From positions 1-64,000 of the forward strand of contig ABVW01000007.1 of assembly GCA_000173115.1 (NCBI GenBank): a stretch of 64,000 nt of DNA, read 5' to 3'. This DNA comes from Flavobacteria bacterium MS024-3C (GTDB taxonomy: Bacteria; Bacteroidota; Bacteroidia; Flavobacteriales; Flavobacteriaceae). Shown piece by piece: positions 1 to 64,000 of this stretch. The translations under genes and the position numbers were made by a program. The notes under the pieces were generated by a model, which saw nothing but the letters and a program-made list of their open reading frames with translations, was not told where the DNA came from and did no database searches. Positions within the stretch are counted from its first letter, which is position 1. The number at the start of each line of letters is the position of its first letter.

Positions 1-2526
1 CGCTAGTTTAGGCACAGATGTGATCAGTTACACTTGGCAGAAATCTATTAATGCAGGAGGTAATTGGACGACTGTATCTGGTCAGACGAGCACTACGATA
101 GCGGTAGGTACGCTTACCCAGACGAGTTTGTTTAGAAGGGTAGCTTTAGGAACCACATGTACGGTAACTGCTACTACAAGCGCAGTACAAATCACAGTTG
201 TTCCCGAGGTATTAGGAGGAACGGCTTCAGGCGATCAGACTTTGTGTGTAGGCGCTACACCTGTACCCTTAAGTGTTACAGGCGCTAGTACATCAGGAGG
301 TGATATTACCTATAGGTGGCAGTCTTCTGCGACCAATGTTTCTGCTGCATTTACCAATGCCACAACAGGAACAGGAACCAATACAGTTACCTATATTCCA
401 AGCACCACTGCCACGGGCACGGTATATTACCGTCGCGTGACTAATATTACAGCAGGAGGAGAGACTTGTTTTGCTGCGAGTAGTGTGGTGAGTGTTACGG
501 TAACGGATGTATTGGGTGGTGTACAGGCAACGCCAAGTCAGACGGTATGCTCAGGATCGCCCGTAGCGGACTTAACGATCAGTGGTGGTAGCGGTTTAGC
601 AGGCGAAGTATATCAGTGGCAAATGTCACGTACAGATACAGCTTCTAGTAGCTTCGCTAATTTATCAGGATTTACAGGCGCTGTTTACACGCCATCTAAT
701 ACGCAGACAGGGACTACTTATTATAGAAGAATTACCAGTGTCACGGGTTCTAGTTGTGTGGCTTATTCAGACGCAGCAACGGTGATTATAGTAGATTTTA
801 CACCAGGTATTATAACCTCTAATGAGACACTGTGTTACAATGGTAATGCTTCCAGTATAACGGCATCTACTCCAGCAGTTGTGATTGGCGGCACGGAGGC
901 CATAAGTTATACCTGGCAACAAAAGATTGGCGCAGGTGCATGGAGTACCGCAGTAGGGACTTCCAATGGCAGCACTTATAATCCAGGCACTTTAACCCAG
1001 ACCACAAAATACAGAAGGGTAGTAAGCATAGCGAGCTGCACGGCTACCCAGACCACCAATGAAATAACCAAGACGGTATTGGCTGAATTGGTAGCAGGTA
1101 CGGCAGACACGGCAACGCAGACCCTTTGCTTAGACAGTACAAGGCCCACATTAAATATTACAGGAAGCTCAGGAGGCACTACTTATCAGTGGCAGTCTTC
1201 TAGCACGAGTGGCACAGACTTCACGAATATATCCGGTGCAACAAACAGCAGCTACCAAGCACCAACTGACGTAGCGGGCACTACCTACTATAGAAGACTT
1301 ATTACCCAAAGCCAAGGTGGCAAGAATTGTAACGCAACGAGCACTGAATTTGAGGTAATTGTAGCTGCCATAAATGCGGGAAGCATTAGTGGCGCTGCTA
1401 CGGTTTGTTACAACGGAGACGGAGGTACCATAGGCTCTACATTAGACGCTAGTTTAGGCACAGATGTGATCAGTTACACTTGGCAGAAATCTATTAATGC
1501 AGGAGGTGATTGGATGGTTGTATCTGGTCAGACGAGCACTACGATAGCGGTAGGTACGCTTACCCAGACGAGTTTGTTTAGAAGGGTAGCTTTAGGAACC
1601 ACATGTACGGTAACTGCTACTACAAGCGCAGTACAAATCACAGTTGTTCCCGAGGTATTAGGAGGAACGGCTTCAGGCGATCAGACTTTGTGTGTAGGCG
1701 CTACACCTGTACCCTTAAGTGTTACAGGCGCTAGTACATCAGGAGGTGATATTACCTATAGGTGGCAGTCTTCTGCGACCAATGTTTCTGCTGCATTTAC
1801 CAATGCCACAACAGGAACAGGAACCAATACAGTTACCTATATTCCAAGCACCACTGCCACGGGCACGGTATATTACCGTCGCGTGACTAATATTACAGCA
1901 GGAGGAGAGACTTGTTTTGCTGCGAGTAGTGTGGTGAGTGTTACGGTAACGGATGTATTGGGTGGTGTACAGGCAACGCCAAGTCAGACGGTATGCTCAG
2001 GATCGCCCGTAGCGGACTTAACGATCAGTGGTGGTAGCGGTTTAGCAGGCGAAGTATATCAGTGGCAAATGTCACGTACAGATACAGCTTCTAATAGCTT
2101 CACTAATTTATCAGGATTTACAGGCGCTGTTTACACGCCATCTAATACGCAGACAGGGACTACTTATTATAGAAGAATTACCAGTGTCACGGGTTCTAGT
2201 TGTGTGGCTTATTCAGACGCAGCAACGGTGATTGTAGTAGACTTCACCCCAGGTGTTATAACCTCTAATGAGACACTGTGTTATGGAGGAACGGCTTCCA
2301 GTATAACGGCAGCTACTCCAGCAGCTGTGATTGGAGGCGCGGAGGCCATAAGTTATACCTGGCAACAACAAATAGGGGGCGGGGCATGGAGTACCGCAGT
2401 AGGGACTTCCAATGGCAGCAATTATAGTCCAGGCACATTAACCCAGACCACAAAATATAGAAGGATAGTAAGCATAGGGAGTTGTACAGCTACAAAGACT
2501 ACCAATGAGATTACCAAGACTATTTT
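1..2526 (+). repeat. Long in-frame tandem duplication in the adhesin, period 1,446 bp
   Basis: Bases 1-1080 match 1447-2526 at a constant offset of 1,446 bp (482 codons). The first ~790 bases of each copy are almost identical, with only a few substitutions, for example near 66-77 versus 1512-1523 and near 652-658 versus 2098-2104. The rest is more diverged but collinear. The window opens inside the array, so further copies may lie upstream. Such identity suggests recent duplication or gene conversion and is a place where an assembly can collapse. Confidence 0.9.
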
Positions 2527-5500
2527 AGATGAAGTAGATGGAGGAACCTTCAATTCTGCAGTACAGATTGTGTGTCAGGGTGAAGTTCCAACAGCGTTAA
2601 CCATAACTTCTACCACTAATGCAGAATCTTTTTCAATAACACCTCAATATAGTTGGCAGCAATCACCAGACTTCAATTTAGCCAATTTTACCGAAATTGG
2701 AGGTACAGCTGCAGCTAACGAAACTTACATCCCTATCACTACAGTAACAGGTACTACTTACTTCAGAAGGTCCACAAAATTGACTTTAAATGACCAGACT
2801 TGTATTCAATACAGTGACATTCAGCTTTTCACGGTCATAGGGCTAGATCCAGGAGACATTAACGGAGGTCAGGACCTTTGCTACGGAGAACCCTTAGGGA
2901 ATATTACCCCAATAGGTAATTTGAGAAGTGCTCTAGTTACGCCAAGTACTGCAGGAGAAACCATCACCTATGTATTCCAACAATCTACAGATGCAGGAAG
3001 CAACTGGTCTCAAATACAGACAGGGGTAAATCCTTCCTATTCCTCCGCCACTACGCTTACTCAAACCACTTGGTTTAGGAGGTTGGCCAGTACGCCAAAC
3101 TGCAGCAATACAGTAACTTCTTCTGTAGTAATTAAAAATGTGACCTCTGAACTTATTGGCGGAACCATTACGGCAGACCAAACCATCTGTGTAGGAGAAA
3201 CCCCTACTACACTAACCGTTACTACTGCCACCAATTCTGATACAGTTTCAGGAACACTCAGCTATAAATGGCAGTCTTCTAGAACAAATATTCCTGCTAA
3301 TTTCCAAGATCTTGCTGACGACTTTAGCGATTCAGAAACTTATGTGCCAGCGAATTCAGCCACTGCCACAGGAACTACCTACTACAGAAGAAAAATAAGC
3401 ATAGCAGGGTCTAGCTGTGAGGTTTTTAGCGCAGTGTCTGCCGTAACCGTGGTTGGTATTACTGCCGGAACTATTACTGGTACGCAAACCATTTGTTATC
3501 AAGAACCAGTTACTATAGGAAGTGCTCTAGGAGCTAGTACCAGCGGAGGGGTGGCAGAGACCCTCACTTATACTTGGCAACAGCAAATTAATGGGGGTGC
3601 TTGGAATAATGTAAACGGTGCTGGAAATAATCCTACACTAGCTTTTGCCGCTGGGGTTTTAACACAAACGACCAGCTATAAACGCGTTGCCTTAAGTACT
3701 GCATGCGCGACTAATTCTGCCACCACCAACATTATAGAGATTACGGTACTACCAGAAATTATAGGGGGAACAGTTCGTCTCACCAATCCGGCAGACCCTA
3801 CCACCATTTGTGCTGGTGTAAACCCAGGCGTGTTAATCGTTATTAATGGGACCAATACTAGCACGGCTAATTTAAGATTTCAGTGGTATAAAAAAACTTC
3901 TGCTGGAGACGCCTATGCAACCATTACAGGAGCTGTTTCAGATAATTATGATCCTGGGACCCTCACTCAAACCACTTACTTTAAGAGGGCTGCGTATTTT
4001 GACGAAAATACTAGCTGTAGCATAGATTCCAACGAGCTCCTTATTTCAGTAGCCATAGTAAATGCGGGAACCATTACAGGAACTCAGGTTATTTGTGAAT
4101 CCGACACAAACATTGCACTTGGCAGTGTTACTGGAGCGAGCGTTAGCGAGCCTTTTACTTACACTTGGGAAAGAACAGGTGCAACCGGTTTAGTTAGAGA
4201 CATATGGTCCAACATAGCAGATGCTACAAGCGCTAGTTACACCATTCCCTCAGCGCCCGCTAGTAATACAGTATATTATAGAAGGGCTACTAATGTAACA
4301 GGACAAAATTGTCCAGGGTACTCCAATATAGTGACCATAAGGATTAACAGATTTGAAGGGAGTTCCGGTATTACATTTGATGGCATTAATAACAATATTC
4401 AAATTTGTGGAAGCGCTACTATTCCCTCTATAGGCGGCAATGGTGCATACCAAGCAACAGGGGTTATTACTTACAAATGGGAGATTTCACAAGATAATAC
4501 CTCTAACTATGTAGTGATTGCTGGACAAACGAGCTCAGTTTTAAGTGCAGCAGCTATAGCTGACCAAGTAGCGAGTATGGGGGGAGCTCAGAAAGATTAT
4601 TTCTTTAGAAGAACTACGATCTCTACTTTAGACGGAAAAGTGTGTGAAGTAGTAAATTTAGCAAGTGCTCTTTACGGGCCTGAGAATCTTAGTGTTAATC
4701 CGGGCACGGTAAATATCAATTTATCTGCTGGTCAAAATAACCTAACGGAGCAAGTGATATGTATTGGTGGTACACCGGCTTTCTTCTCTGGAAACACCGC
4801 TACTGCATCTATCACCAATGTAGTTCCATCGGCATCTGTAACTGTCACTTATCAATGGTACAAGTCAACAAATAATTATAATTACGCTCTAATTGATGGA
4901 GCGACTGATGAATCATATCAATCTGGCGCTCTAAACCAAACGACATACTTTAGGCGAGGGGTCCTACCGGATTATCCTAATACAAGCTGCATGTATTGGT
5001 CTAGTAATACGTTACAAGTTATTGTTGCAAGGGATTATAGCGTTAAAAGTAATAGCAATCAAACCATTGTTTGTGCAGGAGATGATCTGGGTAGGTTGGT
5101 CACAGTAGGAAACATACCCGCCACGGAAAGAGACGCCATGAATTTTAAATGGTACAAAAAAGCGCAGTCAGAAGATTCCTTTAGTCTTATAGATGGTCAA
5201 ACGGCAGAAACTTTGGCGCCAGAGCCTATTACAGAGACCACCACTTTTAGAAGAGAAATTACAGTCATCATTTCTGGAACAGATACTTGTAGTGAGGGTC
5301 CTTTTACGGCTGATTATACCATTACAGTTAACCATGCAGACCCGGGAGAAATTATTTACAATGGTACTTTAAGGGCAGGTACCACAGATATTATTGATGT
5401 GTGTTACGGTGCTGATCATGCAGGTTTTAATTCCAACGGGGCTAAAGACTGGGACGTATTTGGGGAACCCGTATTTGAGTGGTATACTTCTTCAGATGGC

Positions 5501-8500
5501 GTAGACTATAGTTCTGTCAATGTACTTACAGAGACTTACCCCGCCAGCACCATCACCCAAACTATTTGGATTAAGCGTCGCATTAGTTCGGTATATACGT
5601 ACACGATAGATACCAATGTAGTGACCAGTACTTGTACAGGCGTGAGTACAGAAACCTCTTTCACCAATATATTTAAAATTAATGTACTGCCAAGGGTAGA
5701 AAAGCCAACGCTTACCGCTACTGTAAATGCACAAATTTGTGCCACCAACCTAAGTCCAGGGTCTATTACCATTTCTAATATGTACAGCCCAACTTCGGAT
5801 GGGGTGGTTTACGAATGGTATACGTCTAAAAACAAAACCACTTGGGAAAGTGTAAAAGACCCCTTAGATATAACCAAAATTTATGGTGGCGAGACCCTTA
5901 TATTACCACAACTCTTTGAAAACACGTATTACGAGGTTAGAAGCTATGTGCTTTCAGACACCTTATGTAGAGACGTGAGTGATATTTTTGAAGTTAATGT
6001 GATTAATATCACCCCAGGAGAAATAGCGTTCACCACACCAACAACCCAAGAAAATTACTATCAAATCTGTGACGACGCTACCCCTGTTTTAACCATTACG
6101 GCAAAGTCTGGATTTAACCACAGTGTGTATCCTAACACCAGTACATTTACGGTTACTTGGCAGTCCAAACCAAAAGATGGGGTGTCTGGCTATACAGACA
6201 TTACCTTTAACGACCAGCTTTCTAGTCCAACTTTTGCGACCCTCACCGCTAGAAACATGACGGAGTCTATCTATATAAGAAAGAAAATAGCGGTGTTAAA
6301 CGACGCTGGGGACATAGCATGTGAGGAATTCACCAATGGGGTGCTCATAGACTATATGCCCGAGCCTGTAGTTAATATTCCAGATCCTAGCATATTTGTA
6401 ACAGACTCTAGCTGTTTTGACGGAACAGACGGATCCATCACTATTAACCCCACATCTATTACTGGTGGCACCCCAACCGACAGGGCGCAAAGTGTAAGAA
6501 TCACACTTTCAGGAAGCTATAGCACAACAGCTACTTTTAGAACAACCATAGAAGGAAATACTTACGACTTTACCGCTACAGCAAGCAATACCTCAATCAA
6601 TAGTATTACCGCGAGTATTACAGCGGTGCTCACTAGTGCGCTTTCCAGTACTTTAGACATTACAAGCCTCAATAATTTAATTACCCTAACAGCAAAAGAC
6701 GCCACACAAGATTTTAGTATTCAAACAGCTATCATCAATAATACCGAAAGTATCTTTACGCTTGAATATTTAGATACCCAAGCCCTGGCTAATAGTTATA
6801 GTTGGAGAAAATTACAAGGAGATAGTGGTGTTCTTACAGATACTTCTTTTGCAGATCCTGGCACTTTAGATCTGACCGGTTTGGCCGCAGGCCGATACGA
6901 ATTAACCGTCACCAACAACCTTGACTGTACCGCTGTGACGGTGAGCCCAACCTTTAATCTCGTCAATCCAAATCCCATTGAGGCAGGAACTTTAACCAGC
7001 AGCCTTGGTGCCTTGGTTTGTGAGGGTGCCATTCCACTCTTGAGTGTACCCGGTTTAACCCTGCCACCTAACCCTATTTATATATGGGAGCAATCTCTCA
7101 ATGGAACAAACTGGACGGTGATTAAAAACGGCGCAGCTACAGTTACTACCGCGACTTACTCTGTGTCTACAACTATTACCCAAACTACTTATTTTAAAAG
7201 GGGAATTAATAGTAACCTCTCTGCCGGAGTAAATTGTGCTGCAGAATACTCCTATACAGACGCCCTTAAAATTGAAGTTAATCTAGCCACTCCTGGTACC
7301 ATTCAATACGCTGGGAATAGCGACAGTGGGATCATTGAGGTATGTTACAATAATGCTCCACTTGAGTTCTCCACTGGATCTACCCCTTATACGGTGAGTG
7401 GTGCCGCTAGCTTTGAGTGGTATCAAAGTATAGACAGCGGGAACACTTGGGCTTTAATTCCTGGCGCTAGTGCCCAAGCCTACACCCCCCCTGCCCTCAC
7501 CCAAACTACCCAGTTTAGAAGAAAAGTACTCTCCAATATATTGGTGGGAACGGTTACCTTAACCTGTGATGACTCTGATGAGGAAGACAATTTCTCTAAT
7601 AGCTTCACAGTAGAAGTAAAAGAAGATATACCAACACCTGCAATAGTAAGTACTGTAAATACTGTTTGTGCTTCAGATCCAAGTAGGGGGGTATTGAGTA
7701 TAAACAATTCTCTTGCCTTAGATGCTATAAGTGATATTGAAAAAGAGTGGCAAACCTCTACAGATCTCAGTGTTTGGACAACAATAACAGATTCTAATGG
7801 AAATCTAGAAAGCGGAAACACTTACAGGTTACCTACTCTATCCAATAAAACATATTTTAGAGTAGTGGTCCGTTTAACAGCTACTGGAGCAAATTCTGCT
7901 ACTTGTACTATAGAGAGCAGTCCTATTACTGTTAATGTTATAGATGTCAACCCTGGAGCTATTTCTTTTTTAGATACTCCAGTGTTAGAGAATGTTTACA
8001 ATACTTGTACGAGTTTAGCTAATCCTATTACAATTGGCCCTAATGGCGCCGGAAATCAAGCTTCTGTGCCTGATTACGAAACAACATATCAATCTTTTTG
8101 GGAGACCAAAGACACTAGTGGTGCCGGCGTTTGGAGCCCACTAGCGCTCTCAGGAAACTTCTCTGGAACGGATAGGGATAGAACCCTGACCATTTCAAAT
8201 TCTCTCGCTGCATCTATCTATGTCAGAAGGGGAATTAGACAAGAAGTAGGCACTGGTTCAGGTATATTTTGTACTGAATACTCTAATGTGTTGCTTTTGA
8301 ATCTATTAGATGCCCCAGTGGTAACTATTCCAGATCAAGCGGCACTGATCACCGTACCGAGCTGTCCCGGTGGGTCAGATGGAGCAATTACGATTAGCCC
8401 AACTGCCATAACAGGAGGGTCACAAACCGCTCAGGCCCAAAAAGTGAATTTAGAACTTTCAGGAACCTACACCCAATCTGGCATTTATACGCCAACAGGG

Positions 8501-11500
8501 CGCTATGAAGTTACGATTAACAGCACTACGTATTCTTACACAGCCACCGCTTCCAACACTACTTTAGAAAGTCTAACGGCTAGTATTACTGCGGCCATAG
8601 ATTCAGGACCTTTAGTGGCTGTATCTAGCTCAGGTAAAATCATTACCCTCACGGCGAGCAATACGGCAGAGCCTTTTACGGTTTCTACTAATATTACCAA
8701 CTTAGGGACATCGACCCGTTTTAGGGTAGAATATTTAGATCCAGCGCTTTCAGCTAATACGTACAAATGGGAAAAATTATTAGGCGCTATAGGAACTAAT
8801 GTAGACAATACCGTGACCCTTTCCAGTACTCTGAGTCTTACAGGTCTAAATGCAGGAAGGTACAGGCTTACCGTTACCAATACTACTACTTGCGCTAGTA
8901 CAGAAGCCCCTATATTTTCCATAGAGGATAAAACTATTGTTTCCGGAACTATCACGGCCAATACAGGAAATGTACTGTGTACTGACCATAGTGGATTTAC
9001 CCTAACAGTTACTGGAGACAGCAGTAATATTGGCGAGAGCTATTTATGGCAGCAGTCTAGTGATGGCATTAGTGGTTGGACAAATGTGCTCTCTGGAACA
9101 TCTAGTATCACTACTGCTAACGCAACCATTGGCTTACTCACGGACACTACCTTCTACAGAAGAGGGGTGCGTATTGAAAATGGAGGAGTGCCTTGTACGG
9201 AAACCTATAGTTATACTTCAGCTTACGAGATGATTATTAATAAATCTACACCGGGGGCTGTTGCTACAGAGGAACTGTTGGTTTGCGCAGGATCAGTGCC
9301 GAGTATTCCAATCAGTGAATCTGCTACAGCAACAAACAACGCTAGGGGTGTTATTACTTATTTTTGGGAATCTAAGGCAGACAACGGATCTTCTACTTGG
9401 ACCACTGTAACTGGGGCATCAGCTTCCAGCCTAAATTTTACCACACCTATTAATTTAACTACGGCCTTTAGAAGAGTGGTAGTAAATACCATAAATGGGG
9501 TGGCTTGCAATTCCATTGCATCTAATGTAGTTACTATTACTACTGTAACCCCAACTATAATAGACAACGCTATCATAAGTACGTCTAGAATACTTAATGT
9601 TAGTTGTAATGGACTCTCAGACGGTTCTATTAATGTGGCCTTAACAGATTTTACTACAGACCATCCAAACCCTTCTTTTGAGTGGACCAAAGTTGGAGAC
9701 CCTACCTTTAGCCTTACTACTATGTCTGCTTCAGCCTTGGGAGCTGGTACTTACAACCTCACCATTAGCACTTACACCAACACCATTGCCGGGGCAAGTG
9801 TTCCTGTTTGCCAGGCGGTATCTGATAATTTCGTGATTACGGAGCCAGCTGCATTATCACTTACAGTGAGTGCTACCTGCGAAGGAAATATAGTAGCTAC
9901 AGGAGCTGGAGGCCTTGAAAATTACATCTATACTTTAACGGCGACAAACCAAGCCCCTATATCTGTTGCAGTGATTGACGGAAGCCCACATACTTTCTTA
10001 AACCTTATTAAAGGTGCAACCTATACGGTGACTTTGGCAGAAAACGGTACCCGTGTGTGTGGTCCTATTTCTGAGGCGGTTACTATGCCCAAAGATTTAG
10101 TAATCGATAATTCTAAAATAACTGTCGAGGATGCGACGTGTTTTGGTGTAAATGACGGTAAAATTTCTATCATAGAACCATTTGTTTCAGGAAGTAGCGG
10201 TGCTCTGAAATATCAATGGTCAGGACCAGCAGGCGCTTCTTATTTCACTAGAGATATTTCAAATCTATCTCCAGGGAAATACACTTTAACAGTAACAGAC
10301 GCATTAGGCTGCTTTGTGATTTATGAAACAACAGTTGGATCAAAGTCTGCTCTTTCTATTTCAAATGAAATTGTGACAAATGAAGTTTTATCGTGTAACG
10401 GTGCAACTGATGCATCAATAGATATTGAAGTAACTGCAGATCCAAACAGCACTTATCAAATAAAATGGACAAATGCAATAAATGGCACTGAAATACCAGG
10501 CTCCTTAAACAGCACCAGTATTAGCGCCTTGGGTGCAGGTTCATATAATGTCACTGTCTCAACAAGTGGAAGTTGTGAAATTTCTAAAACATTTATTATT
10601 TCAGAGCCTGCCATATTAGAAAGTTCATTAATTTCTTCTGAAAGCCCAAAATGCTTTTCAGAAAATGGAGGGTCTGTTACTATTAAAGTTTCTGGAGGAA
10701 CTGCTCCTTACAAATACTCAATTGATGGAGGTGGTATTGTCAGTTTTGGGACAGCTAGCGATACTAGTCTTACCCATACTATTAGTAATATAGGGTCTGG
10801 AGCTCACGTTATAGTTGTAACAGATTCAAATTCTTGTTCAGCTAATACTCCAGTAAATTTCTCTATTTCAATTCCAGAGGCGCTAGAGGTAAGTAATGAT
10901 GGGAGTTCTCAGATTACACCAGTAGGCTGTAATACTTTTGGAAGTATTGGGGTAAGTGTAATAGGCGGAACAGCTCCTTATTTTTATTCTTTTACAGGAC
11001 CTTTAGGATCTGGATACAGCAGCACAAGTACCACTTTGGCAACAGTTTCTGATATAAGTATTGCAGGAAACTATACTATAGTTGTTACAGATAAAAATCA
11101 ATGTAGTCAAACTATTAATGTTACAGTCCCCGATACCTCTGCTCCATTTACGGTTACTGGGGTAGTAAATAGTCCACAATGTGTTAGTGATGAAAGTAAA
11201 GATTCTAGTATTGCACTTACTCTTTCAGATAACATTGTTACTCCTTATATAATAAGTTGGGATAAATGGGATTTAAAAACAATAACTTCAACTATTTATG
11301 AATGGGTGCCAATACCTGGTAGTAGCAACAAAAAAAGCCTTATTAATTTAGGTTACGGAGAATATCGCTCAACAGTTCAGGATGCAAGTTTAACTGGTTG
11401 TAATTCGGTAGTAAACAGATTTACTATTGCAAAATCTACCTTGTCAATTTTTGATCAATCAGTTGTCAAACCTAGCTGTGAAAATACAGATGGCAAGTAT

Positions 11501-14002
11501 ACTTTTAAAATAAACACTAACAATTCAGTTAAATATTATTTAGATGGAGCTTTAATCACCCCGTCTTCTAATGTTTCAAGCACTTTTACTTTTAGTAATT
11601 TCTCAAATAAGTTTACTATTTCAAATCTTATTGAAGGAAGTTATACTCTAAAAGTTGTAGAGCAAATTTCTGGTGTTGGTTCTATAAGTGAAGGGTGTAC
11701 AATATTTTCAAACTTTGAAATTATTGACTATACTCCAATCACTTATAATGGTTTAACAGATATCACTTTAGATTTATGCGACAACACGGTTACGTATCCT
11801 AATGTTAGTGATATAACCGGAGGAGATCCTTTTATAGATTTAAATGGGGATCCTTATTATATATACACATGGTTTGGTCCAAATAATTACCAATATGTAG
11901 GTCCAACGCCAATAAACGTAGAAGAGGGTGCTTATGAGTTAACGATAAAGGATTCTAAGGGATGTATTACAGATCCTATCTCATTTAATTTTTCAAATAC
12001 GATAGATCCAATAACGGTTACAGATACTATTGTTCAGCCAGGGTGTGGCTTAAATAGTTCGTTAGGAGAGATTGAGATAGATATATTCGGCGGTAAAGAG
12101 CCATATACTATTAAGTGGTACAAAGCAAAATCAGGCACAGAGGAAGACCCTACCCCTGTGTATGAGGAGTTGCTTGAGAAGTCAAATATTTTAAAGTTGA
12201 CTAATTTATCAGAAGGTAATTATAGATTAGTGATTACTTCTACTATTGTGTCTTGTGATAATTCAGCTATTAATACTTTCACAAAAGATTATAAGCTAGC
12301 TTCACCTGTAATAACTATTACAGAGGATAATATTTTACAACCTACTTGTGAAAACCCAGAAGGATCATATAGTTTCGAATTAACAGTTTCAAAAGATGTT
12401 AAATTTTATTTAGATGAGACAGAGATTATTCTTTCTTCAGATGGTTCTACTGCATTTAGCTATAATAATATTACTAAACGTTATACTATTGGTGAATTAA
12501 CAAATGGCATTTACGATTTAAAGATAGAGTCCCAGCCATCAGGCACGGAAACAGAGACACTGAGTTGTGAGGTTTATAAGCGTTTTGAAGTTATTTATAC
12601 TCCAATCACTTATAATGGTTTAACAGATATCACTTTAGATTTATGCGACAACACGGTTACGTATCCTAATATTAGTGATATAATCGGAGGAGATCCTTTT
12701 ATAGATTTAAATGGGGATCCTTATTATATATACACATGGTTTGGTCCAAATAATTACCAATATGTAGGTCCAACGCCAATAAACGTAGAAGAGGGTGCTT
12801 ATGAGCTAACGATAAAGGATTCTAAGGGATGTATTACAGATCCTATCTCATTTAATTTTTCAAATACGATAGATCCAATAACTGTTACAGATACAATTAT
12901 ACCGCTTGAGTGTGGATTAGATAATTCAGATGGAGCAATTAATATTAGTATAGCAGGAGGAATTTCTCCATATACAATCAAATGGGATAAAGAAATACCA
13001 CCAATTGATAATAGTGCTACACCTACTTATGAAAATATCGGAAATAATTTATTGGCCATAAATAATTTATCTTCAGGAAGATATAGGTTAACTATAACAT
13101 CTTCTTTTATTGCATGTAATAATGAAGAAATAAGGTCTTTAACCAAGTTCTATGAAATGAGAAGCCCGGAAACTATAAAATTAATAGAGGGTCCATTTCT
13201 AAATAAATCACTGTGCCTGGGTGAACCAGGTACAATTCAAGTTAAACTCTTTGATAGTAACTCAGATGAATTTAGTTTTTATTATGATTCTCAAATTGTC
13301 ACAGGAATTCCGATTGGAAATGACTTTTATGAGGTTATAATTGACAGTCCAATAGAGGAGGGTGAATTAATCGTTATAAATGAAAATGGATGTGGAATAA
13401 ATATTCCTATAATCACAGGAGTTGGCGATCCAGACTTTTCATTTACATCAAGTTCTTTTCAACAATCTGGTATTATTTTAGCAAATGAAGATGTTGTTTT
13501 CAATAACACTTCGCAGGATCAATATCACAAAATGATATGGGATTTTGGAGACGGATCAGATATTTTAGAAATTAACAGTGAAAATGAGGCGACAACAGAA
13601 ATCATTCATAAATATATAACACCTGGAAGCTTTACAGTAAGTTTAAGATTTTACAATACTTTAGGCTGTTTTAAAGAAATAACAAAGCAAATAGGTATAG
13701 GAAAAGGGTTCTTGGTTGTTTTCCCATCTGCTTTTACGCCAAATGGAGATACTATTAACGATATATTTTTAGCAAAGTTTACGGGACTCAAATCTTTTAA
13801 CTTCCAAATATTTGATATTTTAGGGAATATCATTTATACAAGTAAAGTAGAAACTTTGCCAACAGATAATTCTTGGGGGTGGAATGGTAATTATGCCAAT
13901 GGTAAAGAATATAACAGTAAGACTTTTAGGTATCGTTTTAACGGGATTACCCTTGACGAGAAGGAAGTGAACTATATTGGCGAAGCTGTAATACTTAGAT
14001 AA
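1..14002 (+). CDS. Giant SprB-like surface adhesin with T9SS type B sorting domain (5' end outside window)
   Basis: The reading frame is open from base 2 to the TAA at 14000-14002, so only the C-terminal part of about 4,666 residues is present and the true start lies upstream. Most of it consists of at least two dozen Ig-like modules of roughly 80-110 residues, each with a TLCxG-type cysteine motif, a YxWQ strand and a T-x-Y/F-RR strand followed by a cysteine. SprB-type repeats with a (S/T)CxGxxDGSI-like signature occur near 6.41, 8.35, 9.60, 10.12, 10.39, 10.64 and 10.92 kb. A PKD domain with WDFGDGS lies at about 13.43-13.70 kb. The last ~95 residues (FPSAFTPNGD to the end) are a gliding-motility-associated C-terminal domain, the type B sorting signal of the type IX secretion system. 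A cell-surface adhesin or gliding-type protein is inferred. The stop overlaps the start of a PorP/SprF gene (TAATG), the usual partner arrangement. Sequence after about 10.3 kb is more AT-rich than before. Confidence 0.93.
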   Translation, partial: ASLGTDVISYTWQKSINAGGNWTTVSGQTSTTIAVGTLTQTSLFRRVALGTTCTVTATTSAVQITVVPEVLGGTASGDQTLCVGATPVPLSVTGASTSGGDITYRWQSSATNVSAAFTNATTGTGTNTVTYIPSTTATGTVYYRRVTNITAGGETCFAASSVVSVTVTDVLGGVQATPSQTVCSGSPVADLTISGGSGLAGEVYQWQMSRTDTASSSFANLSGFTGAVYTPSNTQTGTTYYRRITSVTGSSCVAYSDAATVIIVDFTPGIITSNETLCYNGNASSITASTPAVVIGGTEAISYTWQQKIGAGAWSTAVGTSNGSTYNPGTLTQTTKYRRVVSIASCTATQTTNEITKTVLAELVAGTADTATQTLCLDSTRPTLNITGSSGGTTYQWQSSSTSGTDFTNISGATNSSYQAPTDVAGTTYYRRLITQSQGGKNCNATSTEFEVIVAAINAGSISGAATVCYNGDGGTIGSTLDASLGTDVISYTWQKSINAGGDWMVVSGQTSTTIAVGTLTQTSLFRRVALGTTCTVTATTSAVQITVVPEVLGGTASGDQTLCVGATPVPLSVTGASTSGGDITYRWQSSATNVSAAFTNATTGTGTNTVTYIPSTTATGTVYYRRVTNITAGGETCFAASSVVSVTVTDVLGGVQATPSQTVCSGSPVADLTISGGSGLAGEVYQWQMSRTDTASNSFTNLSGFTGAVYTPSNTQTGTTYYRRITSVTGSSCVAYSDAATVIVVDFTPGVITSNETLCYGGTASSITAATPAAVIGGAEAISYTWQQQIGGGAWSTAVGTSNGSNYSPGTLTQTTKYRRIVSIGSCTATKTTNEITKTILDEVDGGTFNSAVQIVCQGEVPTALTITSTTNAESFSITPQYSWQQSPDFNLANFTEIGGTAAANETYIPITTVTGTTYFRRSTKLTLNDQTCIQYSDIQLFTVIGLDPGDINGGQDLCYGEPLGNITPIGNLRSALVTPSTAGETITYVFQQSTDAGSNWSQIQTGVNPSYSSATTLTQTTWFRRLASTPNCSNTVTSSVVIKNVTSELIGGTITADQTICVGETPTTLTVTTATNSDTVSGTLSYKWQSSRTNIPANFQDLADDFSDSETYVPANSATATGTTYYRRKISIAGSSCEVFSAVSAVTVVGITAGTITGTQTICYQEPVTIGSALGASTSGGVAETLTYTWQQQINGGAWNNVNGAGNNPTLAFAAGVLTQTTSYKRVALSTACATNSATTNIIEITVLPEIIGGTVRLTNPADPTTICAGVNPGVLIVINGTNTSTANLRFQWYKKTSAGDAYATITGAVSDNYDPGTLTQTTYFKRAAYFDENTSCSIDSNELLISVAIVNAGTITGTQVICESDTNIALGSVTGASVSEPFTYTWERTGATGLVRDIWSNIADATSASYTIPSAPASNTVYYRRATNVTGQNCPGYSNIVTIRINRFEGSSGITFDGINNNIQICGSATIPSIGGNGAYQATGVITYKWEISQDNTSNYVVIAGQTSSVLSAAAIADQVASMGGAQKDYFFRRTTISTLDGKVCEVVNLASALYGPENLSVNPGTVNINLSAGQNNLTEQVICIGGTPAFFSGNTATASITNVVPSASVTVTYQWYKSTNNYNYALIDGATDESYQSGALNQTTYFRRGVLPDYPNTSCMYWSSNTLQVIVARDYSVKSNSNQTIVCAGDDLGRLVTVGNIPATERDAMNFKWYKKAQSEDSFSLIDGQTAETLAPEPITETTTFRREITVIISGTDTCSEGPFTADYTITVNHADPGEIIYNGTLRAGTTDIIDVCYGADHAGFNSNGAKDWDVFGEPVFEWYTSSDGVDYSSVNVLTETYPASTITQTIWIKRRISSVYTYTIDTNVVTSTCTGVSTETSFTNIFKINVLPRVEKPTLTATVNAQICATNLSPGSITISNMYSPTSDGVVYEWYTSKNKTTWESVKDPLDITKIYGGETLILPQLFENTYYEVRSYVLSDTLCRDVSDIFEVNVINITPGEIAFTTPTTQENYYQICDDATPVLTITAKSGFNHSVYPNTSTFTVTWQSKPKDGVSGYTDITFNDQLSSPTFATLTARNMTESIYIRKKIAVLNDAGDIACEEFTNGVLIDYMPEPVVNIPDPSIFVTDSSCFDGTDGSITINPTSITGGTPTDRAQSVRITLSGSYSTTATFRTTIEGNTYDFTATASNTSINSITASITAVLTSALSSTLDITSLNNLITLTAKDATQDFSIQTAIINNTESIFTLEYLDTQALANSYSWRKLQGDSGVLTDTSFADPGTLDLTGLAAGRYELTVTNNLDCTAVTVSPTFNLVNPNPIEAGTLTSSLGALVCEGAIPLLSVPGLTLPPNPIYIWEQSLNGTNWTVIKNGAATVTTATYSVSTTITQTTYFKRGINSNLSAGVNCAAEYSYTDALKIEVNLATPGTIQYAGNSDSGIIEVCYNNAPLEFSTGSTPYTVSGAASFEWYQSIDSGNTWALIPGASAQAYTPPALTQTTQFRRKVLSNILVGTVTLTCDDSDEEDNFSNSFTVEVKEDIPTPAIVSTVNTVCASDPSRGVLSINNSLALDAISDIEKEWQTSTDLSVWTTITDSNGNLESGNTYRLPTLSNKTYFRVVVRLTATGANSATCTIESSPITVNVIDVNPGAISFLDTPVLENVYNTCTSLANPITIGPNGAGNQASVPDYETTYQSFWETKDTSGAGVWSPLALSGNFSGTDRDRTLTISNSLAASIYVRRGIRQEVGTGSGIFCTEYSNVLLLNLLDAPVVTIPDQAALITVPSCPGGSDGAITISPTAITGGSQTAQAQKVNLELSGTYTQSGIYTPTGRYEVTINSTTYSYTATASNTTLESLTASITAAIDSGPLVAVSSSGKIITLTASNTAEPFTVSTNITNLGTSTRFRVEYLDPALSANTYKWEKLLGAIGTNVDNTVTLSSTLSLTGLNAGRYRLTVTNTTTCASTEAPIFSIEDKTIVSGTITANTGNVLCTDHSGFTLTVTGDSSNIGESYLWQQSSDGISGWTNVLSGTSSITTANATIGLLTDTTFYRRGVRIENGGVPCTETYSYTSAYEMIINKSTPGAVATEELLVCAGSVPSIPISESATATNNARGVITYFWESKADNGSSTWTTVTGASASSLNFTTPINLTTAFRRVVVNTINGVACNSIASNVVTITTVTPTIIDNAIISTSRILNVSCNGLSDGSINVALTDFTTDHPNPSFEWTKVGDPTFSLTTMSASALGAGTYNLTISTYTNTIAGASVPVCQAVSDNFVITEPAALSLTVSATCEGNIVATGAGGLENYIYTLTATNQAPISVAVIDGSPHTFLNLIKGATYTVTLAENGTRVCGPISEAVTMPKDLVIDNSKITVEDATCFGVNDGKISIIEPFVSGSSGALKYQWSGPAGASYFTRDISNLSPGKYTLTVTDALGCFVIYETTVGSKSALSISNEIVTNEVLSCNGATDASIDIEVTADPNSTYQIKWTNAINGTEIPGSLNSTSISALGAGSYNVTVSTSGSCEISKTFIISEPAILESSLISSESPKCFSENGGSVTIKVSGGTAPYKYSIDGGGIVSFGTASDTSLTHTISNIGSGAHVIVVTDSNSCSANTPVNFSISIPEALEVSNDGSSQITPVGCNTFGSIGVSVIGGTAPYFYSFTGPLGSGYSSTSTTLATVSDISIAGNYTIVVTDKNQCSQTINVTVPDTSAPFTVTGVVNSPQCVSDESKDSSIALTLSDNIVTPYIISWDKWDLKTITSTIYEWVPIPGSSNKKSLINLGYGEYRSTVQDASLTGCNSVVNRFTIAKSTLSIFDQSVVKPSCENTDGKYTFKINTNNSVKYYLDGALITPSSNVSSTFTFSNFSNKFTISNLIEGSYTLKVVEQISGVGSISEGCTIFSNFEIIDYTPITYNGLTDITLDLCDNTVTYPNVSDITGGDPFIDLNGDPYYIYTWFGPNNYQYVGPTPINVEEGAYELTIKDSKGCITDPISFNFSNTIDPITVTDTIVQPGCGLNSSLGEIEIDIFGGKEPYTIKWYKAKSGTEEDPTPVYEELLEKSNILKLTNLSEGNYRLVITSTIVSCDNSAINTFTKDYKLASPVITITEDNILQPTCENPEGSYSFELTVSKDVKFYLDETEIILSSDGSTAFSYNNITKRYTIGELTNGIYDLKIESQPSGTETETLSCEVYKRFEVIYTPITYNGLTDITLDLCDNTVTYPNISDIIGGDPFIDLNGDPYYIYTWFGPNNYQYVGPTPINVEEGAYELTIKDSKGCITDPISFNFSNTIDPITVTDTIIPLECGLDNSDGAINISIAGGISPYTIKWDKEIPPIDNSATPTYENIGNNLLAINNLSSGRYRLTITSSFIACNNEEIRSLTKFYEMRSPETIKLIEGPFLNKSLCLGEPGTIQVKLFDSNSDEFSFYYDSQIVTGIPIGNDFYEVIIDSPIEEGELIVINENGCGINIPIITGVGDPDFSFTSSSFQQSGIILANEDVVFNNTSQDQYHKMIWDFGDGSDILEINSENEATTEIIHKYITPGSFTVSLRFYNTLGCFKEITKQIGIGKGFLVVFPSAFTPNGDTINDIFLAKFTGLKSFNFQIFDILGNIIYTSKVETLPTDNSWGWNGNYANGKEYNSKTFRYRFNGITLDEKEVNYIGEAVILR
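11729..12894 (+). repeat. Two 299-bp near-identical copies in the adhesin, spaced 867 bp
   Basis: Bases 11729-12027 and 12596-12894 are almost identical (a few substitutions), with start-to-start spacing of 867 bp or 289 codons, so the frame is kept. Each encodes a segment starting TPITYNGLTDITLDLCDN and ending near DPITVTDT. The sequence between the copies is related at protein level but much more diverged. This points to local gene conversion or a recent duplication that kept only part of its identity. Confidence 0.9.
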
Positions 14003-15006
14003 TGAGAAAAATAGATTACACATATCTGATTTTTATTATTGCTGCTATTTTTAGCCATAACTTATATGGTCAAGATCGTTTTATTCACAACTTAAGTAAC
14101 CTACCTCAATTTGTAAACCCAAGTTATTTTAGTTTTAAAGATCAATCTAGAATTGGAATTGCAAGTGAATTCTCTAGTAATAAAGGCGGCGATAATTCTC
14201 AACATCAATATGCCTTTGCAACAAATTTTTTTGAAGAAAATGATTTTCAATTAGGTGTTGAAATCATGACCTCTAAGCTTGACAATTCTGGGTTGAATTA
14301 TTCTACGGCCAAATTTAGTTATATCTATAAGCTCCAACTTAAAGAGGACTGGTATTTTTATCCAGGATTATCTCTAGGATATTCTAGATATAATTTTGAT
14401 TATGGCAATTTAATTTTTTCAGATCAAATCAATATCCTCACTGGACAAGTGAGTAACCAAACTATAGATCCAATTATTGCTACTACAAATATTGGATATA
14501 TAGATATTGGTGCTTCATTCATGGCACATAATAATTACAATTTATCTTTTGGCGCCTCGGTTCATCATTTGAATCAGCCTAAAATTTCTTCTGAATTATT
14601 AGAAAACGGTATTAATTTAAGTGCTTTGTTTTCTGCTCAGCTTGGTTATGAGATTAATTTAAATAGATACCAACAAGGGAGTTTGCCTAACTATAGCTAT
14701 TTATACCTTTTTCAGAATTTTGTCAAGCAAGGACCAGTTGTAAGAGCAAGTTTTTTTCAAGAAATAACTCTTGCAAACTTGATGTTAGGCTTGAACGAGC
14801 ATGTTTCAAGTATCGAAAGCATCAATTTTCTTCAAGTTGGAGTATTAGTTGGAGTTAAGCTTGAAGCTTTTGATATTGGGTTTAATTACAATTTACCCAT
14901 GGGGAATTCCAGCTTTGTGGTTCCCAATGCGTTGGAATTATTTATAAACTTTGATATTTCTCCTAATAGATTAAGAAACCGTAAAGATTTCAGTAGGTTT
15001 TATTAG
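14002..15006 (+). CDS. PorP/SprF family type IX secretion membrane protein
   Basis: The 334-residue product has an N-terminal signal peptide (about residues 1-23, ending LYGQD). The mature start, with F-I-H-N-L-S-N-L-P-Q-F-V-N-P, is the usual PorP/SprF opening in which a short segment precedes a conserved N-P. The remainder is amphipathic beta-strand sequence rich in aromatic residues (GLSLGYSRYNF, LGASVHHL-like strands), as expected for an outer-membrane barrel of about 14 strands. The ATG overlaps the adhesin stop by one base, so the two are almost certainly co-transcribed. In the family, SprF is needed for delivery or anchoring of SprB at the surface. A partner role for this specific adhesin is inferred from the overlap and the type B sorting signal. 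Length fits the family (about 300-340). Confidence 0.9.
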   Translation: MRKIDYTYLIFIIAAIFSHNLYGQDRFIHNLSNLPQFVNPSYFSFKDQSRIGIASEFSSNKGGDNSQHQYAFATNFFEENDFQLGVEIMTSKLDNSGLNYSTAKFSYIYKLQLKEDWYFYPGLSLGYSRYNFDYGNLIFSDQINILTGQVSNQTIDPIIATTNIGYIDIGASFMAHNNYNLSFGASVHHLNQPKISSELLENGINLSALFSAQLGYEINLNRYQQGSLPNYSYLYLFQNFVKQGPVVRASFFQEITLANLMLGLNEHVSSIESINFLQVGVLVGVKLEAFDIGFNYNLPMGNSSFVVPNALELFINFDISPNRLRNRKDFSRFY

Positions 15007-15416
15007 CAAGATATATTCTAATTCAAAATAATTCTATAGAAATCTATTTCATTTATAAATTAAAATCAATTAATTATAATTAAATGAGCAGAAAACTCTT
15101 TATTATATTAGATAAAATATTAAATTTGAGCAATAATAGGGAGTACGGCCTTATTTTAAAATTTTATACAGCGAAACTACTGTTTCTTTAGCCGATTGTT
15201 TTAAACCATTGGGCTATAGTAAATAAGTGTTTCGTCGAAAAAGTGAAAACACCCATCAGTTTGTTTCACACTTTTGCACGGTATAGATGTTTTAAAACTG
15301 CTCTGTACGAGCTTTAAATAACGACTATGAACCAAAAACGCATTACTAATCAAATTCTAAATCAAACGAATTACACTTTAAATTCAACACTTAATTACTT
15401 ATTTAACATTTCAAAC
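15007..15416 (+). other. Intergenic region with possible 5' leader structures
   Basis: No convincing gene was found in these 410 bases. An in-frame ATG at 15327 would add 30 residues to the next gene, but it would bury the lipoprotein signal peptide, so it is not used. Small inverted repeats are visible: GAAAC-TACT-GTTTC near 15174-15187, TAGCC...GGGCTA near 15190-15216, and an imperfect hairpin between AAAAAGTGAAAAC and GTTTCACACTTTT near 15238-15277. A CACTTTTG (one mismatch to TAnnTTTG) ends near 15277 and is a weak promoter candidate for the lipoprotein. Confidence 0.4.
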
Positions 15417-18287
15417 ATGAAAAAACTATTTTCTTACTTATTAATTTCGTCCATGGTGATTTTGTCATCATGTACAAACTATGATGATCAATTCGATGAT
15501 CTTAACACACAAATTAATTCTTTGAAAAGTCAAATTGAAGGTTTCTCTTCATTGTCTTCAGGATTAACTTCATTGCAAGGTACTGTTGCTTCATTGCAAT
15601 CTGCTGTAGCTTCATTGCCACAAACTGCAACTCCTGCTACTGACATTTCTGGTCTAGAAGCTGCTGTTGCTGCATTGCAAACTGCATTATCTGGCGCTGC
15701 TACTTCTGCTGAAGTTGCTGCATTAACTGCTGATTTAGCTGCTACACAAGCTGCTTTGGATGCTTCAATTGCTGCTGCTTCTACGCCTGCAACTGATATT
15801 TCAGGTCTTGAGGCTACTGTTGCTGAGTTGAAAACTTCTTTAGCTGCTGCTTCAACGTCTGCTGAGATTACTGCATTAACTGCAGAGCTTGCTGCTGCTG
15901 AAGTTACTTTAGCTGCTGCTGTTGCTGCAAACGCAACTGCTGTTGCTGGTAACACAACTGATATTGCTGCTTTAGCTACATCTTTAGAAGCTTTAACTGC
16001 TACTATTGCTGAATTGCAAGCTAGCTTAGCTACTGTTTCTACAACTGCTGAAGTTGATGCACTTGCTGCTAGTTTAGCTGCTGCTCAAGCAGATTTAACT
16101 GCTATTATAGCTTCATCTAATTTTTACGAGGCTGATTTGACAGTAAATACAGTTGCAACATTAGATTTTGCTACACAATTAGGTAACAAAGTACAATTCT
16201 TAAGCAAAGATCTTACAATTACTCAGACTGAAGATATGGATGTAGATAAATTAACTGCACTTATGTCTAAAGTTAGAAATGTAAGTGGAGATGTTATTTA
16301 TTCTTCATCAGCTACAACTACAACGAAAGCTAGTTTTGTTAACTTAACTGGAGCTGGTTCTATGACTTTTACTCAAGATGGTGATATTTCTTTACCTTCT
16401 TTACAAACTGTTGGTGCTCTTAGCATTACGGGTTCATTAAATACAATGACAGTTTCTTTGCCTAAATTAACTAGTGCAACTGCTGCTATGACATTTAGTG
16501 CATTAACTAAAGCTACAACTTTTTCTATGCCAGTTATGGTAAACCATGACTTTGCAATCTCTGTAGCAATTGATAAAGCTGGAACGATTGATTTATCAGC
16601 TTTCACTAATGCTACAGCATATGATGGAACTGCAGGTGGAGGAGAAGCCTTAACAGTTACTGCTGGTACTTTAACTGCTCCAGTATATGCTAAAGGTGTA
16701 ATAACTGGTAATGAGGTAACTTCTGTTAGCCTTCCTAAATGGACTGGTGCTGACGGATCAGTATTTGCAGACGCAACGACTGTTGTTTTACCTTCTTTAG
16801 ACAATCTTAAAGCTGCTTCTTATAATATTGATATTGCTGTTGATTTTCCAAAAGCAACTTCAGTACATTTAATTGCTGCTGCTAGTACTGCAACTACTCC
16901 AACTCACTTGGACGTTACAACTGGTGGATCAACTAAATTAGAAACTTTAATTTTAGGTGGTACATGGGATGATGTAACTGTTAATGGTTCAGATGTAACT
17001 TCGTTAACATTTGACGGATCAGCTTTGAATGTTACAGTTAATGGTACTGATATTGAAGCATTAGATATTCCTTACACTGCATTAGCTAAAGGTTCTCTTT
17101 CAATTACAGCTAACACTGACTTAGCTTCAGCTACTGTTAGTAAAGTAAATGGTCTTAAAAGCCTTACTGTTACTGGAAACACTGAATTAACTTCATTTTC
17201 TGCTGCTGCACTAAAAACTGCTGCTGCCGCTGCATCTGTTGATATTTCTGGTAATGATTTAGTTATCGAAAATGTACAACAAGCTTCAGCTACAGGTGTT
17301 ACACCAGTTGTTGCTAAGAAAATTACTTCTGCTGACTTCAGCCCATTAAAAGCTTATTTAGATGCTGCTATAGCTGCTACTACAACTGGTAGCGTTAAAG
17401 TTATTGCTGATGATGTACTTCAATCTACGTCTGCTGCAGGTACTGTAACAGATCAGCCTACTGGAGATCATACAATCGTTAACTATGACCCATCTGTCAA
17501 ATCTGATGCTACTTCTACAGGTGCTGTTGCTAGAGTAAATGAATTTGAAGTAACAGGTGCTTCGGTACTTACTGTTAACGGATTTGTTTCTAGCGCAGTT
17601 GGGACTGGTGGTTCTGATATGATATATGAACTTAATACTTGGGCTTCTAATGCTGCAAACGTAGCAGGTTTTTCTACTGCTGGAGTAACTGTAAGTGTAG
17701 GAAGAGGAAACTTTATAGGATCTCTTGATCATGCTACTGGTGTAGCTGCTGCTGCAACTGATTATTATGAATTAACTATTAACGGATCTACAGTAACAGG
17801 TACTACTGGTGCATTAGCTGACGAGGATGCTGTTCAAGTTAAGTACATGGAGGCAGTAAACGCTGCTTTAGCTCTTAAAGCTAACGCTGAATTTACTGTT
17901 GCTAGTAGCGCAGACGCTTCTAAAACTTCTTTCACAGGTGGTAGAAAAGGTTCTAATGCTGCTGCATTCACGATTGCTAACTGGGGAGTTTGGGAAAATG
18001 TTTCTAAATTAACTCCTGTTGCAATGACTGCTACTATCGTAGCTGCGAATCAGCCAAGTACTACAGGTTACATTAGAGTTGTATCTAATGCTGCAGGTAC
18101 TGCCGGAGCAATTACTTCTTCTATTACTAATGCTACTGCTATCGCTATATCAGGTCCTAATACTGCTGCTAGCGCAACTTTAGATGATGGTGCTTCTGTA
18201 GTTGAATTAAATGGAACAAGTACAGCTTCTACTGTTTCTGCTGCAACTATTGCTGCTGCAAGAATTGATATGACAGCTTTCTTATAG
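15417..18287 (+). CDS. Large Ala/Thr-rich surface lipoprotein with N-terminal coiled coil
   Basis: The chosen ATG gives a 956-residue protein with a classic lipoprotein signal (MKKLFSYLL... lipobox LSS-Cys19). Residues ~20-55 resemble a short coiled coil (DDLNTQINSLKSQIEG). Residues ~55-240 are an Ala-rich heptad-like region built from repeats of about 51 residues (DNA period about 153 bp, for instance near 15641 and 15794). The middle part has repeated short strands of the type LPSLQTVGALSITGSL and VSLPKLTSA, which look like a receptor-L or beta-helix ladder. The C-terminus is low-complexity Thr/Ala/Ser sequence without a recognisable T9SS signal. Codon use is strongly biased to GCT and ACT. 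A cell-surface or periplasmic structural lipoprotein is likely; the function is not known. It is a single-gene unit with its own terminator. Confidence 0.8.
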   Translation: MKKLFSYLLISSMVILSSCTNYDDQFDDLNTQINSLKSQIEGFSSLSSGLTSLQGTVASLQSAVASLPQTATPATDISGLEAAVAALQTALSGAATSAEVAALTADLAATQAALDASIAAASTPATDISGLEATVAELKTSLAAASTSAEITALTAELAAAEVTLAAAVAANATAVAGNTTDIAALATSLEALTATIAELQASLATVSTTAEVDALAASLAAAQADLTAIIASSNFYEADLTVNTVATLDFATQLGNKVQFLSKDLTITQTEDMDVDKLTALMSKVRNVSGDVIYSSSATTTTKASFVNLTGAGSMTFTQDGDISLPSLQTVGALSITGSLNTMTVSLPKLTSATAAMTFSALTKATTFSMPVMVNHDFAISVAIDKAGTIDLSAFTNATAYDGTAGGGEALTVTAGTLTAPVYAKGVITGNEVTSVSLPKWTGADGSVFADATTVVLPSLDNLKAASYNIDIAVDFPKATSVHLIAAASTATTPTHLDVTTGGSTKLETLILGGTWDDVTVNGSDVTSLTFDGSALNVTVNGTDIEALDIPYTALAKGSLSITANTDLASATVSKVNGLKSLTVTGNTELTSFSAAALKTAAAAASVDISGNDLVIENVQQASATGVTPVVAKKITSADFSPLKAYLDAAIAATTTGSVKVIADDVLQSTSAAGTVTDQPTGDHTIVNYDPSVKSDATSTGAVARVNEFEVTGASVLTVNGFVSSAVGTGGSDMIYELNTWASNAANVAGFSTAGVTVSVGRGNFIGSLDHATGVAAAATDYYELTINGSTVTGTTGALADEDAVQVKYMEAVNAALALKANAEFTVASSADASKTSFTGGRKGSNAAAFTIANWGVWENVSKLTPVAMTATIVAANQPSTTGYIRVVSNAAGTAGAITSSITNATAIAISGPNTAASATLDDGASVVELNGTSTASTVSAATIAAARIDMTAFL

Positions 18288-18316
18288 GCTTCTAATTAAT
18301 TCATAAATTAATATTT

Positions 18317-18350
18317 AAAAATGCCTCTCATTTGAGAGGCATTTTTTTTT
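18317..18350 (+). terminator. Rho-independent terminator after the lipoprotein gene
   Basis: A stem of ATGCCTCTC and GAGAGGCAT with a 4-base ATTT loop is preceded by an A-run and followed by a run of T. It sits 30 bases after the lipoprotein stop and just before the glycan locus, and the A/T flanks would let it work in both directions. Confidence 0.93.
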
Positions 18351-18362
18351 ACTTTTACATTT

Positions 18363-19628
18363 ATGAAATTTAATTTAGCTATTATTTATATTTACATAAT
18401 ATTATCTTTTTTATTGATAATATATATCCCACTCGGATCTTATGATTCTATAGGCCCGCAATGGTTTAGTATTTCGCTTTTAAATTTTATATTTCTTATT
18501 TTAATTAATAAGAAGTCTTTTTTTAAATATGTTAAATCCCTTTTAGATATTCTTTTTATACGGCTGTATATATTGTTTATTATTATAACTATAATATCTT
18601 TTTTCTTTGCCTCCAATATTTCAATTTTCTTCCATGATCTTGGGAGAATGTTAAGTTCCTTTCTTTTTCTTTTGAGTTTTTCTTTCTGCCTTAATTCAAT
18701 AGGCATAAAACGTTCATTTCATTTAATTTCAATTGCTGTTTGTTCTCTTCTTTTCTATGAAATTTTCCGTTCATTAAAGCCTTATATAATTTATTTTTAT
18801 TCAAATGGTTTTGATTTCTGGAGAGATTTGGAATATGCTCCAAGTGATCTCCGCGGAATTACTGGTAATAAGAATCTAACCGCTGTTTTATTTATGCTTA
18901 AGCTTCCTTTTCTTTTTTTCCTTATGCATCAAAATAGTCTTCACAAAAAAATTATATCCTCAATTCTATTTCTTTTTTCTATATCAATTCTTCTTATTCT
19001 CGAAGCTAGAGCAACTTATATTTCATTTATTTTGATGGCTATTATTTATGCTGCGTATTTAATATTCTTCAATAGGAAGTCAATTTTCAACATTTTTTTT
19101 CTTGCAATTCCCTTATTATTATCATTAGTATTTATTAACTACTTACAGGATTCTATAGAAACCGCTTCATCTGTCTCTTCTAATTTATCTTCAATTCAGC
19201 TTAATAATGATTCAAGTAGTAACCGCTTTGAATTATGGTCAAATGTAATTACTCATTTAAAAGATCATCCCTTTGGAATCGGCTTAGGTAATTGGAAATT
19301 AGAAGCATCTCAATACTGGGGTCAAATGGGTAGTTCTTATCAAGTGCCATATCATGCGCATAATGACTTTCTTGAAATCTCTATTGAAACAGGTATTTAT
19401 AACGGGGTAATATACTTCTCTCTTTTTTGTATCGTTCTTTACTTCTGTTTCATCAATATGAAGAAGTCATCTACCATCTATTTTCTTGTTGTTTTTTCAG
19501 GTATTACTATTTATCTTGTAGATGCGATGTTTAATTTTCCGCTCGAAAGGGCATATGTGCAACTTCTTTTACACGTATATTTTTCAATTTATCTTGTGTT
19601 ATTTTTAAATAATCATAGCCATGAATAA
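18363..19628 (+). CDS. O-antigen ligase / polymerase (Wzy-like) family membrane protein
   Basis: The 421-residue polytopic protein has about ten hydrophobic segments. A long extracytoplasmic loop near residues 270-345 contains YHAHNDFLEISIETG, the HxHN-x-x-LE signature of the O-antigen ligase (WaaL/RfaL) and Wzy families. Upstream, residues near 160-175 have the LRGITGNKN motif, also common in this superfamily. It acts in the inner membrane, either transferring finished glycan from the lipid carrier or polymerising repeat units; sequence alone does not separate these. It is the first gene of the AT-rich glycan locus and overlaps the next gene by 8 bases. No other Wzy-like gene is seen in the window. 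Confidence 0.85.
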   Translation: MKFNLAIIYIYIILSFLLIIYIPLGSYDSIGPQWFSISLLNFIFLILINKKSFFKYVKSLLDILFIRLYILFIIITIISFFFASNISIFFHDLGRMLSSFLFLLSFSFCLNSIGIKRSFHLISIAVCSLLFYEIFRSLKPYIIYFYSNGFDFWRDLEYAPSDLRGITGNKNLTAVLFMLKLPFLFFLMHQNSLHKKIISSILFLFSISILLILEARATYISFILMAIIYAAYLIFFNRKSIFNIFFLAIPLLLSLVFINYLQDSIETASSVSSNLSSIQLNNDSSSNRFELWSNVITHLKDHPFGIGLGNWKLEASQYWGQMGSSYQVPYHAHNDFLEISIETGIYNGVIYFSLFCIVLYFCFINMKKSSTIYFLVVFSGITIYLVDAMFNFPLERAYVQLLLHVYFSIYLVLFLNNHSHE

Positions 19629-20499
19629 AGCTTTTATAATTTTATTATTTGTTATTTCTATTTTCTGTTTGTCTTCTAATTATTTGATTAAAAAATCTTT
19701 ACAAGGTGAGTTTGCTTTAAATAATTCTTTTCCTAATGCAACTGCTACTTTAGCTCAAGTTGACTCCTTACTTTCCTTTTATCCAACATTAGGCGCGTCT
19801 GCATATCCTATCAATTTATACCGGGCAAAGGCTTCTTTGATGTATGGAGATGTCGAAAAAGGTTATAAATATCTTCTTTCAGCAAATCGAGATAATCCCT
19901 ACACTTCTTCTTCTGATTATTATCTTTCTTTGATACATAGAGCATATGGTGATATTGATAGCGCTATGTTTTATTCTAAAAAAGCTTTTTTTGCATGGCC
20001 TAAGAATATAGAACACTTTAAATTATATCTTGAACTTATAGCCCAAAGAGGTGATACATTATCAATATTGGATGCAGGGGAATTTGTGGATTCTACAGTT
20101 AGTAATCAATCAGAATTTATTACGACTCTTAAAAAGCAATATAATATAGCTAAATTGACTTATCTAATTACGTCTTATCCCGATGCTAGTTATGTCAATA
20201 ATGATACTTTAATAGGCCAATGGGATAGAGTTTATAATTTTAAAAATTCTCCTGATGTCTTTGATTCATCTACGAATTACACCTTTAATGACAATTCAGT
20301 TCTAATTAGAAGTCCAAATGATACTCTCGAGTACAATTATGATATTAAATTAGATTCAATTTTTTTCTACTTCAAAGGGTCTTCTAATTCATTTTCTTCA
20401 AATAAGCTAGTATATTCTGACAGTCTTAAAACATTAATATTTAAGAATGTATTTATTAATGATATCTATCAAGATCAATACTTTAAAAAAAGAAAGTAG
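19621..20499 (+). CDS. Membrane-anchored TPR-like protein of unknown function
   Basis: The 292-residue protein starts with a hydrophobic anchor or signal (residues ~5-24). Residues ~45-150 show helix pairs with TPR-like spacing (YRAKASLMYGDVEKGYKYLL, YLSLIHRAYGDIDSAMFYSK). The C-terminal half is beta-rich with aromatic residues. It overlaps the O-antigen ligase gene by 8 bases, so translation is likely coupled. Ligase or polymerase genes in this phylum are often followed by TPR proteins that may act as periplasmic partners; that role is an inference here. No catalytic motif is seen. Confidence 0.6.
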   Translation: MNKAFIILLFVISIFCLSSNYLIKKSLQGEFALNNSFPNATATLAQVDSLLSFYPTLGASAYPINLYRAKASLMYGDVEKGYKYLLSANRDNPYTSSSDYYLSLIHRAYGDIDSAMFYSKKAFFAWPKNIEHFKLYLELIAQRGDTLSILDAGEFVDSTVSNQSEFITTLKKQYNIAKLTYLITSYPDASYVNNDTLIGQWDRVYNFKNSPDVFDSSTNYTFNDNSVLIRSPNDTLEYNYDIKLDSIFFYFKGSSNSFSSNKLVYSDSLKTLIFKNVFINDIYQDQYFKKRK

Positions 20500-20583
20500 T
20501 TTATTTGTTTCAAATCTTTTGCTTTCTAATTATATTTTAAGTACTTTTATTACTTGAAATTAAGTAAAGTAAATAATAAGTAA

Positions 20584-21099
20584 GTGCTAGGTGAATTGAT
20601 AACCTCAAAAACAAGATTGCGCCTGTTGATCAAATTTTTTGTATCACAGGCCAATCGGGGTTATTTAAACGGTCTAGCCACGGAGATGGGCGAATCTACA
20701 AACGCCATCCGTAAAGAACTGAATCACCTGCATGATGCGGGTTACCTTCAAAAAGAAAAATCCAACAATAAAATACAATATAAAGCCAATACAAAGCATC
20801 CAATGTTCTCTGTGCTGCAAAAGGTAATTCTCAAGCACCTAGGACTAGAAGATGCCGTAGAGATCGTTTTAGAGCGAATGGGAGACGTCGAGCAGATCAT
20901 TCTCATTGGTAATTACGCAAAAGGCGTTGATAGTGGTAAAATCGAGATTATCATAGTAGGTCAGGATTTAAATACTTCATACGTTCAAAATCTAGAAGAA
21001 AAGCTAGAAAAGCTCATAAATAGAAAGGTTGCTTTCTTTTTATCGGCTAGTCACTCGCTAAGCGAGGATGAGATCATTTTATTCAATAAAAATGAGTAG
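20584..21099 (+). CDS. Winged helix-turn-helix regulator of a glycan locus
   Basis: The 171-residue protein is read from a GTG start (MLGELITSKTRLRLLIKFF...). Residues ~1-75 form a winged-helix DNA-binding domain (GLATEMGESTNAIRKELNHL is the recognition region). Residues ~85-171 look like a nucleotidyltransferase-like or ligand-sensing domain (LIGNYAKGVDSGKIEIIIVG). The same two-domain protein is common at the head of capsule and O-antigen clusters of Flavobacteria, often mislabelled ArsR family. Base composition is higher in GC than the flanking genes, like the next gene, so the two may form an older part of the locus. A role in controlling the downstream glycan genes is inferred from position. 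Confidence 0.8.
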   Translation: MLGELITSKTRLRLLIKFFVSQANRGYLNGLATEMGESTNAIRKELNHLHDAGYLQKEKSNNKIQYKANTKHPMFSVLQKVILKHLGLEDAVEIVLERMGDVEQIILIGNYAKGVDSGKIEIIIVGQDLNTSYVQNLEEKLEKLINRKVAFFLSASHSLSEDEIILFNKNE

Positions 21100-21165
21100 T
21101 TCTGTGCTAAACTATAGTAGTCACCTACCAGCAGTAGTAAACATCATTAATAATCCTTTTTAATA

Positions 21166-21594
21166 ATGAGTAAACAAAAAGCCATCATCGTTTCAGGATA
21201 CTTTAACCCCATTCATAAAGGGCATCTAGAGTATTTTAATAATGCTAAGGCTATGGCTGATAAGCTTTTTGTGATCGTTAATAACGACCATCAAAGGGAG
21301 CTAAAGGGTAGTAGAGAGTTTCAGGATGAGAATGAGCGCATGATTATCGTTTCAAACATTAAAGCTGTAGATAAGGCTATTCTTTCTATTGATACTGATA
21401 GAACCGTATGCGCTACCATTAAAATGATCGCTGAGCAGTTTGGAGAAGAGTTTGACTTAGGATTTGCCAATGGAGGGGATCAAAACAATGATACTATTCC
21501 TGAAAAGCCTGTTTGCGAAGAGATGAATGTGGCGCTAATTGATGGCCTTGGAGATAAAATACAGTCATCAAGTTGGCTGCTTAAGAAATTGTAA
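21166..21594 (+). CDS. Cytidylyltransferase-like (TagD/adenylyltransferase fold) protein
   Basis: The 142-residue protein carries the nucleotidyltransferase signature GYFNPIHKGHLEYF with HxGH at residues 17-20, and a later ISxxR-like region is replaced by IVSNIKAVDKAI. The length matches single-domain glycerol-3-phosphate cytidylyltransferase-type enzymes, which activate a small phosphorylated substrate with CTP or ATP. The substrate cannot be told. It follows the winged-helix regulator by 66 bases and probably shares its transcript. A linked activated-polyol or phospho-sugar product for the glycan is possible but unproven. Confidence 0.8.
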   Translation: MSKQKAIIVSGYFNPIHKGHLEYFNNAKAMADKLFVIVNNDHQRELKGSREFQDENERMIIVSNIKAVDKAILSIDTDRTVCATIKMIAEQFGEEFDLGFANGGDQNNDTIPEKPVCEEMNVALIDGLGDKIQSSSWLLKKL

Positions 21595-21635
21595 TTGAGT
21601 TTGACTTAATTTTTTACGTAAATAATAGTTTCTAA

Positions 21636-23324
21636 ATGGGATTGAATTTTAAAAAAAAATATTTAACAGATGTTTTTAGAGAATTAGATAGTAGAGAAAA
21701 GAAAATCTTTAGTATACTCATCCTATTAGTATTTTTTTCTATTTTTTTAGAATTATTTAGCATTGCGTTAATTATTCCTCTTATTAAATTATTTACTGAC
21801 AACTCTTACTTAGATATCTTAAGGTTGAATTTTTCAGTTTTAAAAGGTTTTGATGACAAAACACTCCTGGTTTTTACTGTAATAGTTTTTTTAGTAGCAT
21901 ATTTTTTAAAGACAATTTTTCTTTCATTTTTGACATTTAAAAAGTATAATTTTTTAAATGATTTGAAAACCAGAAGAATCTTTTTACTGTATAATACTTA
22001 TATAAATCAAAAATACAGTTTCCATAGAAATACACATTCTTCAATTTTGGTTAAAAATCTTATCAATGAGATGGATGTATTATTAGGGTTTTATAGTGCA
22101 TATCTAATTTTAATATCTGAATCATTATTTGCATTTATAATATTTTTAGCCATTTTTATAAAAGAACCGATAATATTTGGTTTTCTATTTTTAACAATTC
22201 TAGTAATACATTTAATATTTAAGTTTTTTTCAAAGAATCGTTTAGAAAACTGGTCAATTGAAAGGCAAAACTTACAAACTGAACAAAACAAAATTTATAC
22301 TGAAACATTTGGTGCTATCAAAGAAATAATCATTTATGATGTAAAATATTTTTTTGAAAAAAAAATTCAACAAATACAATCTAAGAGAGGTAAATTAAGC
22401 GTAAAATTTTCCTCTTTAAATGATTTGCCAAGATTTTTTTTAGAGTTTTTTGCATTAGTTTTTTTCATCATTATTTTTTCATACTTTTTTTATAGGGGTG
22501 ATAATAAAGAAGAAATTTTATTAAATTTAATTTTTTTGGCAGCTTTAATTTTTAAGTTATTGCCTTCTTTTTCAAGAATCTTAAATTCTATTCAGCAAAT
22601 TAAATTTTATTTGCCAGCACATGAATTAATTCACCATGATATTAATTTAGCAACTGAAAGGATTGTCTCGAATAGTGATAGATTAATTTACAATAATGAG
22701 ATTACATTAAATAATATTTTTTTTAAGTATAAAGATTCGGATAATTATGTTTTAAATAATTTTTCGTGTTCTATTAAAAAAGGTGATAGAGTGTTAATAA
22801 TAGGTGAATCCGGTAAAGGAAAGTCTACTTTATTAGATATTATTGCGGGGTTTAATAATGATTTCAAGGGTGAAATATTAATAGATGGCATGCCCTTAAA
22901 TAATTTGCCGAGTTGGAGAAAAAAAATAGGATATCTTTCACAATCTTTTTTTATTCTTGATGATACTATTTTAAATAATATCATTCTTAATAACGAATAC
23001 CAAGAAGATCGATTAAAGTCAGTAATTGATATTTGTGGTTTAGCTAATGTCATTGATAATCAAAATGAAGGCATTAATACTAAGTTAGGAGAAAGGGGTA
23101 GCTTTCTTTCTGGAGGAGAAAGACAAAGAATTGGACTAGCAAGGGCTATTTATAACAAACCAGAGGTTTTAGTATTAGATGAGCCCACTTCATCATTAGA
23201 TGAAAAAACAGCACATAATTTTATTTCTTCTATTATGAATATAGATTATGATTGTACAATTTTGATGGTATCACATAACGAAAGTTTTATCACATTTTTT
23301 AATCAAATCATCAGACTTAGCTAA
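21636..23324 (+). CDS. ABC transporter, fused permease-ATPase (flippase-like)
   Basis: The 562-residue protein has six hydrophobic segments in residues ~1-320 and a nucleotide-binding domain from ~345. Walker A is GESGKGKST (about residue 389), the signature is LSGGERQRIGLARA (about 491), and Walker B is VLVLDEP (about 511) followed by the SSLDE D-loop. This is the MsbA/PglK half-transporter layout and would work as a homodimer in the inner membrane. Since no Wzx flippase is present in the window, this protein is the best candidate to flip the lipid-linked glycan, as PglK does. It starts 41 bases after the nucleotidyltransferase gene. Confidence 0.88.
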   Translation: MGLNFKKKYLTDVFRELDSREKKIFSILILLVFFSIFLELFSIALIIPLIKLFTDNSYLDILRLNFSVLKGFDDKTLLVFTVIVFLVAYFLKTIFLSFLTFKKYNFLNDLKTRRIFLLYNTYINQKYSFHRNTHSSILVKNLINEMDVLLGFYSAYLILISESLFAFIIFLAIFIKEPIIFGFLFLTILVIHLIFKFFSKNRLENWSIERQNLQTEQNKIYTETFGAIKEIIIYDVKYFFEKKIQQIQSKRGKLSVKFSSLNDLPRFFLEFFALVFFIIIFSYFFYRGDNKEEILLNLIFLAALIFKLLPSFSRILNSIQQIKFYLPAHELIHHDINLATERIVSNSDRLIYNNEITLNNIFFKYKDSDNYVLNNFSCSIKKGDRVLIIGESGKGKSTLLDIIAGFNNDFKGEILIDGMPLNNLPSWRKKIGYLSQSFFILDDTILNNIILNNEYQEDRLKSVIDICGLANVIDNQNEGINTKLGERGSFLSGGERQRIGLARAIYNKPEVLVLDEPTSSLDEKTAHNFISSIMNIDYDCTILMVSHNESFITFFNQIIRLS

Positions 23325-23345
23325 ATTTAAATAAAAGACAAGATT

Positions 23346-24515
23346 ATGATACCATATGGCAGACAAAATATAAACGAAGAAGACATTGAGTCAGTAGTAA
23401 ATGTCTTAAAATCTGATTTTTTAACACAAGGCCCCATTACACCCAAATTTGAAAATCACATAGCTAAATATTGTGGTGTAACACACGCCTTAGCTGTTGT
23501 TAATGCTACAGCTGCACTTCATATTTCTTGCTTAGCTTTAGAGGTAGGACCAGGAGATATTGTTTGGACATCTCCAATTTCTTTTGTTGCCTCAGCGAAT
23601 TGTGCAATTTATTGCGGAGCTACAATTGACTTTGTTGATATTGATTCTAGGACTTATAATATGTCAGTCGAATTTTTAGAAGAAAAACTAATTGAAGCTA
23701 AAAAAATCGGAAAGCTGCCTAAAGTTGTTATACCTGTTCATTTGGCGGGCCAGTCATGTGATATGGAAAAAATAAAGACTTTGTCTAATGAATATGGTTT
23801 TAAAATCATAGAAGATGCCTCTCATGCTATTGGTGGGAGTTACAAAAATGAAAAAATCGGAAATTGTAAATATTCAGACATAACGGTTTTTAGTTTTCAT
23901 CCTGTAAAAATAATTACTACTTGTGAAGGGGGAGTCTGCACAACGAATGATCAAAATATTTATAATAAACTATATAAATTAAGAAGCCATGGAATTGTAA
24001 GAAATCAAAATGAATTGGAGTTTAAATCAGATGGACTTTGGTATTATGAACAGGTTGAATTAGGCTATAACTTCAGACTTAATGATTTACAAGCAGCACT
24101 TGGTATCAATCAATTAAAAAGGATTGATAAATTTGTAGAAGAAAGAAACAATTTAGCAAATAGGTATAATGAATTACTTAGAGATAAAAAAGATTTAATA
24201 ATTCCTTATCAAGATCAAAAAACATTAAGTTCATTTCATTTATATGTAATCAGAGTAAAACAGAACGAGGGGCAAGATAGAAAAACACTTTTTGAAAAAT
24301 TTAGAAACTCAGGAATTTTTGTAAATGTACATTATATACCAATTTACAGGCATCCTTACTATAAGAAGATGTTTAATGAAGATGATTTTCCTAATGCAGA
24401 AAAGTATTATTCAGAAGCAATTTCATTACCAATATTCCCCGGCTTAAGTAATATACAAATGGATAAAATCATTAAAATTATAGATACCCCAGCAAACTTT
24501 CAAAATATTTTTTAA
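23346..24515 (+). CDS. pseC: UDP-4-amino-4,6-dideoxy-N-acetyl-beta-L-altrosamine transaminase
   Basis: The 389-residue protein is a DegT/DnrJ/EryC1 PLP aminotransferase of fold type I. The opening MIPYGRQNINEEDIESVV and the block DFLTQGPITPKFE are typical of PseC. The PLP-binding lysine is Lys188 in FSFHPVKIITTCEGG. PseC aminates the 4-keto sugar made by PseB, the second step of CMP-pseudaminic acid synthesis. It starts 21 bases after the ABC transporter stop and opens the Pse block. The canonical TTGEGG following the lysine is TTCEGG here, a mild variation. No pseB is seen next to it. Confidence 0.92.
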   Translation: MIPYGRQNINEEDIESVVNVLKSDFLTQGPITPKFENHIAKYCGVTHALAVVNATAALHISCLALEVGPGDIVWTSPISFVASANCAIYCGATIDFVDIDSRTYNMSVEFLEEKLIEAKKIGKLPKVVIPVHLAGQSCDMEKIKTLSNEYGFKIIEDASHAIGGSYKNEKIGNCKYSDITVFSFHPVKIITTCEGGVCTTNDQNIYNKLYKLRSHGIVRNQNELEFKSDGLWYYEQVELGYNFRLNDLQAALGINQLKRIDKFVEERNNLANRYNELLRDKKDLIIPYQDQKTLSSFHLYVIRVKQNEGQDRKTLFEKFRNSGIFVNVHYIPIYRHPYYKKMFNEDDFPNAEKYYSEAISLPIFPGLSNIQMDKIIKIIDTPANFQNIF

Positions 24516-24538
24516 AATTAAACACTAAAACAGTCATC

Positions 24539-24631
24539 ATGAAAAATAAATTTAAAACTGAACAAGAAAAGTTTTGGGCAGAAGAGTTTGGAAATGATTA
24601 CATTGAAAGGAATATTGCTTTCAACTATTAG
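24539..24631 (+). pseudogene. Remnant of a pseudaminic-acid-associated methylase
   Basis: Thirty codons from an ATG read MKNKFKTEQEKFWAEEFGND, followed by YIERN and a quick stop (TAG at 24629-24631). The K-T-E-Q-E-K-F-W-A-x-E-F-G-x-x-Y-I-x-R-N pattern is the N-terminus of the Pse biosynthesis-associated methylases (TIGR03587), which are usually about 200 residues long. None of the methyltransferase core (GxGxG-like motif) follows in any frame. The position, directly after pseC, agrees with a methylase that was lost by deletion. The homology is recalled from the family and would need an alignment to confirm. Confidence 0.65.
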
Positions 24632-24853
24632 TTTCAAAATAACTTGAAACATTTTTGAGTTTAGCTTCAAAACATATAGAGTTAGTTAAAGTAACAATTG
24701 ATGGGGACTCTGATACCTTGAAAGAATTAAATATAGTTCACTTTCTAACATATCCTTTAAATAGAATGGTTAAATTGTGAGTAAAGAAAATCGCATGATT
24801 TTAAGTTCATGGACAGATTATGAAATTTAAATAATACAAAAACTTATTTAGTA
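24632..24853 (+). other. Gene-remnant spacer inside the Pse block
   Basis: After the methylase fragment no intact gene is present. One open stretch in a different frame (about 24648-24779) encodes some 44 residues beginning ETFLSLASKHIELVKV and ends at a TGA; it has no start of its own and was not recognised. Stops follow in all plus frames up to the amidotransferase ATG at 24854. This looks like decayed coding DNA rather than a regulatory spacer. Confidence 0.5.
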
Positions 24854-25999
24854 ATGAGATACTGTAAAGCTTGTTTGTTCCCAGAAACAAAACCTGATTT
24901 ATTTTTTAATGAGCAAGGAGTTTGTTCTGCTTGCGTTTCTTCAATTCAAAAGAAAACTGAAATTAATTGGAATAATAGAGAAAAAGAGTTCTTTGAAATT
25001 ATAAATAAGTACAAAAAGCAACCAAATGAAATTGGATATGATTGCTTAATTCCTGTAAGTGGTGGGAAAGACAGTACATATCAAGCTTATTTTATGAAAG
25101 AAGTTTGTGGCCTTAATCCGCTGTGCGTCTGTTTTGAAACAACTAGTATCACTGAATTAGGACAGCAAAATCTTGATAATATATCAAAAATGGGAATTGA
25201 TGTAATTTATTTTAAGAAAAATTACGAAGTATATAAAACCATGGTTGTTGAGGGGTTTAAGAGGGTTGGTGATGAAATGTGGCCAAATCACATAGGAATT
25301 TTCACAATCCCTGTAAACATAGCTGTAAAATTTAATATTCCACTAATAATATGGGGAGAAAACCCGCAACAAGAATATGGTGGTCCTTTAGAAGCTGTAG
25401 AGAATAAATATCTTAATAGAAAATGGCTTGAAGAGTTTGGAGGATTAATTGGAAATCGAATTCAAGATATGATTGGAATTAATGGGCTTACAGAAAAAGA
25501 TCTTACTCCATATTTTTACCCATCAGATGAAGAAATTGAAAAGGTTGGTGTTGTAGGGCTATTTCTAGGTCATTATTTCTTTTGGGATGCTAAAAAACAA
25601 TTAGAAATAGTTAAAAAGCATGGTTTTTCTGTTAAAGAAGATGGTCCAGTAGAGGGGACTTATACAAACTATGAAAATCTAGATGAAAAAATGCACGGCC
25701 TTCATGACTATTTAAAATATGTTAAATATGGATTTGGACGCGCCACAGATCACGCCTGCATCGATATTAGAAACAACAGAATTATAAGAGATGAAGGACT
25801 TAAACTAGTTAAAAAGTATGATGGTAAATATCCACATAATTCGATTAATGAATTTGTTAAATATTCAGGAATGACAAAACCAGAAGTTGACTCTGTTATT
25901 GATTCTTTCACAAATTCTATGTTGTTTGAAAAAGACCAAAATGAAAATTTTAAAAGAGACTCACACGGAAATCTAATCAGAATTTTTGATTTTCAATAA
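24854..25999 (+). CDS. N-acetyl sugar amidotransferase (PseA/WbpG family)
   Basis: The 381-residue protein begins with paired cysteines (C4, C7, C24, C27), probably a zinc site, followed by a PP-loop ATPase motif SGGKDS at residues 69-74. Length and layout match the WbuX/WbpG/PseA family (TIGR03573, about 370-380 residues). Members convert an acetamido group on a nucleotide sugar or nonulosonic acid into an acetamidino group using ammonia from a HisH-like partner. In Campylobacter the homologue PseA is tied to acetamidino-pseudaminic acid, while in Pseudomonas WbpG acts with HisH2 and HisF2. Here it is followed directly by HisH and HisF paralogues inside a Pse cluster, so amidination of the Pse residue or of another HexNAc of the unit is inferred. 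Confidence 0.88.
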   Translation: MRYCKACLFPETKPDLFFNEQGVCSACVSSIQKKTEINWNNREKEFFEIINKYKKQPNEIGYDCLIPVSGGKDSTYQAYFMKEVCGLNPLCVCFETTSITELGQQNLDNISKMGIDVIYFKKNYEVYKTMVVEGFKRVGDEMWPNHIGIFTIPVNIAVKFNIPLIIWGENPQQEYGGPLEAVENKYLNRKWLEEFGGLIGNRIQDMIGINGLTEKDLTPYFYPSDEEIEKVGVVGLFLGHYFFWDAKKQLEIVKKHGFSVKEDGPVEGTYTNYENLDEKMHGLHDYLKYVKYGFGRATDHACIDIRNNRIIRDEGLKLVKKYDGKYPHNSINEFVKYSGMTKPEVDSVIDSFTNSMLFEKDQNENFKRDSHGNLIRIFDFQ

Positions 26000-26008
26000 A
26001 AACATCTA

Positions 26009-26614
26009 ATGGTAGTAATTATTGATTACGGAATGGGCAATGTTTCTTCAGTTGAAAAAGCACTAAATTTTTTAAATATTAAAAATGTAATATCAAATGA
26101 TGAAAATATAATAAAAAATTCAAGCGCAATTTTACTTCCTGGAGTTGGATCATTCTCTCAAGGGATGAATAATTTAGTAGAACTAAACTTAGTTGATTTA
26201 TTAACTGATGAAGTTGTAAATAAGAAAAAACCATTTTTAGGAATTTGTTTAGGAATGCAACTTATTTTTGAAAAAGGGAATGAGCCATATAGATGTAATG
26301 GATTGGGATGGATAAAAGGCGAAGTAAAAAAATTAGATTTAGATGGCCTTAAAATCCCCCATATGGGTTGGAACGATATAGAAGTTCATAACAATAAATA
26401 TTATGGTAAAAACAATAATTTTGATTTTTACTTCATTCACAGCTATCATGTTTTGCCGAATTTTAAATCAGAAATAGCGGCAACTGTTAATTATGGAATT
26501 GACATAGTTGCCAGTATTCAGAAGGACAATATTTTCGCCACTCAATTTCATCCTGAAAAAAGTCAACAGTCAGGACTATGTTTATTAAAAGAATTTTTTG
26601 AAACTATATGCTGA
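26009..26614 (+). CDS. hisH: HisH-type glutamine amidotransferase, glycan-pathway paralogue
   Basis: The 201-residue class I glutamine amidotransferase has the nucleophile Cys80 in GICLGMQL and the His181/Glu183 pair in QFHPEKS, so a complete triad. Length and the start MVVIIDYGMGNVSSVEKAL are those of HisH. No other histidine gene is nearby; the gene sits 9 bases after the sugar amidotransferase and overlaps the HisF-like gene by 7 bases. It is therefore read as the ammonia-supplying subunit of the amidination system (HisH2 type), rather than as a histidine biosynthesis enzyme. The symbol names the family only. Confidence 0.87.
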   Translation: MVVIIDYGMGNVSSVEKALNFLNIKNVISNDENIIKNSSAILLPGVGSFSQGMNNLVELNLVDLLTDEVVNKKKPFLGICLGMQLIFEKGNEPYRCNGLGWIKGEVKKLDLDGLKIPHMGWNDIEVHNNKYYGKNNNFDFYFIHSYHVLPNFKSEIAATVNYGIDIVASIQKDNIFATQFHPEKSQQSGLCLLKEFFETIC

Positions 26615-27354
26615 AAAATAGAATCATTCCTATTTTAACCTTTAATGGATTAGGATTGGTAAAGACAAAGGGCTTTAAAAACCCAAGAATGGTAGGTAAT
26701 CCAGTGCAAACCGCAAGGGTATTCAACAGCAGAGGTGTAGATGAATTAATTTTCTTAGACATATATGCTACCAAGCAGAGCCGTAAGATTAATTTGAGTT
26801 TAGTTAAGGAGGTGATTAAAGAGTGCTATATGCCTGTTTCTATTGGCGGAGGAATACAAACTATTGATCAAATAAATGATTTATTAAAAATAGGGGCTGA
26901 CAAAGTTGTTATTAAATCCAAAGCCTTGACTGATAAAAAATTTCTTAAAGAGGCTATAAATTTTTTTGGAAGCCAATGTATCTGTATTTCGGTTGACGTT
27001 CTTTTTGTTAATAATAATTATTTAATTTATAATGATTTAGGCCTTAAAATATCTTTAGAGGAGTTTATTACAGAGATGAGTTTAATTAATGCTGGTGAAC
27101 TTTTAGTAAATAGTGTAAATAACGACGGGGTTATGAATGGCTTTGACATTGATTTAATAAATAAAGTTGAACAAATGACTACTATACCAGTTATTGCGGC
27201 AGGTGGTGGGGGGGAACCAGAACATTATTCTACGCTATTCAACAAAACAAAAATAAATGCAGTAGCTTCATCTAGTATTTTTCATTTTACTCAATATACC
27301 CCGCTAGATATAAAAAATGAATTAAAGAAATTTAATTTTCCGGTTAGAACCTAA
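26608..27354 (+). CDS. hisF: HisF-like cyclase-family subunit, glycan-pathway paralogue
   Basis: The 248-residue (beta-alpha)8 barrel follows the HisF layout (RIIPILTFNGLG, PVSIGGGIQT, PVIAAGGGG near residue 200). In histidine-pathway HisF the catalytic Asp11 follows the first strand (CLDVKDG); here the equivalent residue is Thr11 (ILTFNG). The second acidic residue is kept in SVDVLF. This loss, the KTKGFKNPRMVGNP segment and the neighbours match the HisF2-like proteins of amidino-sugar loci. A role as scaffold or ammonia channel between HisH and the PP-loop enzyme is inferred. It overlaps hisH by 7 bases and is 3 bases from pseF. Confidence 0.85.
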   Translation: MLKNRIIPILTFNGLGLVKTKGFKNPRMVGNPVQTARVFNSRGVDELIFLDIYATKQSRKINLSLVKEVIKECYMPVSIGGGIQTIDQINDLLKIGADKVVIKSKALTDKKFLKEAINFFGSQCICISVDVLFVNNNYLIYNDLGLKISLEEFITEMSLINAGELLVNSVNNDGVMNGFDIDLINKVEQMTTIPVIAAGGGGEPEHYSTLFNKTKINAVASSSIFHFTQYTPLDIKNELKKFNFPVRT

Positions 27355-27357
27355 AAA

Positions 27358-28050
27358 ATGAAAAGAATTGCAATTATTCCCGCCAGAGGAGGCAGTAAAA
27401 GAATTCCAAGAAAAAATATAAAATATTTTTGTGGAAAGCCAATTATTGCTTATTCGATAGAAGCAGCATTAAAGTCAAATCTATTTGATAAAGTTATAGT
27501 TTCAACCGATGATCAGGAAATTGCAGAAATAGCTGTAAAATACGGCTCAAAAGTTCCTTTTTTTCGTTCGAAAGAATCATCAGGTGATTTCTCCTCCACT
27601 TTTGATGTGCTTAAAGAAGTATTAGGAGAGCTTAAATCATTTGACGAGGATTATGATTATATATGTTGTATATATCCTTGTGCGCCTCTTATTTCGACAA
27701 AAAACCTTCTTTTAAGCTACAATCTATTGATTGAAAATAAATTTGACTCTGTTTTTCCAATATTGCCATTCAGTGTTCCTATTCAAAGAGCTTTAACCTA
27801 CAGAGAAAATAAAGTAGATTTTTTAAAGAGAGATTACAGTTTATCACGCTCACAAGACTTGGAAAAAAATTATCATGATGCAGGCCAATTTTATTGGCTA
27901 AAAACACAAATTTGCTTAGATAAAATGAAAATAATTACTGATAATTCAGGAGGTATTATTATCTCTGAATTTGAAGGACAAGATATTGATAACGAAATAG
28001 ATTGGAAATTAGCTGAATTAAAATATGAATTATTACAAAGCGCTAAATAA
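27358..28050 (+). CDS. pseF: Pseudaminic acid cytidylyltransferase
   Basis: The 230-residue protein has the CMP-NulO synthetase signature IIPARGGSKRIPRKN at residues 6-20, then STDDQEIAEIA, and the PseF-type segment RSQDLEKNYHDAGQFYW. Length fits PseF (about 230). It transfers CMP from CTP to pseudaminic acid, making the donor for the transferase. The gene follows hisF after 3 bases and overlaps the next acetyltransferase gene by 26 bases. NeuA- or LegF-type assignment is less likely because the YHDAGQFYW block and the linked pseC and pseI favour Pse. Confidence 0.9.
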   Translation: MKRIAIIPARGGSKRIPRKNIKYFCGKPIIAYSIEAALKSNLFDKVIVSTDDQEIAEIAVKYGSKVPFFRSKESSGDFSSTFDVLKEVLGELKSFDEDYDYICCIYPCAPLISTKNLLLSYNLLIENKFDSVFPILPFSVPIQRALTYRENKVDFLKRDYSLSRSQDLEKNYHDAGQFYWLKTQICLDKMKIITDNSGGIIISEFEGQDIDNEIDWKLAELKYELLQSAK

Positions 28051-28585
28051 TCAGATTCATACAATCGGCAACTATTCTATAGTTCCTATACGTTATCAAG
28101 ATAGATTTGAGATAATGAAATGGAGAAATGAGCAAATATATCATCTTAGACAAAAAGAATTTTTGACTCAGGACTGTCAAGAAAAATATTTTACCGAAGT
28201 TATTCCAAACCTATTTAAAACAGAATACCCTGATCAATTGTTGTTTTCTTTTTTAAAAAACAACTACTGCATTGGATATGGAGGCTTAGTTAAAATTAAT
28301 TGGTTAGATAAAAACGCAGAAATTTCATTTTTAATGAACACTGAATTAGAAAAAATTTACTTTGAAAAATATTGGACTGTATTTCTTGAATTAATTCAAC
28401 AGATAGCTTTTGAAGAAATTTTTTTACATAAAATTTATACTTATGCTTATGACTTAAGGACTCAATTGTATCCTATTCTTTTAAAGGCTAATTATTCAGA
28501 AGAAGCAAGATTAAAAGAACACTGCTTTTTTGAGAACAAATATATTGATGTATTAATTCATTCTAAAATCAATGATAAAATTTAG
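28025..28585 (+). CDS. GNAT-family acetyltransferase of the Pse cluster
   Basis: The 186-residue protein resembles the GNAT proteins that accompany flavobacterial Pse genes (IRYQDRFEIMKWRNEQIYHL near the start, then IGYGGLVKINWLDKNAEISF as the acyl-CoA binding core). The C-terminal ARLKEHCFFENKYIDVLIHS block is also typical. PseH acetylates the 4-amino group of the PseC product; this protein or the next one may do that. The start lies inside the pseF coding end (26-base overlap), which suggests coupled translation. The exact substrate cannot be read from the sequence. Confidence 0.75.
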   Translation: MNYYKALNNQIHTIGNYSIVPIRYQDRFEIMKWRNEQIYHLRQKEFLTQDCQEKYFTEVIPNLFKTEYPDQLLFSFLKNNYCIGYGGLVKINWLDKNAEISFLMNTELEKIYFEKYWTVFLELIQQIAFEEIFLHKIYTYAYDLRTQLYPILLKANYSEEARLKEHCFFENKYIDVLIHSKINDKI

Positions 28586-29048
28586 AAAAGCAAATTTAGA
28601 CGATATTAATACTTATTTTATGTGGGTCAGTGATCCTTTAGTAAGATCTATTTCATATAACACTGATAATATAACTTTAAGTGAACATAAAAAATGGTTT
28701 AAGAGTAAGATTAAAGATGAAAACTCTTTAATGTTATTGTTTGAAATTTCAAATAAACCAATTGGTCAAGTCAGGTTTGAGAAAGAAGATGTTAATCATT
28801 CTGTAATAAATATTTCTATTTCTAGTGAGTTCCGAGGAAATGGTTATGGTTCACAAATTTTAAAATTGGCATCTAATTATTTCCATAGTTTAAACCCTGG
28901 AATAGCCATAAATGCATATATTAAAATCTCTAATATAGGTTCAGTAAAATCTTTTGAAAAGGCATTATTTAAATTCAATAAAAAATTGAAATACAAAGGC
29001 AATGAGTCTTTAAATTATATATTAAAAAATGAAAATTCACGATTATAA
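28572..29048 (+). CDS. GNAT-family acetyltransferase (possible PseH role)
   Basis: The 158-residue protein shows the GNAT core: ANLDDINTYFMWVSDPLVR at the start, IGQVRFE in strand 4, and the acetyl-CoA loop SSEFRGNGYGSQIL near residue 90 (R/Q-x-x-G-x-G). In related clusters this GNAT is found next to, or fused after, PseG, so it is a good PseH candidate for acetyl-CoA-dependent 4-N-acetylation. It overlaps the previous gene by 14 bases and pseI by 20 bases. No PseG-like hydrolase domain (GxGHxxR start) is attached. Confidence 0.75.
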   Translation: MIKFRKANLDDINTYFMWVSDPLVRSISYNTDNITLSEHKKWFKSKIKDENSLMLLFEISNKPIGQVRFEKEDVNHSVINISISSEFRGNGYGSQILKLASNYFHSLNPGIAINAYIKISNIGSVKSFEKALFKFNKKLKYKGNESLNYILKNENSRL

Positions 29049-30069
29049 TATTAATGAAAATTCTCCTGTATTTATTATAGCAGAACTATCAGCAAATCAT
29101 AACGGGAGTATTGAAACTGCTATTGAAACTATAAAGGCGGCAAAAAGAGCAGGAGCCAATTGCATTAAATTCCAAACTTATACATCTGACACCATGACTA
29201 TTGATTGTGACAAAGATGATTTTGTTATAAAAGAAACAATTTGGGAGGGTCAAAATTTATATAAATTATACCAGCAAGCATATACTCCTTGGGAATGGCA
29301 TGGAGAACTCTTTCAAGTAGCAAAAGAAGAAGGATTAGTTTGCTTTTCATCACCCTTTGACAAAACAGCTGTAGACTTTTTAGAAACCCTAAATGTTCCT
29401 GCATATAAAATTGCTTCTTTTGAAATCACAGATATTCCTTTAATTGAATATGTAGCTTCAAAAGGGAAGCCAATAATTATTTCAACTGGAATAGCAAAGA
29501 AAGAAGACATAATATTATCATTAGAAGCTTGCAAAAGAATGGGGAATAACAATATAGCACTATTAAAGTGCACCTCTAGTTATCCTGCTCCAATAGATGA
29601 GGCGAATATGGTTATGTTGTCAGATTTAGCTAAACGATTTAATGTGATAGTTGGTTTATCTGATCATACTATGGGATCAACAGTTCCAATTGTAGCAACA
29701 GCATTAGGGGCTAAAATAATTGAAAAACATTTTATTATTGATAGATCTATTGGTGGCCCAGACGCATCTTTTTCAATGAATGAAAAAGAATTTACTGAAA
29801 TGGTTAAATCTATAAGGCAAGCAGAAAGTGCATTGGGAAAAATAGATTATAATTTAACCAATAAACAATTAAAAGGGAGAGATTTTTCACGATCAATATA
29901 TGTAGTAGCGGATATTAAAAAAGGAGAAATTATTTCGACTGAAAATATTAGATCTATAAGACCAGGTTTTAGTGAACATCCTAAAAATTTTGAAAAAATG
30001 ATAGGGATGAAATCAAACAATATCTACGAAAAAGGGGATAGAATATTCATTAAAGATTTAATTATATGA
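29029..30069 (+). CDS. pseI: Pseudaminic acid synthase
   Basis: The 346-residue NeuB-family protein has the TIM-barrel start FIIAELSANHNGSIETAIET, the block AYTPWEWHGELFQVAKEEG and CFSSPFDKTAVDFLETLN, all typical of PseI rather than sialic acid NeuB. Residues ~285-346 form the SAF antifreeze-like domain (SIRPGFSEHPKNFEKMIG). It condenses phosphoenolpyruvate with 2,4-diacetamido-2,4,6-trideoxy-L-altrose to give pseudaminic acid in the cytoplasm. The gene overlaps the GNAT gene upstream by 20 bases and the next gene by 4 bases (ATGA). Confidence 0.93.
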   Translation: MKIHDYNINENSPVFIIAELSANHNGSIETAIETIKAAKRAGANCIKFQTYTSDTMTIDCDKDDFVIKETIWEGQNLYKLYQQAYTPWEWHGELFQVAKEEGLVCFSSPFDKTAVDFLETLNVPAYKIASFEITDIPLIEYVASKGKPIIISTGIAKKEDIILSLEACKRMGNNNIALLKCTSSYPAPIDEANMVMLSDLAKRFNVIVGLSDHTMGSTVPIVATALGAKIIEKHFIIDRSIGGPDASFSMNEKEFTEMVKSIRQAESALGKIDYNLTNKQLKGRDFSRSIYVVADIKKGEIISTENIRSIRPGFSEHPKNFEKMIGMKSNNIYEKGDRIFIKDLII

Positions 30070-31475
30070 CTTTTCTTTATGTAGGTGCATTCGATGATTT
30101 ATCAGTTAAAATTTTAAATGAAATTCTTTTTTCAAATAAAAACATTAAAAAACTAGTTTTAATTAAGCTAAAATCAGTAAGTATTAATCTTATTGATTTT
30201 GATGAAATTATTTCGTATGATTATGAAAACTTAATACTTGGTAGTTATTCGTCAAGTCAAAATAAAATAGATATAGATGAATATAATTTTATTCACACTG
30301 ATTTTTTTCAAATCTCAAAAATGATGGATAGAATTCATAAAGTTTTTACATACTCTTTTGACGATAGATATGAAATGTATCTAAACCATTTAAAAGGGTT
30401 ATCTAATATTTTAAATTTAACTAATCCTGACTATACACTGTTTACAAATATGCCCCACGAGGTATATGATTATATTTTATATAAATTATTAAAATACAGA
30501 AACATTAACACAAGGTTCCTACTCCATGGTATGCAGATGGAGAATTATTTTCAAATATTAAGTGATATATCAGAGAATGACACTAGATTGAAATATTACA
30601 ATGACTGTCCTGATGAGTTACAAAACAATTCATTAAAATTGATATATGAAAAAAATAAGGATTTAAATCACGTTCAATTTTACATGAAAGATGATTTCTA
30701 TCCTTCAAACAGATTAAAAAAATCAATTTTAAACTCCTTTAAAATAAGATGGGAGTTCTTAAAAGTTTTAAATAAAAAGAAACTTTTTTATAAATATATG
30801 ATCAAAATAGTTGCTGATCAAATTGAATCTTTTTCAACAAGAAAAATGGTTAAGGGATTTATTGCTAAGGAAATTGATTTTAGTAAGAAAATAATTTTTG
30901 TGCCTTTAAATTATCAGCCTGAACTCACGACTTCCCCAATGGGAGGTGCATTTTTTGATCAAAGGTTTATGATTCAAATGCTAAGTTCATATTGTCCTGA
31001 TGATTTTCAAATCTTAGTAAAAGATCATCCAAAACAAGGAATAAATTTTGGAAGAAATAAATCTTTTTATAAATCAATCTCTAAATTAGACAAAGTATTA
31101 CTAATTGATCCGAATATCAATAACGACCTGATTTTAAAAAAATCAGATGTAGTTGCTGTGGTAACTGGAACTTTAGGTTTTCAAGCACTGTGTAATAGTA
31201 AAAAGGTGCTAGTTTTTGGGAATACTTTTTTTAAATTTTTCAAAGAAGGAGCATTTCCAATTAAAAATGAGAGAGATTTAATTGATTTTTTTGAGAATTC
31301 TAATTTTGAGAAAAGTTTTGATGAAAAACAATTTTTTAAATTTTTAAATAGATGTGAAGAAATTTTTAATTATGGTTTTATAGATAAGGATTATATACAT
31401 TTTTCATCCTTTGATATGGATAAAAACGCAATTGCTGTAGCTGGAGCAGTTTATAAAGAACTATTTAATGAATAA
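30066..31475 (+). CDS. Putative capsule/GT-B transferase (candidate pseudaminyltransferase)
   Basis: The 469-residue cytoplasmic protein has a poorly conserved N-terminal half and a C-terminal half like capsule-synthesis KpsC/KpsS-type GT-B domains: FVPLNYQPELTTSPMGG, then ILVKDHPKQG, then the nucleotide-binding type strand VVAVVTGTLGFQALCNSKKVLVFG. It overlaps pseI by 4 bases (ATGA) and the next gene by 8 bases. In NulO loci the transferase commonly follows the CMP-sugar genes, so a role in adding pseudaminic acid is inferred from context. A family search is needed to fix the assignment (expected PF05159-like or an unnamed relative). Confidence 0.6.
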   Translation: MTFLYVGAFDDLSVKILNEILFSNKNIKKLVLIKLKSVSINLIDFDEIISYDYENLILGSYSSSQNKIDIDEYNFIHTDFFQISKMMDRIHKVFTYSFDDRYEMYLNHLKGLSNILNLTNPDYTLFTNMPHEVYDYILYKLLKYRNINTRFLLHGMQMENYFQILSDISENDTRLKYYNDCPDELQNNSLKLIYEKNKDLNHVQFYMKDDFYPSNRLKKSILNSFKIRWEFLKVLNKKKLFYKYMIKIVADQIESFSTRKMVKGFIAKEIDFSKKIIFVPLNYQPELTTSPMGGAFFDQRFMIQMLSSYCPDDFQILVKDHPKQGINFGRNKSFYKSISKLDKVLLIDPNINNDLILKKSDVVAVVTGTLGFQALCNSKKVLVFGNTFFKFFKEGAFPIKNERDLIDFFENSNFEKSFDEKQFFKFLNRCEEIFNYGFIDKDYIHFSSFDMDKNAIAVAGAVYKELFNE

Positions 31476-32940
31476 GATTTTAATATTTTATACTCCTATA
31501 ATTGAAATTGTAGATTTTTATACAAGAATAGTAAATGAAATTATATCAGATAATCCTAACGATCAAGTTATTATAGTTAAATGTACTGGTTATGAAGGTT
31601 TAAAAAACTGCATATCAAATATAAATTCAGAATATTATAGATGTAAGTTGTGTAAAAGCAAATTAGATTCTTTGATAAAAAATTCTGCTCATAAGAATTT
31701 AAAAATTGAATATTACACCGAGACCAAAAATCATACTCAAATTAATTTAAGTTCTGTAGAGGAATTAAAACACTTAGTTTATCAGGGAGTGAATATAGGC
31801 AAAGGAGTACATTCAGCAGCCATGACAATTTTAAAGGACCATAGCTATGATATCATAAAGAATATTGATTTGATCAATAAAATTACTTTCACATCAAAGA
31901 GAACAATAGATTATTTAAACTCTTGTTCAAAAAAAGAAATTAAAAGGATTTATGTTTTCAATGGTAGAGTATCCCATTATAATGCTGTAGTAGAATTTTC
32001 AAAACTTTTCAATATAAATTATTCTACTTTTGAAACGACATCAATTAGCAATAAATACATTGAAATATCAGATAATATTATTCACAACAAGAAAGTTTTT
32101 TCTCATTCTATTATAGAACATTGGGAAAATGATGATAGTTTTGAAAAGTTTGAAATAGGTAAATCTTTTTTTGAAAAAAACATAAACAGCACTCATTCTA
32201 GTGAGTATATAACTCCAATTTACACTAAATACCAAAAAACAGGATTAATACCATCTAATTTCAAAAAAGATAAGTCAATAGTGTTTTTTGGGTCATCAAG
32301 AAATGAGTACGAAAGTGTTGAGGGTTGGCATAATGATTTTATGTCAGGAGATGACGAGCAAATAGTTATTGATATATGTTCTAGAATACCCGAAATGCAT
32401 TTTTTTTATAGGGAACATCCTAATCTGAAACTCCAAAACAATACTCAAACTAGAAATATTAAGAAATTCAAAAAAATTAAAAACTTAACACTTGTTGATT
32501 CGCATTCTAAAGTTTCAAGTTACGAATTATTAAAGAATGCTGGGAAAGTTATTGTTTTTGGATCTACTATTGGAGTAGAGTCAAATTATCTAGGAAAACC
32601 TACCATATGTCTTGGACCGAGTCTATACGAAGATTTAAATATCACATATAAACCAAAAAATTTTAATGAATTAAAAAAGCTGTTAATTCAAAACGATTTG
32701 ATTCCTCTTCCAAATATAGATTCAATTAAATTTGGTTTTTTTGAGCTTACAAAAGGGAAGAAGATTTCGTATGATTCAGAGAAATTAGATTTAAATATCA
32801 ATTATTATAATCGATCAATAATTTTATTCAACAAATGTTATGTCTTATTAAAAAAAATAATTAAAAACAAATATAATTTCTATGAAATAATAGCAGATCC
32901 AAGAATTAAAAAACAATTAATGAATTTTTTAAAATTTTAA
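31468..32940 (+). CDS. Putative glycosyltransferase / capsule synthesis-like protein
   Basis: The 490-residue protein has a Cys pair near residues 53-56 (YRCKLCKSK), a central helical region, and a C-terminal GT-B-like half with FFYREHPNLKL (residue ~312) and KVIVFGSTIGVESNYLGKPTICLG (~350-375). The H-P-N and G-S-T-x-G-x-E-x motifs resemble those in the preceding gene and in surface polysaccharide transferases. It overlaps that gene by 8 bases. It could be the second transferase of the repeat unit. There is no signal peptide and the substrate is unknown. Confidence 0.55.
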   Translation: MNKILIFYTPIIEIVDFYTRIVNEIISDNPNDQVIIVKCTGYEGLKNCISNINSEYYRCKLCKSKLDSLIKNSAHKNLKIEYYTETKNHTQINLSSVEELKHLVYQGVNIGKGVHSAAMTILKDHSYDIIKNIDLINKITFTSKRTIDYLNSCSKKEIKRIYVFNGRVSHYNAVVEFSKLFNINYSTFETTSISNKYIEISDNIIHNKKVFSHSIIEHWENDDSFEKFEIGKSFFEKNINSTHSSEYITPIYTKYQKTGLIPSNFKKDKSIVFFGSSRNEYESVEGWHNDFMSGDDEQIVIDICSRIPEMHFFYREHPNLKLQNNTQTRNIKKFKKIKNLTLVDSHSKVSSYELLKNAGKVIVFGSTIGVESNYLGKPTICLGPSLYEDLNITYKPKNFNELKKLLIQNDLIPLPNIDSIKFGFFELTKGKKISYDSEKLDLNINYYNRSIILFNKCYVLLKKIIKNKYNFYEIIADPRIKKQLMNFLKF

Positions 32941-32958
32941 TGAAACAAGAAATTTATT

Positions 32959-33852
32959 ATGGAAAATGAAATAATAAGAATAATTAATGATTTAAATAAT
33001 TATGGTTTTTCTTCATCAAATGTCAAAGAAATTTTAGATGAGTCTGAAATAAAATATTTTGAAGAAATTTCAGTATCATATTCTCAAGCATTAAAGGAAG
33101 TTAAAATTAAAAGCAGAATAGAAGAAATAAATAAAAACAATACCAATAAAGTTTCAAAGTATAAAATTTATGAAATAACTCATGATGAATTTTTGAATGA
33201 ACCGCTTACATTGGATAACTTGCCTTTATTGAAACTTTATTTATCAAAAAACATTTTAAAAATTGCTAAATCTTATTTGGGTAATGATATTAGAATTAGA
33301 AATCCCTTAGCATGGATTCATCCAGCTACTTCATTGACAAGAGAAATTAGATCTCAAAAATGGCATAGAGATCAAGAAGATTCAAAAATGCTAAAAGTAT
33401 TTATATTATTTTCAAATGTTAATGAAAATAATGGGCCTACTCAATATGTTAAATCAACTAATTCAAGCGGAACATTTAAAAATATAGCTCCAAATATGAC
33501 ATGGCTTGATAGTCATTGGTCTAATCGCAATAAATTCATACGAAGAGCCTACAACTTTTTCAGAGAAAAATTTCCTTATAATTACTCTATTCCAAAAAAA
33601 AATATAGTTAAGGCAACAGGGGATATTGGGTGTATTTTTTTTATAGATACTAATGGTCTTCATAAAGGAGGTTTTGTTAAAGAAGGTTTGAGATTAATGA
33701 CTCACTGCAATTTTCTAAATGCTAAAGCTCCAATGCTTCAAAAAGGAATGCCGCTAGAAAAATTTAATCATGACGAAAAACTATTTTCAATTGATTATGA
33801 ATCACAAGCATTCATGTCATTAGAAGATGAGGCAAAAGCTGTTTTGAAATAA
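32959..33852 (+). CDS. Phytanoyl-CoA dioxygenase (PhyH)-family protein
   Basis: The 297-residue protein shows the Fe(II)/2-oxoglutarate dioxygenase pattern: His136-x-Asp138 in KWHRDQED, a distal His235 in GLHKGG, and Arg245 in GLRLMTH for 2-oxoglutarate. All ligands are present, so it is probably active. PhyH-like proteins in glycan loci oxidise sugars or small substituents; here the substrate is unknown. It begins 18 bases after the upstream transferase and its stop is only 2 bases before the MBOAT remnant. It may alter a sugar of the glycan before or after transfer. Confidence 0.78.
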   Translation: MENEIIRIINDLNNYGFSSSNVKEILDESEIKYFEEISVSYSQALKEVKIKSRIEEINKNNTNKVSKYKIYEITHDEFLNEPLTLDNLPLLKLYLSKNILKIAKSYLGNDIRIRNPLAWIHPATSLTREIRSQKWHRDQEDSKMLKVFILFSNVNENNGPTQYVKSTNSSGTFKNIAPNMTWLDSHWSNRNKFIRRAYNFFREKFPYNYSIPKKNIVKATGDIGCIFFIDTNGLHKGGFVKEGLRLMTHCNFLNAKAPMLQKGMPLEKFNHDEKLFSIDYESQAFMSLEDEAKAVLK

Positions 33853-33853
33853 A

Positions 33854-34312
33854 ATGTTATTTAACTCAATTGAATTTTTCCTTTTCCTGCCATTAGTTTT
33901 TATTTTTTATTGGTTTATCTTCAATAAAAATTTAAAAGCTCAGAATATATTAATTTTAACAAGCTCTTATTTTTTTTATGCTTGGTGGGATTATAGATTT
34001 TTAGGGCTAATATTTTTGTCTACATTAGTTGATTATTTTATTGGAATTAACATTCCAAAGCAATATTTACACAAAATTAAATCAATATTTGATATTCATA
34101 ATATTAACTATTCTATTGTAATACCACCTGTTTATTTAAATGAGTCAACTTCGAAAGAGCAGGTTAAATTAATTAAGAAAATCTTTAATCCAACTAGTGT
34201 TTTAGATTTTTCGGCAAGCCCAAACATATATAATAACAAATATTTTTTTAAAGACTACAGCCATTTTAATGAACAATTTGGAGAAATAATTTTTTCAAAA
34301 ATCGAATTTTAA
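33854..34312 (+). pseudogene. Deletion fusion: MBOAT N-terminus joined to SGNH-like C-terminus
   Basis: This 152-codon ORF starts MLFNSIEFFLFLPLVFIF and up to about residue 71 (VDYFIGINIPK) aligns with the intact MBOAT protein on the minus strand at 41760-43181. From about residue 75 (near 34070) it changes to sequence ending DYSHFNEQFGEIIFSKI, the DxxH C-terminal end of SGNH/DHHW-type proteins. A membrane transferase with one or two transmembrane helices joined to a hydrolase tail makes no functional enzyme. The simplest reading is a deletion that removed the rest of an MBOAT gene and the front of a following SGNH gene. Confidence 0.8.
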
Positions 34313-34358
34313 AGTTTAATCTTTAATTGTGAACAGGAAAAAACCCTAATGAAATCAG

Positions 34359-34916
34359 ATGCTTATTATGAAAATAAAATATTTTGGATTATTAATTAGG
34401 CTATTTCTGTTTAAGATTAAATATGCTAAAAGAGTAAAATTAAATTCTATTAAAGTTGGATTTGAGAAAGGAGTCACCTTTATAATACGAGGAAAAAAGA
34501 GTATAGTAAGTCTCGGTAAAAATATATATTTAATGAGAAATGGCAATCTAGAAGTTTATGATGGGGGTCTTTTAGAAATAGGAAATAATGTTTCAATAAA
34601 TAAAAATTTTTCTATTGTATCAAGAAATAAAATTACTATTGGGAACAATGTTTCAATTGGCCCAAATTGTTGCATTTATGATCATGATCATGACTTTTCC
34701 AATAAAGATTTATTAATTCAAAAACAGGGCTACAATTCAAAGGAAATTTTTATTGGTAATAACGTTTGGATTGCATCAAATGTTTTTATAGGCAAAGGCG
34801 TTAAAATATCAAATGGCGCTATTGTAGCTTCAGGATCCATCGTAGTTAACGATGTAGATGAAAATACTGTGGTTGGAGGGAATCCAGCTAAATTCTTAAA
34901 AAAACGATTTTGTTAA
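34359..34916 (+). CDS. Hexapeptide-repeat acyltransferase (WbbJ/LbetaH type)
   Basis: The 185-residue protein has left-handed beta-helix repeats from residue ~75 to 175: IGNNVSIGPNCCIYDHDHDF, IFIGNNVWIASNVFIGKGVKI, AIVASGSIVV and the ending VVGGNPAKFLKK. The DHDHDF segment supplies the catalytic histidine of this O-acetyltransferase family. It probably O-acetylates a sugar in the cytoplasm. An alternative start at 34368 (MKIKYFG) removes only three residues and is equally possible. It overlaps the next gene by 7 bases. Confidence 0.85.
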   Translation: MLIMKIKYFGLLIRLFLFKIKYAKRVKLNSIKVGFEKGVTFIIRGKKSIVSLGKNIYLMRNGNLEVYDGGLLEIGNNVSINKNFSIVSRNKITIGNNVSIGPNCCIYDHDHDFSNKDLLIQKQGYNSKEIFIGNNVWIASNVFIGKGVKISNGAIVASGSIVVNDVDENTVVGGNPAKFLKKRFC

Positions 34917-35944
34917 AAATTCTTATAGTAACTAGACACTTTAAAGCTAATGAAATTGGTGGGGGAGCACAAAAATCAATTGAATTACTTGTTAGTGAAT
35001 TAAGTAAAATTTACCATGTTGAAGTTTTATGTAAAATTACGAATGAACAAACAGAGTGGATTCATAAATTAGAATTTAAATTTTTAAAAAGAATTAGTTC
35101 TTATGATATAGTTTACTTAAATAGTTTCTTTTCTCCATTATCCATATTTTTTTTGTTTTTAAATAATACAAAAGTGATTTCACCAAAAGGGGAACTTTTC
35201 CCAGGCGCTTTAAAGGCTAAAAATCTAAAGAAGCAGATGTGGATATATTTTTTCAATAAGTTCTTTAAAGGAAAACTAATTTTTCACGCCACATCAACAG
35301 AAGAAAAAAATATAATTGAAAAATATGTATATCCCCAAAGAACAATTATTGCTCCAGATATTGTTGCCATAAATATGGCAGATAATAAGCCTGTAGATAA
35401 TATCATACTTAAAATTGTATATATTTCTAGAATTGATCCTAAAAAAAATTTACTATTTTGTGTTAATATTCTTTCAAAAGTCAAAAGGCAGGTTGTTTTT
35501 AATATATATGGTAATATTGGCGACAAAAAATATTTTGAAAAATGTATTTCTTCTTTAAAAAAATTGCCGCCTAATATAAATTGGAAGTATTATGGTCAGT
35601 TAAACCCATCTCTAGTAAGCAGTACTTTTTTACAAAATGATTTATTTTTTTTTCCAACATTAGGTGAAAATTTTGGCTATATCATTTTAGAAAGTTTATC
35701 AAGTTACTGTCCAGTATTATTATCAAAAGATTTAACTATTTTTGATGATTTAGATAAATTCAAAATCGGATCAAATATTGATCTAGCTAAGCACATGGAT
35801 TGGGTTAAGTTTATAGAGGATTATGATTTAATTAAAAATCAAGAAACCTTAGAAAGATTTAAAAAGTACATTTGCAATAAATTTGATAACAATAAAATTT
35901 TAAAATTAAATCAAAATCTATTTAATGAAGTTCTTAAAAAATAA
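34910..35944 (+). CDS. Glycosyltransferase family 4 protein
   Basis: The 344-residue GT-B protein has a TTG start (MLKILIVTRHFKANEIGGGAQKS...) inside the previous gene. The N-terminal domain carries the glycine-rich GGGAQKSIELL acceptor loop. The C-terminal domain has VYISRIDPKKN near residue 170 and FFPTLGENFGYIILESLSS near 245, the E-x7-E type motif of GT4. It would add one sugar of the repeat unit on the cytoplasmic side. The non-ATG start is chosen since no ATG lies nearby and overlap with both neighbours fits an operon. Confidence 0.85.
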   Translation: MLKILIVTRHFKANEIGGGAQKSIELLVSELSKIYHVEVLCKITNEQTEWIHKLEFKFLKRISSYDIVYLNSFFSPLSIFFLFLNNTKVISPKGELFPGALKAKNLKKQMWIYFFNKFFKGKLIFHATSTEEKNIIEKYVYPQRTIIAPDIVAINMADNKPVDNIILKIVYISRIDPKKNLLFCVNILSKVKRQVVFNIYGNIGDKKYFEKCISSLKKLPPNINWKYYGQLNPSLVSSTFLQNDLFFFPTLGENFGYIILESLSSYCPVLLSKDLTIFDDLDKFKIGSNIDLAKHMDWVKFIEDYDLIKNQETLERFKKYICNKFDNNKILKLNQNLFNEVLKK

Positions 35945-36923
35945 AATTTTACTTATTACCGGAGGGACTGGATCATTTGGCAATGCTGTTTTAGATAAAT
36001 TTTTAAATTCTGATTTAAAGGAGATTAGAATATTTTCTAGAGATGAGAAGAAACAGCATGATATGAGGATAAAGTATAATAATCCAAAAATTAAATTTTT
36101 TATTGGTGACGTAAGATCAAAAGAAAGCATCTCATCTGCAATGATTGATGTTAATTATGTGTTTCACGCTGCTGCCTTAAAACAAGTCCCTTCTTGCGAG
36201 TATTTCCCAATGGAAGCTTTAAAAACCAATGTAATCGGGACAGATAATATTTTGTCTTTAGCGATCGAAAATAAAGTAGAAAAAGTTATCTGTTTAAGCA
36301 CAGATAAAGCTGTTTACCCAATTAATGCAATGGGTGTATCTAAGGCTATGATGGAAAAAGTTTTTGTAGCTAAATCAAGATCATCAGGTGATACTATAAT
36401 TTGTGGAACACGATACGGTAATGTAATGGCCTCAAGGGGTTCAGTAATTCCCCATTTTCATGAGCAAATTAAATCTGGAAAAAATATTACGGTAACTAAT
36501 CCAGATATGACAAGATTTATGATGACACTTGAAGATGCTGTCGAATTAGTGCTTTTTGCTTTTAACAACGGTAACTCTGGAGATATATTTGTTCAAAAAT
36601 CTCCTGCTGCTTCCGTTGGTCTACTTGCTGAAACCATGAAAAAAATATATAATTCAAGTGTTGATATAAAATATATAGGTATTCGACATGCTGAAAAAAT
36701 GCATGAAACTTTATTGTCAAAAGAAGAAAGAATATTAAGTGAAGATCTCGGCAATTATTTTAGAATACCAGCAGACAATAGAGAGTTAAATTATGATAAA
36801 TATTTTTCTGAAGGAATAAGCAACGACACCGCTATTGAGTATAATTCTTCTAATACGAAACAGCTAGAATATAAATCTTTGTCAGATTTACTTAATAAAA
36901 TAGGTTATAATGGTATCAAATGA
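35925..36923 (+). CDS. UDP-GlcNAc 4,6-dehydratase/epimerase of the CapE/WbjB/FnlA type
   Basis: The 332-residue extended SDR has LLITGGTGSFG (residues ~8-18) for NAD(P), CLSTDKAVYPINAMGVSKAMMEK with Met in place of the usual SDR tyrosine, as in CapE, and KQVPSCEYFPMEALKTNVIGT, a segment of the CapE group. PseB differs there (EYNPMECIKTN). It would start from UDP-GlcNAc and make the 4-keto-6-deoxy-L-sugar for UDP-L-FucNAc or UDP-L-QuiNAc. It overlaps the transferase gene before it by 20 bases and the 2-epimerase gene after it by 14 bases, so all three pathway genes are coupled. Confidence 0.88.
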   Translation: MKFLKNKILLITGGTGSFGNAVLDKFLNSDLKEIRIFSRDEKKQHDMRIKYNNPKIKFFIGDVRSKESISSAMIDVNYVFHAAALKQVPSCEYFPMEALKTNVIGTDNILSLAIENKVEKVICLSTDKAVYPINAMGVSKAMMEKVFVAKSRSSGDTIICGTRYGNVMASRGSVIPHFHEQIKSGKNITVTNPDMTRFMMTLEDAVELVLFAFNNGNSGDIFVQKSPAASVGLLAETMKKIYNSSVDIKYIGIRHAEKMHETLLSKEERILSEDLGNYFRIPADNRELNYDKYFSEGISNDTAIEYNSSNTKQLEYKSLSDLLNKIGYNGIK

Positions 36924-38043
36924 TAATAAATTAAAAATTGCTACAATTGTTGGCACAAGGCCAGAATTTATTAGATTATCTGTAATGATTAAAAAATTTG
37001 ATAAATATTTTAATCATTTTTTAATTCATACAGGTCAAAATTATGATTATGAATTAAATCAAATTTTTTTTAATGATTTAGAAATTAGAAAGCCTGACTA
37101 TTTTTTAGATGTACCTGGTAAAAACCTTGGTCATACTTTAGGTAATGTTATTTCTAAAAGTTTTGATTTATTTGATAATTTAAAGCCAGATGCTATTTTG
37201 GTGTTAGGTGACACTAATAGTTCCTTGTCAATTATATCTGCAAAAAGATTGAAAATTCCCATTTTTCACATGGAAGCTGGTAATCGCTGTTTTGATCAAA
37301 ATGTACCTGAAGAAATTAACAGGAAAATTGCTGATCATATTTCGGATATTAATTTGACTTATACTGAGAATAGTAGGCGCTATCTATTAGCAGAAGGTTT
37401 TAGGAAAGATCATGTTTTTTGTGTTGGATCACCATTATTTGAAGTATTAAACTTCTATAAAAATTCAATAGATAAAAGTCAAATTTTAAATAAATTTAAA
37501 CTTTCGCCTAATAAATATTTTTTAGCTAGTATTCACAGAGAGGAAAACCTTGACTTAAATAATAACTTAGAAGACATAATCTCCTCTTTTAACAGTGTTA
37601 TTGAAAAATATAATCTTCCGATTTTATTTAGCACACACCCTAGGACAGCTTTTAAAATTAAAAATTTAAAAACTAAAATAAATCCTAATATAAAGTTAAT
37701 CAAGCCTCTTGGTTTATTTGACTATGTTGCTTTGCAAAAGGATGCCTTAGTAGTTCTGTCAGATAGTGGTTCATTAACAGAGGAATCTTCTATATTAGAT
37801 TTTAAAGCGGTCAGTATAAGAAATTCGACTGAAAGACCTGAGGGCATAGATTTTGGTAACATTGTTTTGGGACAAATTAATAAATCAAATATTATTCAGT
37901 CAATAGAACTAGTTTTAAATTCATACTTTAAAAATATTCCTTCTGAATATAAAATAGATAATAACTCAGATATAATTGCAAGAATTATACAAAGCTATAC
38001 CCCAGTAATTAATAGAGAAATTTGGAATAAAAGTGAAAAGTAA
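36910..38043 (+). CDS. wecB: Non-hydrolysing UDP-HexNAc 2-epimerase (WbjD/FnlC/WbvD type)
   Basis: The 377-residue protein has the WecB-family blocks TIVGTRPEFIRL, HTGQNYDYELNQIFF, and HMEAGNRCFDQNVPEEINRKIADH. The last block (GNRCFDxxVPEEINRK) is characteristic of the FnlC/WbjD subgroup acting on 6-deoxy-L-HexNAc. SDSGSLTEES near residue 285 closes the active site. It would epimerise C2 as the third step of the UDP-L-FucNAc or L-QuiNAc pathway. The wecB symbol is a family name; a WecB role in enterobacterial antigen is not implied. It overlaps the neighbours by 14 and 11 bases. Confidence 0.86.
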   Translation: MVSNDNKLKIATIVGTRPEFIRLSVMIKKFDKYFNHFLIHTGQNYDYELNQIFFNDLEIRKPDYFLDVPGKNLGHTLGNVISKSFDLFDNLKPDAILVLGDTNSSLSIISAKRLKIPIFHMEAGNRCFDQNVPEEINRKIADHISDINLTYTENSRRYLLAEGFRKDHVFCVGSPLFEVLNFYKNSIDKSQILNKFKLSPNKYFLASIHREENLDLNNNLEDIISSFNSVIEKYNLPILFSTHPRTAFKIKNLKTKINPNIKLIKPLGLFDYVALQKDALVVLSDSGSLTEESSILDFKAVSIRNSTERPEGIDFGNIVLGQINKSNIIQSIELVLNSYFKNIPSEYKIDNNSDIIARIIQSYTPVINREIWNKSEK

Positions 38044-38866
38044 AGTATTAGTTTTGGGTGGTTCAGGAATGTTGGGTCATGTTTTATTAAATAAACTTGA
38101 AAAGTCATCCGATTTTTTAGTTAATAATTTAGTTTTTAAAAATAAAGCAAATGAAAAATCAATTGTTTGTGATGTAACTAATATTACAGATTTAGAAAAT
38201 ATACTTTTCAAACTAAAGCCAGATTTTATTATTAATTGTATCGGTTTGTTAAAAGATGCCTCGAATAATGATTTTAGCAAAGCTATTTACTTAAATTCTT
38301 TTTTGCCACAGTGGTTACTTAGTTATTGTAATTCAAATGAAATAAGGTTGATACATGTAAGTACTGACTGTGTTTTTAATGGGAACGATGGAAATTATCA
38401 CGAGGAGTCAAAACCAAATGCAAACGACAATTATGGAAAATCTAAATTATTAGGTGAATATAATAGTCATAATCACCTTTGCATACGGACATCTATAATT
38501 GGTCCTGAGCTAAAAAATAATGGAGTTGGACTTTTTTGTTGGTTTTTAAAACAAAAGGGAGAAGTTAATGGTTTTTCAAAATCAATATGGGGAGGGGTTA
38601 CAACATTAGTATTATCAGAAGCTATAATTACTTCAATTAAAAAAGATTATACTGGACTAGTCCATTTGACAAATGGAAAAACAATATCAAAATTTGATTT
38701 ATTAAGTTTAATAAAAGATAATTTTGACCTTAATAATATTAACCTTTCAAAGGTTCCAGGGAAAAATATTAATAGATCTTTAATCACTAATTTCAACTAT
38801 TTTAGTGTCCCAGATTATGATCAAATGATTAAAGATTTAAAAAAATATTATTTAGAAAACTACTAA
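38033..38866 (+). CDS. RmlD-like SDR reductase for a 6-deoxy-L-HexNAc
   Basis: The 277-residue protein, from a GTG start, has GGSGMLGH near residues 8-15, STDCVFNGNDG near 105, and the YGKSK catalytic pair near 132-136. It is like dTDP-4-dehydrorhamnose reductase and like WbvR. It lacks the C-terminal cupin of CapF/WbjC (about 370 residues), which makes a UDP-L-rhamnosamine to UDP-L-quinovosamine route somewhat more likely than UDP-L-FucNAc. It overlaps the epimerase by 11 bases and ends the cassette. The final product is an inference from length and family. Confidence 0.8.
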   Translation: MKSKVLVLGGSGMLGHVLLNKLEKSSDFLVNNLVFKNKANEKSIVCDVTNITDLENILFKLKPDFIINCIGLLKDASNNDFSKAIYLNSFLPQWLLSYCNSNEIRLIHVSTDCVFNGNDGNYHEESKPNANDNYGKSKLLGEYNSHNHLCIRTSIIGPELKNNGVGLFCWFLKQKGEVNGFSKSIWGGVTTLVLSEAIITSIKKDYTGLVHLTNGKTISKFDLLSLIKDNFDLNNINLSKVPGKNINRSLITNFNYFSVPDYDQMIKDLKKYYLENY

Positions 38867-39035
38867 CATTTATATTATCGATTTTTAAAAAATTTAGTAA
38901 TAAAAGAGTGATCTTAAAATAAAATCTCAAGAAACACATATAGATGAAGTAATTTAAGTTAAGCCTCATTCACTACTTTAGATAAAAAAGGGTGTCCAAT
39001 TAATGTAGCGAATAAAACAAAAGAATTCACTTAAT

Positions 39036-40238
39036 TTGAAAATATTATTAATTAGTCAATATTTCTATCCAGAAAACTTTAAAATAAATGACCTTATTTT
39101 TTCATTAAAAGAGAGAGGTCATCAAATTACTGTTCTCACAGGGAAACCAAACTATTCTAAAACTCATTTTTTTGAAGGTTATGGATGGAAAAGTGATGAT
39201 TTTGAAATTTTAAATGAAATACCGGTTTACAGAGCCAATCTTTTTTCTAGAAGAAATGGTGGAGCGCTTAGACTGTTCATAAACTATTTTTCGTTTGCGA
39301 TATTAGCATCTGTAAAAGTCAGAAAAATAAAAGGTTCTTTTGATGCTATTTTTGTTTATGAGCCATCACCTATTACTGTTGGAATACCAGCTATTTTTGC
39401 AAAGAAAAGATTTAAAGCTCCTATTTATTTTTGGGCTCAAGATCTCTGGCCTGAGAGTTTAGTGGCGGCAGGGGGTGTTAAAAACAAATTTATTTTAGAG
39501 TTTTTTAACTCCTTAACCAAATGGATTTATAATCATTCAATAAAAGTCTTAATCCAGTCCAATGGTTTTAGAGACTATATTTTAGATCAGGGAATTCCAA
39601 ATGATAAAATCCTATTTTATCCAAACCCTACCGAGGATTTCTATAAGCCACTTCAAGAGGTTAAAGAATATCAAGAGTTTTTTGAAAAGGAAAATTTCAA
39701 TATCATTTTTGCCGGAAATATTGGAGAGGCTCAAAGCTTTATAACTATTATTGAGGCTATCAACAACATTAAAGAACTTCCCATTAAAGTTAATGTTCTA
39801 GGAGATGGAAGGTATAAAGAAACTGCAATTGGCCTTATAAAAGATAAAGGATTAGAATCTCATTTTAATTTTCTGGGATCTTTCCCTCCAACTGAAATGC
39901 CTAAATTTTTCTCACATGCAGACGCTCTTTTGGTTTCTCTTAAAAAAGACAAAATCTTCTCTCTCACTATACCCGCTAAAGTTCAATCTTATTTGGCTTG
40001 CGGCAAACCTATAATCGCCTCTATTGACGGAGAGGGTGCCAAAATAGTGAGTGACGCTAAATGCGGAGTAACTTCACCTGCAGAAGATTCAATAGCACTC
40101 AGTAATATAATTAAAGAATTAATGGCTTTGAATAAGTCTACCCTTAATCAAATGGGAAATAATGGAAGGGCTTACTATGAAAAAGAGTTTGACAGAGATT
40201 ATCTTCTAGAAAAGCTAGAAGTTATTTTCAATTCTTAA
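39036..40238 (+). CDS. WbuB-like glycosyltransferase family 4 protein
   Basis: The 400-residue protein starts at a TTG (MKILLISQYFYPENFKINDL...). It has an N-terminal WbuB-type acceptor region, FWAQDLWPESLVAAGG near residue 135, and a C-terminal GT-B half with FAGNIGEAQS and PAKVQSYLACGKPIIA. WbuB proteins transfer L-FucNAc or related 6-deoxy-HexNAc residues, which fits the preceding sugar-nucleotide cassette. A gap of 169 bases without features separates the two. The stop falls in an inverted repeat that may end the operon. Confidence 0.86.
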   Translation: MKILLISQYFYPENFKINDLIFSLKERGHQITVLTGKPNYSKTHFFEGYGWKSDDFEILNEIPVYRANLFSRRNGGALRLFINYFSFAILASVKVRKIKGSFDAIFVYEPSPITVGIPAIFAKKRFKAPIYFWAQDLWPESLVAAGGVKNKFILEFFNSLTKWIYNHSIKVLIQSNGFRDYILDQGIPNDKILFYPNPTEDFYKPLQEVKEYQEFFEKENFNIIFAGNIGEAQSFITIIEAINNIKELPIKVNVLGDGRYKETAIGLIKDKGLESHFNFLGSFPPTEMPKFFSHADALLVSLKKDKIFSLTIPAKVQSYLACGKPIIASIDGEGAKIVSDAKCGVTSPAEDSIALSNIIKELMALNKSTLNQMGNNGRAYYEKEFDRDYLLEKLEVIFNS

Positions 40239-40266
40239 TAAGTACTATATTTACTGGGCTTATTAA
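40235..40266 (+). terminator. Weak inverted repeat at the end of the plus-strand glycan operon
   Basis: An 8-base perfect inverted repeat TTAATAAG / CTTATTAA has a 16-base spacer. It begins inside the stop region of the WbuB-like gene and touches the start of the 279-bp repeat. There is no T-run and the stem is AT-only, so termination is uncertain. Confidence 0.3.
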
Positions 40267-40541
40267 CCAAATGTGTTAAAAACTTTAATGTAATTCATTT
40301 TTCAAAACGGTACACCTTGCTGTAATTTTGTGGTATGCCATTTAATACAGAAACAGCTAAAGCCGCAGGTAAAAGAAGTAAAAGAGGTCCTTCAAAAGTA
40401 TTGGATCCAAACATTAAAGAAAAAGTTGAAATTCTTTATGAAAGTGTTTTTGGATTATTTAATAATACACCAAAAAGATCTTTCAATGTCAGAAAGGGTT
40501 AAGCTTCTTCAAAGTCTTTCAGGTTATATTTTTGCCAAAAC
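40263..40541 (+). repeat. Direct repeat copy 1 (279 bp) carrying the broken small gene
   Basis: It matches 43249-43526 over its whole length with scattered substitutions and one extra T (T-run of five at 40447-40451, four in the other copy). The shared part covers about 70 bases upstream of the small gene, including the TAATTTTG element, and most of its coding sequence. The two copies flank the minus-strand MBOAT/SGNH pair. Confidence 0.9.
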
Positions 40542-40689
40542 TAACATTACTCCCTCTTATGAGTTTATCTTTCATTTATTGAAGAGTAAAGATTATTTCT
40601 ATAATCCTACTTTAACTGAATTATCAAGTAAATCCAAACAATCCCTACCTCCTCGACACAGAAATACTAAAATTCATAAATTTTTTTAA
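40335..40689 (+). pseudogene. Frameshifted copy of the 98-residue small gene
   Basis: From ATG 40335 the reading matches MPFNTETAKAAGKRSKRGPS through YESV as in the intact gene at 43321. An extra T in the run at 40447-40451 then shifts the frame. The matching sequence continues in another frame (LSMSERVKLLQSLSGYI) and ends at 40689 after a diverged tail. A TAATTTTG promoter element (40323-40330) has the same 5-base spacing to ATG as in the intact copy. It is read as a decayed duplicate. Confidence 0.8.
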
Positions 40690-40740
40690 ATTTTTCCTTA
40701 CTTTACAAATACCAATGGAAAGAATCTCACTTTATTTTGT

Positions 40741-41760
40741 TTAATTAATAGAAAAATACTCATCAAGATAAGACTTTTCTTTTTTACTTATCTCAAACTC
40801 ATTTTTGAAATTAGAATTTAAAGGAATCTCTAAACCTTTTAAAATATAGTAATAAACATTTCTGTTGCAGTGAAATCCATCTAGATAAAATGAATCGTCA
40901 TAAAAATCAATATTTGTAAAGTTTTTAAATTTAAATCCATATTTATCAAATAAATCTGTTACGAGTTTAGATGATTCTTCAATATAACTATAATCATATT
41001 TTGGAAGATTCATCATTTTGTTAACGGATGGTGCAAAAGGTGGAAAAAAACCTATCAATATAATTTCATTTTTTTTTGAATAAACTAATAACTCCTCCAA
41101 GATTTCAATCTGTTTTAAATCAACTTTTGAACCATATTCAAATCTTGAATTTCCATTTTGAATGCGATCATAAGTATTAATAAAATTGTAGTCTACAAGT
41201 TCCTCTTTTGGAACAATAAATCTTTTCCCATAAAAATATGACCCGTCATTTCTAAACCCCGAAAAATTATCAATCGATTTTTCTCCAATTAAAAAATAAG
41301 AGTTTATTTTTTTCTTTTTATCCATTAAATTATAAGGAATATTTAACACATTGGTTTTATAAGCATTAACATATCTTGGTAAATAGGATTTATTAAAGTT
41401 CCATTGGTCTAACCCAACAATAATTGTATCACCCTTATTTGTATGTAAGTCATTTGTGAGGTTTTTAATGTCGTTGATAGAATTTACAATCATTGAATAA
41501 TTATACACACTTTTATTTGAAAACATATTCTTTTCAAATCCTGCCGTTCTTGAAGTCCCAATAATTGAAATCTCTTTCTTTTCCTGATTTAATTTAAAAT
41601 CAATGATTGATTGTTGTTGTTTGGGGTTAAATAATACTTTAGATTCTTTTGAATAATTTAATAATTGTGTAATTCCATATTTGTTTAATAGTAATAGCAA
41701 TCCGAAACAAAAAATTACAGATGTCATAAACTTTATAATATATAATAGAAATCTATTCAT
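40741..41760 (-). CDS. SGNH/DHHW-like membrane-anchored partner of the MBOAT protein
   Basis: The 339-residue protein has an N-terminal anchor (residues ~5-27). An SGNH block I is visible as IIGTSRTAGF with Ser70, and the terminal DxxH pair is Asp294/His297 in YLDGFHCN. This is the layout of AlgJ/AlgX/DltD-type proteins that take an acyl group from an MBOAT partner and place it on a polysaccharide. It overlaps the MBOAT gene by one base, so the two form a unit. Catalytic residues are assigned by pattern only. The group transferred is probably acetyl. Confidence 0.78.
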   Translation of the reverse strand: MNRFLLYIIKFMTSVIFCFGLLLLLNKYGITQLLNYSKESKVLFNPKQQQSIIDFKLNQEKKEISIIGTSRTAGFEKNMFSNKSVYNYSMIVNSINDIKNLTNDLHTNKGDTIIVGLDQWNFNKSYLPRYVNAYKTNVLNIPYNLMDKKKKINSYFLIGEKSIDNFSGFRNDGSYFYGKRFIVPKEELVDYNFINTYDRIQNGNSRFEYGSKVDLKQIEILEELLVYSKKNEIILIGFFPPFAPSVNKMMNLPKYDYSYIEESSKLVTDLFDKYGFKFKNFTNIDFYDDSFYLDGFHCNRNVYYYILKGLEIPLNSNFKNEFEISKKEKSYLDEYFSIN

Positions 41761-43181
41761 TAGAATTGGAAGTATATAAAACTAGAAGATTTATTATAAA
41801 AAAACACAACAATTAAAACAAGTAGAACAGAACCTAACAAATCAATTGTATTTGGAATTTTAAAATTCAATCTTTCTTTTCCTTTGATCATAAAGTCTAT
41901 AAGAATTAAACATATTACAAAAAGCATACCCCTTTTAAACCTTAAGTCGAAACTAAATTCAAATAACATCTGTCTTAAATAGTTAAATGCATCAACGATG
42001 GTTTCACTTCTAAAAAACACCCATCCAATTGTCACTAAAAGAAACGTAGTTATAACTTGAATTAATTCTTTAGGAGATGGGAGTAAAGTATTTTGAGCAA
42101 TTATTGAAGTTGTATATTTTCTATTGGTGTTGAATATAAAAGAGGGTAGGAATAGTAAAGCGTGGAATAATCCCCAAAAAATAAATGTCCAATTCGCTCC
42201 ATGCCAAAAACCACTGATAACAAATATTATAAAAACATTTCTAATTGATTTCCATTTTCCTTTTTGTGAACCTCCTAGGGGTATGTATAGATAATCTCTA
42301 AACCAAGTAGATAGAGAGATGTGCCATCTTCTCCAAAACTCACCTATATTTCTTGAGAAGTATGGAAATTTGAAGTTAGACATTAGTTCAAATCCAAAAA
42401 GCTTAGATGTTCCAATTGCTATGTCTGAGTAACCACTAAAATCACAATAGATTTGAAAAGCAAAGTAAATAGCTCCAAGCCATAGAGTTCCTCCTCCAAA
42501 TTCTTGATAATTTCCAAAGATATCATTTACTACAGGTGCTAGTGAATCTGCGATTACTACCTTTTTAAACATTCCCCAGAGGATTAATCTAAGTCCTTGA
42601 ACCCCTTGCTCGTATTTAAAAACTCTTTTCTTAAGAATTTGCGGTAGTAGATTGGAAGCTCTTTCAATGGGTCCTGCAACTAACTGAGGGAAGAATGAAA
42701 CAAAAGAAGCGAATGAAATAAAATCTTTAGTTGCCTTTAACTTTCCCTTATAAATGTCAATGGTATATGACATAGTTTGGAAAGTGTAGAAAGATATTCC
42801 TACAGGTAGAATAATATTCAAGGTCAAGACGCTCTTAATGTCATATCCAACGGAGCTAAATAAATCAATCCAGGAATCAACAAAAAAATTATAATACTTA
42901 AAGAACCCTAATATTCCAAGATTGAATAAGACGGAGCACCATAGAAGAATTCTTTTATTTTTTAAAGATACTTGATTAGAAATACCTAGACCAATAAAAT
43001 AGTCTACAATAGTGGAGAGAATAATTAAAGATAGAAACCTGTAATCCCACCATCCATAGAATACATAGGAGCTAATTAGTATTAAAAGATTTTGATATTT
43101 GAGCTTTTTATCAAATACAAACCAGTATAAAACAAATACTACTGGAAGGAATAATAAAAACTCAATTGAATTAAATAGCAT
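41760..43181 (-). CDS. MBOAT family O-acyltransferase (AlgI/DltB type)
   Basis: The 473-residue polytopic protein has the AlgI-type start MLFNSIEFLLFLPVVFVLYW, then FPQLVAGPIERASNLLPQ, FWRRWHISLSTWFRDYLYIP and GFWHGANWTFIFWGLFHAL, which carries the invariant MBOAT histidines. It would move acyl groups from the cytoplasm across the inner membrane to the SGNH partner that follows. It is on the minus strand, opposite to the surrounding glycan operon, and lies between two 279-bp direct repeats. A partial relative, in plus orientation, survives at 33854. Confidence 0.92.
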   Translation of the reverse strand: MLFNSIEFLLFLPVVFVLYWFVFDKKLKYQNLLILISSYVFYGWWDYRFLSLIILSTIVDYFIGLGISNQVSLKNKRILLWCSVLFNLGILGFFKYYNFFVDSWIDLFSSVGYDIKSVLTLNIILPVGISFYTFQTMSYTIDIYKGKLKATKDFISFASFVSFFPQLVAGPIERASNLLPQILKKRVFKYEQGVQGLRLILWGMFKKVVIADSLAPVVNDIFGNYQEFGGGTLWLGAIYFAFQIYCDFSGYSDIAIGTSKLFGFELMSNFKFPYFSRNIGEFWRRWHISLSTWFRDYLYIPLGGSQKGKWKSIRNVFIIFVISGFWHGANWTFIFWGLFHALLFLPSFIFNTNRKYTTSIIAQNTLLPSPKELIQVITTFLLVTIGWVFFRSETIVDAFNYLRQMLFEFSFDLRFKRGMLFVICLILIDFMIKGKERLNFKIPNTIDLLGSVLLVLIVVFFYNKSSSFIYFQF

Positions 43182-43248
43182 TATGTATTTTAAGTTATAA
43201 TGTAAAGATCATATTTATGGGGATTTAAAAAAAATCAAATTGTAGTTT

Positions 43249-43526
43249 TTAACCAAATGTGTTAAAAACTTTACTGTAATTCATTTTTCAAAACGGTACA
43301 CCTTGTTGTAATTTTGGAGTATGCCATTTAATACAGAAACAGCTAAAGCAGCAGGTAAAAGAAGTAAAAGAGGGCCTTCAAAAGTATTAGACCCAAATAT
43401 TAAAGAAAAAGTTGAAATTCTTTATGAAAGTGTTTTGGATCATTTAATAGTGCACCAACAAGAACTTTCAATGTCAGAAAGGGTAAAACTTCTTCAAAGT
43501 CTTTCAGGTTATATTCTTGCCAAAAC
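43249..43526 (+). repeat. Direct repeat copy 2 (278 bp) carrying the intact small gene
   Basis: It is collinear with 40263-40541, offset 2,986 bp. The copy includes TGTGTTAAAAACTTTACTG at its left end, the TAATTTTG element and codons 1-68 of the 98-residue gene. With copy 1 it brackets the MBOAT/SGNH pair. Confidence 0.9.
43309..43316 (+). promoter_or_regulatory. TAnnTTTG -7 element before the 98-residue gene
   Basis: TAATTTTG is an exact match to the Bacteroidota -7 consensus. Only 4 bases separate it from ATG 43321, so the transcript would be leaderless or nearly so. A clear -33 TTG at the usual spacing was not seen. Confidence 0.5.
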
Positions 43527-43617
43527 AAAACCAATTAGGGATGAATTTACCATTCAGAAGCTTATAGATAGAGAGAGTATCCCTTTTATGGAAAGAGGAC
43601 CATATCCTATAACGTAG
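43321..43617 (+). CDS. Small basic protein of unknown function, repeated in window
   Basis: The 98-residue protein opens with a basic segment (KAAGKRSKRGPSKVL) followed by a helical region (EKVEILYESVLDHLIVHQQE, RVKLLQSLSGYILAK). The pattern recalls small helical proteins of flavobacterial mobile regions or phage terminase-small-like proteins, but no firm family is recognised. A second, frameshifted copy lies at 40335. It converges with the recombinase gene, overlapping its 3' end by 11 bases. The basic N-terminus may bind DNA; this is inference. Confidence 0.65.
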   Translation: MPFNTETAKAAGKRSKRGPSKVLDPNIKEKVEILYESVLDHLIVHQQELSMSERVKLLQSLSGYILAKTKPIRDEFTIQKLIDRESIPFMERGPYPIT

Positions 43618-44596
43618 CTGCTATTTTCATAAAGGCGTCAGCATAAGTATCTTTATTTACTTGGGTACCTATATAACTTAAAAAAGTACTTTCCTTTGAG
43701 TGCCCGGTAATTTGCATGAGTATGGGCGTTTCAATTTTCCCAAAGTAATTCGTTGCAAACGATCTTCTTAAATCGTGAGAAGATATAAGGCTATACTTTG
43801 GGTGAGTACCCAATCTTTTTCTCCTAGTTTTAGAACATAACTTATAACCACTCACCATATTATTAATACCAGCTATCTGGCAAATCTGTTTTATTTGTCT
43901 ATTGAATAATTGAGCAGAAATAGCGTACGGAAAACGTTGTTTTAATATTTGAATAACCTCTTTGTCTACCACCCCAACCGTAACATACTTGTCAGTTTTT
44001 TGCTGGTTAATGTCTATATATACAACATTTTCTATAAATCTGAGTTGTTGTGGTTTAAGATCCAATAGATCAGAAACTCTTTGGCCAATATAGAGTCCAA
44101 TGAGAATCCATTTTTTAGCATTATCTAGTGTGCTAGGTAATTCTTCAAGGGCTTTTATTTTTTGAATTTCTTCAAAAGAAATTGTTTGTAATACCCTGTC
44201 CTTACTTTTTTGAGTAAATGATTCAATATGTCTAGTATAAGGATTTACAGGAATACTCATTCTTTCGGCTTCCTTACAAATCATTTTTAAAAGCTTTAAT
44301 TGAAGGCCCGCATTGTTTAATGAATAGGCCTTTTCTGTTAAAAGCCACTCTTTAAACGTGTGAACTAACATGTGATCTATCTTATTTAACATGATAGTCT
44401 TATTTATTTGCCCTTCAAATTCTTTAATCAAAACATAAAAGCGTTTTAAATTTCGAATCGAATTTTCAGATAGTCCAAGTGAGCCACTTCTTTTAAGTCT
44501 TCTTAAAGGAGCATGCTTTATATAGTTAGAAATCTGGACGCTTAAATGCCCCTGATCCTCTGAAGTAGTGTGTCCGGAAGTGTTCGCTTTGTTCAT
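43607..44596 (-). CDS. Tyrosine recombinase / phage-type integrase
   Basis: The 329-residue protein has an N-terminal SAM-like core-binding domain (residues ~20-115) and a C-terminal catalytic domain. Arg173 (GQRVSDLL), His274 and Arg277 (SSHDLRRSF), His299 (TGHSKES) and Tyr308 (FLSYIG) form the catalytic set, so the enzyme appears intact. Length is in the range of Bacteroidota Tsr and transposon integrases that use a C-terminal Tyr. It sits between the 279-bp repeats plus MBOAT cassette and the sugar-transferase genes. Whether it moves the cassette, inverts DNA or is a relic of an integrated element is not shown. Confidence 0.88.
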   Translation of the reverse strand: MNKANTSGHTTSEDQGHLSVQISNYIKHAPLRRLKRSGSLGLSENSIRNLKRFYVLIKEFEGQINKTIMLNKIDHMLVHTFKEWLLTEKAYSLNNAGLQLKLLKMICKEAERMSIPVNPYTRHIESFTQKSKDRVLQTISFEEIQKIKALEELPSTLDNAKKWILIGLYIGQRVSDLLDLKPQQLRFIENVVYIDINQQKTDKYVTVGVVDKEVIQILKQRFPYAISAQLFNRQIKQICQIAGINNMVSGYKLCSKTRRKRLGTHPKYSLISSHDLRRSFATNYFGKIETPILMQITGHSKESTFLSYIGTQVNKDTYADAFMKIAATL

Positions 44597-44728
44597 TTTT
44601 CACTGTGCAATTTGTGCAATTTTGAGGGTAATGGAGCCTGATTTAATTTAATTAACGAATCAGATAACATTTATAATCAATTATTATAGCTTAATTTCAC
44701 TCAAATATTACATTTAAATATACGTTAT

Positions 44729-44752
44729 TTTTTATGTTATTTAACATAAAAA
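44729..44752. promoter_or_regulatory. AT-rich palindrome between divergent genes
   Basis: TTTTTATGTT and AACATAAAAA form a perfect 10-base inverted repeat with a 4-base ATTT loop. It lies in the 248-base region between the recombinase (minus) and the epimerase (plus), so it is more likely an operator or recombination-related site than a terminator. Nearby, toward the recombinase start, a TTGCACAAATTGCACA direct repeat is also seen on the minus strand (near 44602-44622). Confidence 0.4.
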
Positions 44753-44791
44753 GTCAATAAAATCAAGGGTTACAAGAGATAAAGTTTACAT

Positions 44792-44824
44792 AACTACGGG
44801 CTGTAGTTGAAAGTTTTATCTTTG
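44792..44824 (+). promoter_or_regulatory. Promoter with inverted repeat before the epimerase gene
   Basis: TATCTTTG at 44817-44824 is an exact TAnnTTTG -7 match, 20 bases before ATG 44845. Directly upstream AACTAC-GGGCT-GTAGTT (44792-44808) is a 6-base inverted repeat that overlaps the place where a -33 contact would be, a suitable operator position. Confidence 0.55.
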
Positions 44825-44844
44825 CTTTTTATTCATTCAAAATC

Positions 44845-45702
44845 ATGATTTACATCACCGGCATTACAGGCTTTATAGGCCAAAACTTATCCCACTATCT
44901 GGGAGAGTATGTGGTGGGTGTAAATCTAAGAAAGCAGGAGCCCTTGGTTTTTGAAAAGGGAGCTGCGGTGGTGCACCTAGCAGGGAAGGCGCATGATTTG
45001 AAAAAGACGCTGGCTACTTCAGAATATTTCACCGTGAATACTGAGCTTACTAAAAAAGTTTTTAATGCTTTTTTGGCTTCTGAGGCTGGGGTGTTTGTGT
45101 TTATGAGTACCATTAAGGCTGTGGAAGGGAATGATGTAGAAGCATCGGCTTACAGCCAATCTAAGTACCAGGCGGAGGAGTATATATTGGCTCAAAAGGT
45201 TCCGGCAGGAAAGCGGGTGTATATTTTAAGGCCCGTGATGGTTCATGGTCCTGAGAATAAAGGGAATTTGAATGTATTGTTTGGGGCGGTGAAACGTTTG
45301 GGTGTTTGGCCTTTGGCGGTTTTTGAAAACCAGCGGTCTTTTGTGTCTGTGGAGAATCTTTGTTTTGTCATTAAAGAACTCATAACTAATGAAAATGTAG
45401 CTTCTGGGGTGTATGCGGTGGGAGATGAAGCGGCTTTGAGCACCAATGAACTAGTTGCCTTGGCGGGCGAGGCTATAGGGAAGAAAGTGGCTTTTTGGAA
45501 AGTGCCTAAGGGGCTGGTAATTCTATTGGCTAAGTTAGGAGATGTATTGCCGCTGCCATTGAACAGCGAGCGATTGGAGAAGCTTACAGAAAATGCGGTG
45601 GTAGACGCTAGTCCTTTGTTAAAGGCCTTGGGCATAAAGTCTTTGCCTTTGCGTACCTTAGACGGCTTTAAGAAAACCTTTGATTCTTTTGTAGATGAAT
45701 AG
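44845..45702 (+). CDS. NAD-dependent epimerase/dehydratase (SDR) paired with the initiating transferase
   Basis: The 285-residue extended SDR has the nucleotide loop TGITGFIG (residues ~4-11), a catalytic Y-S-Q-S-K set within AYSQSKYQAEEY, and RPVMVHGPENKGNL. It is a short relative of the WbpV/WbpP-type and GalE-like reductases or epimerases that act on 4-keto UDP-HexNAc. It overlaps the initiating sugar transferase by 8 bases and precedes the WbpM/CapD-like dehydratase. The likely job is to finish UDP-FucNAc/QuiNAc-like precursor formation after the dehydratase (WbpM-WbpV type). GC content rises sharply here compared with the upstream locus. Confidence 0.82.
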   Translation: MIYITGITGFIGQNLSHYLGEYVVGVNLRKQEPLVFEKGAAVVHLAGKAHDLKKTLATSEYFTVNTELTKKVFNAFLASEAGVFVFMSTIKAVEGNDVEASAYSQSKYQAEEYILAQKVPAGKRVYILRPVMVHGPENKGNLNVLFGAVKRLGVWPLAVFENQRSFVSVENLCFVIKELITNENVASGVYAVGDEAALSTNELVALAGEAIGKKVAFWKVPKGLVILLAKLGDVLPLPLNSERLEKLTENAVVDASPLLKALGIKSLPLRTLDGFKKTFDSFVDE

Positions 45703-46243
45703 AGTACTAGCCTTGTTGTTATTGGTTTTGTTGTCTCCGCTCTTTGTAGTGGTGGGGCTGGCCATTTATTTAGAAGATGGGGCGCCGGTGTTTTTTGTGC
45801 AAAAAAGGGTGGGTAAAGACTATAGCTTTTTTAGCTTGTACAAGTTTAGGACCATGAAAAAAAACACCCCCAATGTGGCCACCCATTTATTAGACAACCC
45901 AAAGCAGTATTTATTAGGCTTGGGAGGCTTGCTCCGTAAATTGTCCCTAGATGAATTACCCAATTTAATCAATATAGTGCGGGGAGAGATGGTTTTTGTG
46001 GGGCCTAGGCCTGCTTTGCACAACCAGGAAGACCTTATGGCGCTCAGGCTAGCGGCAGGGGTAGAGAAACAGATGCCTGGGATTACCGGATGGGCACAGA
46101 TTAATGGAAGGGACAGTATTTCCCTAGAAGAAAAGGTGGCGCTGGAAAAACATTATTTGGACAACCAATCGCTGGCCTTGAACCTAAAAATACTGTGGCG
46201 GACCCTCTTTAAAGTAGCGGGAGATAAGACTGTGTCTCATTAA
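45695..46243 (+). CDS. Undecaprenyl-phosphate sugar-1-phosphate transferase (PglC/WcaJ core)
   Basis: The 182-residue protein has one hydrophobic N-terminal re-entrant helix (residues ~3-24), then KRVGKDYSFFSLYKFRTM, LRKLSLDELPNLINIVRGEM, FVGPRPAL and PGITGWAQINGRD. This is the minimal monotopic phosphoglycosyltransferase core, as in PglC, which places the first sugar phosphate on undecaprenyl phosphate. It is the committed initiating enzyme for the glycan in this locus. It overlaps the epimerase by 8 bases, with 56 bases before the dehydratase gene. Confidence 0.92.
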   Translation: MNRVLALLLLVLLSPLFVVVGLAIYLEDGAPVFFVQKRVGKDYSFFSLYKFRTMKKNTPNVATHLLDNPKQYLLGLGGLLRKLSLDELPNLINIVRGEMVFVGPRPALHNQEDLMALRLAAGVEKQMPGITGWAQINGRDSISLEEKVALEKHYLDNQSLALNLKILWRTLFKVAGDKTVSH

Positions 46244-46299
46244 ATAAAATTCCAACAGAAATAGTATCTTAGCAGTCAATTAGAAACAACCTACTGCCC

Positions 46300-48132
46300 A
46301 TGCTACTGGCCAAAATATTCAAGAACCATTACAACAAAACCTATGCCTACATCCTAGATGTATTGGGGCTGGCTTTTGCTATAAAGGTATTGTTGCAGCT
46401 CAATGGGGCCACCGTGATTATAAACCAATACCAGGATTTGGCGGTGTATGGGGTCTTGGCCATTTTGGGCATCCGCCTTATGGGCGGGTACAGCATGATG
46501 CTGCGCTTTACCTCATTATTAGACGTGTCTAGAATTGCAGCAGGGCTGTTTATAGCCACTGTTTTATTTGGGTTTTATACCGGGGCTACCACCCGATTGG
46601 AGTTTAGGTATTTGGTGCTGTTATTTTACTTCTCCATTACCGTATTGGTGGCGTATAGGGTGGGAGTGCGCCTCTTGTACCACCGATCTATTGCAGTGAC
46701 CGAGAAAACCCCCACTTTGTTGTTTGGGGCAGGTACCAATGGTTTAAATGCCCAAAGGGCGCTCATGAATTCCAGTAGCATTCAAGTGCTTGGTTTTGTA
46801 GACGACGACCCAGCTAAAATAGGCCGTTCCATAGAAGGATTGCCCGTATATGGGATGAAAGGCCTGGCCGCAGTAGTGGCCAAAAAAGTGGTGGCCCAAG
46901 TGGTGCTTACCTCAGAGAAGCTGTCCGTAGGGCGTAAAAAAGAACTCTTTGATTTTCTAAGTGCCTTAGGGGTAAAAGTATTTACTGTGCCCTCAGTGGA
47001 CCAGTGGGTTCAGGGTGGGGCCCAGGGAAATGCCCTGAAATCTATAAAAATAGAAGACCTGCTCAAAAGAGACGCCATTGCCATAGATTTGGCCAGAAAT
47101 AAGGCTGTATATGCCGGGAAACGCATCCTAGTGACCGGAGCGGCAGGCTCCATAGGCGCAGAGATTGTAACACAGCTCCTGCCCTTTGGCCCCGCAGAAC
47201 TGCTATTATTAGATGCAGCAGAAACCCCTTTATTTCATCTAAAGAACCAATTGGGGGCCCAATACCCAGGAAAGGTCTCTTACCATGTGGCCTCCGTATT
47301 AGACCACCAATACCTTGAGCGTCTTTTTCAGGACCCAGCAGGCATAGATGTGGTGTTTCACGCTGCTGCCTACAAGCACGTGTTTATGATGGAACAGCAG
47401 CCCCAGGCCGCTATTTTGAATAATATTTTAGGGACCAAGCAGCTCATAGATTTAAGTATACAACACCAGGTGGCCCAATTGGTCTTGGTCTCTACAGACA
47501 AGGCCGTGAATCCTTCTAATGTGATGGGGGCTTCTAAACGCATTGCAGAATTGTATTTGGCGGCTTGTATGGAAAAGGCAGGCCAAACCAAGCTCATTAC
47601 CACCCGTTTTGGGAATGTGCTTGGGTCCAACGGTTCAGTAGTGCCTATCTTTAGCGCCCAAATAGCGGCAGGAGGGCCTGTGACCGTCACCCATCCAGAA
47701 ATTACCCGTTATTTTATGACCATTCCAGAAGCCTGTCAATTGGTCTTAGAAGCAGGTGCCATTGGCGGCGGCGGAGAGGTTTTTGTCTTTGACATGGGGG
47801 ACCCAGTGAAAATTAAAGACCTGGCGGTAAATATGATCCGCCTCTCTGGATTGGTAGAAGACCAGGACATAAAAATTGAATATAGCGGCCTTAGGCCAGG
47901 AGAGAAGCTCTATGAGGAATTGCTCACAGACAAAGAAGATTTACTACCTTCTCACAATCCCCTGATTTTTAAAGCCAAGAAAGAAACCCTAGCTGCCACA
48001 TTAGCCAGTGGTATTGCCGTTTTATTAGAGATGGCCGCTCAAGGCGCCACAGCAGAAGTATTGGTAAAACAAATGAAAAAATTGGTGCCAGAGTTTAAAA
48101 GTATGCACTCTCCTTTTGAAAAATTAGATTAA
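46300..48132 (+). CDS. Membrane UDP-HexNAc 4,6-dehydratase (WbpM/CapD/PglF type)
   Basis: The 610-residue protein has four or five transmembrane segments in residues ~14-130, a Rossmann-like CoA-binding segment (LLFGAGTNGLNAQRAL near 141), and a C-terminal extended SDR with VTGAAGSIGAE near residues 276-286. STDKAVNPSNVMGASKR (about 397) is the diagnostic WbpM/CapD block, with Met replacing the usual Tyr. The full-length fusion is typical (about 600-650). It makes the UDP-4-keto-6-deoxy-HexNAc precursor. With the upstream epimerase and transferase it forms a conserved end of the glycan locus. A TATCTTAG near 46265 may be its weak promoter. Confidence 0.92.
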   Translation: MLLAKIFKNHYNKTYAYILDVLGLAFAIKVLLQLNGATVIINQYQDLAVYGVLAILGIRLMGGYSMMLRFTSLLDVSRIAAGLFIATVLFGFYTGATTRLEFRYLVLLFYFSITVLVAYRVGVRLLYHRSIAVTEKTPTLLFGAGTNGLNAQRALMNSSSIQVLGFVDDDPAKIGRSIEGLPVYGMKGLAAVVAKKVVAQVVLTSEKLSVGRKKELFDFLSALGVKVFTVPSVDQWVQGGAQGNALKSIKIEDLLKRDAIAIDLARNKAVYAGKRILVTGAAGSIGAEIVTQLLPFGPAELLLLDAAETPLFHLKNQLGAQYPGKVSYHVASVLDHQYLERLFQDPAGIDVVFHAAAYKHVFMMEQQPQAAILNNILGTKQLIDLSIQHQVAQLVLVSTDKAVNPSNVMGASKRIAELYLAACMEKAGQTKLITTRFGNVLGSNGSVVPIFSAQIAAGGPVTVTHPEITRYFMTIPEACQLVLEAGAIGGGGEVFVFDMGDPVKIKDLAVNMIRLSGLVEDQDIKIEYSGLRPGEKLYEELLTDKEDLLPSHNPLIFKAKKETLAATLASGIAVLLEMAAQGATAEVLVKQMKKLVPEFKSMHSPFEKLD

Positions 48133-48166
48133 TTTTACGTTCAAGTTTACATAAAAAAGAAACCCT

Positions 48167-48442
48167 ATGAAGAAAATGATGTACAATGGAAAGGCCTTAT
48201 TAGCCCTTGCTGCCATGGTCCTTTTGGCCAGTTGTGGAGAAGCTCCTACCAACTGCGAATGTAAAGAAAACTTAGACCTGGTGGTGAACCACGAGCAAAA
48301 TGCAGCCACTACTTATGTGGGGCAGTTTAACAAGGACATTTACGATACTTGTATTGACCAATTCAAGAAAGCCAATAATATAGACGGAGAGGTACTGATC
48401 AGAGTAGTATACCAATCTTATGAAGAAGCCTGCGTAGAATAA
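48167..48442 (+). CDS. Small Cys-rich lipoprotein of unknown function
   Basis: The 91-residue protein has a lipoprotein signal with the lipobox LLAS-Cys23. The mature ~68 residues include C-E-C (CECKENL) and two later cysteines (YDTCIDQF, EEACVE). There is no known catalytic motif. The stop codon overlaps the hemH start by one base (TAATG), so the two genes are likely co-transcribed; a link with iron or haem handling is possible but only by neighbourhood. A start at 48176 or 48179 would shorten it by three or four residues. Confidence 0.7.
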   Translation: MKKMMYNGKALLALAAMVLLASCGEAPTNCECKENLDLVVNHEQNAATTYVGQFNKDIYDTCIDQFKKANNIDGEVLIRVVYQSYEEACVE

Positions 48443-49482
48443 TGGGTAAAAAAGGATTATTACTCGTTAACTTAGGTTCTCCAGATTCCCCTACCAAAAA
48501 AGACGTAAAGCCTTATTTGGCAGAATTCCTGATGGATTCTAGGGTCATAGATGTTCCCAAAGCGCTTAGAACGCTTTTGGTCAAAGGAATTATACTGCAA
48601 ACCAGGCCCAAAAAGTCTGCCAAAGCCTACGCCAAGATTTGGTGGGAAGAAGGGTCCCCTTTGGTGGTGATCTCTGAGCGTTTTGCCGCTAAATTGGCTG
48701 CCCAATTAGACATGCCAGTAGCCCTAGGCATGCGCTATGGTTCCATGAGCATTAAAAACGCCCTAGCAGAACTAGACGCTAAGGGGGTAGATGAGGTGCT
48801 CTTGGTGCCCCTATACCCACAGTACGCTATGAGCTCTTTTGAGACCGTGGTGGTGAAGGTATTGGAAGACCAAAGGGCGTTTTTTCCAAGCATGAAAGCG
48901 CAAACCTTGCAAGCCTTTTACAGACAACCAGACTATATTAAAGTACTGGGAGACCATATTAAAAAACAATTGGAAGGTTTTGACTACGACCAGATCTTGT
49001 TTTCTTACCATGGAATTCCAGAGCGTCATATTAGAAAATCAGATCCCACCAAGTTCCACTGTGCTATAGATGGCAACTGCTGTAGTATTAACTCGGTGGC
49101 CCACCATACCTGTTACAGGCACCAGTGCTATGAGACCACTAAATTGGTCCGGGAATATCTGGGCTTGCCAGAGGAGCAGGTGGCCCTGTCCTTCCAATCT
49201 AGGTTGGCTGGAGACCCATGGTTAAAGCCTTATACTGACTATGAATTTGAGCGTTTTGCCAAAGAAGGCAAGACCAAATTGGCGGTCATTACCCCTGCAT
49301 TTGTTTCCGATTGTTTGGAGACTTTGGAAGAAATTGCCATGGAAGGTGAAGAAGAATTTATGGAAGCAGGCGGAGAAAGCTTTAAGCACATCTCTTGCCT
49401 GAATGACTCAGATGCCTGGGTTGCGCTCATGAAAGATTGGGTGACGCAGTGGGAAACCACCAGCGAATTGCCCTATGTCTAA
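48442..49482 (+). CDS. hemH: Ferrochelatase
   Basis: The 346-residue protein opens GLLLVNLGSPDSPTKKDVKPYL, has the active-site block SYHGIPERHIRKSDPTK near residues 193-209, and PAFVSDCLETLEEI near residue 283 with the conserved glutamates. It inserts ferrous iron into protoporphyrin IX, the last step of haem b synthesis. Several cysteines (HCAIDGNCC, HTCYRHQC) are present near 213-235, an extra segment found in many Bacteroidota ferrochelatases. It overlaps the MATE gene by 8 bases. hemJ lies about 4.5 kb downstream, so two haem genes share this neighbourhood. Confidence 0.95.
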   Translation: MGKKGLLLVNLGSPDSPTKKDVKPYLAEFLMDSRVIDVPKALRTLLVKGIILQTRPKKSAKAYAKIWWEEGSPLVVISERFAAKLAAQLDMPVALGMRYGSMSIKNALAELDAKGVDEVLLVPLYPQYAMSSFETVVVKVLEDQRAFFPSMKAQTLQAFYRQPDYIKVLGDHIKKQLEGFDYDQILFSYHGIPERHIRKSDPTKFHCAIDGNCCSINSVAHHTCYRHQCYETTKLVREYLGLPEEQVALSFQSRLAGDPWLKPYTDYEFERFAKEGKTKLAVITPAFVSDCLETLEEIAMEGEEEFMEAGGESFKHISCLNDSDAWVALMKDWVTQWETTSELPYV

Positions 49483-50848
49483 AATTTCTGCGACCGCTTT
49501 AGGCACACAGCCCATAGGCCCGCTGCTGGTAAAGCAAGCGGTGCCGGCTTCTATTGGGATTCTGGTCATGTCACTCAATGTACTGGTGGACTCTATTTTT
49601 GTTGGGAACTGGATTGGGGCTTTGGGCATCGCGGCCATTAATGTGGTCCTGCCGGTGTCTTTCTTTATTGCCGCACTTGGAATGGCCATAGGCATTGGGG
49701 GTTCCAGTATTATCTCTCGTGCCTTGGGAGCGGGGGAACATGAAAAAGCCACCACTACTTTTGGGAACCAAATAGCCCTTACGGTGCTCATTACCGTATC
49801 TATGGCCGCTTTGGGGCTGTATTTTATGGAGGGCATTATACCCGCCTTTGGGGGCCAGGGGCAAATTTACCCGCTGGCCAAAACCTATTACACCATTGTT
49901 TTATACGGGGTGCCTTTCTTGGGCCTTTGTATGATGGGCAATACCGTCATTAGGGCAGAGGGCAAGCCCAAATTTGCCATGGTGGCCATGATCATTCCCT
50001 CTGTGGGAAACTTACTCATGGATTATGTTTTTATTTATGTCTTTGACTGGGGCATGGCCGGAGCGGCCTGGGCCACTACCGGAGGTTATTTGCTCTGTTT
50101 TGTCTATGTAGCCTATTTCTTTTTGTCTAAAAACGCTTCGTTAAAACCGCGTTTTAAGCATTTTGTCTTTAAAAAATCCATTGTTTCAGAAATTGGGGCC
50201 TTGGGCTTTGTGACCCTGGCCAGACAGGCCGCTACCTCCATCACTTACCTGATCATGAACAGCCTCCTGTTTTCTATGGGTGGAGAAGCCCTGGTGGCCG
50301 TGTATGCCATTGTGGGGCGCATGCTCATGTTTGCCTTATTTCCTGTTTTTGGGGTCACCCAGGGGTTTTTACCCATTGCCGGTTTTAATTACGGGGCCGG
50401 AAATATGCAGCGGGTTCGCGAGAGTATCAATACCGCTATCTTGTACGCATCGGCGCTAGCCACTTTAGTTTTTATAGGACTTATGGTGTTTCCAGAGGCC
50501 ATTACGGCCTTGTTCCTCTCTTCTAAAAATGCAGATCCAGAGACCATGGCCTTAAATGCCTATGTCTTAGAAAATACGCCAGCGGCCATGCGCTGGGTAT
50601 TTGCCGCCACCCCTATTATTGCGCTTCAACTCATTGGCGCTGCTTATTTTCAGGCGGCTGGCAAAGCCATTCCAGCCCTTTTACTCACTTTGAGCCGTCA
50701 GGCACTGCTGTTTATTCCCTTGGTATTCTTATTACCTATGTGGTTGGGCACCATTGGGGTATGGCTGGCCTTTCCCATTTCTGACCTATTGGCCACCCTC
50801 ATTACTGGCTATTTTTTAAGGCGGGAAATTAAACGGTTTTTTTCGTAA
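49475..50848 (+). CDS. MATE family efflux transporter
   Basis: The 457-residue polytopic protein shows twelve hydrophobic segments. The N-terminal half has PASIGILVMSLNVLVDSIFVGNWIG, followed by GIGGSSIISRALGAGE, and the C-terminal half repeats the pattern with GVTQGFLPIAGFNYGAGN. This is the NorM/DinF-like multidrug and toxin extrusion fold, an antiporter driven by sodium or protons in the inner membrane. The substrate is unknown. It overlaps hemH by 8 bases. Confidence 0.92.
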   Translation: MSKISATALGTQPIGPLLVKQAVPASIGILVMSLNVLVDSIFVGNWIGALGIAAINVVLPVSFFIAALGMAIGIGGSSIISRALGAGEHEKATTTFGNQIALTVLITVSMAALGLYFMEGIIPAFGGQGQIYPLAKTYYTIVLYGVPFLGLCMMGNTVIRAEGKPKFAMVAMIIPSVGNLLMDYVFIYVFDWGMAGAAWATTGGYLLCFVYVAYFFLSKNASLKPRFKHFVFKKSIVSEIGALGFVTLARQAATSITYLIMNSLLFSMGGEALVAVYAIVGRMLMFALFPVFGVTQGFLPIAGFNYGAGNMQRVRESINTAILYASALATLVFIGLMVFPEAITALFLSSKNADPETMALNAYVLENTPAAMRWVFAATPIIALQLIGAAYFQAAGKAIPALLLTLSRQALLFIPLVFLLPMWLGTIGVWLAFPISDLLATLITGYFLRREIKRFFS

Positions 50849-50877
50849 ATTAGGTTCTTTAATAAACCGACGAATCC

Positions 50878-53469
50878 ATGAAAAACTATTTCCTACTCAG
50901 TCTAGGGCTTTTGGCCTTGGTCCTGAGTCCCCAAGACACCCAAGCACAAAGAAGAAATAAAGCCGCAGCCCCTGCCATTGCGCCGGAGCTGGTCAAAGGC
51001 ATTGAATACAGAGAACTGGGCCCTTTTAGGGGCGGACGTTCTGCTGCCGTAACAGGGGTGCCAGGACAACCCAATCTATTTTATATGGGCGCTACCGGTG
51101 GTGGGGTTTGGAAAACAGACAACGCAGGAACCACTTGGAAAAATATATCAGACGGTTTCTTTGGCGGGAGTATTGGTGCAGTTGCCGTAGCCCCCTCAGA
51201 TCCTAACGTTATTTACGTAGGTGGTGGAGAAGTGACCCTTAGGGGGAATGTCTCTTCTGGTAACGGCATGTACAAGAGTATAGACGCCGGAAAGACTTGG
51301 AATTTTATAGGCCTCCCAGAGAGTAGGCACATTCCTAGGGTACGCATTCACCCTACCAATCCAGAGGTGGTTTATGCAGCCGTATTGGGTAACATATACA
51401 AGCCCACCCAGGAGCGTGGGGTGTACAAGAGTACAGACGGCGGGAAGAGCTGGAGACGTACCTTGTTTGCCAATGCCAACGCTGGGGCGGTAGATTTAAT
51501 CATAGATCCTAACAATGCTAGGGTGTTGTATGCTACTACTTGGCGGGTGAACAGAACCCCTTATTCCCTGAATTCAGGAGGAGAAGGGTCCAAGGTGTGG
51601 AAAAGTACAGATGCAGGAGAAAGCTGGACCGAGCTCTCTGCCAACAAAGGCTTTGCCAAAGGCACGCTTGGGATTATGGGTATTACCGCCTCTCCAGTAA
51701 AGGCAGACCGCATTTGGGCTATGGTAGAAAACAAAGACCAGGGTGGTTTGTACCGTTCAGAAGACGGTGGCGCTACTTGGAGTAAAATAAACGACGAACG
51801 TAAATTACGCCAGCGTGCCTGGTACTACACCAGACTATACGCAGACACCCAGGATGCAGACGGGCTCTATGTGCTCAATGTGCGTTACCACAAGAGTACA
51901 GACGGCGGAAAGTCTTTTGAAACGGCCAACGCGCCCCATGGAGACCACCACGATTTGTGGATTGCCCCAGAAGACAACCAAAGAATGATCATGGCAGACG
52001 ACGGTGGTGCTCAGGTGTCCCTAGATGGTGGCGCCAGCTGGAGCACCTACCACAACCAGCCAACGGCCCAGTATTACAGGGTTACTACAGACAACAGTTT
52101 TCCCTATAGAATTTATGTGGCCCAGCAAGACAATTCTACCCAGCGCGTAAAACACCGCTCAGACGGGGGGAGTATTTCTGAATCTGATTGGGAAGAAACA
52201 GCCGGAGGAGAGTCTGCGCATATTGCTGTGGATCCTAAGAACAACGACATTGTGTACGGCGGTAGTTATGGCGGTTTCCTCACCCGTGTGAACCACAAAA
52301 CAGGAACGACTAGAGGAATAAATGTGTGGCCAGACAACCCAATGGGTTATGGGGCAGAGGGTATGAAATACCGTTTCCAATGGAACTTCCCCATTATTTT
52401 CTCCAAGCACAACCCAGACAAATTATATACCTTTTCTCAGCATGTACACGCCACCACCAACGAGGGGCAAAGCTGGGAGATCTTAAGCCCAGACCTCACT
52501 AGAAACGACCCTACTAAATTGGTGTCTTCTGGAGGGCCTATCACTCAGGACAATACCGGAGTAGAGTATTACGCCACTATTTTTGCTGCAGCAGAAAGCC
52601 CTTTAAAAGAAGGCGAATTATGGGTGGGCTCAGACGACGGCCTCGTGCACCTCACCAAAGACGGTGGTGCCAATTGGACCAATATTACCCCAAAGCAAAT
52701 GCCCACATGGGCTATGGTGAACTCGGTAGAACCCTCTGCCTTTGATCCAGCGGTCTGTTACATAGCTGCTACTTCTTATAAGTCAGGAGACTTTACGCCT
52801 TATTTATACAAGACTTCAGACTACGGAAAAACTTGGACCACCATTAGCAGCGGTATAGCCAAAGAGCACTTTACTAGGGTGCTCAGAGAAGACCCTGCGC
52901 AAAAAGGCCTCTTGTATGCCGGTACAGAAAACGGCATGTATGTGTCTTACAATGACGGTGCCGCTTGGCAGTCTTTTCAAAACAACCTGCCTTTAGTGCC
53001 CATCACAGATTTGGCCGTTAAGGACAACGCCCTTATTGTGGCCACCCAGGGAAGGTCTCTTTGGATGATAGATGACCTCACAGTGCTGCATCAGCTTTTG
53101 GCTGCCGGAAATACCAGCGCCAAAACCGCCCGTTTGTTTGATCCAAAAGACGCTTATAGGACCAAAGGTCGTGGCGGAAGGGCTTCCCTCACAGCGGGAA
53201 CCAACCTGCCCAACGGAGTCATTACCCACTTTTACCTTCCAGAAGGAATGGAGCAAGACTCGGTGGTATTAAATTACCACAATGCTGCTGGAGACCTACT
53301 GGCCAGCTTTAGCAACAAAGCCAAAGAGCGCAAAGACAAACTCACCCTCACTGCAGGGGCCAACAGTTTTGTATGGAACACCAGAGGAACTGGTTCCGAG
53401 CTGCTCCCTGGAATGATTATGTGGTGGGCCAACCTAGATGGTCCAAAAGCCGTTCCTGGGGGCGTATAA
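50878..53469 (+). CDS. Exported BNR/VPS10-repeat protein, N-terminal part (frameshifted)
   Basis: This 863-residue frame begins with a signal peptide (residues 1-23, ...DTQAQ). It has at least ten BNR/sialidase-like repeats of S/T-x-D-x-G-x-T/S-W form (KTDNAGTTWK, KSIDAGKTWN, KSTDGGKSWR, RSEDGGATWS, TKDGGANWT, KTSDYGKTWT), giving two beta-propellers of VPS10/sortilin type. Family members annotated as glycosyl hydrolases are about 1,050 residues. The frame ends early at AVPGGV just after a G5 run (53458-53462), and the missing tail lies in the neighbouring frame. The exported protein may bind or cleave surface polymers, but no catalytic site is identified. The gene starts 29 bases after the MATE gene. 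Confidence 0.85.
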   Translation: MKNYFLLSLGLLALVLSPQDTQAQRRNKAAAPAIAPELVKGIEYRELGPFRGGRSAAVTGVPGQPNLFYMGATGGGVWKTDNAGTTWKNISDGFFGGSIGAVAVAPSDPNVIYVGGGEVTLRGNVSSGNGMYKSIDAGKTWNFIGLPESRHIPRVRIHPTNPEVVYAAVLGNIYKPTQERGVYKSTDGGKSWRRTLFANANAGAVDLIIDPNNARVLYATTWRVNRTPYSLNSGGEGSKVWKSTDAGESWTELSANKGFAKGTLGIMGITASPVKADRIWAMVENKDQGGLYRSEDGGATWSKINDERKLRQRAWYYTRLYADTQDADGLYVLNVRYHKSTDGGKSFETANAPHGDHHDLWIAPEDNQRMIMADDGGAQVSLDGGASWSTYHNQPTAQYYRVTTDNSFPYRIYVAQQDNSTQRVKHRSDGGSISESDWEETAGGESAHIAVDPKNNDIVYGGSYGGFLTRVNHKTGTTRGINVWPDNPMGYGAEGMKYRFQWNFPIIFSKHNPDKLYTFSQHVHATTNEGQSWEILSPDLTRNDPTKLVSSGGPITQDNTGVEYYATIFAAAESPLKEGELWVGSDDGLVHLTKDGGANWTNITPKQMPTWAMVNSVEPSAFDPAVCYIAATSYKSGDFTPYLYKTSDYGKTWTTISSGIAKEHFTRVLREDPAQKGLLYAGTENGMYVSYNDGAAWQSFQNNLPLVPITDLAVKDNALIVATQGRSLWMIDDLTVLHQLLAAGNTSAKTARLFDPKDAYRTKGRGGRASLTAGTNLPNGVITHFYLPEGMEQDSVVLNYHNAAGDLLASFSNKAKERKDKLTLTAGANSFVWNTRGTGSELLPGMIMWWANLDGPKAVPGGV

Positions 53470-54022
53470 GGTCTCTATGAGCGTGGGAGACCAGACCATA
53501 GCCACCCATGACTTTAGCCTTATGCCAGACCCGCGTGCAGAAGCCTCTGTGGCAGACATGCAGGCCCAATACGACTTTATTACTGCGGTAAACACGACCA
53601 TTAACGAGGCCCACAACGCCATAAAAAATATCCGCGATGTGAACGCCAAGCTGTCTGCCTTTATGAAAAAATACAAAGGAGACACTGCTGTAAGTGATCT
53701 ACACACAATGGCCAAGGACATGAAGGAAAGCTTAGAAACGGTAGAGAAAGCCTTGTACCAGACCCAGAATAGGTCTGGACAAGACCCCTTGAACTTCCCC
53801 ATACGCCTCACCAACAAATTGGGCCACTTGAATTCATTGGTGGGTCTAGATGACTTTGCTCCCACGGAGCAAGATGAGGCAGTAAGACAAGAGCTCACCG
53901 CAGCCATTGCCGTGCAATTGGCAGCATTTAACCAAAGCATTTCCGAGCAATTAGAAGCCTTTAACGCGGCATTCACCGCCAAAGGACTGCCCTTTTTATC
54001 GGTTGCCGATGACAAAGAATAA
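53438..54022 (+). pseudogene. C-terminal part of the BNR/VPS10-repeat protein in shifted frame
   Basis: The open frame runs from 53438 to 54022, but true homology begins at about base 53462 with AYKVSMSVGDQTIATHDF, the natural continuation of ...GPKAVPG in the upstream frame. Removal of one G from the 53458-53462 run would join both parts into one protein of about 1,047 residues. The tail is an Ig-like strand set followed by helices (LETVEKALYQTQNR, LTNKLGHLNSLVG), usual for this family. It may be a sequencing or assembly error, a real mutation, or a slippage site. Confidence 0.85.
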
Positions 54023-54027
54023 TTGAT

Positions 54028-54035
54028 TATTTTTG
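54028..54035 (+). promoter_or_regulatory. TAnnTTTG -7 element before hemJ
   Basis: TATTTTTG matches the consensus exactly, 5 bases before ATG 54041. This would give a near-leaderless transcript for hemJ. The AT-rich context makes a chance match possible. Confidence 0.35.
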
Positions 54036-54040
54036 TGTCT

Positions 54041-54610
54041 ATGATCCTAGACACTTTAGACACATACTTACTTATAAAAGCCCTGCACCTGATCTTCGTG
54101 ATCACTTGGTTCGCAGGGCTTTTCTATATTCCCCGCCTCTTTGTCTACCATATAGAGGCCCTAGACCAACCCGCAGCAGCCCAGGCCTATATAGTGCCAC
54201 AGCTACAGCTCATGACCCGCCGCCTGTGGAATATCATTACTTGGCCCTCCGCCATACTCGCCACCGGTTTTGCCCTATGGCTCCTCTACCTCCAACCCAT
54301 TTTCCTCACCCAAGGGTGGATGCACCTAAAACTTTTCTTTGTAGTCCTTCTATGGCTATACCACCTCAAATGCCACCAAATGGTGCGCGAACTCCAACGC
54401 GGCCAAGTACGCCCCCGCTACACCGCCACCTTCATGCGCATTTGGAATGAAGGCGCCACCATCTTACTATTCGCCATCATCTTTTTAGTGATCCTCCGCA
54501 ACACCATAGGCTGGATCTTTGGCCTCGCAGGCCTGCTCGGCCTCGCCATCCTCCTCATGCTCGGCATAAGGGCCTACAAAAAATACCGCAAAAGAAAAGG
54601 GGAGGTCTAA
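54041..54610 (+). CDS. hemJ: HemJ-type protoporphyrinogen oxidase (CopD-family membrane protein)
   Basis: The 189-residue protein has four or five transmembrane helices. The N-terminal helix has KALHLIFVITWFAGLFYIPRLFVYH with the conserved histidines, and WMHLKLFFVVLLWLYH holds another, the haem-ligand pattern of HemJ (UPF0093). HemJ oxidises protoporphyrinogen IX to protoporphyrin IX, the substrate of the ferrochelatase nearby. The ATG at 54041 is preferred over an in-frame TTG at 54023. Length is slightly above the family (about 140-180) owing to an extra C-terminal helix. A strong terminator follows. Confidence 0.88.
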   Translation: MILDTLDTYLLIKALHLIFVITWFAGLFYIPRLFVYHIEALDQPAAAQAYIVPQLQLMTRRLWNIITWPSAILATGFALWLLYLQPIFLTQGWMHLKLFFVVLLWLYHLKCHQMVRELQRGQVRPRYTATFMRIWNEGATILLFAIIFLVILRNTIGWIFGLAGLLGLAILLMLGIRAYKKYRKRKGEV

Positions 54611-54627
54611 CAACCTCCCCTTTTTTG
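54599..54627 (+). terminator. Rho-independent terminator after hemJ
   Basis: GGGGAGGT and ACCTCCCC form an 8-base GC-rich stem, with six T after it. The stem starts within the last codons of hemJ. The next gene converges from the other side. Confidence 0.93.
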
Positions 54628-54658
54628 TAGCAGCAACTGCTTTAGGTCTAAACAAACA

Positions 54659-55438
54659 CTATGCCCCCTTAAACTGTGCTTTTCTTTTTTCTAGAAAGGC
54701 AGAGGTACCCTCTATAAAGTCTGGGGTGCCAAAGCATGCGCCAAAGTGCTGAATTTCTGTTTCATAACCATTTTTATCAGGATCTAGTCCTGCGTTTACG
54801 GCTGCAATGGCGGCACGTATGGCGGTGGGAGATTGCTGGGCTATTTTGGTGGCTAGAGATTCAGCGGTTTCCATGAGCTGGTCAAGAGGTACTACCTTAT
54901 TGACCAAACCGTAGTCTTGGGCTTTGGTGGCAGGGATCATTTGAGCAGAGAAAATAAGTTCGTTTGCACGGCCTTTGCCAATAAGCTGGGGGAGTCTTTG
55001 GGTGCCTCCATAGCCTGGGATAAGACCCAGTGAAACTTCTGGAAGACCCATTTGGGCATTTTCAGAGGCTATTCTGATGTGGCATGCCATGGCCAATTCT
55101 AGACCGCCTCCTAGTGCGTAACCGTTTACTGCAGCTATGACAGGTTTTGGGCCTTGCTCAATGAAATGAAACAATTGGTCCTGCCCCTCTCGGGCAAGTG
55201 CGGTACCCTGGCTGGGGGTGAATTGGGAAAAGGCTGCAATATCGGCGCCAGCCACAAAGGCCTTTTCTCCTGTTCCCGTGAGAATGATTGCGCGAATATT
55301 GTGGTCTTCAAAAAGGTTTTTAAAAGCAATAGATAGTTGGTCAATCACTTCTTTGTTTAGGGCGTTTAATTTGGCAGGTCTGTCTATGGCTATAATACCA
55401 ATAGCGCCTTTTTTTTCAATGATGAGGTGATTTTCCAT
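54659..55438 (-). CDS. Enoyl-CoA hydratase/isomerase family protein
   Basis: The 259-residue crotonase-fold protein has AFVAGADIAAF (oxyanion hole), NGYALGGGLELAMACHIRIAS with the first catalytic Glu, and PEVSLGLIPGYGGTQRLPQLIG with the second Glu. Both acids of true hydratases are present, so hydration of a 2-enoyl-CoA in fatty-acid or amino-acid breakdown is likely. Length is standard (about 260). It lies 4 bases after the sensor kinase gene, in one probable operon with the S41 protease. Confidence 0.93.
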   Translation of the reverse strand: MENHLIIEKKGAIGIIAIDRPAKLNALNKEVIDQLSIAFKNLFEDHNIRAIILTGTGEKAFVAGADIAAFSQFTPSQGTALAREGQDQLFHFIEQGPKPVIAAVNGYALGGGLELAMACHIRIASENAQMGLPEVSLGLIPGYGGTQRLPQLIGKGRANELIFSAQMIPATKAQDYGLVNKVVPLDQLMETAESLATKIAQQSPTAIRAAIAAVNAGLDPDKNGYETEIQHFGACFGTPDFIEGTSAFLEKRKAQFKGA

Positions 55439-55442
55439 AGTC

Positions 55443-56900
55443 TTATCTTTCAGAGGTGGTTTTAGGTAAAAAAACCGTGAATTTACTGCCTTTTCCCACT
55501 TCGCTTTTCAGGCTAATGCGGCCGCCGTAACTTTCTACAATACTCTTTACCATACCTAAGCCAAGGCCCATTCCGGATCCTTTGGTGGTGAATTTGGGTT
55601 CAAATATTTTTTCTTGGATTTCTGGGGCTATGCCTATTCCGTTGTCGGATACTTCTAGGCTTACTACAGTAGATGTCTCTGATACTTTGACCACAATGGC
55701 AGGTATGCGGTCTTCTGGAACAGATTGAATGGCGTTTTTTAATAGGTTGGTCACTACCCGAATGAGTTGGGTGCGGTCCAGTTTTACCTTGATGGGTTTT
55801 GTGGGAGCTGCGTATGCAATATAGGATTCGTTAAATAGGGATATGGCTAGACCCACGACTTTTTCAAATTCAAGGGATTCTTTTTGTTGGGCGGGCAATT
55901 GGGCAAAAGTTGCAAAGGCGGTGGCTATATTGCTCAGGGTGTCTATCTGTTCTAAAAGTGCTGCAGAGTGTGCTTGGAGTTTCTCTTTGGCCTCTGGGTC
56001 TGCGGCTTTAAATTGCTGTTCAAAAAGCTGCACATTGAGGCGCATGGGGGTGAGGGGGTTTTTAATTTCATGGGCCACTTGTTTGGCCATTTCCTGCCAG
56101 GCTTGCTCGCGTTCGGATTTGGCTAGGGCTACGGCAGACTGTTCCAATTGGTCTATCATCCCGTTATAGGATTCTATGATTTTACCAATCTCCTCGGACG
56201 ATTGCGGGACTTCTATCTTAATATTTTGTTTCTCTAAACCGGTTTGGGACAGCTTGTCTGAGATGGTTTTTAAGGAGCGTGTAATATAGGTAGAGATTAG
56301 ATAGGCCAGAATAATGGCCACCGCCAACATGAGTAAATACACTCCGGAGAGTCTGAAAAGAAATTCTTCCAACTCTTTTTGGTTAAAGGAATTGTCTTCA
56401 TAATAAGGCAGGTACAAAATGGTCAGCGGTTTTTGGTCCAGGTCATACACATAGGAATAGGCGGCCAAAAAAGTCACATTCCCCTCGCTTTTGGTCACCA
56501 CCCATCGCTTGTTTTGCTTGAGATTTTTTAAAATATCTGCGGGCAGGCTTGCAGCGGCCTCCACTGGTCCTGCGGTAGGATTGGCGGTTTGAATAAACGC
56601 ACCGTCTAAATCGTAGAGGGAAAAATTAACGTTTTGAACGTCAGATATGGCAAAGAGCGATTCTCTAAAAATAGGCGACACATTGGCTTTGTTCTGTACC
56701 AAAGGACTTTCTTGAAGGGTGTACCAAAGACTGCGTTTGAGCTGTTCTTCTTTTCGTTCTAACCGGTCTGCGTGGTAGTCCTTGGCCTGTTCGGAATACT
56801 GGTAAATAGTGATTCCAGCAATCAGTACTGAGGCCAAAAGCACCAGTACTATCATGGAGATAAATATGCGCGAGCGTAGCGAAAAGTTGGTCTTGATCAT
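55443..56900 (-). CDS. Orphan membrane sensor histidine kinase (HAMP, NtrY-like)
   Basis: The 485-residue protein has a transmembrane helix near residues 14-35, a periplasmic sensor region, a second helix near 185-207, and a HAMP-like segment. The H-box is AHEIKNPLTPMRLN (about residue 270), with N-box NLLKNAIQSVPEDR (about 385), G1 DNGIGIAP, F-box FEPKFTTK and G2 GMGLGLGMVKS. All catalytic features are present. No response regulator gene adjoins it, so the partner is elsewhere. It is preceded by the S41 protease gene (4-base gap). Confidence 0.92.
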   Translation of the reverse strand: MIKTNFSLRSRIFISMIVLVLLASVLIAGITIYQYSEQAKDYHADRLERKEEQLKRSLWYTLQESPLVQNKANVSPIFRESLFAISDVQNVNFSLYDLDGAFIQTANPTAGPVEAAASLPADILKNLKQNKRWVVTKSEGNVTFLAAYSYVYDLDQKPLTILYLPYYEDNSFNQKELEEFLFRLSGVYLLMLAVAIILAYLISTYITRSLKTISDKLSQTGLEKQNIKIEVPQSSEEIGKIIESYNGMIDQLEQSAVALAKSEREQAWQEMAKQVAHEIKNPLTPMRLNVQLFEQQFKAADPEAKEKLQAHSAALLEQIDTLSNIATAFATFAQLPAQQKESLEFEKVVGLAISLFNESYIAYAAPTKPIKVKLDRTQLIRVVTNLLKNAIQSVPEDRIPAIVVKVSETSTVVSLEVSDNGIGIAPEIQEKIFEPKFTTKGSGMGLGLGMVKSIVESYGGRISLKSEVGKGSKFTVFLPKTTSER

Positions 56901-56904
56901 AGGC

Positions 56905-58635
56905 TTATGATTCCCGATTTTCTACGGTTTCTTTGGAGGTGTTTTGTACGTCGTTTTCTGAGCCGTTTTCTACGTCGTTTTGTACGTCGTTTGTTGTTTG
57001 GATCTTTGTTTTTGTTGCTGATGGATCTGACAACAAATGAATATTGTTTACGGCACCCACTTGGCTTGTTTGGTTTTTTAAAGCCAGGGCTTTTTGGACC
57101 ATAGGATCTTGGGCCGCTCGGATTTTAAGCACCGCATTGTCCCCAAAGAGTTGGTAGGCCAATGCTGCTTTGAGTTCTAATAATACGGCAACTTTGTGGT
57201 CTTTGGTGTCTAGTGCGACGCCAGCGTTTTTCAGGTATGTTACAAAATCTTGGTAGAGGGTTTCGGGTACTTGAAAGTCTTTTACAAAACCAGCTTCTGT
57301 CCAGTCTTGGTAGTCGCTTCGGTGTGCGTCTAACTGCTCAAAGCTAAAGAAGGAGAATACCCCAAGGCGTTCCAATTCTTTAACCACCAGCACCGCATTG
57401 TCTTCTATTGGCACAAAAACGTCTGGTATAATGCCGCCACCACCATAGACTATTTTGCCTTTGGGAGTGGTGTAGGCCAGCGAGTCTATTACCGGCATGC
57501 TGTCCTTGTATTGAAGTTCGCCAGTGGCGTAGCGGTCTTGCGCGCTTTCATAGTCACCATCTCCGTAAGGTTTTTGAATGGAACGGCCTGTTGGGGTGTA
57601 GTAACGGGCTATGGTCAGGCGCACTGAAGAGCCGTCTCCCAAAGGCATTTCTCTTTGAACGAGTCCTTTACCAAAAGTCCTGCGGCCAATAATGGTTCCT
57701 ATATCATTGTCTTGTAGGGCTCCAGCAATTATTTCTGAAGCCGATGCGGAACGTTCGTTTACCAGAACGTAAACCGGTTTATTTTCAAAAGCCCCACCTG
57801 CATTGGCCAGGGTGGTAGCTGTAGTGCCTTTTTTATTTTTGGTGTACACAATAGGGGTGTTGGCGGACAGGAAGTCGTCCGATATTTGGGTGGCCATACC
57901 CATATAACCGCCCAGATTGTCGCGAAGGTCTAAGATGAGTTCTTGGGCACCGCTGGCTTTGAGTTCCGCCAAGGCCAGGCTGAATTCGTCATAAGTGGTG
58001 GCGGCAAATCGGTTTATTTTAAGGTAGCCCAGACTGCTGTCTAGCATGCAATAGCCACTTACAGAAACAATGGGAATGCGGTCTCTCTTTAGGGTGAAGT
58101 TTTGAAAGCTGTGGTCTTTTTTTCTAAACACCCTCAGGCCTACCTCAGTGTTAATAGGGCCTTTGAGCTTTTGCACCAATTGGTCATTGGGCATATTGTT
58201 TCCGTAAAGGGTGTCTCCTTGGGCGAGTAAAATACGGTCTCCCGCTTGAATACCTGCCTTTTCACTGGGCCCACCTGCTACGGTTCTAATGACGGCTACA
58301 GAGTCTTTATAGCGGTAAAAATTCACTCCAATACCCACAAAATCGCCCTGCATTTGCTCTGCAACTGCGGAAGAAATGGTTTTGGGAATATAGACCGAAT
58401 GGGGGTCTAATTTGTCTAGTATTTCGTTAATAGTTACGGTGACAATACTGTCCGTATTTACGGCGTCTACATAGTCCTCTTCAATAAAATTGAGCAGCCG
58501 TTGCATTTTTTCTTGGGCTACTTCAGAAGGGCTCCCGCTAAGGGGGTATGAATTTGCGTCGCTTTGGCTTCCAATGAGAATACCTGCCATTAAGATGGTC
58601 AGTGCTAAAAACAATCGAAATAGTTTTTGTCTCAT
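56905..58635 (-). CDS. S41 family C-terminal processing peptidase with PDZ domain
   Basis: From ATG 58635 the protein is 576 residues with a signal or anchor at residues 5-25. The PDZ domain (about residues 95-180) contains GGPSEKAGIQAGDRIL. The S41 core has LDLRDNLGGYM, NERSASASEIIAGALQD with the catalytic Ser near 298, and FGKGLVQ with Lys323. It degrades or trims periplasmic proteins. The upstream start at 58707 is rejected, since it overlaps the deaminase gene and adds a non-signal extension. The C-terminus ends with an Asn/Asp/Val-rich repeat (NDVQNDVENGSENDVQN), an unusual low-complexity tail. Confidence 0.9.
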   Translation of the reverse strand: MRQKLFRLFLALTILMAGILIGSQSDANSYPLSGSPSEVAQEKMQRLLNFIEEDYVDAVNTDSIVTVTINEILDKLDPHSVYIPKTISSAVAEQMQGDFVGIGVNFYRYKDSVAVIRTVAGGPSEKAGIQAGDRILLAQGDTLYGNNMPNDQLVQKLKGPINTEVGLRVFRKKDHSFQNFTLKRDRIPIVSVSGYCMLDSSLGYLKINRFAATTYDEFSLALAELKASGAQELILDLRDNLGGYMGMATQISDDFLSANTPIVYTKNKKGTTATTLANAGGAFENKPVYVLVNERSASASEIIAGALQDNDIGTIIGRRTFGKGLVQREMPLGDGSSVRLTIARYYTPTGRSIQKPYGDGDYESAQDRYATGELQYKDSMPVIDSLAYTTPKGKIVYGGGGIIPDVFVPIEDNAVLVVKELERLGVFSFFSFEQLDAHRSDYQDWTEAGFVKDFQVPETLYQDFVTYLKNAGVALDTKDHKVAVLLELKAALAYQLFGDNAVLKIRAAQDPMVQKALALKNQTSQVGAVNNIHLLSDPSATKTKIQTTNDVQNDVENGSENDVQNTSKETVENRES

Positions 58636-58666
58636 AGGAGCAGCTGTCTTTAGGGTTTGTTGTTTG

Positions 58667-59107
58667 TTACTTGTGGTTTTCTTCGATGGGCATGTGGCTA
58701 ATGGCAACCCCTGCTTTGGCTAAGAAATCAATGCCAGAGCTGTCTCGGTAGGCCTTGGCGTACACCACGCGTTTAATACCTGATTGGTGGATGAGTTTGC
58801 TGCATTCCTTACAAGGGGAAAGCGTTATATACAAAGTAGCGCCCTCAGAAGACTGGGTAGAGGCCGCTACTTTAGACAGTGCATTGGCCTCTGCATGAAG
58901 TACATACCACTTAGTGTAGCCTGTCTCATCTTCACAGAAATTTTCAAAACCAGAGGGGGTTCCGTTGTATCCGTCGGAAATAATCATGCGGTCTTTCACT
59001 ACAATGGCGCCTACTTGTTTGCGCTTGCAATAGGATAATTTCCCCCATTCGGCGGCCATTCTAAGGTAAGCTTGGTCGTATTTTTCTTGTTTGTCTTCTG
59101 TTGTCAT
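58667..59107 (-). CDS. dCMP deaminase family protein
   Basis: The 146-residue zinc deaminase has His71-Ala-Glu73 (LHAEANALS) and Cys99-x-x-Cys102 (SPCKECSKL), the full metal and catalytic set. The N-terminal half has GAIVVKDRMIISDGYNGTPSG, the usual dCMP deaminase/ComEB opening. It would turn dCMP into dUMP for thymidylate synthesis. It overlaps the HupE/UreJ gene by 4 bases and is followed after 31 bases by the S41 protease gene, forming one transcription unit. Confidence 0.92.
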   Translation of the reverse strand: MTTEDKQEKYDQAYLRMAAEWGKLSYCKRKQVGAIVVKDRMIISDGYNGTPSGFENFCEDETGYTKWYVLHAEANALSKVAASTQSSEGATLYITLSPCKECSKLIHQSGIKRVVYAKAYRDSSGIDFLAKAGVAISHMPIEENHK

Positions 59108-59706
59108 TTCAAGGCGTCTAATAGGGCTTCAAGGCTTTTGTAGGTGAGGGGAAGTGTTACCAGCACAAGGGCTGATGAGAATACGATCACCCACCTGGGC
59201 CTTTGAATTTTAAAGATAAGAATAAAAAGGGCACTGGCAAGCATCACCGTGCTGAGCACGGCCAATTGAGCTACTTCAATTCCAGCGGCAAAACCCAGTA
59301 AGGCACTGTTTTTGGCTTCTTGTCCTTCCAGCAACATCTTGAAATAGTTGGAAAAACCAAATCCGTGAATAAGGCCAAATAATGCGGTGGCCCCATAGGC
59401 TATTACCCCTGTTTTAGGTCCTTTATTTTGTAAGGCATTTTTAATATTGAGGCCCAAAAGTAATAAAATACTCAGGGGGATTAAAAATTCAATGAGAGGG
59501 GCGTACACTTTGGCAATACCATACACAGAAAGTACCAAAGAGATGCAGTGGGTGAGTGTGAATACGGAAGCCAGTAGTACGGCAGATTTGATTTTTTTTA
59601 AGGCAAAGGGAAGGGCTAAGGCGGCTAAAAATAGTACGTGATCGTATCCGTTGGGGTCTAGGACGTGATTGAGTCCCAGGTCTAAATAAAATAAAAATGT
59701 ATCCAT
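59104..59706 (-). CDS. HupE/UreJ family membrane protein
   Basis: The 200-residue protein has six hydrophobic segments. Conserved features are LGLNHVLDPNGYDHVLFLAALAL near the start, FTLTHCISLVLS, and FGLIHGFGFS with the metal-binding-type histidines of the HupE/UreJ family. The family is linked to nickel or other metal transport, but the subgroup found in Bacteroidota lacks firm evidence. No urease or hydrogenase gene is in the window. It starts the minus-strand unit with the deaminase. Confidence 0.85.
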   Translation of the reverse strand: MDTFLFYLDLGLNHVLDPNGYDHVLFLAALALPFALKKIKSAVLLASVFTLTHCISLVLSVYGIAKVYAPLIEFLIPLSILLLLGLNIKNALQNKGPKTGVIAYGATALFGLIHGFGFSNYFKMLLEGQEAKNSALLGFAAGIEVAQLAVLSTVMLASALFILIFKIQRPRWVIVFSSALVLVTLPLTYKSLEALLDALK

Positions 59707-59723
59707 AGTGGTTTAATATAATG

Positions 59724-59780
59724 GTTTGGCGGTTTTCTTTGGTTTTGCGGTTTTTTTTGGTTTTGCGGTTTTTTTGGCGG
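59724..59780. repeat. Short tandem G/T-rich repeat
   Basis: Three imperfect units close to GGTTTTGCGGTTTTTTTT are arranged in tandem in the 78-base gap between the HupE-like gene and the TerB-DnaJ gene. No gene is predicted across it. Such runs are prone to slippage. Confidence 0.7.
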
Positions 59781-59784
59781 CTTA

Positions 59785-60516
59785 TTACATGCCGCGTTCT
59801 TTTTGAATGGCCTCGTAGGCCTTTTGTACTTGTTTGAATTTTTCTTCTGCACCACTTTTTATGGCGGCGTCTTCTGTAATGACGCGGTCTGGATGGTATT
59901 TCTTGGCCATGTCTCTATAGGCTTTTTTTACTGCTGCATCTGTAGCGGTTTTTTCTACCTCTAAAATGGTGTAAGCACCATCTGTTGCTTCTATAAACAT
60001 GGCTTTTATAGAGTTAAAATCAGGGGAGCCAAGCCGCAACAAACGGGCAATTTCTTCCAATTTACTGACCTCTGGTGCGCTTACATGACCGTCTGCTTTG
60101 GCAATATTAAACAGAAAATGCAACAACTGAAGCTTGAGTTCGTAAGGCGCTCTTTGGTTTATTTTTTGACATAAATTCTCTAGAGACAGGTCTTTTTTGT
60201 CTACTGCGTCATTAAAGGTTCTAAAAATGGCATTGGCCCTTTGTTGGCCATAGGTCTGTATAAAGTAGCGTTTTACAAATTCTTTTTCTGCAGGGCTTAC
60301 CTGTCCGTCTGCTTTGATCACTACGGCGCATAAGGAAAGTAAGTGCAACTCAAAATCCTGAGAAGTTACTGGTCTTTGGGAAGTGAAACTACCAAAAGAA
60401 CGGCCTTTCTTGCCAGATTGCAGCATGTCTACAAAACTGCCTAAGAAGTATCCAGCCACTGCTCCGGGAAATCTAAAAAAAATAAAGCCCAGTAGGGCAG
60501 CCAACCATTTAGTCAT
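59785..60516 (-). CDS. TerB-DnaJ (DjlA-like) co-chaperone
   Basis: From ATG 60516 the protein has 243 residues. An N-terminal hydrophobic segment (AALLGFIFFRFPGAVAGYFLG) is followed by a TerB-like helical domain (residues ~55-165, with VIKADGQVSPAEKEFV and IAKADGHVSAPEVSKL) and a C-terminal J domain with the HPD motif at His208. This is the DjlA layout: membrane anchor, TerB and J domain that stimulates DnaK. The longer start at 60573 is not used because it hides the anchor and lies across a good promoter element. Confidence 0.88.
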   Translation of the reverse strand: MTKWLAALLGFIFFRFPGAVAGYFLGSFVDMLQSGKKGRSFGSFTSQRPVTSQDFELHLLSLCAVVIKADGQVSPAEKEFVKRYFIQTYGQQRANAIFRTFNDAVDKKDLSLENLCQKINQRAPYELKLQLLHFLFNIAKADGHVSAPEVSKLEEIARLLRLGSPDFNSIKAMFIEATDGAYTILEVEKTATDAAVKKAYRDMAKKYHPDRVITEDAAIKSGAEEKFKQVQKAYEAIQKERGM

Positions 60517-60530
60517 TGTCAAAATTTTAT

Positions 60531-60538
60531 CAAAGATA
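60531..60538 (-). promoter_or_regulatory. TAnnTTTG -7 element for the TerB-DnaJ gene
   Basis: On the minus strand TATCTTTG is an exact consensus match, 14 bases before ATG 60516. A TTTG at 60562-60565 (minus strand) is a possible -33 element, with a slightly long spacer of 23 bases. It supports the shorter start. Confidence 0.6.
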
Positions 60539-60604
60539 CTTTTTTCACAAAAAAAGCAGGGCAAACTAATCATAAGATGTGTTAAAAATTATGGGTGTAT
60601 GTTG

Positions 60605-60612
60605 TACCTTTG
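60605..60612 (+). promoter_or_regulatory. TAnnTTTG -7 element for the bacilliredoxin gene
   Basis: TACCTTTG is an exact consensus match 25 bases upstream of ATG 60638. A TGTGTTAAAAA motif (60578-60588) lies 16 bases before it, at roughly the -33 position, as discussed in the findings. Confidence 0.6.
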
Positions 60613-60637
60613 TGGGGTAAAAAAAAATTTAGGAAGG

Positions 60638-61048
60638 ATGTACCCAGAAGAATTTGTAAAACCAATGAGACAAGACCTTGCCCAAGCAGGTTTTCAAGAA
60701 TTATTTACAGCAGCAGCTGTAGCAGAAGCAGTTAATGCTTCCGGGACTACTTTGGTGGTGGTAAACTCTGTTTGCGGTTGCGCGGCAGCCAATGCCAGAC
60801 CCGCTGCAAAAATGAGCTTGACCAATGCTAAGGTGCCCAGTCGTGCCGTGACTGTTTTTGCAGGAGTAGACACAGACGCAGTGGACCAAGCGAGAAATAT
60901 GATGGTTCCTTTTCCTCCTTCATCGCCTTCTATGGCTTTATTTAAAGACGGAGAATTGGTGCATATGATTGAGCGCCACCACATTGAAGGTCGTGCGGCA
61001 CAAGCCATTGCGGAAAACTTAATGGAAGCGTATAACGAATTTTGTTAA
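60638..61048 (+). CDS. BrxA/BrxB-family bacilliredoxin (YphP/YqiW)
   Basis: The 136-residue thioredoxin-like protein has the C-G-C motif (Cys46-Gly-Cys48 in VVNSVCGCAAANARPA) and FPPSSPSMALFKDGELVHMIERHHIEG, both typical of the DUF1094 bacilliredoxins. In Firmicutes these remove bacillithiol from proteins; in Flavobacteria a general thiol-disulphide role is likely. ATG 60638 is preferred over upstream in-frame starts as the family begins MYPE. A promoter precedes it and a terminator follows. Confidence 0.92.
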   Translation: MYPEEFVKPMRQDLAQAGFQELFTAAAVAEAVNASGTTLVVVNSVCGCAAANARPAAKMSLTNAKVPSRAVTVFAGVDTDAVDQARNMMVPFPPSSPSMALFKDGELVHMIERHHIEGRAAQAIAENLMEAYNEFC

Positions 61049-61065
61049 TACGCCCCTAATCATGT

Positions 61066-61098
61066 AAAAAAAACCACCCACTTGCGGTGGTTTTTTTA
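61066..61098 (+). terminator. Bidirectional-type terminator after the bacilliredoxin gene
   Basis: A run of A, the stem ACCACC / GGTGGT with a seven-base loop, and a run of T form a strong rho-independent terminator. It ends 10 bases before the plsC-like start codon, so that gene must have a promoter overlapping or just after it, or partial read-through. Confidence 0.88.
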
Positions 61099-61108
61099 TT
61101 TTTACCCT

Positions 61109-61846
61109 ATGAAAAGACTGCTCGCTTATCCTTTAACGGTACTGTATTTTTTGGCTTTTGGACTTTGTCTGGTGGTATTCCATCCCATTCAAGTCCTTGC
61201 CTTTAAGGTTTTTGGCTATGAACCCCATAGAAGGGTCGTGGCTTTTTTAAATGGTTGCCTCATGGCAACTACCCGAATTTTGGGGACCCGTTATACGATT
61301 AGTGGAATGGCGAATTTGCCCCAAAACAAAGCGGTTATTTTGGTGGCCAACCACCAAAGTATGTACGACATACTCCCCATTATCTGGCGTTTGAGGTCTT
61401 TACATCCTAAATTCGTGTCTAAGGCATCTTTGGGTAAGGGCATTCCTTCAGTCTCATATAATTTAAGACATGGAGGATCTGTGCTAATCAATCGGGGAGA
61501 CGGTAGGCAAGCGGTTGCTGCTATTGCAGGCTTAGGAACTTATATAGAAAAATACCAGCGTTGTGCAGTAATCTTTCCAGAAGGAACTCGGTCCAGAGAT
61601 GGAAAACCCAAGCCCTTTCAGCGTACGGGTTTAAAAGTGTTGTTAAAGAAGGCGCCGTCTGCCTTAGTGCTCCCTGTCACCATTAATGGGTCTTGGAAAA
61701 TGGTGCGTTGGGGACAATTCCCCCTGGGTATAGGTAACCGTATTGAACTAATCATACATCCTGTGGTGGTTCAGGGAACGTATTCAGACACGGAAGACTT
61801 AATTACGGCAGTAGAGACCACTATTGGCGCAAGTATTCAGGTTTAG
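61109..61846 (+). CDS. 1-acyl-sn-glycerol-3-phosphate acyltransferase (PlsC family)
   Basis: The 245-residue membrane protein has a hydrophobic N-terminus and the acyltransferase motifs NHQSMYD (His82 and Asp87, HX4D) and FPEGTRS (156-162). It acylates lysophosphatidic acid to phosphatidic acid in membrane lipid synthesis. ATG 61109 (MKRLLAYPLTVLYF) is chosen over an in-frame TTG at 61082, which would lie inside the terminator. It converges with a small membrane-protein gene, with a 4-base overlap of the ends. Confidence 0.92.
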   Translation: MKRLLAYPLTVLYFLAFGLCLVVFHPIQVLAFKVFGYEPHRRVVAFLNGCLMATTRILGTRYTISGMANLPQNKAVILVANHQSMYDILPIIWRLRSLHPKFVSKASLGKGIPSVSYNLRHGGSVLINRGDGRQAVAAIAGLGTYIEKYQRCAVIFPEGTRSRDGKPKPFQRTGLKVLLKKAPSALVLPVTINGSWKMVRWGQFPLGIGNRIELIIHPVVVQGTYSDTEDLITAVETTIGASIQV

Positions 61847-62043
61847 CGCTTGGTTTTTTCCTCAATTTTTTTTGAGAGAAACAGAATAACCAACAATACT
61901 GCGGCAGCTAAAGCAGCAATGGCAGATACAGAAGCCACAAAGTTTTGGTCTGCAAACAGGTCTGAATAGTCTATTAAATACAAGTTGTAGCCGCCCAAAA
62001 TTAGGGCAGCAGTCAATAAAATGAAAAAAAGTACTTTGTTCAT
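61843..62043 (-). CDS. Small two-TM membrane protein of unknown function
   Basis: The 66-residue protein has two hydrophobic helices (residues ~4-23 and ~38-57) joined by a polar loop (DYSDLFADQ) and a basic C-terminal tail (SKKIEEKTKR), an ordered small integral-membrane layout. It lies 9 bases after the MarC gene on the same strand and would be co-transcribed. No family is recognised; a translated product is likely, given its compact charge pattern and operon position. Confidence 0.6.
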   Translation of the reverse strand: MNKVLFFILLTAALILGGYNLYLIDYSDLFADQNFVASVSAIAALAAAVLLVILFLSKKIEEKTKR

Positions 62044-62052
62044 AAGCTGGTT

Positions 62053-62637
62053 TTAGGCGTTAAATAAGACGTTTATATTAGCGGCAAAAAGTTTTACGGC
62101 AATGGCCAGTAAGATCACCCCAAATACTTTTCTAATCACAGAGAGGCCATTTTTTCCTAGAACGCGTTCAATGCGTTTGGAAGATTTTAGGACCAAGTAC
62201 ACGAAAATGATGTTTACCACAATAGCGATGATAATATTTTCTACATGGTATTCTGCCCTCAGAGAAAGCAAGGTGGTAATGGTTCCAGCCCCGGCAATGA
62301 GTGGGAATGCGATAGGAACAATAGAGGCAGACTCTGGTTCGTCGTCTTTGTAAAGGGTAATGCCCAAAATCATTTCAATGGCTAGGAAGAAGATCACTAG
62401 GGCCCCTGCTACGGCAAATGAATTCACATCTATACCAATAAGGTTTAATATTTCTTCTCCAATAAATAGGAAAGCCACCATGATAATTCCCGCCACTATG
62501 GAGGCCTTTTCAGACTGAATATGGCCTACTTTATTTCTGAGACTAATGATAATTGGGACAGATCCTACTATGTCAATCACCGCAAAAAGCACCATGCTGG
62601 CGGTGAGTATTTCTTTAAAGTTAAAGTGAAATGTCAT
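62053..62637 (-). CDS. MarC family integral membrane protein
   Basis: The 194-residue protein has six transmembrane helices and the family pattern AVIDIVGSVPIIISL near the start, PIAFPLIAGAGTITTLLSL in the middle (the P-L-I-A-G-P/A-G-x-I/T block), and GLSVIRKVFGVILLAIAVKL at the end. The role is undefined in all species studied; an earlier link to multiple antibiotic resistance was withdrawn. It heads a two-gene minus-strand unit. Confidence 0.92.
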   Translation of the reverse strand: MTFHFNFKEILTASMVLFAVIDIVGSVPIIISLRNKVGHIQSEKASIVAGIIMVAFLFIGEEILNLIGIDVNSFAVAGALVIFFLAIEMILGITLYKDDEPESASIVPIAFPLIAGAGTITTLLSLRAEYHVENIIIAIVVNIIFVYLVLKSSKRIERVLGKNGLSVIRKVFGVILLAIAVKLFAANINVLFNA

Positions 62638-62756
62638 GGGCGGTATGCTTTGGTATTTTTCTAAGAATTGCTTTGGTATTTTTTAGGACTTTTTTTGGCT
62701 TTTTAAAAGGACACAAACCCCTTCTTTTGCGCAGCAAATTTAAGGCTTTTTTATGG

Positions 62757-62764
62757 TATATTTG
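62757..62764 (+). promoter_or_regulatory. TAnnTTTG -7 element before the DUF3109 gene
   Basis: TATATTTG is an exact consensus match, 18 bases before ATG 62783. A TTG at 62727-62729 is farther upstream than usual (spacer 27). Confidence 0.6.
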
Positions 62765-62782
62765 CCCCTTAAAACCAATCAG

Positions 62783-63382
62783 ATGTTTCAAATCCAAAAA
62801 ACCCTCGTTTCAGAAGATCTTTTAGAAAATGATTTTGTGTGCAACCTCAGTGCCTGCAAAGGAGCTTGTTGTGTAGACGGAGACGCAGGAGCGCCTTTAG
62901 AGGAGAAAGAAACAGAGATTTTGGTAGACATATACAGCCGTGTAAAGCCTTATTTAAGGGCAGCGGGAATAGCGGCAATTGAAGACCAGGGTGCCTTTGT
63001 AAAAGGAGACGACGGCGAGTGGGAAACCCCCTTGGTAAACGGCTCAGAATGTGCTTATGTAATCTTTGACGAGAAGGGCATTACCAAGTGTGGTTTAGAG
63101 GCGGCTTATAACGATGGGGCCACCAAATGGAGGAAACCGGTTTCTTGCCATTTGTACCCTGTTCGCACCCGAGAATACAGCGAATTTACAGCCGTGAATT
63201 ACCACCAATGGAGTATTTGTTCGGATGCTTGTTCTTTAGGAGCAGAACTTTCCGTGCCTGTGTATGTTTTTGTGAAAGAAGCGCTGATCAGGAAATTTGG
63301 TGCTGCTTGGTATGAAGAACTGGCCCTAGTTGCCGCAACTTTAAAAGCAGCTGAAAAAGGATCTGAAAGCAACAAAAAATAG
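62783..63382 (+). CDS. DUF3109 family protein, Cys-rich
   Basis: The 199-residue cytosolic protein has an N-terminal Cys cluster (Cys20, Cys25, Cys29, Cys30 in FVCNLSACKGACC) and later cysteines (SECAYVIF, ITKCGLEAA, PVSCHLYPVR, WSICSDACSLG). This matches the DUF3109 family of Bacteroidota, with a metal or Fe-S-type Cys arrangement like that of YkgJ-related proteins. The role is unknown. ATG 62783 is preferred to 62753, because the -7 promoter element lies between them. Confidence 0.88.
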   Translation: MFQIQKTLVSEDLLENDFVCNLSACKGACCVDGDAGAPLEEKETEILVDIYSRVKPYLRAAGIAAIEDQGAFVKGDDGEWETPLVNGSECAYVIFDEKGITKCGLEAAYNDGATKWRKPVSCHLYPVRTREYSEFTAVNYHQWSICSDACSLGAELSVPVYVFVKEALIRKFGAAWYEELALVAATLKAAEKGSESNKK

Positions 63383-63459
63383 GCCACTTTTTTTCATTTT
63401 TTTTATTGCCACTTCCCAGCCTAGTCAGGGCGGGGCTTAAACCTACATTTCAACATTAA

Positions 63460-63478
63460 GTGTTAAAAACTTTACTGT
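63460..63478 (+). promoter_or_regulatory. Shared upstream motif GTGTTAAAAACTTTACTGT
   Basis: The 19-base sequence is identical to that at 43259-43277 upstream of the 98-residue gene. It lies 103 bases before the nrdB start. A TTTTTAACC in reverse sense sits near 63512-63520, making a loose inverted pair. A CATCTTTG (one mismatch to TAnnTTTG) follows at 63520-63527. An activator or regulator site is possible; nothing shows which. Confidence 0.35.
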
Positions 63479-63581
63479 TAAGTCTCTGCTTTTGCGGTCA
63501 GAACTCAAACATTTTTAACCATCTTTGTTAACCGAGTAAAGCACTTCTGTGTGCGCTGTGAAAAACCAAAAAAAAGACCCA

Positions 63582-64000
63582 ATGAGCAACAATGTAGAGC
63601 CTATTTTAACTGAGAATCCAGACCGCTTTGTAATTTTTCCAATCAAACACGATGATTTGTGGGAGTGGTACAAAAAATGTGAAGCTTGTTTCTGGACGGC
63701 AGAAGAAATAGACTTGTCAGAAGACCTCAACGATTGGAACAATAAGCTCAATGAAGACGAGCGTTATTTTGTAAAGCACATCTTGGCCTTTTTTGCTGCT
63801 TCTGATGGTATTGTCAACGAAAATCTCGCAGAGAACTTTGTGAGTGAGGTGCAGTATGCGGAGGCAAAGTTTTTCTACGGTTTCCAGATTATGATGGAAA
63901 ACATTCACTCGGAAACATATTCTTTACTCATAGATACTTATGTGAAAGATGAGAAGGAAAAAAACAAACTTTTTAAAGCTCTGGAAAATTTTCCAGCGAT
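63582..64000 (+). CDS. nrdB: Class I ribonucleotide reductase beta subunit (3' end outside window)
   Basis: The first 139 complete codons (plus a partial 140th) from ATG 63582 encode the start of the R2 protein; the frame stays open to the window edge. Metal ligands and radical tyrosine are visible: Asp75 ([10 protein letters not shown]), Glu106 and His109 ([13 protein letters not shown]) and Tyr113, in the E-x2-H-x3-Y spacing of class Ia. It would assemble the diiron-tyrosyl cofactor for the alpha subunit, making deoxynucleotides. The opening [20 protein letters not shown] is that of Flavobacteriaceae NrdB. The 199 bases upstream hold no gene but the motif listed above. Confidence 0.92.

Follow-up and report, generated by a model that had tools for sequence, protein, structure and literature searches.

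Clusters of O-antigen genes exchange horizontally by homologous recombination in their flanking genes. In Bacteroides fragilis, the recombinases Tsr and FinA invert promoters lying between inverted repeats in polysaccharide loci, as described in the part of the source available (PMC3090145). GInts consist of three recombinases in one operon, with att repeats at both ends, a partner protein, GinD, and variable cargo, again according to a portion of the source text (PMC5385486).

Here, we analysed the first 64,000 nucleotides (the window) of contig ABVW01000007.1 from the single-cell genome MS024-3C, which is represented by one MDA-based assembly. Two long direct repeats enclose an MBOAT O-acyltransferase gene and its partner. 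A small portable recombination module probably occurs here twice, once decayed and once complete, with these repeats as the left ends of its copies. On balance, the complete copy seems to span ~43246-44807 (~1.5 kb) and to consist of a small gene, a convergent recombinase gene, a conserved region and a near-palindrome as its exact right end (Table 1). No prior description of this module was found among open-licence PMC papers.

Table 1. Features of the window around the module
Feature	Position	Strand	Support or remark
Polysaccharide cluster (O-antigen/capsule-like), variable, 27.4% G+C	21600-40240	+	ORFs, similarity, G+C
Glycosyltransferase adjoining copy 1	39036-40238	+	Pfam Glycos_transf_1 6.9e-18
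Repeat copy 1	40260-40544	+	leader, promoter, 5' two thirds of small gene
Spacer, 196 bp	40545-40740		
Partner of the MBOAT gene, SGNH-like on motif evidence alone	40741-41760	-	GTSR (residue 68), DGFH (residue 294)
MBOAT O-acyltransferase	41760-43181	-	Pfam MBOAT 2.1e-27
Perfect 9-7-9 inverted repeat, GTTTTTAAC-CAAATGT-GTTAAAAAC	43245-43269		left edge of copy 2
Repeat copy 2	43246-43529	+	
Complete small gene, 98 aa	43321-43617	+	basic N-terminus and helices
Predicted tyrosine recombinase, 329 aa	43607-44596	-	Pfam Phage_integrase 6e-11, Phage_int_SAM_5 1.9e-7, both above cut-off
Conserved region, recombinase start to palindrome, ~175-200 bp	44597-44792		
Near-palindrome ACTACGGRCTGTAGT / ACTACGGGCTGTAGT, predicted right end of module	44793-44807	+	
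NAD-dependent epimerase, first gene right of module	44845-45702	+	Pfam Epimerase 1.1e-14

As in O-antigen cluster exchange, a variable sugar-gene cluster lies between conserved flanks, yet the flank here is a portable recombinase module found at different chromosomal places. The likeness to Tsr/FinA lies in a site-specific recombinase by polysaccharide genes in Bacteroidota; Tsr19 is also a tyrosine recombinase, as far as the available part of the paper describes it (PMC3090145). However, a Tsr-like promoter inversion was rejected, as the long repeats here are direct and no promoter lies between strong, long inverted repeats: within 36000-48000, the best inverted pairs reached 71-87% over 23-42 nt, and the best long pair was 71% complementary. 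A small partner protein and variable cargo are shared with the GInts, in contrast to which, going by the text available for them, the module has one recombinase, one palindrome and no matching left-end repeat that we could find (PMC5385486).

As in an integron, a tyrosine recombinase gene has a conserved site shortly upstream, with variable genes past that site. Unlike an integron, the module lacks a cassette array and has ordinary housekeeping or sugar genes as neighbours, and the 7 genomes with the exact palindrome each contain the site once. The best integron-related NCBIfam model (NF040815) gave 38.5 bits where 220 is the cut-off, which does not place the protein among the IntI type. A repeat search at the sequence level found no repeated site, as expected of attC arrays, in the module loci; this and the NF040815 score speak against an integron, and this reading was not adopted. 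Phage, ICE and genomic-island integrases likewise sit at one end of their cargo with a sharp junction. A simple phage or ICE attachment was not adopted. The palindrome was found once per genome, and a larger unit may have its left end outside the sequence examined.

The module and its right junction

A tyrosine recombinase had been noted just beyond the repeats, and this is borne out. Both a core-binding (SAM-like) and a catalytic domain were recognized, and the stretches bearing the R, K, HxxR, H and Y residues, which are the catalytic residues of tyrosine recombinases, are all present in the window protein. By domains and motifs we assign it to this family, with predicted activity. Its gene stands tail-to-tail with the complete small gene, their 3' ends overlapping by 11 bp. 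Ratios of dN/dS of 0.05-0.10 for the recombinase and 0.07-0.19 for the small gene (7 pairs each; dS above 1 in several) point to purifying selection on both genes, and frameshifted recombinases occur in the loci L065, L071, L072, L073, L079 and L084. The nearest phage recombinases found, those of Cellulophaga phages, are 29-31% identical; no relatives were found in viral contigs, and none in plasmids at 1e-20. The small protein of the window matched nothing in PHROG at E 1, nor in PDB by fold or sequence, and its AlphaFold model (pLDDT 72.9, pTM 0.39) gave no useful fold match. Small-protein relatives were not found in phage records or viral contigs; bearing on a conceivable likeness to phage small-terminase proteins, a distant one (E 1.2e-10), in L102, adjoins a terminase large-subunit gene (Terminase_6N 3.7e-7).

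The small gene and the recombinase are visible together in 25 of 27 further loci, mostly from marine Flavobacteriales and usually adjoining polysaccharide genes. They are directly tail-to-tail in 16 of these, or in 17 of the 26 loci with both genes when the window is included. The suspected tie of the small gene to mobility is thereby upheld, the pair behaving as a portable unit. Loci fetched twice were counted once (L043/L058, L046/L061, L048/L064, L049/L065, L024/L077, L096/L070, L097/L060). Some metagenome labels are unlikely (L062 Balneolaceae, L066 Pelagibacter, L078 Alphaproteobacteria), and these contigs are possibly misbinned.

As seen for integrative elements, both the location and the neighbours of the module vary, and the nearest left ORF belongs to a sugar-related Pfam family in 18 of the 22 loci tested. 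Comparison of the loci shows, at the level of sequence, a discrete, selected unit, both of whose neighbours vary between genomes, with a right junction sharp at the palindrome and a location usually on the margin of a polysaccharide gene cluster. Different cargo can also sit between the small gene and the recombinase: a nucleotidyltransferase-like gene does so in 10 loci, with an MBOAT gene in addition in L072. The tree of the small gene implies 5 changes in the presence of this insert and that of the recombinase 4, but a single clade was not rejected (p-AU 0.109), and repeated independent gain or loss is therefore not claimed.

Of the 23 loci reaching that point, 20 have the palindrome with one mismatch or none, and 17 have it exactly. 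Its distance from the recombinase start is 172-177 bp in all 14 measured Polaribacter-like loci and 134-226 bp in six window-like loci. The exact form is present as a single copy in each of 7 of 9 genomes searched. Among 395 genomes of the order it occurs in 6, each time in the module context; the 15-mer by itself is not rarer than a control, the reversed pattern matching 5 of the 395. Twenty-three stretches of viral contigs also carry it, none matching module genes, and these were taken as chance.

On average, identity reaches 1.00 for the final palindrome base and the one after it, then falls to 0.40 and 0.30, with 0.33 expected by chance. This profile rests on 83 pairs from 14 of the 20 palindrome loci; six window-like loci were omitted for poor alignment left of the palindrome, as were 8 pairs with visibly related right flanks, while L075/L084 and L072/L075 were kept despite similarity extending 93 and 57 bp. 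Of 11 block ends, four fall 1-2 bp past the palindrome, two at 6-11 bp and two at 57-93 bp; one block runs on, and two stop short of the palindrome. In L070 and L083 the module is 97.2% identical and the neighbouring umuDC stretch 87.4%, and only L083 has rml genes between palindrome and umuD. For L071 and L073, the recombinase-to-palindrome stretch is 83.9% and the right flank 92.8% identical; the change in identity at the junction therefore also runs in the opposite direction. G+C in the window is 27.4% to the left, 31.7% in the module and 47.5% to the right (~47% from the epimerase gene onward), a jump that is missing in L064, L065, L070, L072 and L074. From these comparisons, we place the right end of the module at this sharp, conserved junction, beyond the interval considered in the earlier note.

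The left edge is inexact: BLAST places it 0 to 75 bp upstream of the ATG, and local alignment 43-90 bp upstream. No second palindrome marking a left end was found in the loci, and no 13-mer common to the module edges marks one within 15.0-46.5 kb. A decayed palindrome in the flank of copy 1 was considered and dropped because the homologous place in L059 holds none (by eye).

The direct repeats and the acyltransferase block

The same-orientation repeats described earlier are real, and their limits and length of 279 bp were correct within a few bases. The copies are 93.3% identical over 282 columns, with a single 1-nt indel. The genome itself holds no third copy, the next best match being 19 bp. 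A 23-bp pattern of the left edge (up to 3 mismatches) matches only the two repeat starts in the window (mean 0.00 in shuffles). Each repeat was thought to carry a promoter and a small gene. The promoter box is indeed present in both, whereas the gene is complete only in copy 2; copy 1 has one extra T and stays in frame for ~39 codons, and its similarity ends near codon 70. The box, TAnnTTTG, is the Bacteroidetes -7 promoter consensus. Both copies have it 4 nt upstream of the ATG, as do 4 of 5 near relatives (L058, L059, L060 and L062; absent in L061). The 279-bp repeat comprises the promoter and the first (5') two thirds of the small gene; it is not in itself a site of recombination.

Coding changes between the copies fall on third positions in 10 of 14 cases and never on second positions. 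This pattern is what one would see if copy 1 had lost its function late and, with the completeness of copy 2, agrees with the suggestion that copy 2 is the functional one. Sites shared with copy 1 and copy 2, respectively, number 4:11 for L059, 8:8 for L058, 5:12 for L060 and 8:7 for L061, which does not decide residency.

Of the minus-strand MBOAT/SGNH pair reported between the repeats, the MBOAT part is confirmed by Pfam; against the NCBIfam DltB model this protein reaches 3e-46, under the cut-off (158 of 375 bits). Its partner, which we presume to be SGNH-like from its motifs, had no match in Pfam, NCBIfam or PDB sequences. The spacer beside copy 1 holds no clear recombinase or small-gene 3' remnant (best module match 28 nt, E 0.011) and resembles L076 over 30 nt at 90% (E 9e-5). 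Inside the left cluster, Pfam support covers 38033-38866 and 39036-40238. An Rfam scan of 40000-45200 at E 0.1 gave no match.

An empty site with one small gene had been predicted, and the related genome L059 provides it. The same glycosyltransferase is followed there by a single small gene, with a shifted C-terminus, and the same recombinase, colinear with the window on both sides (39056-40544 at 82%, 43255-44807 at 79%).

Origin of the two copies

We propose that the palindrome is where the recombinase would act, assisted by the small protein as a putative DNA-binding helper, and that incoming sugar-gene blocks may be joined to, or exchanged with, the chromosome there. The ancestor of the window would have resembled L059, with glycosyltransferase, one module and chromosome in this order. 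A second block, the MBOAT gene and partner with their own module, would have been added beside the older module. Most of the older one would afterwards have disappeared, so that copy 1 would be its fossil small gene and copy 2 the live module. The duplication could have been made by the recombinase, or by homologous or illegitimate recombination between modules. As the block would have come with its own module, O-acylation would have been gained with it. The earlier idea that O-acylation is gained or lost as a unit thus survives insofar as the block came or went as a unit beside a recombination module, but finds no support as regards recombination from repeat to repeat as a gain/loss switch. 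Two small-gene copies occur in the window alone (1 of 28 loci), and variants with different cargo between the same repeats were therefore not found. Neither an excised form nor a circle nor variation within a strain was observed.

Homologous and illegitimate recombination alone might also explain the locus, and we give this a substantial chance, if somewhat below even. Crossovers within module homology would swap the left clusters, one illegitimate end would have left the broken copy 1, and the recombinase would be a passenger or act on something else. Leader and gene body indeed form a mosaic: L064 and L065 have nearly identical small genes but different leaders, and the L065 leader matches that of L083 (45 nt at 97.8%). 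The inexact left edge, the cytidylyltransferase-like gene or its 3' end retained left of the module in several loci, and the divergence of the two copies largely as functional genes (third position 10/14), like two alleles, point the same way. Against it stands a right junction sharp at a conserved near-palindrome, adjoining a recombinase gene under purifying selection.

Nearest to the earlier note is a site-specific capture at the left edge, which we consider unlikely. Here, the 9-7-9 repeat, possibly an operator or a crossover site, would be the point at which a circle with copy 1, the SGNH-like gene and MBOAT was inserted and could be re-excised. The repeats start at this element, and copy 1 retains the identical 7-bp spacer and the left arm with 2 mismatches; a repeat this perfect is expected in 0.22% of random 49-bp stretches with similar composition, and the L059 arrangement equals the expected excision product. 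Against this, conservation of the left arm is poor in L059, L060, L061 and L062, where the spacer differs, Polaribacter-like loci have no such inverted repeat (by eye), and nine other 9-bp repeat matches with 6-8 bp spacers, some nested, are among those listed for the window. Furthermore, the left edge of the similarity is the general left edge of the module, and a crossover at the 9-7-9 repeat is therefore not needed.

An assembly or MDA artefact joining the block from elsewhere in the same cell is very improbable. In its favour, MDA product carries one chimera per 13-27 kb by the available part of the source paper (PMC2668756), and the contig closes with a probable chimera, 727 bp that repeat 41213-41939 in inverted orientation at 99.9% identity. 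Against it, the repeat copies differ by 7%, mostly synonymously, chimeric reads were removed according to the same partial text, and the assembly offers no alternative source of copy 1, although one may be missing from a genome that is 64% complete.

Surface-sugar exchange in marine Flavobacteria

The fast exchange of surface-sugar clusters in abundant marine Flavobacteria is poorly explained, and it bears on phage resistance and grazing. A portable recombinase module at the edge of such clusters may aid the swapping of these genes. Tentatively, and with more doubt than confidence, the 1.5-kb unit could be a tyrosine-recombinase platform of a new class, specialized for surface-polysaccharide loci, that spreads among marine Flavobacteriales and site-specifically links sugar-gene and decoration blocks, O-acylation for example, to the chromosome. 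Since the junction is conserved and exact, and cultured carriers exist (Polaribacter filamentus ATCC 700397, L074, and LSUCC0859, L058), a site-specific mechanism is directly testable. If the platform is indeed a dedicated one, surface glycans would turn over by integration, besides homologous exchange.

Two unequal copies of a small gene

The two direct repeats that the earlier note placed around the MBOAT gene and its partner are real. They are 93.3% identical, with a single 1-nt indel, and each comprises a leader and the 5' two thirds of a small gene, with a TAnnTTTG box placed 4 nt ahead of its ATG. No third copy was present in the organism's own assembly (1,515,248 bases in 21 contigs). 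The reading frame of copy 1 breaks after some 39 codons, and the resemblance to copy 2 stops near codon 70. Ten of the 14 coding substitutions between the copies fall on third positions and none on second positions; all five ahead of the indel are synonymous, while five of the nine past it are nonsynonymous. This pattern suggests that both copies diverged mostly while working, and that copy 1 failed later.

Features of the repeat and recombinase region in the window
Feature	Position	Strand	Remark
Repeat copy 1	40260-40544		leader, box and 5' two thirds of small gene
Repeat copy 2	43246-43529		leader, box and 5' two thirds of small gene
Small gene, full (98 aa)	43321-43617		extends from copy 2
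Tyrosine recombinase gene	43607-44596	minus	convergent with small gene

The 3' ends of the full small gene and the recombinase gene overlap by 11 bp. Between the repeats, the MBOAT assignment is supported by Pfam (2.1e-27), and its partner is a putative SGNH gene on two motifs only. An ORF of 152 aa at 33854-34312 matches the beginning of the cassette MBOAT at 69% identity over its first 78 residues; it is a broken MBOAT gene within the main polysaccharide cluster. A 19-bp exact match to the small-gene leader (TGTGTTAAAAACTTTACTG minus its first bases) lies at 63460-63478, upstream of a ribonucleotide reductase-like gene.

A two-gene module in marine relatives

Scanning genome contigs with an alignment of the small proteins yielded 27 loci. 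The recombinase was seen in 25; in the other two (L069, L080) the contigs stop too early. Both genes are under purifying selection. Counting the window, they occur together in 26 loci, directly tail-to-tail in 17 and with an insert between them in nine. A gene resembling the NTP_transf_5 protein of locus L074 directly follows the small gene in ten loci, a likeness judged by eye except in L074 itself (Pfam 6.3e-37). Locus L072 also carries an MBOAT gene at the insert position; spread over two frames, it matches that of the window at 68.6% and 59.0% identity. A tblastn search of L072 with the partner protein from the window gave no match. Several insert-bearing loci repeat ACCAAATAAC, from the recombinase end, at the small-gene end. 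A single origin of the insert was not rejected.

Of 22 loci tested, 18 have a nearest left ORF from a sugar-related Pfam family, the L083 match scoring under the cut-off of its model; the other four have no family (L067, L084), a histidine kinase-like protein (L069) or a glycoside hydrolase 81 (L081). We found no description of the module in the open-licence PMC papers searched.

Locus L045 (G011:C8, 164001-180000) holds three more related recombinases, 42-48% identical, near 165.5-174.3 kb amid large repetitive surface-protein genes, and no inverted repeats of at least 25 nt were found around them. In L024 (G081), a WecG-type gene (1882-2598) adjoins the small gene and is followed by a truncated ORF with a similar start (2961-3152), a further partial duplication beside a module. 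In L102, the gene for a distant small-protein relative (4817-5092) immediately precedes that of a terminase large subunit (3549-4829), hinting at a phage packaging origin.

The right end and signs of movement

Some 175-200 bp past the start of the recombinase gene is the near-palindrome ACTACGGRCTGTAGT. Among the 23 loci reaching that point it is exact in 17, has one mismatch in three and is absent from three (L077, L081, L082). Its distance from the recombinase start is 172-177 bp in 14 measured Polaribacter-like loci and 134-226 bp in six window-like loci. Seven of nine genomes searched hold one exact copy. Across the order, 6 of 395 genomes contain it (reversed-pattern control, 5 of 395), all six associated with the module: three belong to modules already known, and the other three are on contigs starting inside the module end.

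Conservation ends sharply here. Mean identity is 1.00 at the last palindrome base and at the base after it, and falls to 0.40 and 0.30 at the two positions that follow (83 pairs, 14 loci; chance 0.33, later positions 0.20-0.60). Of 11 pairwise blocks, four end 1-2 bp past the palindrome, two 6-11 bp, two 57-93 bp, one far beyond (L064/L065, which share a flank) and two before it (L061/L062, L064/L077). From position, conservation and junctions we infer that the recombinase may act at the palindrome. The left boundary is less precise and falls 0 to 75 bp ahead of the ATG.

In the seven Polaribacter-like loci that were tested, the upstream region is enriched in WTAAC words (shuffle fraction no higher than 0.005); the enrichment is weaker in three window-like loci (0.04, 0.13, 0.34). 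Upstream of the recombinase, L061 has AGTTTCGACTAC twice, flanking the conserved region, and L062 has it once, without that stretch. Loci L071, L073, L075, L076 and L084 share a conserved intergenic block with AACGGCCATGAG some 60-185 bp to the right of the palindrome; the block precedes different genes in several Polaribacter-like loci and had no Rfam match in L075, L076 and L084.

Sequence comparisons indicate that the module moves. In L070 and L083 it is 97.2% identical while the adjoining umuDC stretch is merely 87.4%, and rml genes lie between palindrome and umuD in L083 but not in L070. For L071 and L073, the right flank is 92.8% identical versus 83.9% from recombinase to palindrome. Along the window, G+C rises from 27.4% in the cluster, a value shared by the insert, to 31.7% in the module and 47.5% on its right; a similar step is present in L058, L062 and L067 and absent from L064, L065, L070, L072 and L074.

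Origin of the MBOAT block

The empty site predicted by the earlier note exists in L059, a MAG contig labelled MS024-2A, with the same glycosyltransferase, a single small gene (its C-terminus shifted) and the same recombinase. The two are colinear: L059 7578-9065 is 82% identical to window 39056-40544, and L059 8792-10334 is 79% identical to window 43255-44807. L059 is, however, another species, and its arrangement does not demonstrate excision.

We read the repeats as the left ends of two module copies. Most likely, the MBOAT block arrived with a second module next to an older one, which was then mostly lost. Alternatively, it may have originated by recombination between modules, with one end illegitimate. 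A 9-7-9 inverted repeat that marks the left edge of copy 2 could be a crossover site, but it is poorly conserved among relatives. The single-cell genome was generated by MDA, and the published account of MS024-3C gives one chimera per 13-27 kb of product, with chimeric reads removed (PMC2668756); a chimera does not account for repeats 7% apart. The end of the window's own contig (G000:C15, 67517-68243) is a 727-bp inverted copy, 99.9% identical, of 41213-41939 in the MBOAT and partner genes, and is probably an MDA chimera. In our interpretation, copy 2, which the earlier note suggested to be the functional one, is part of a live module, and copy 1, its frame lost and cut near codon 70, is a fossil.
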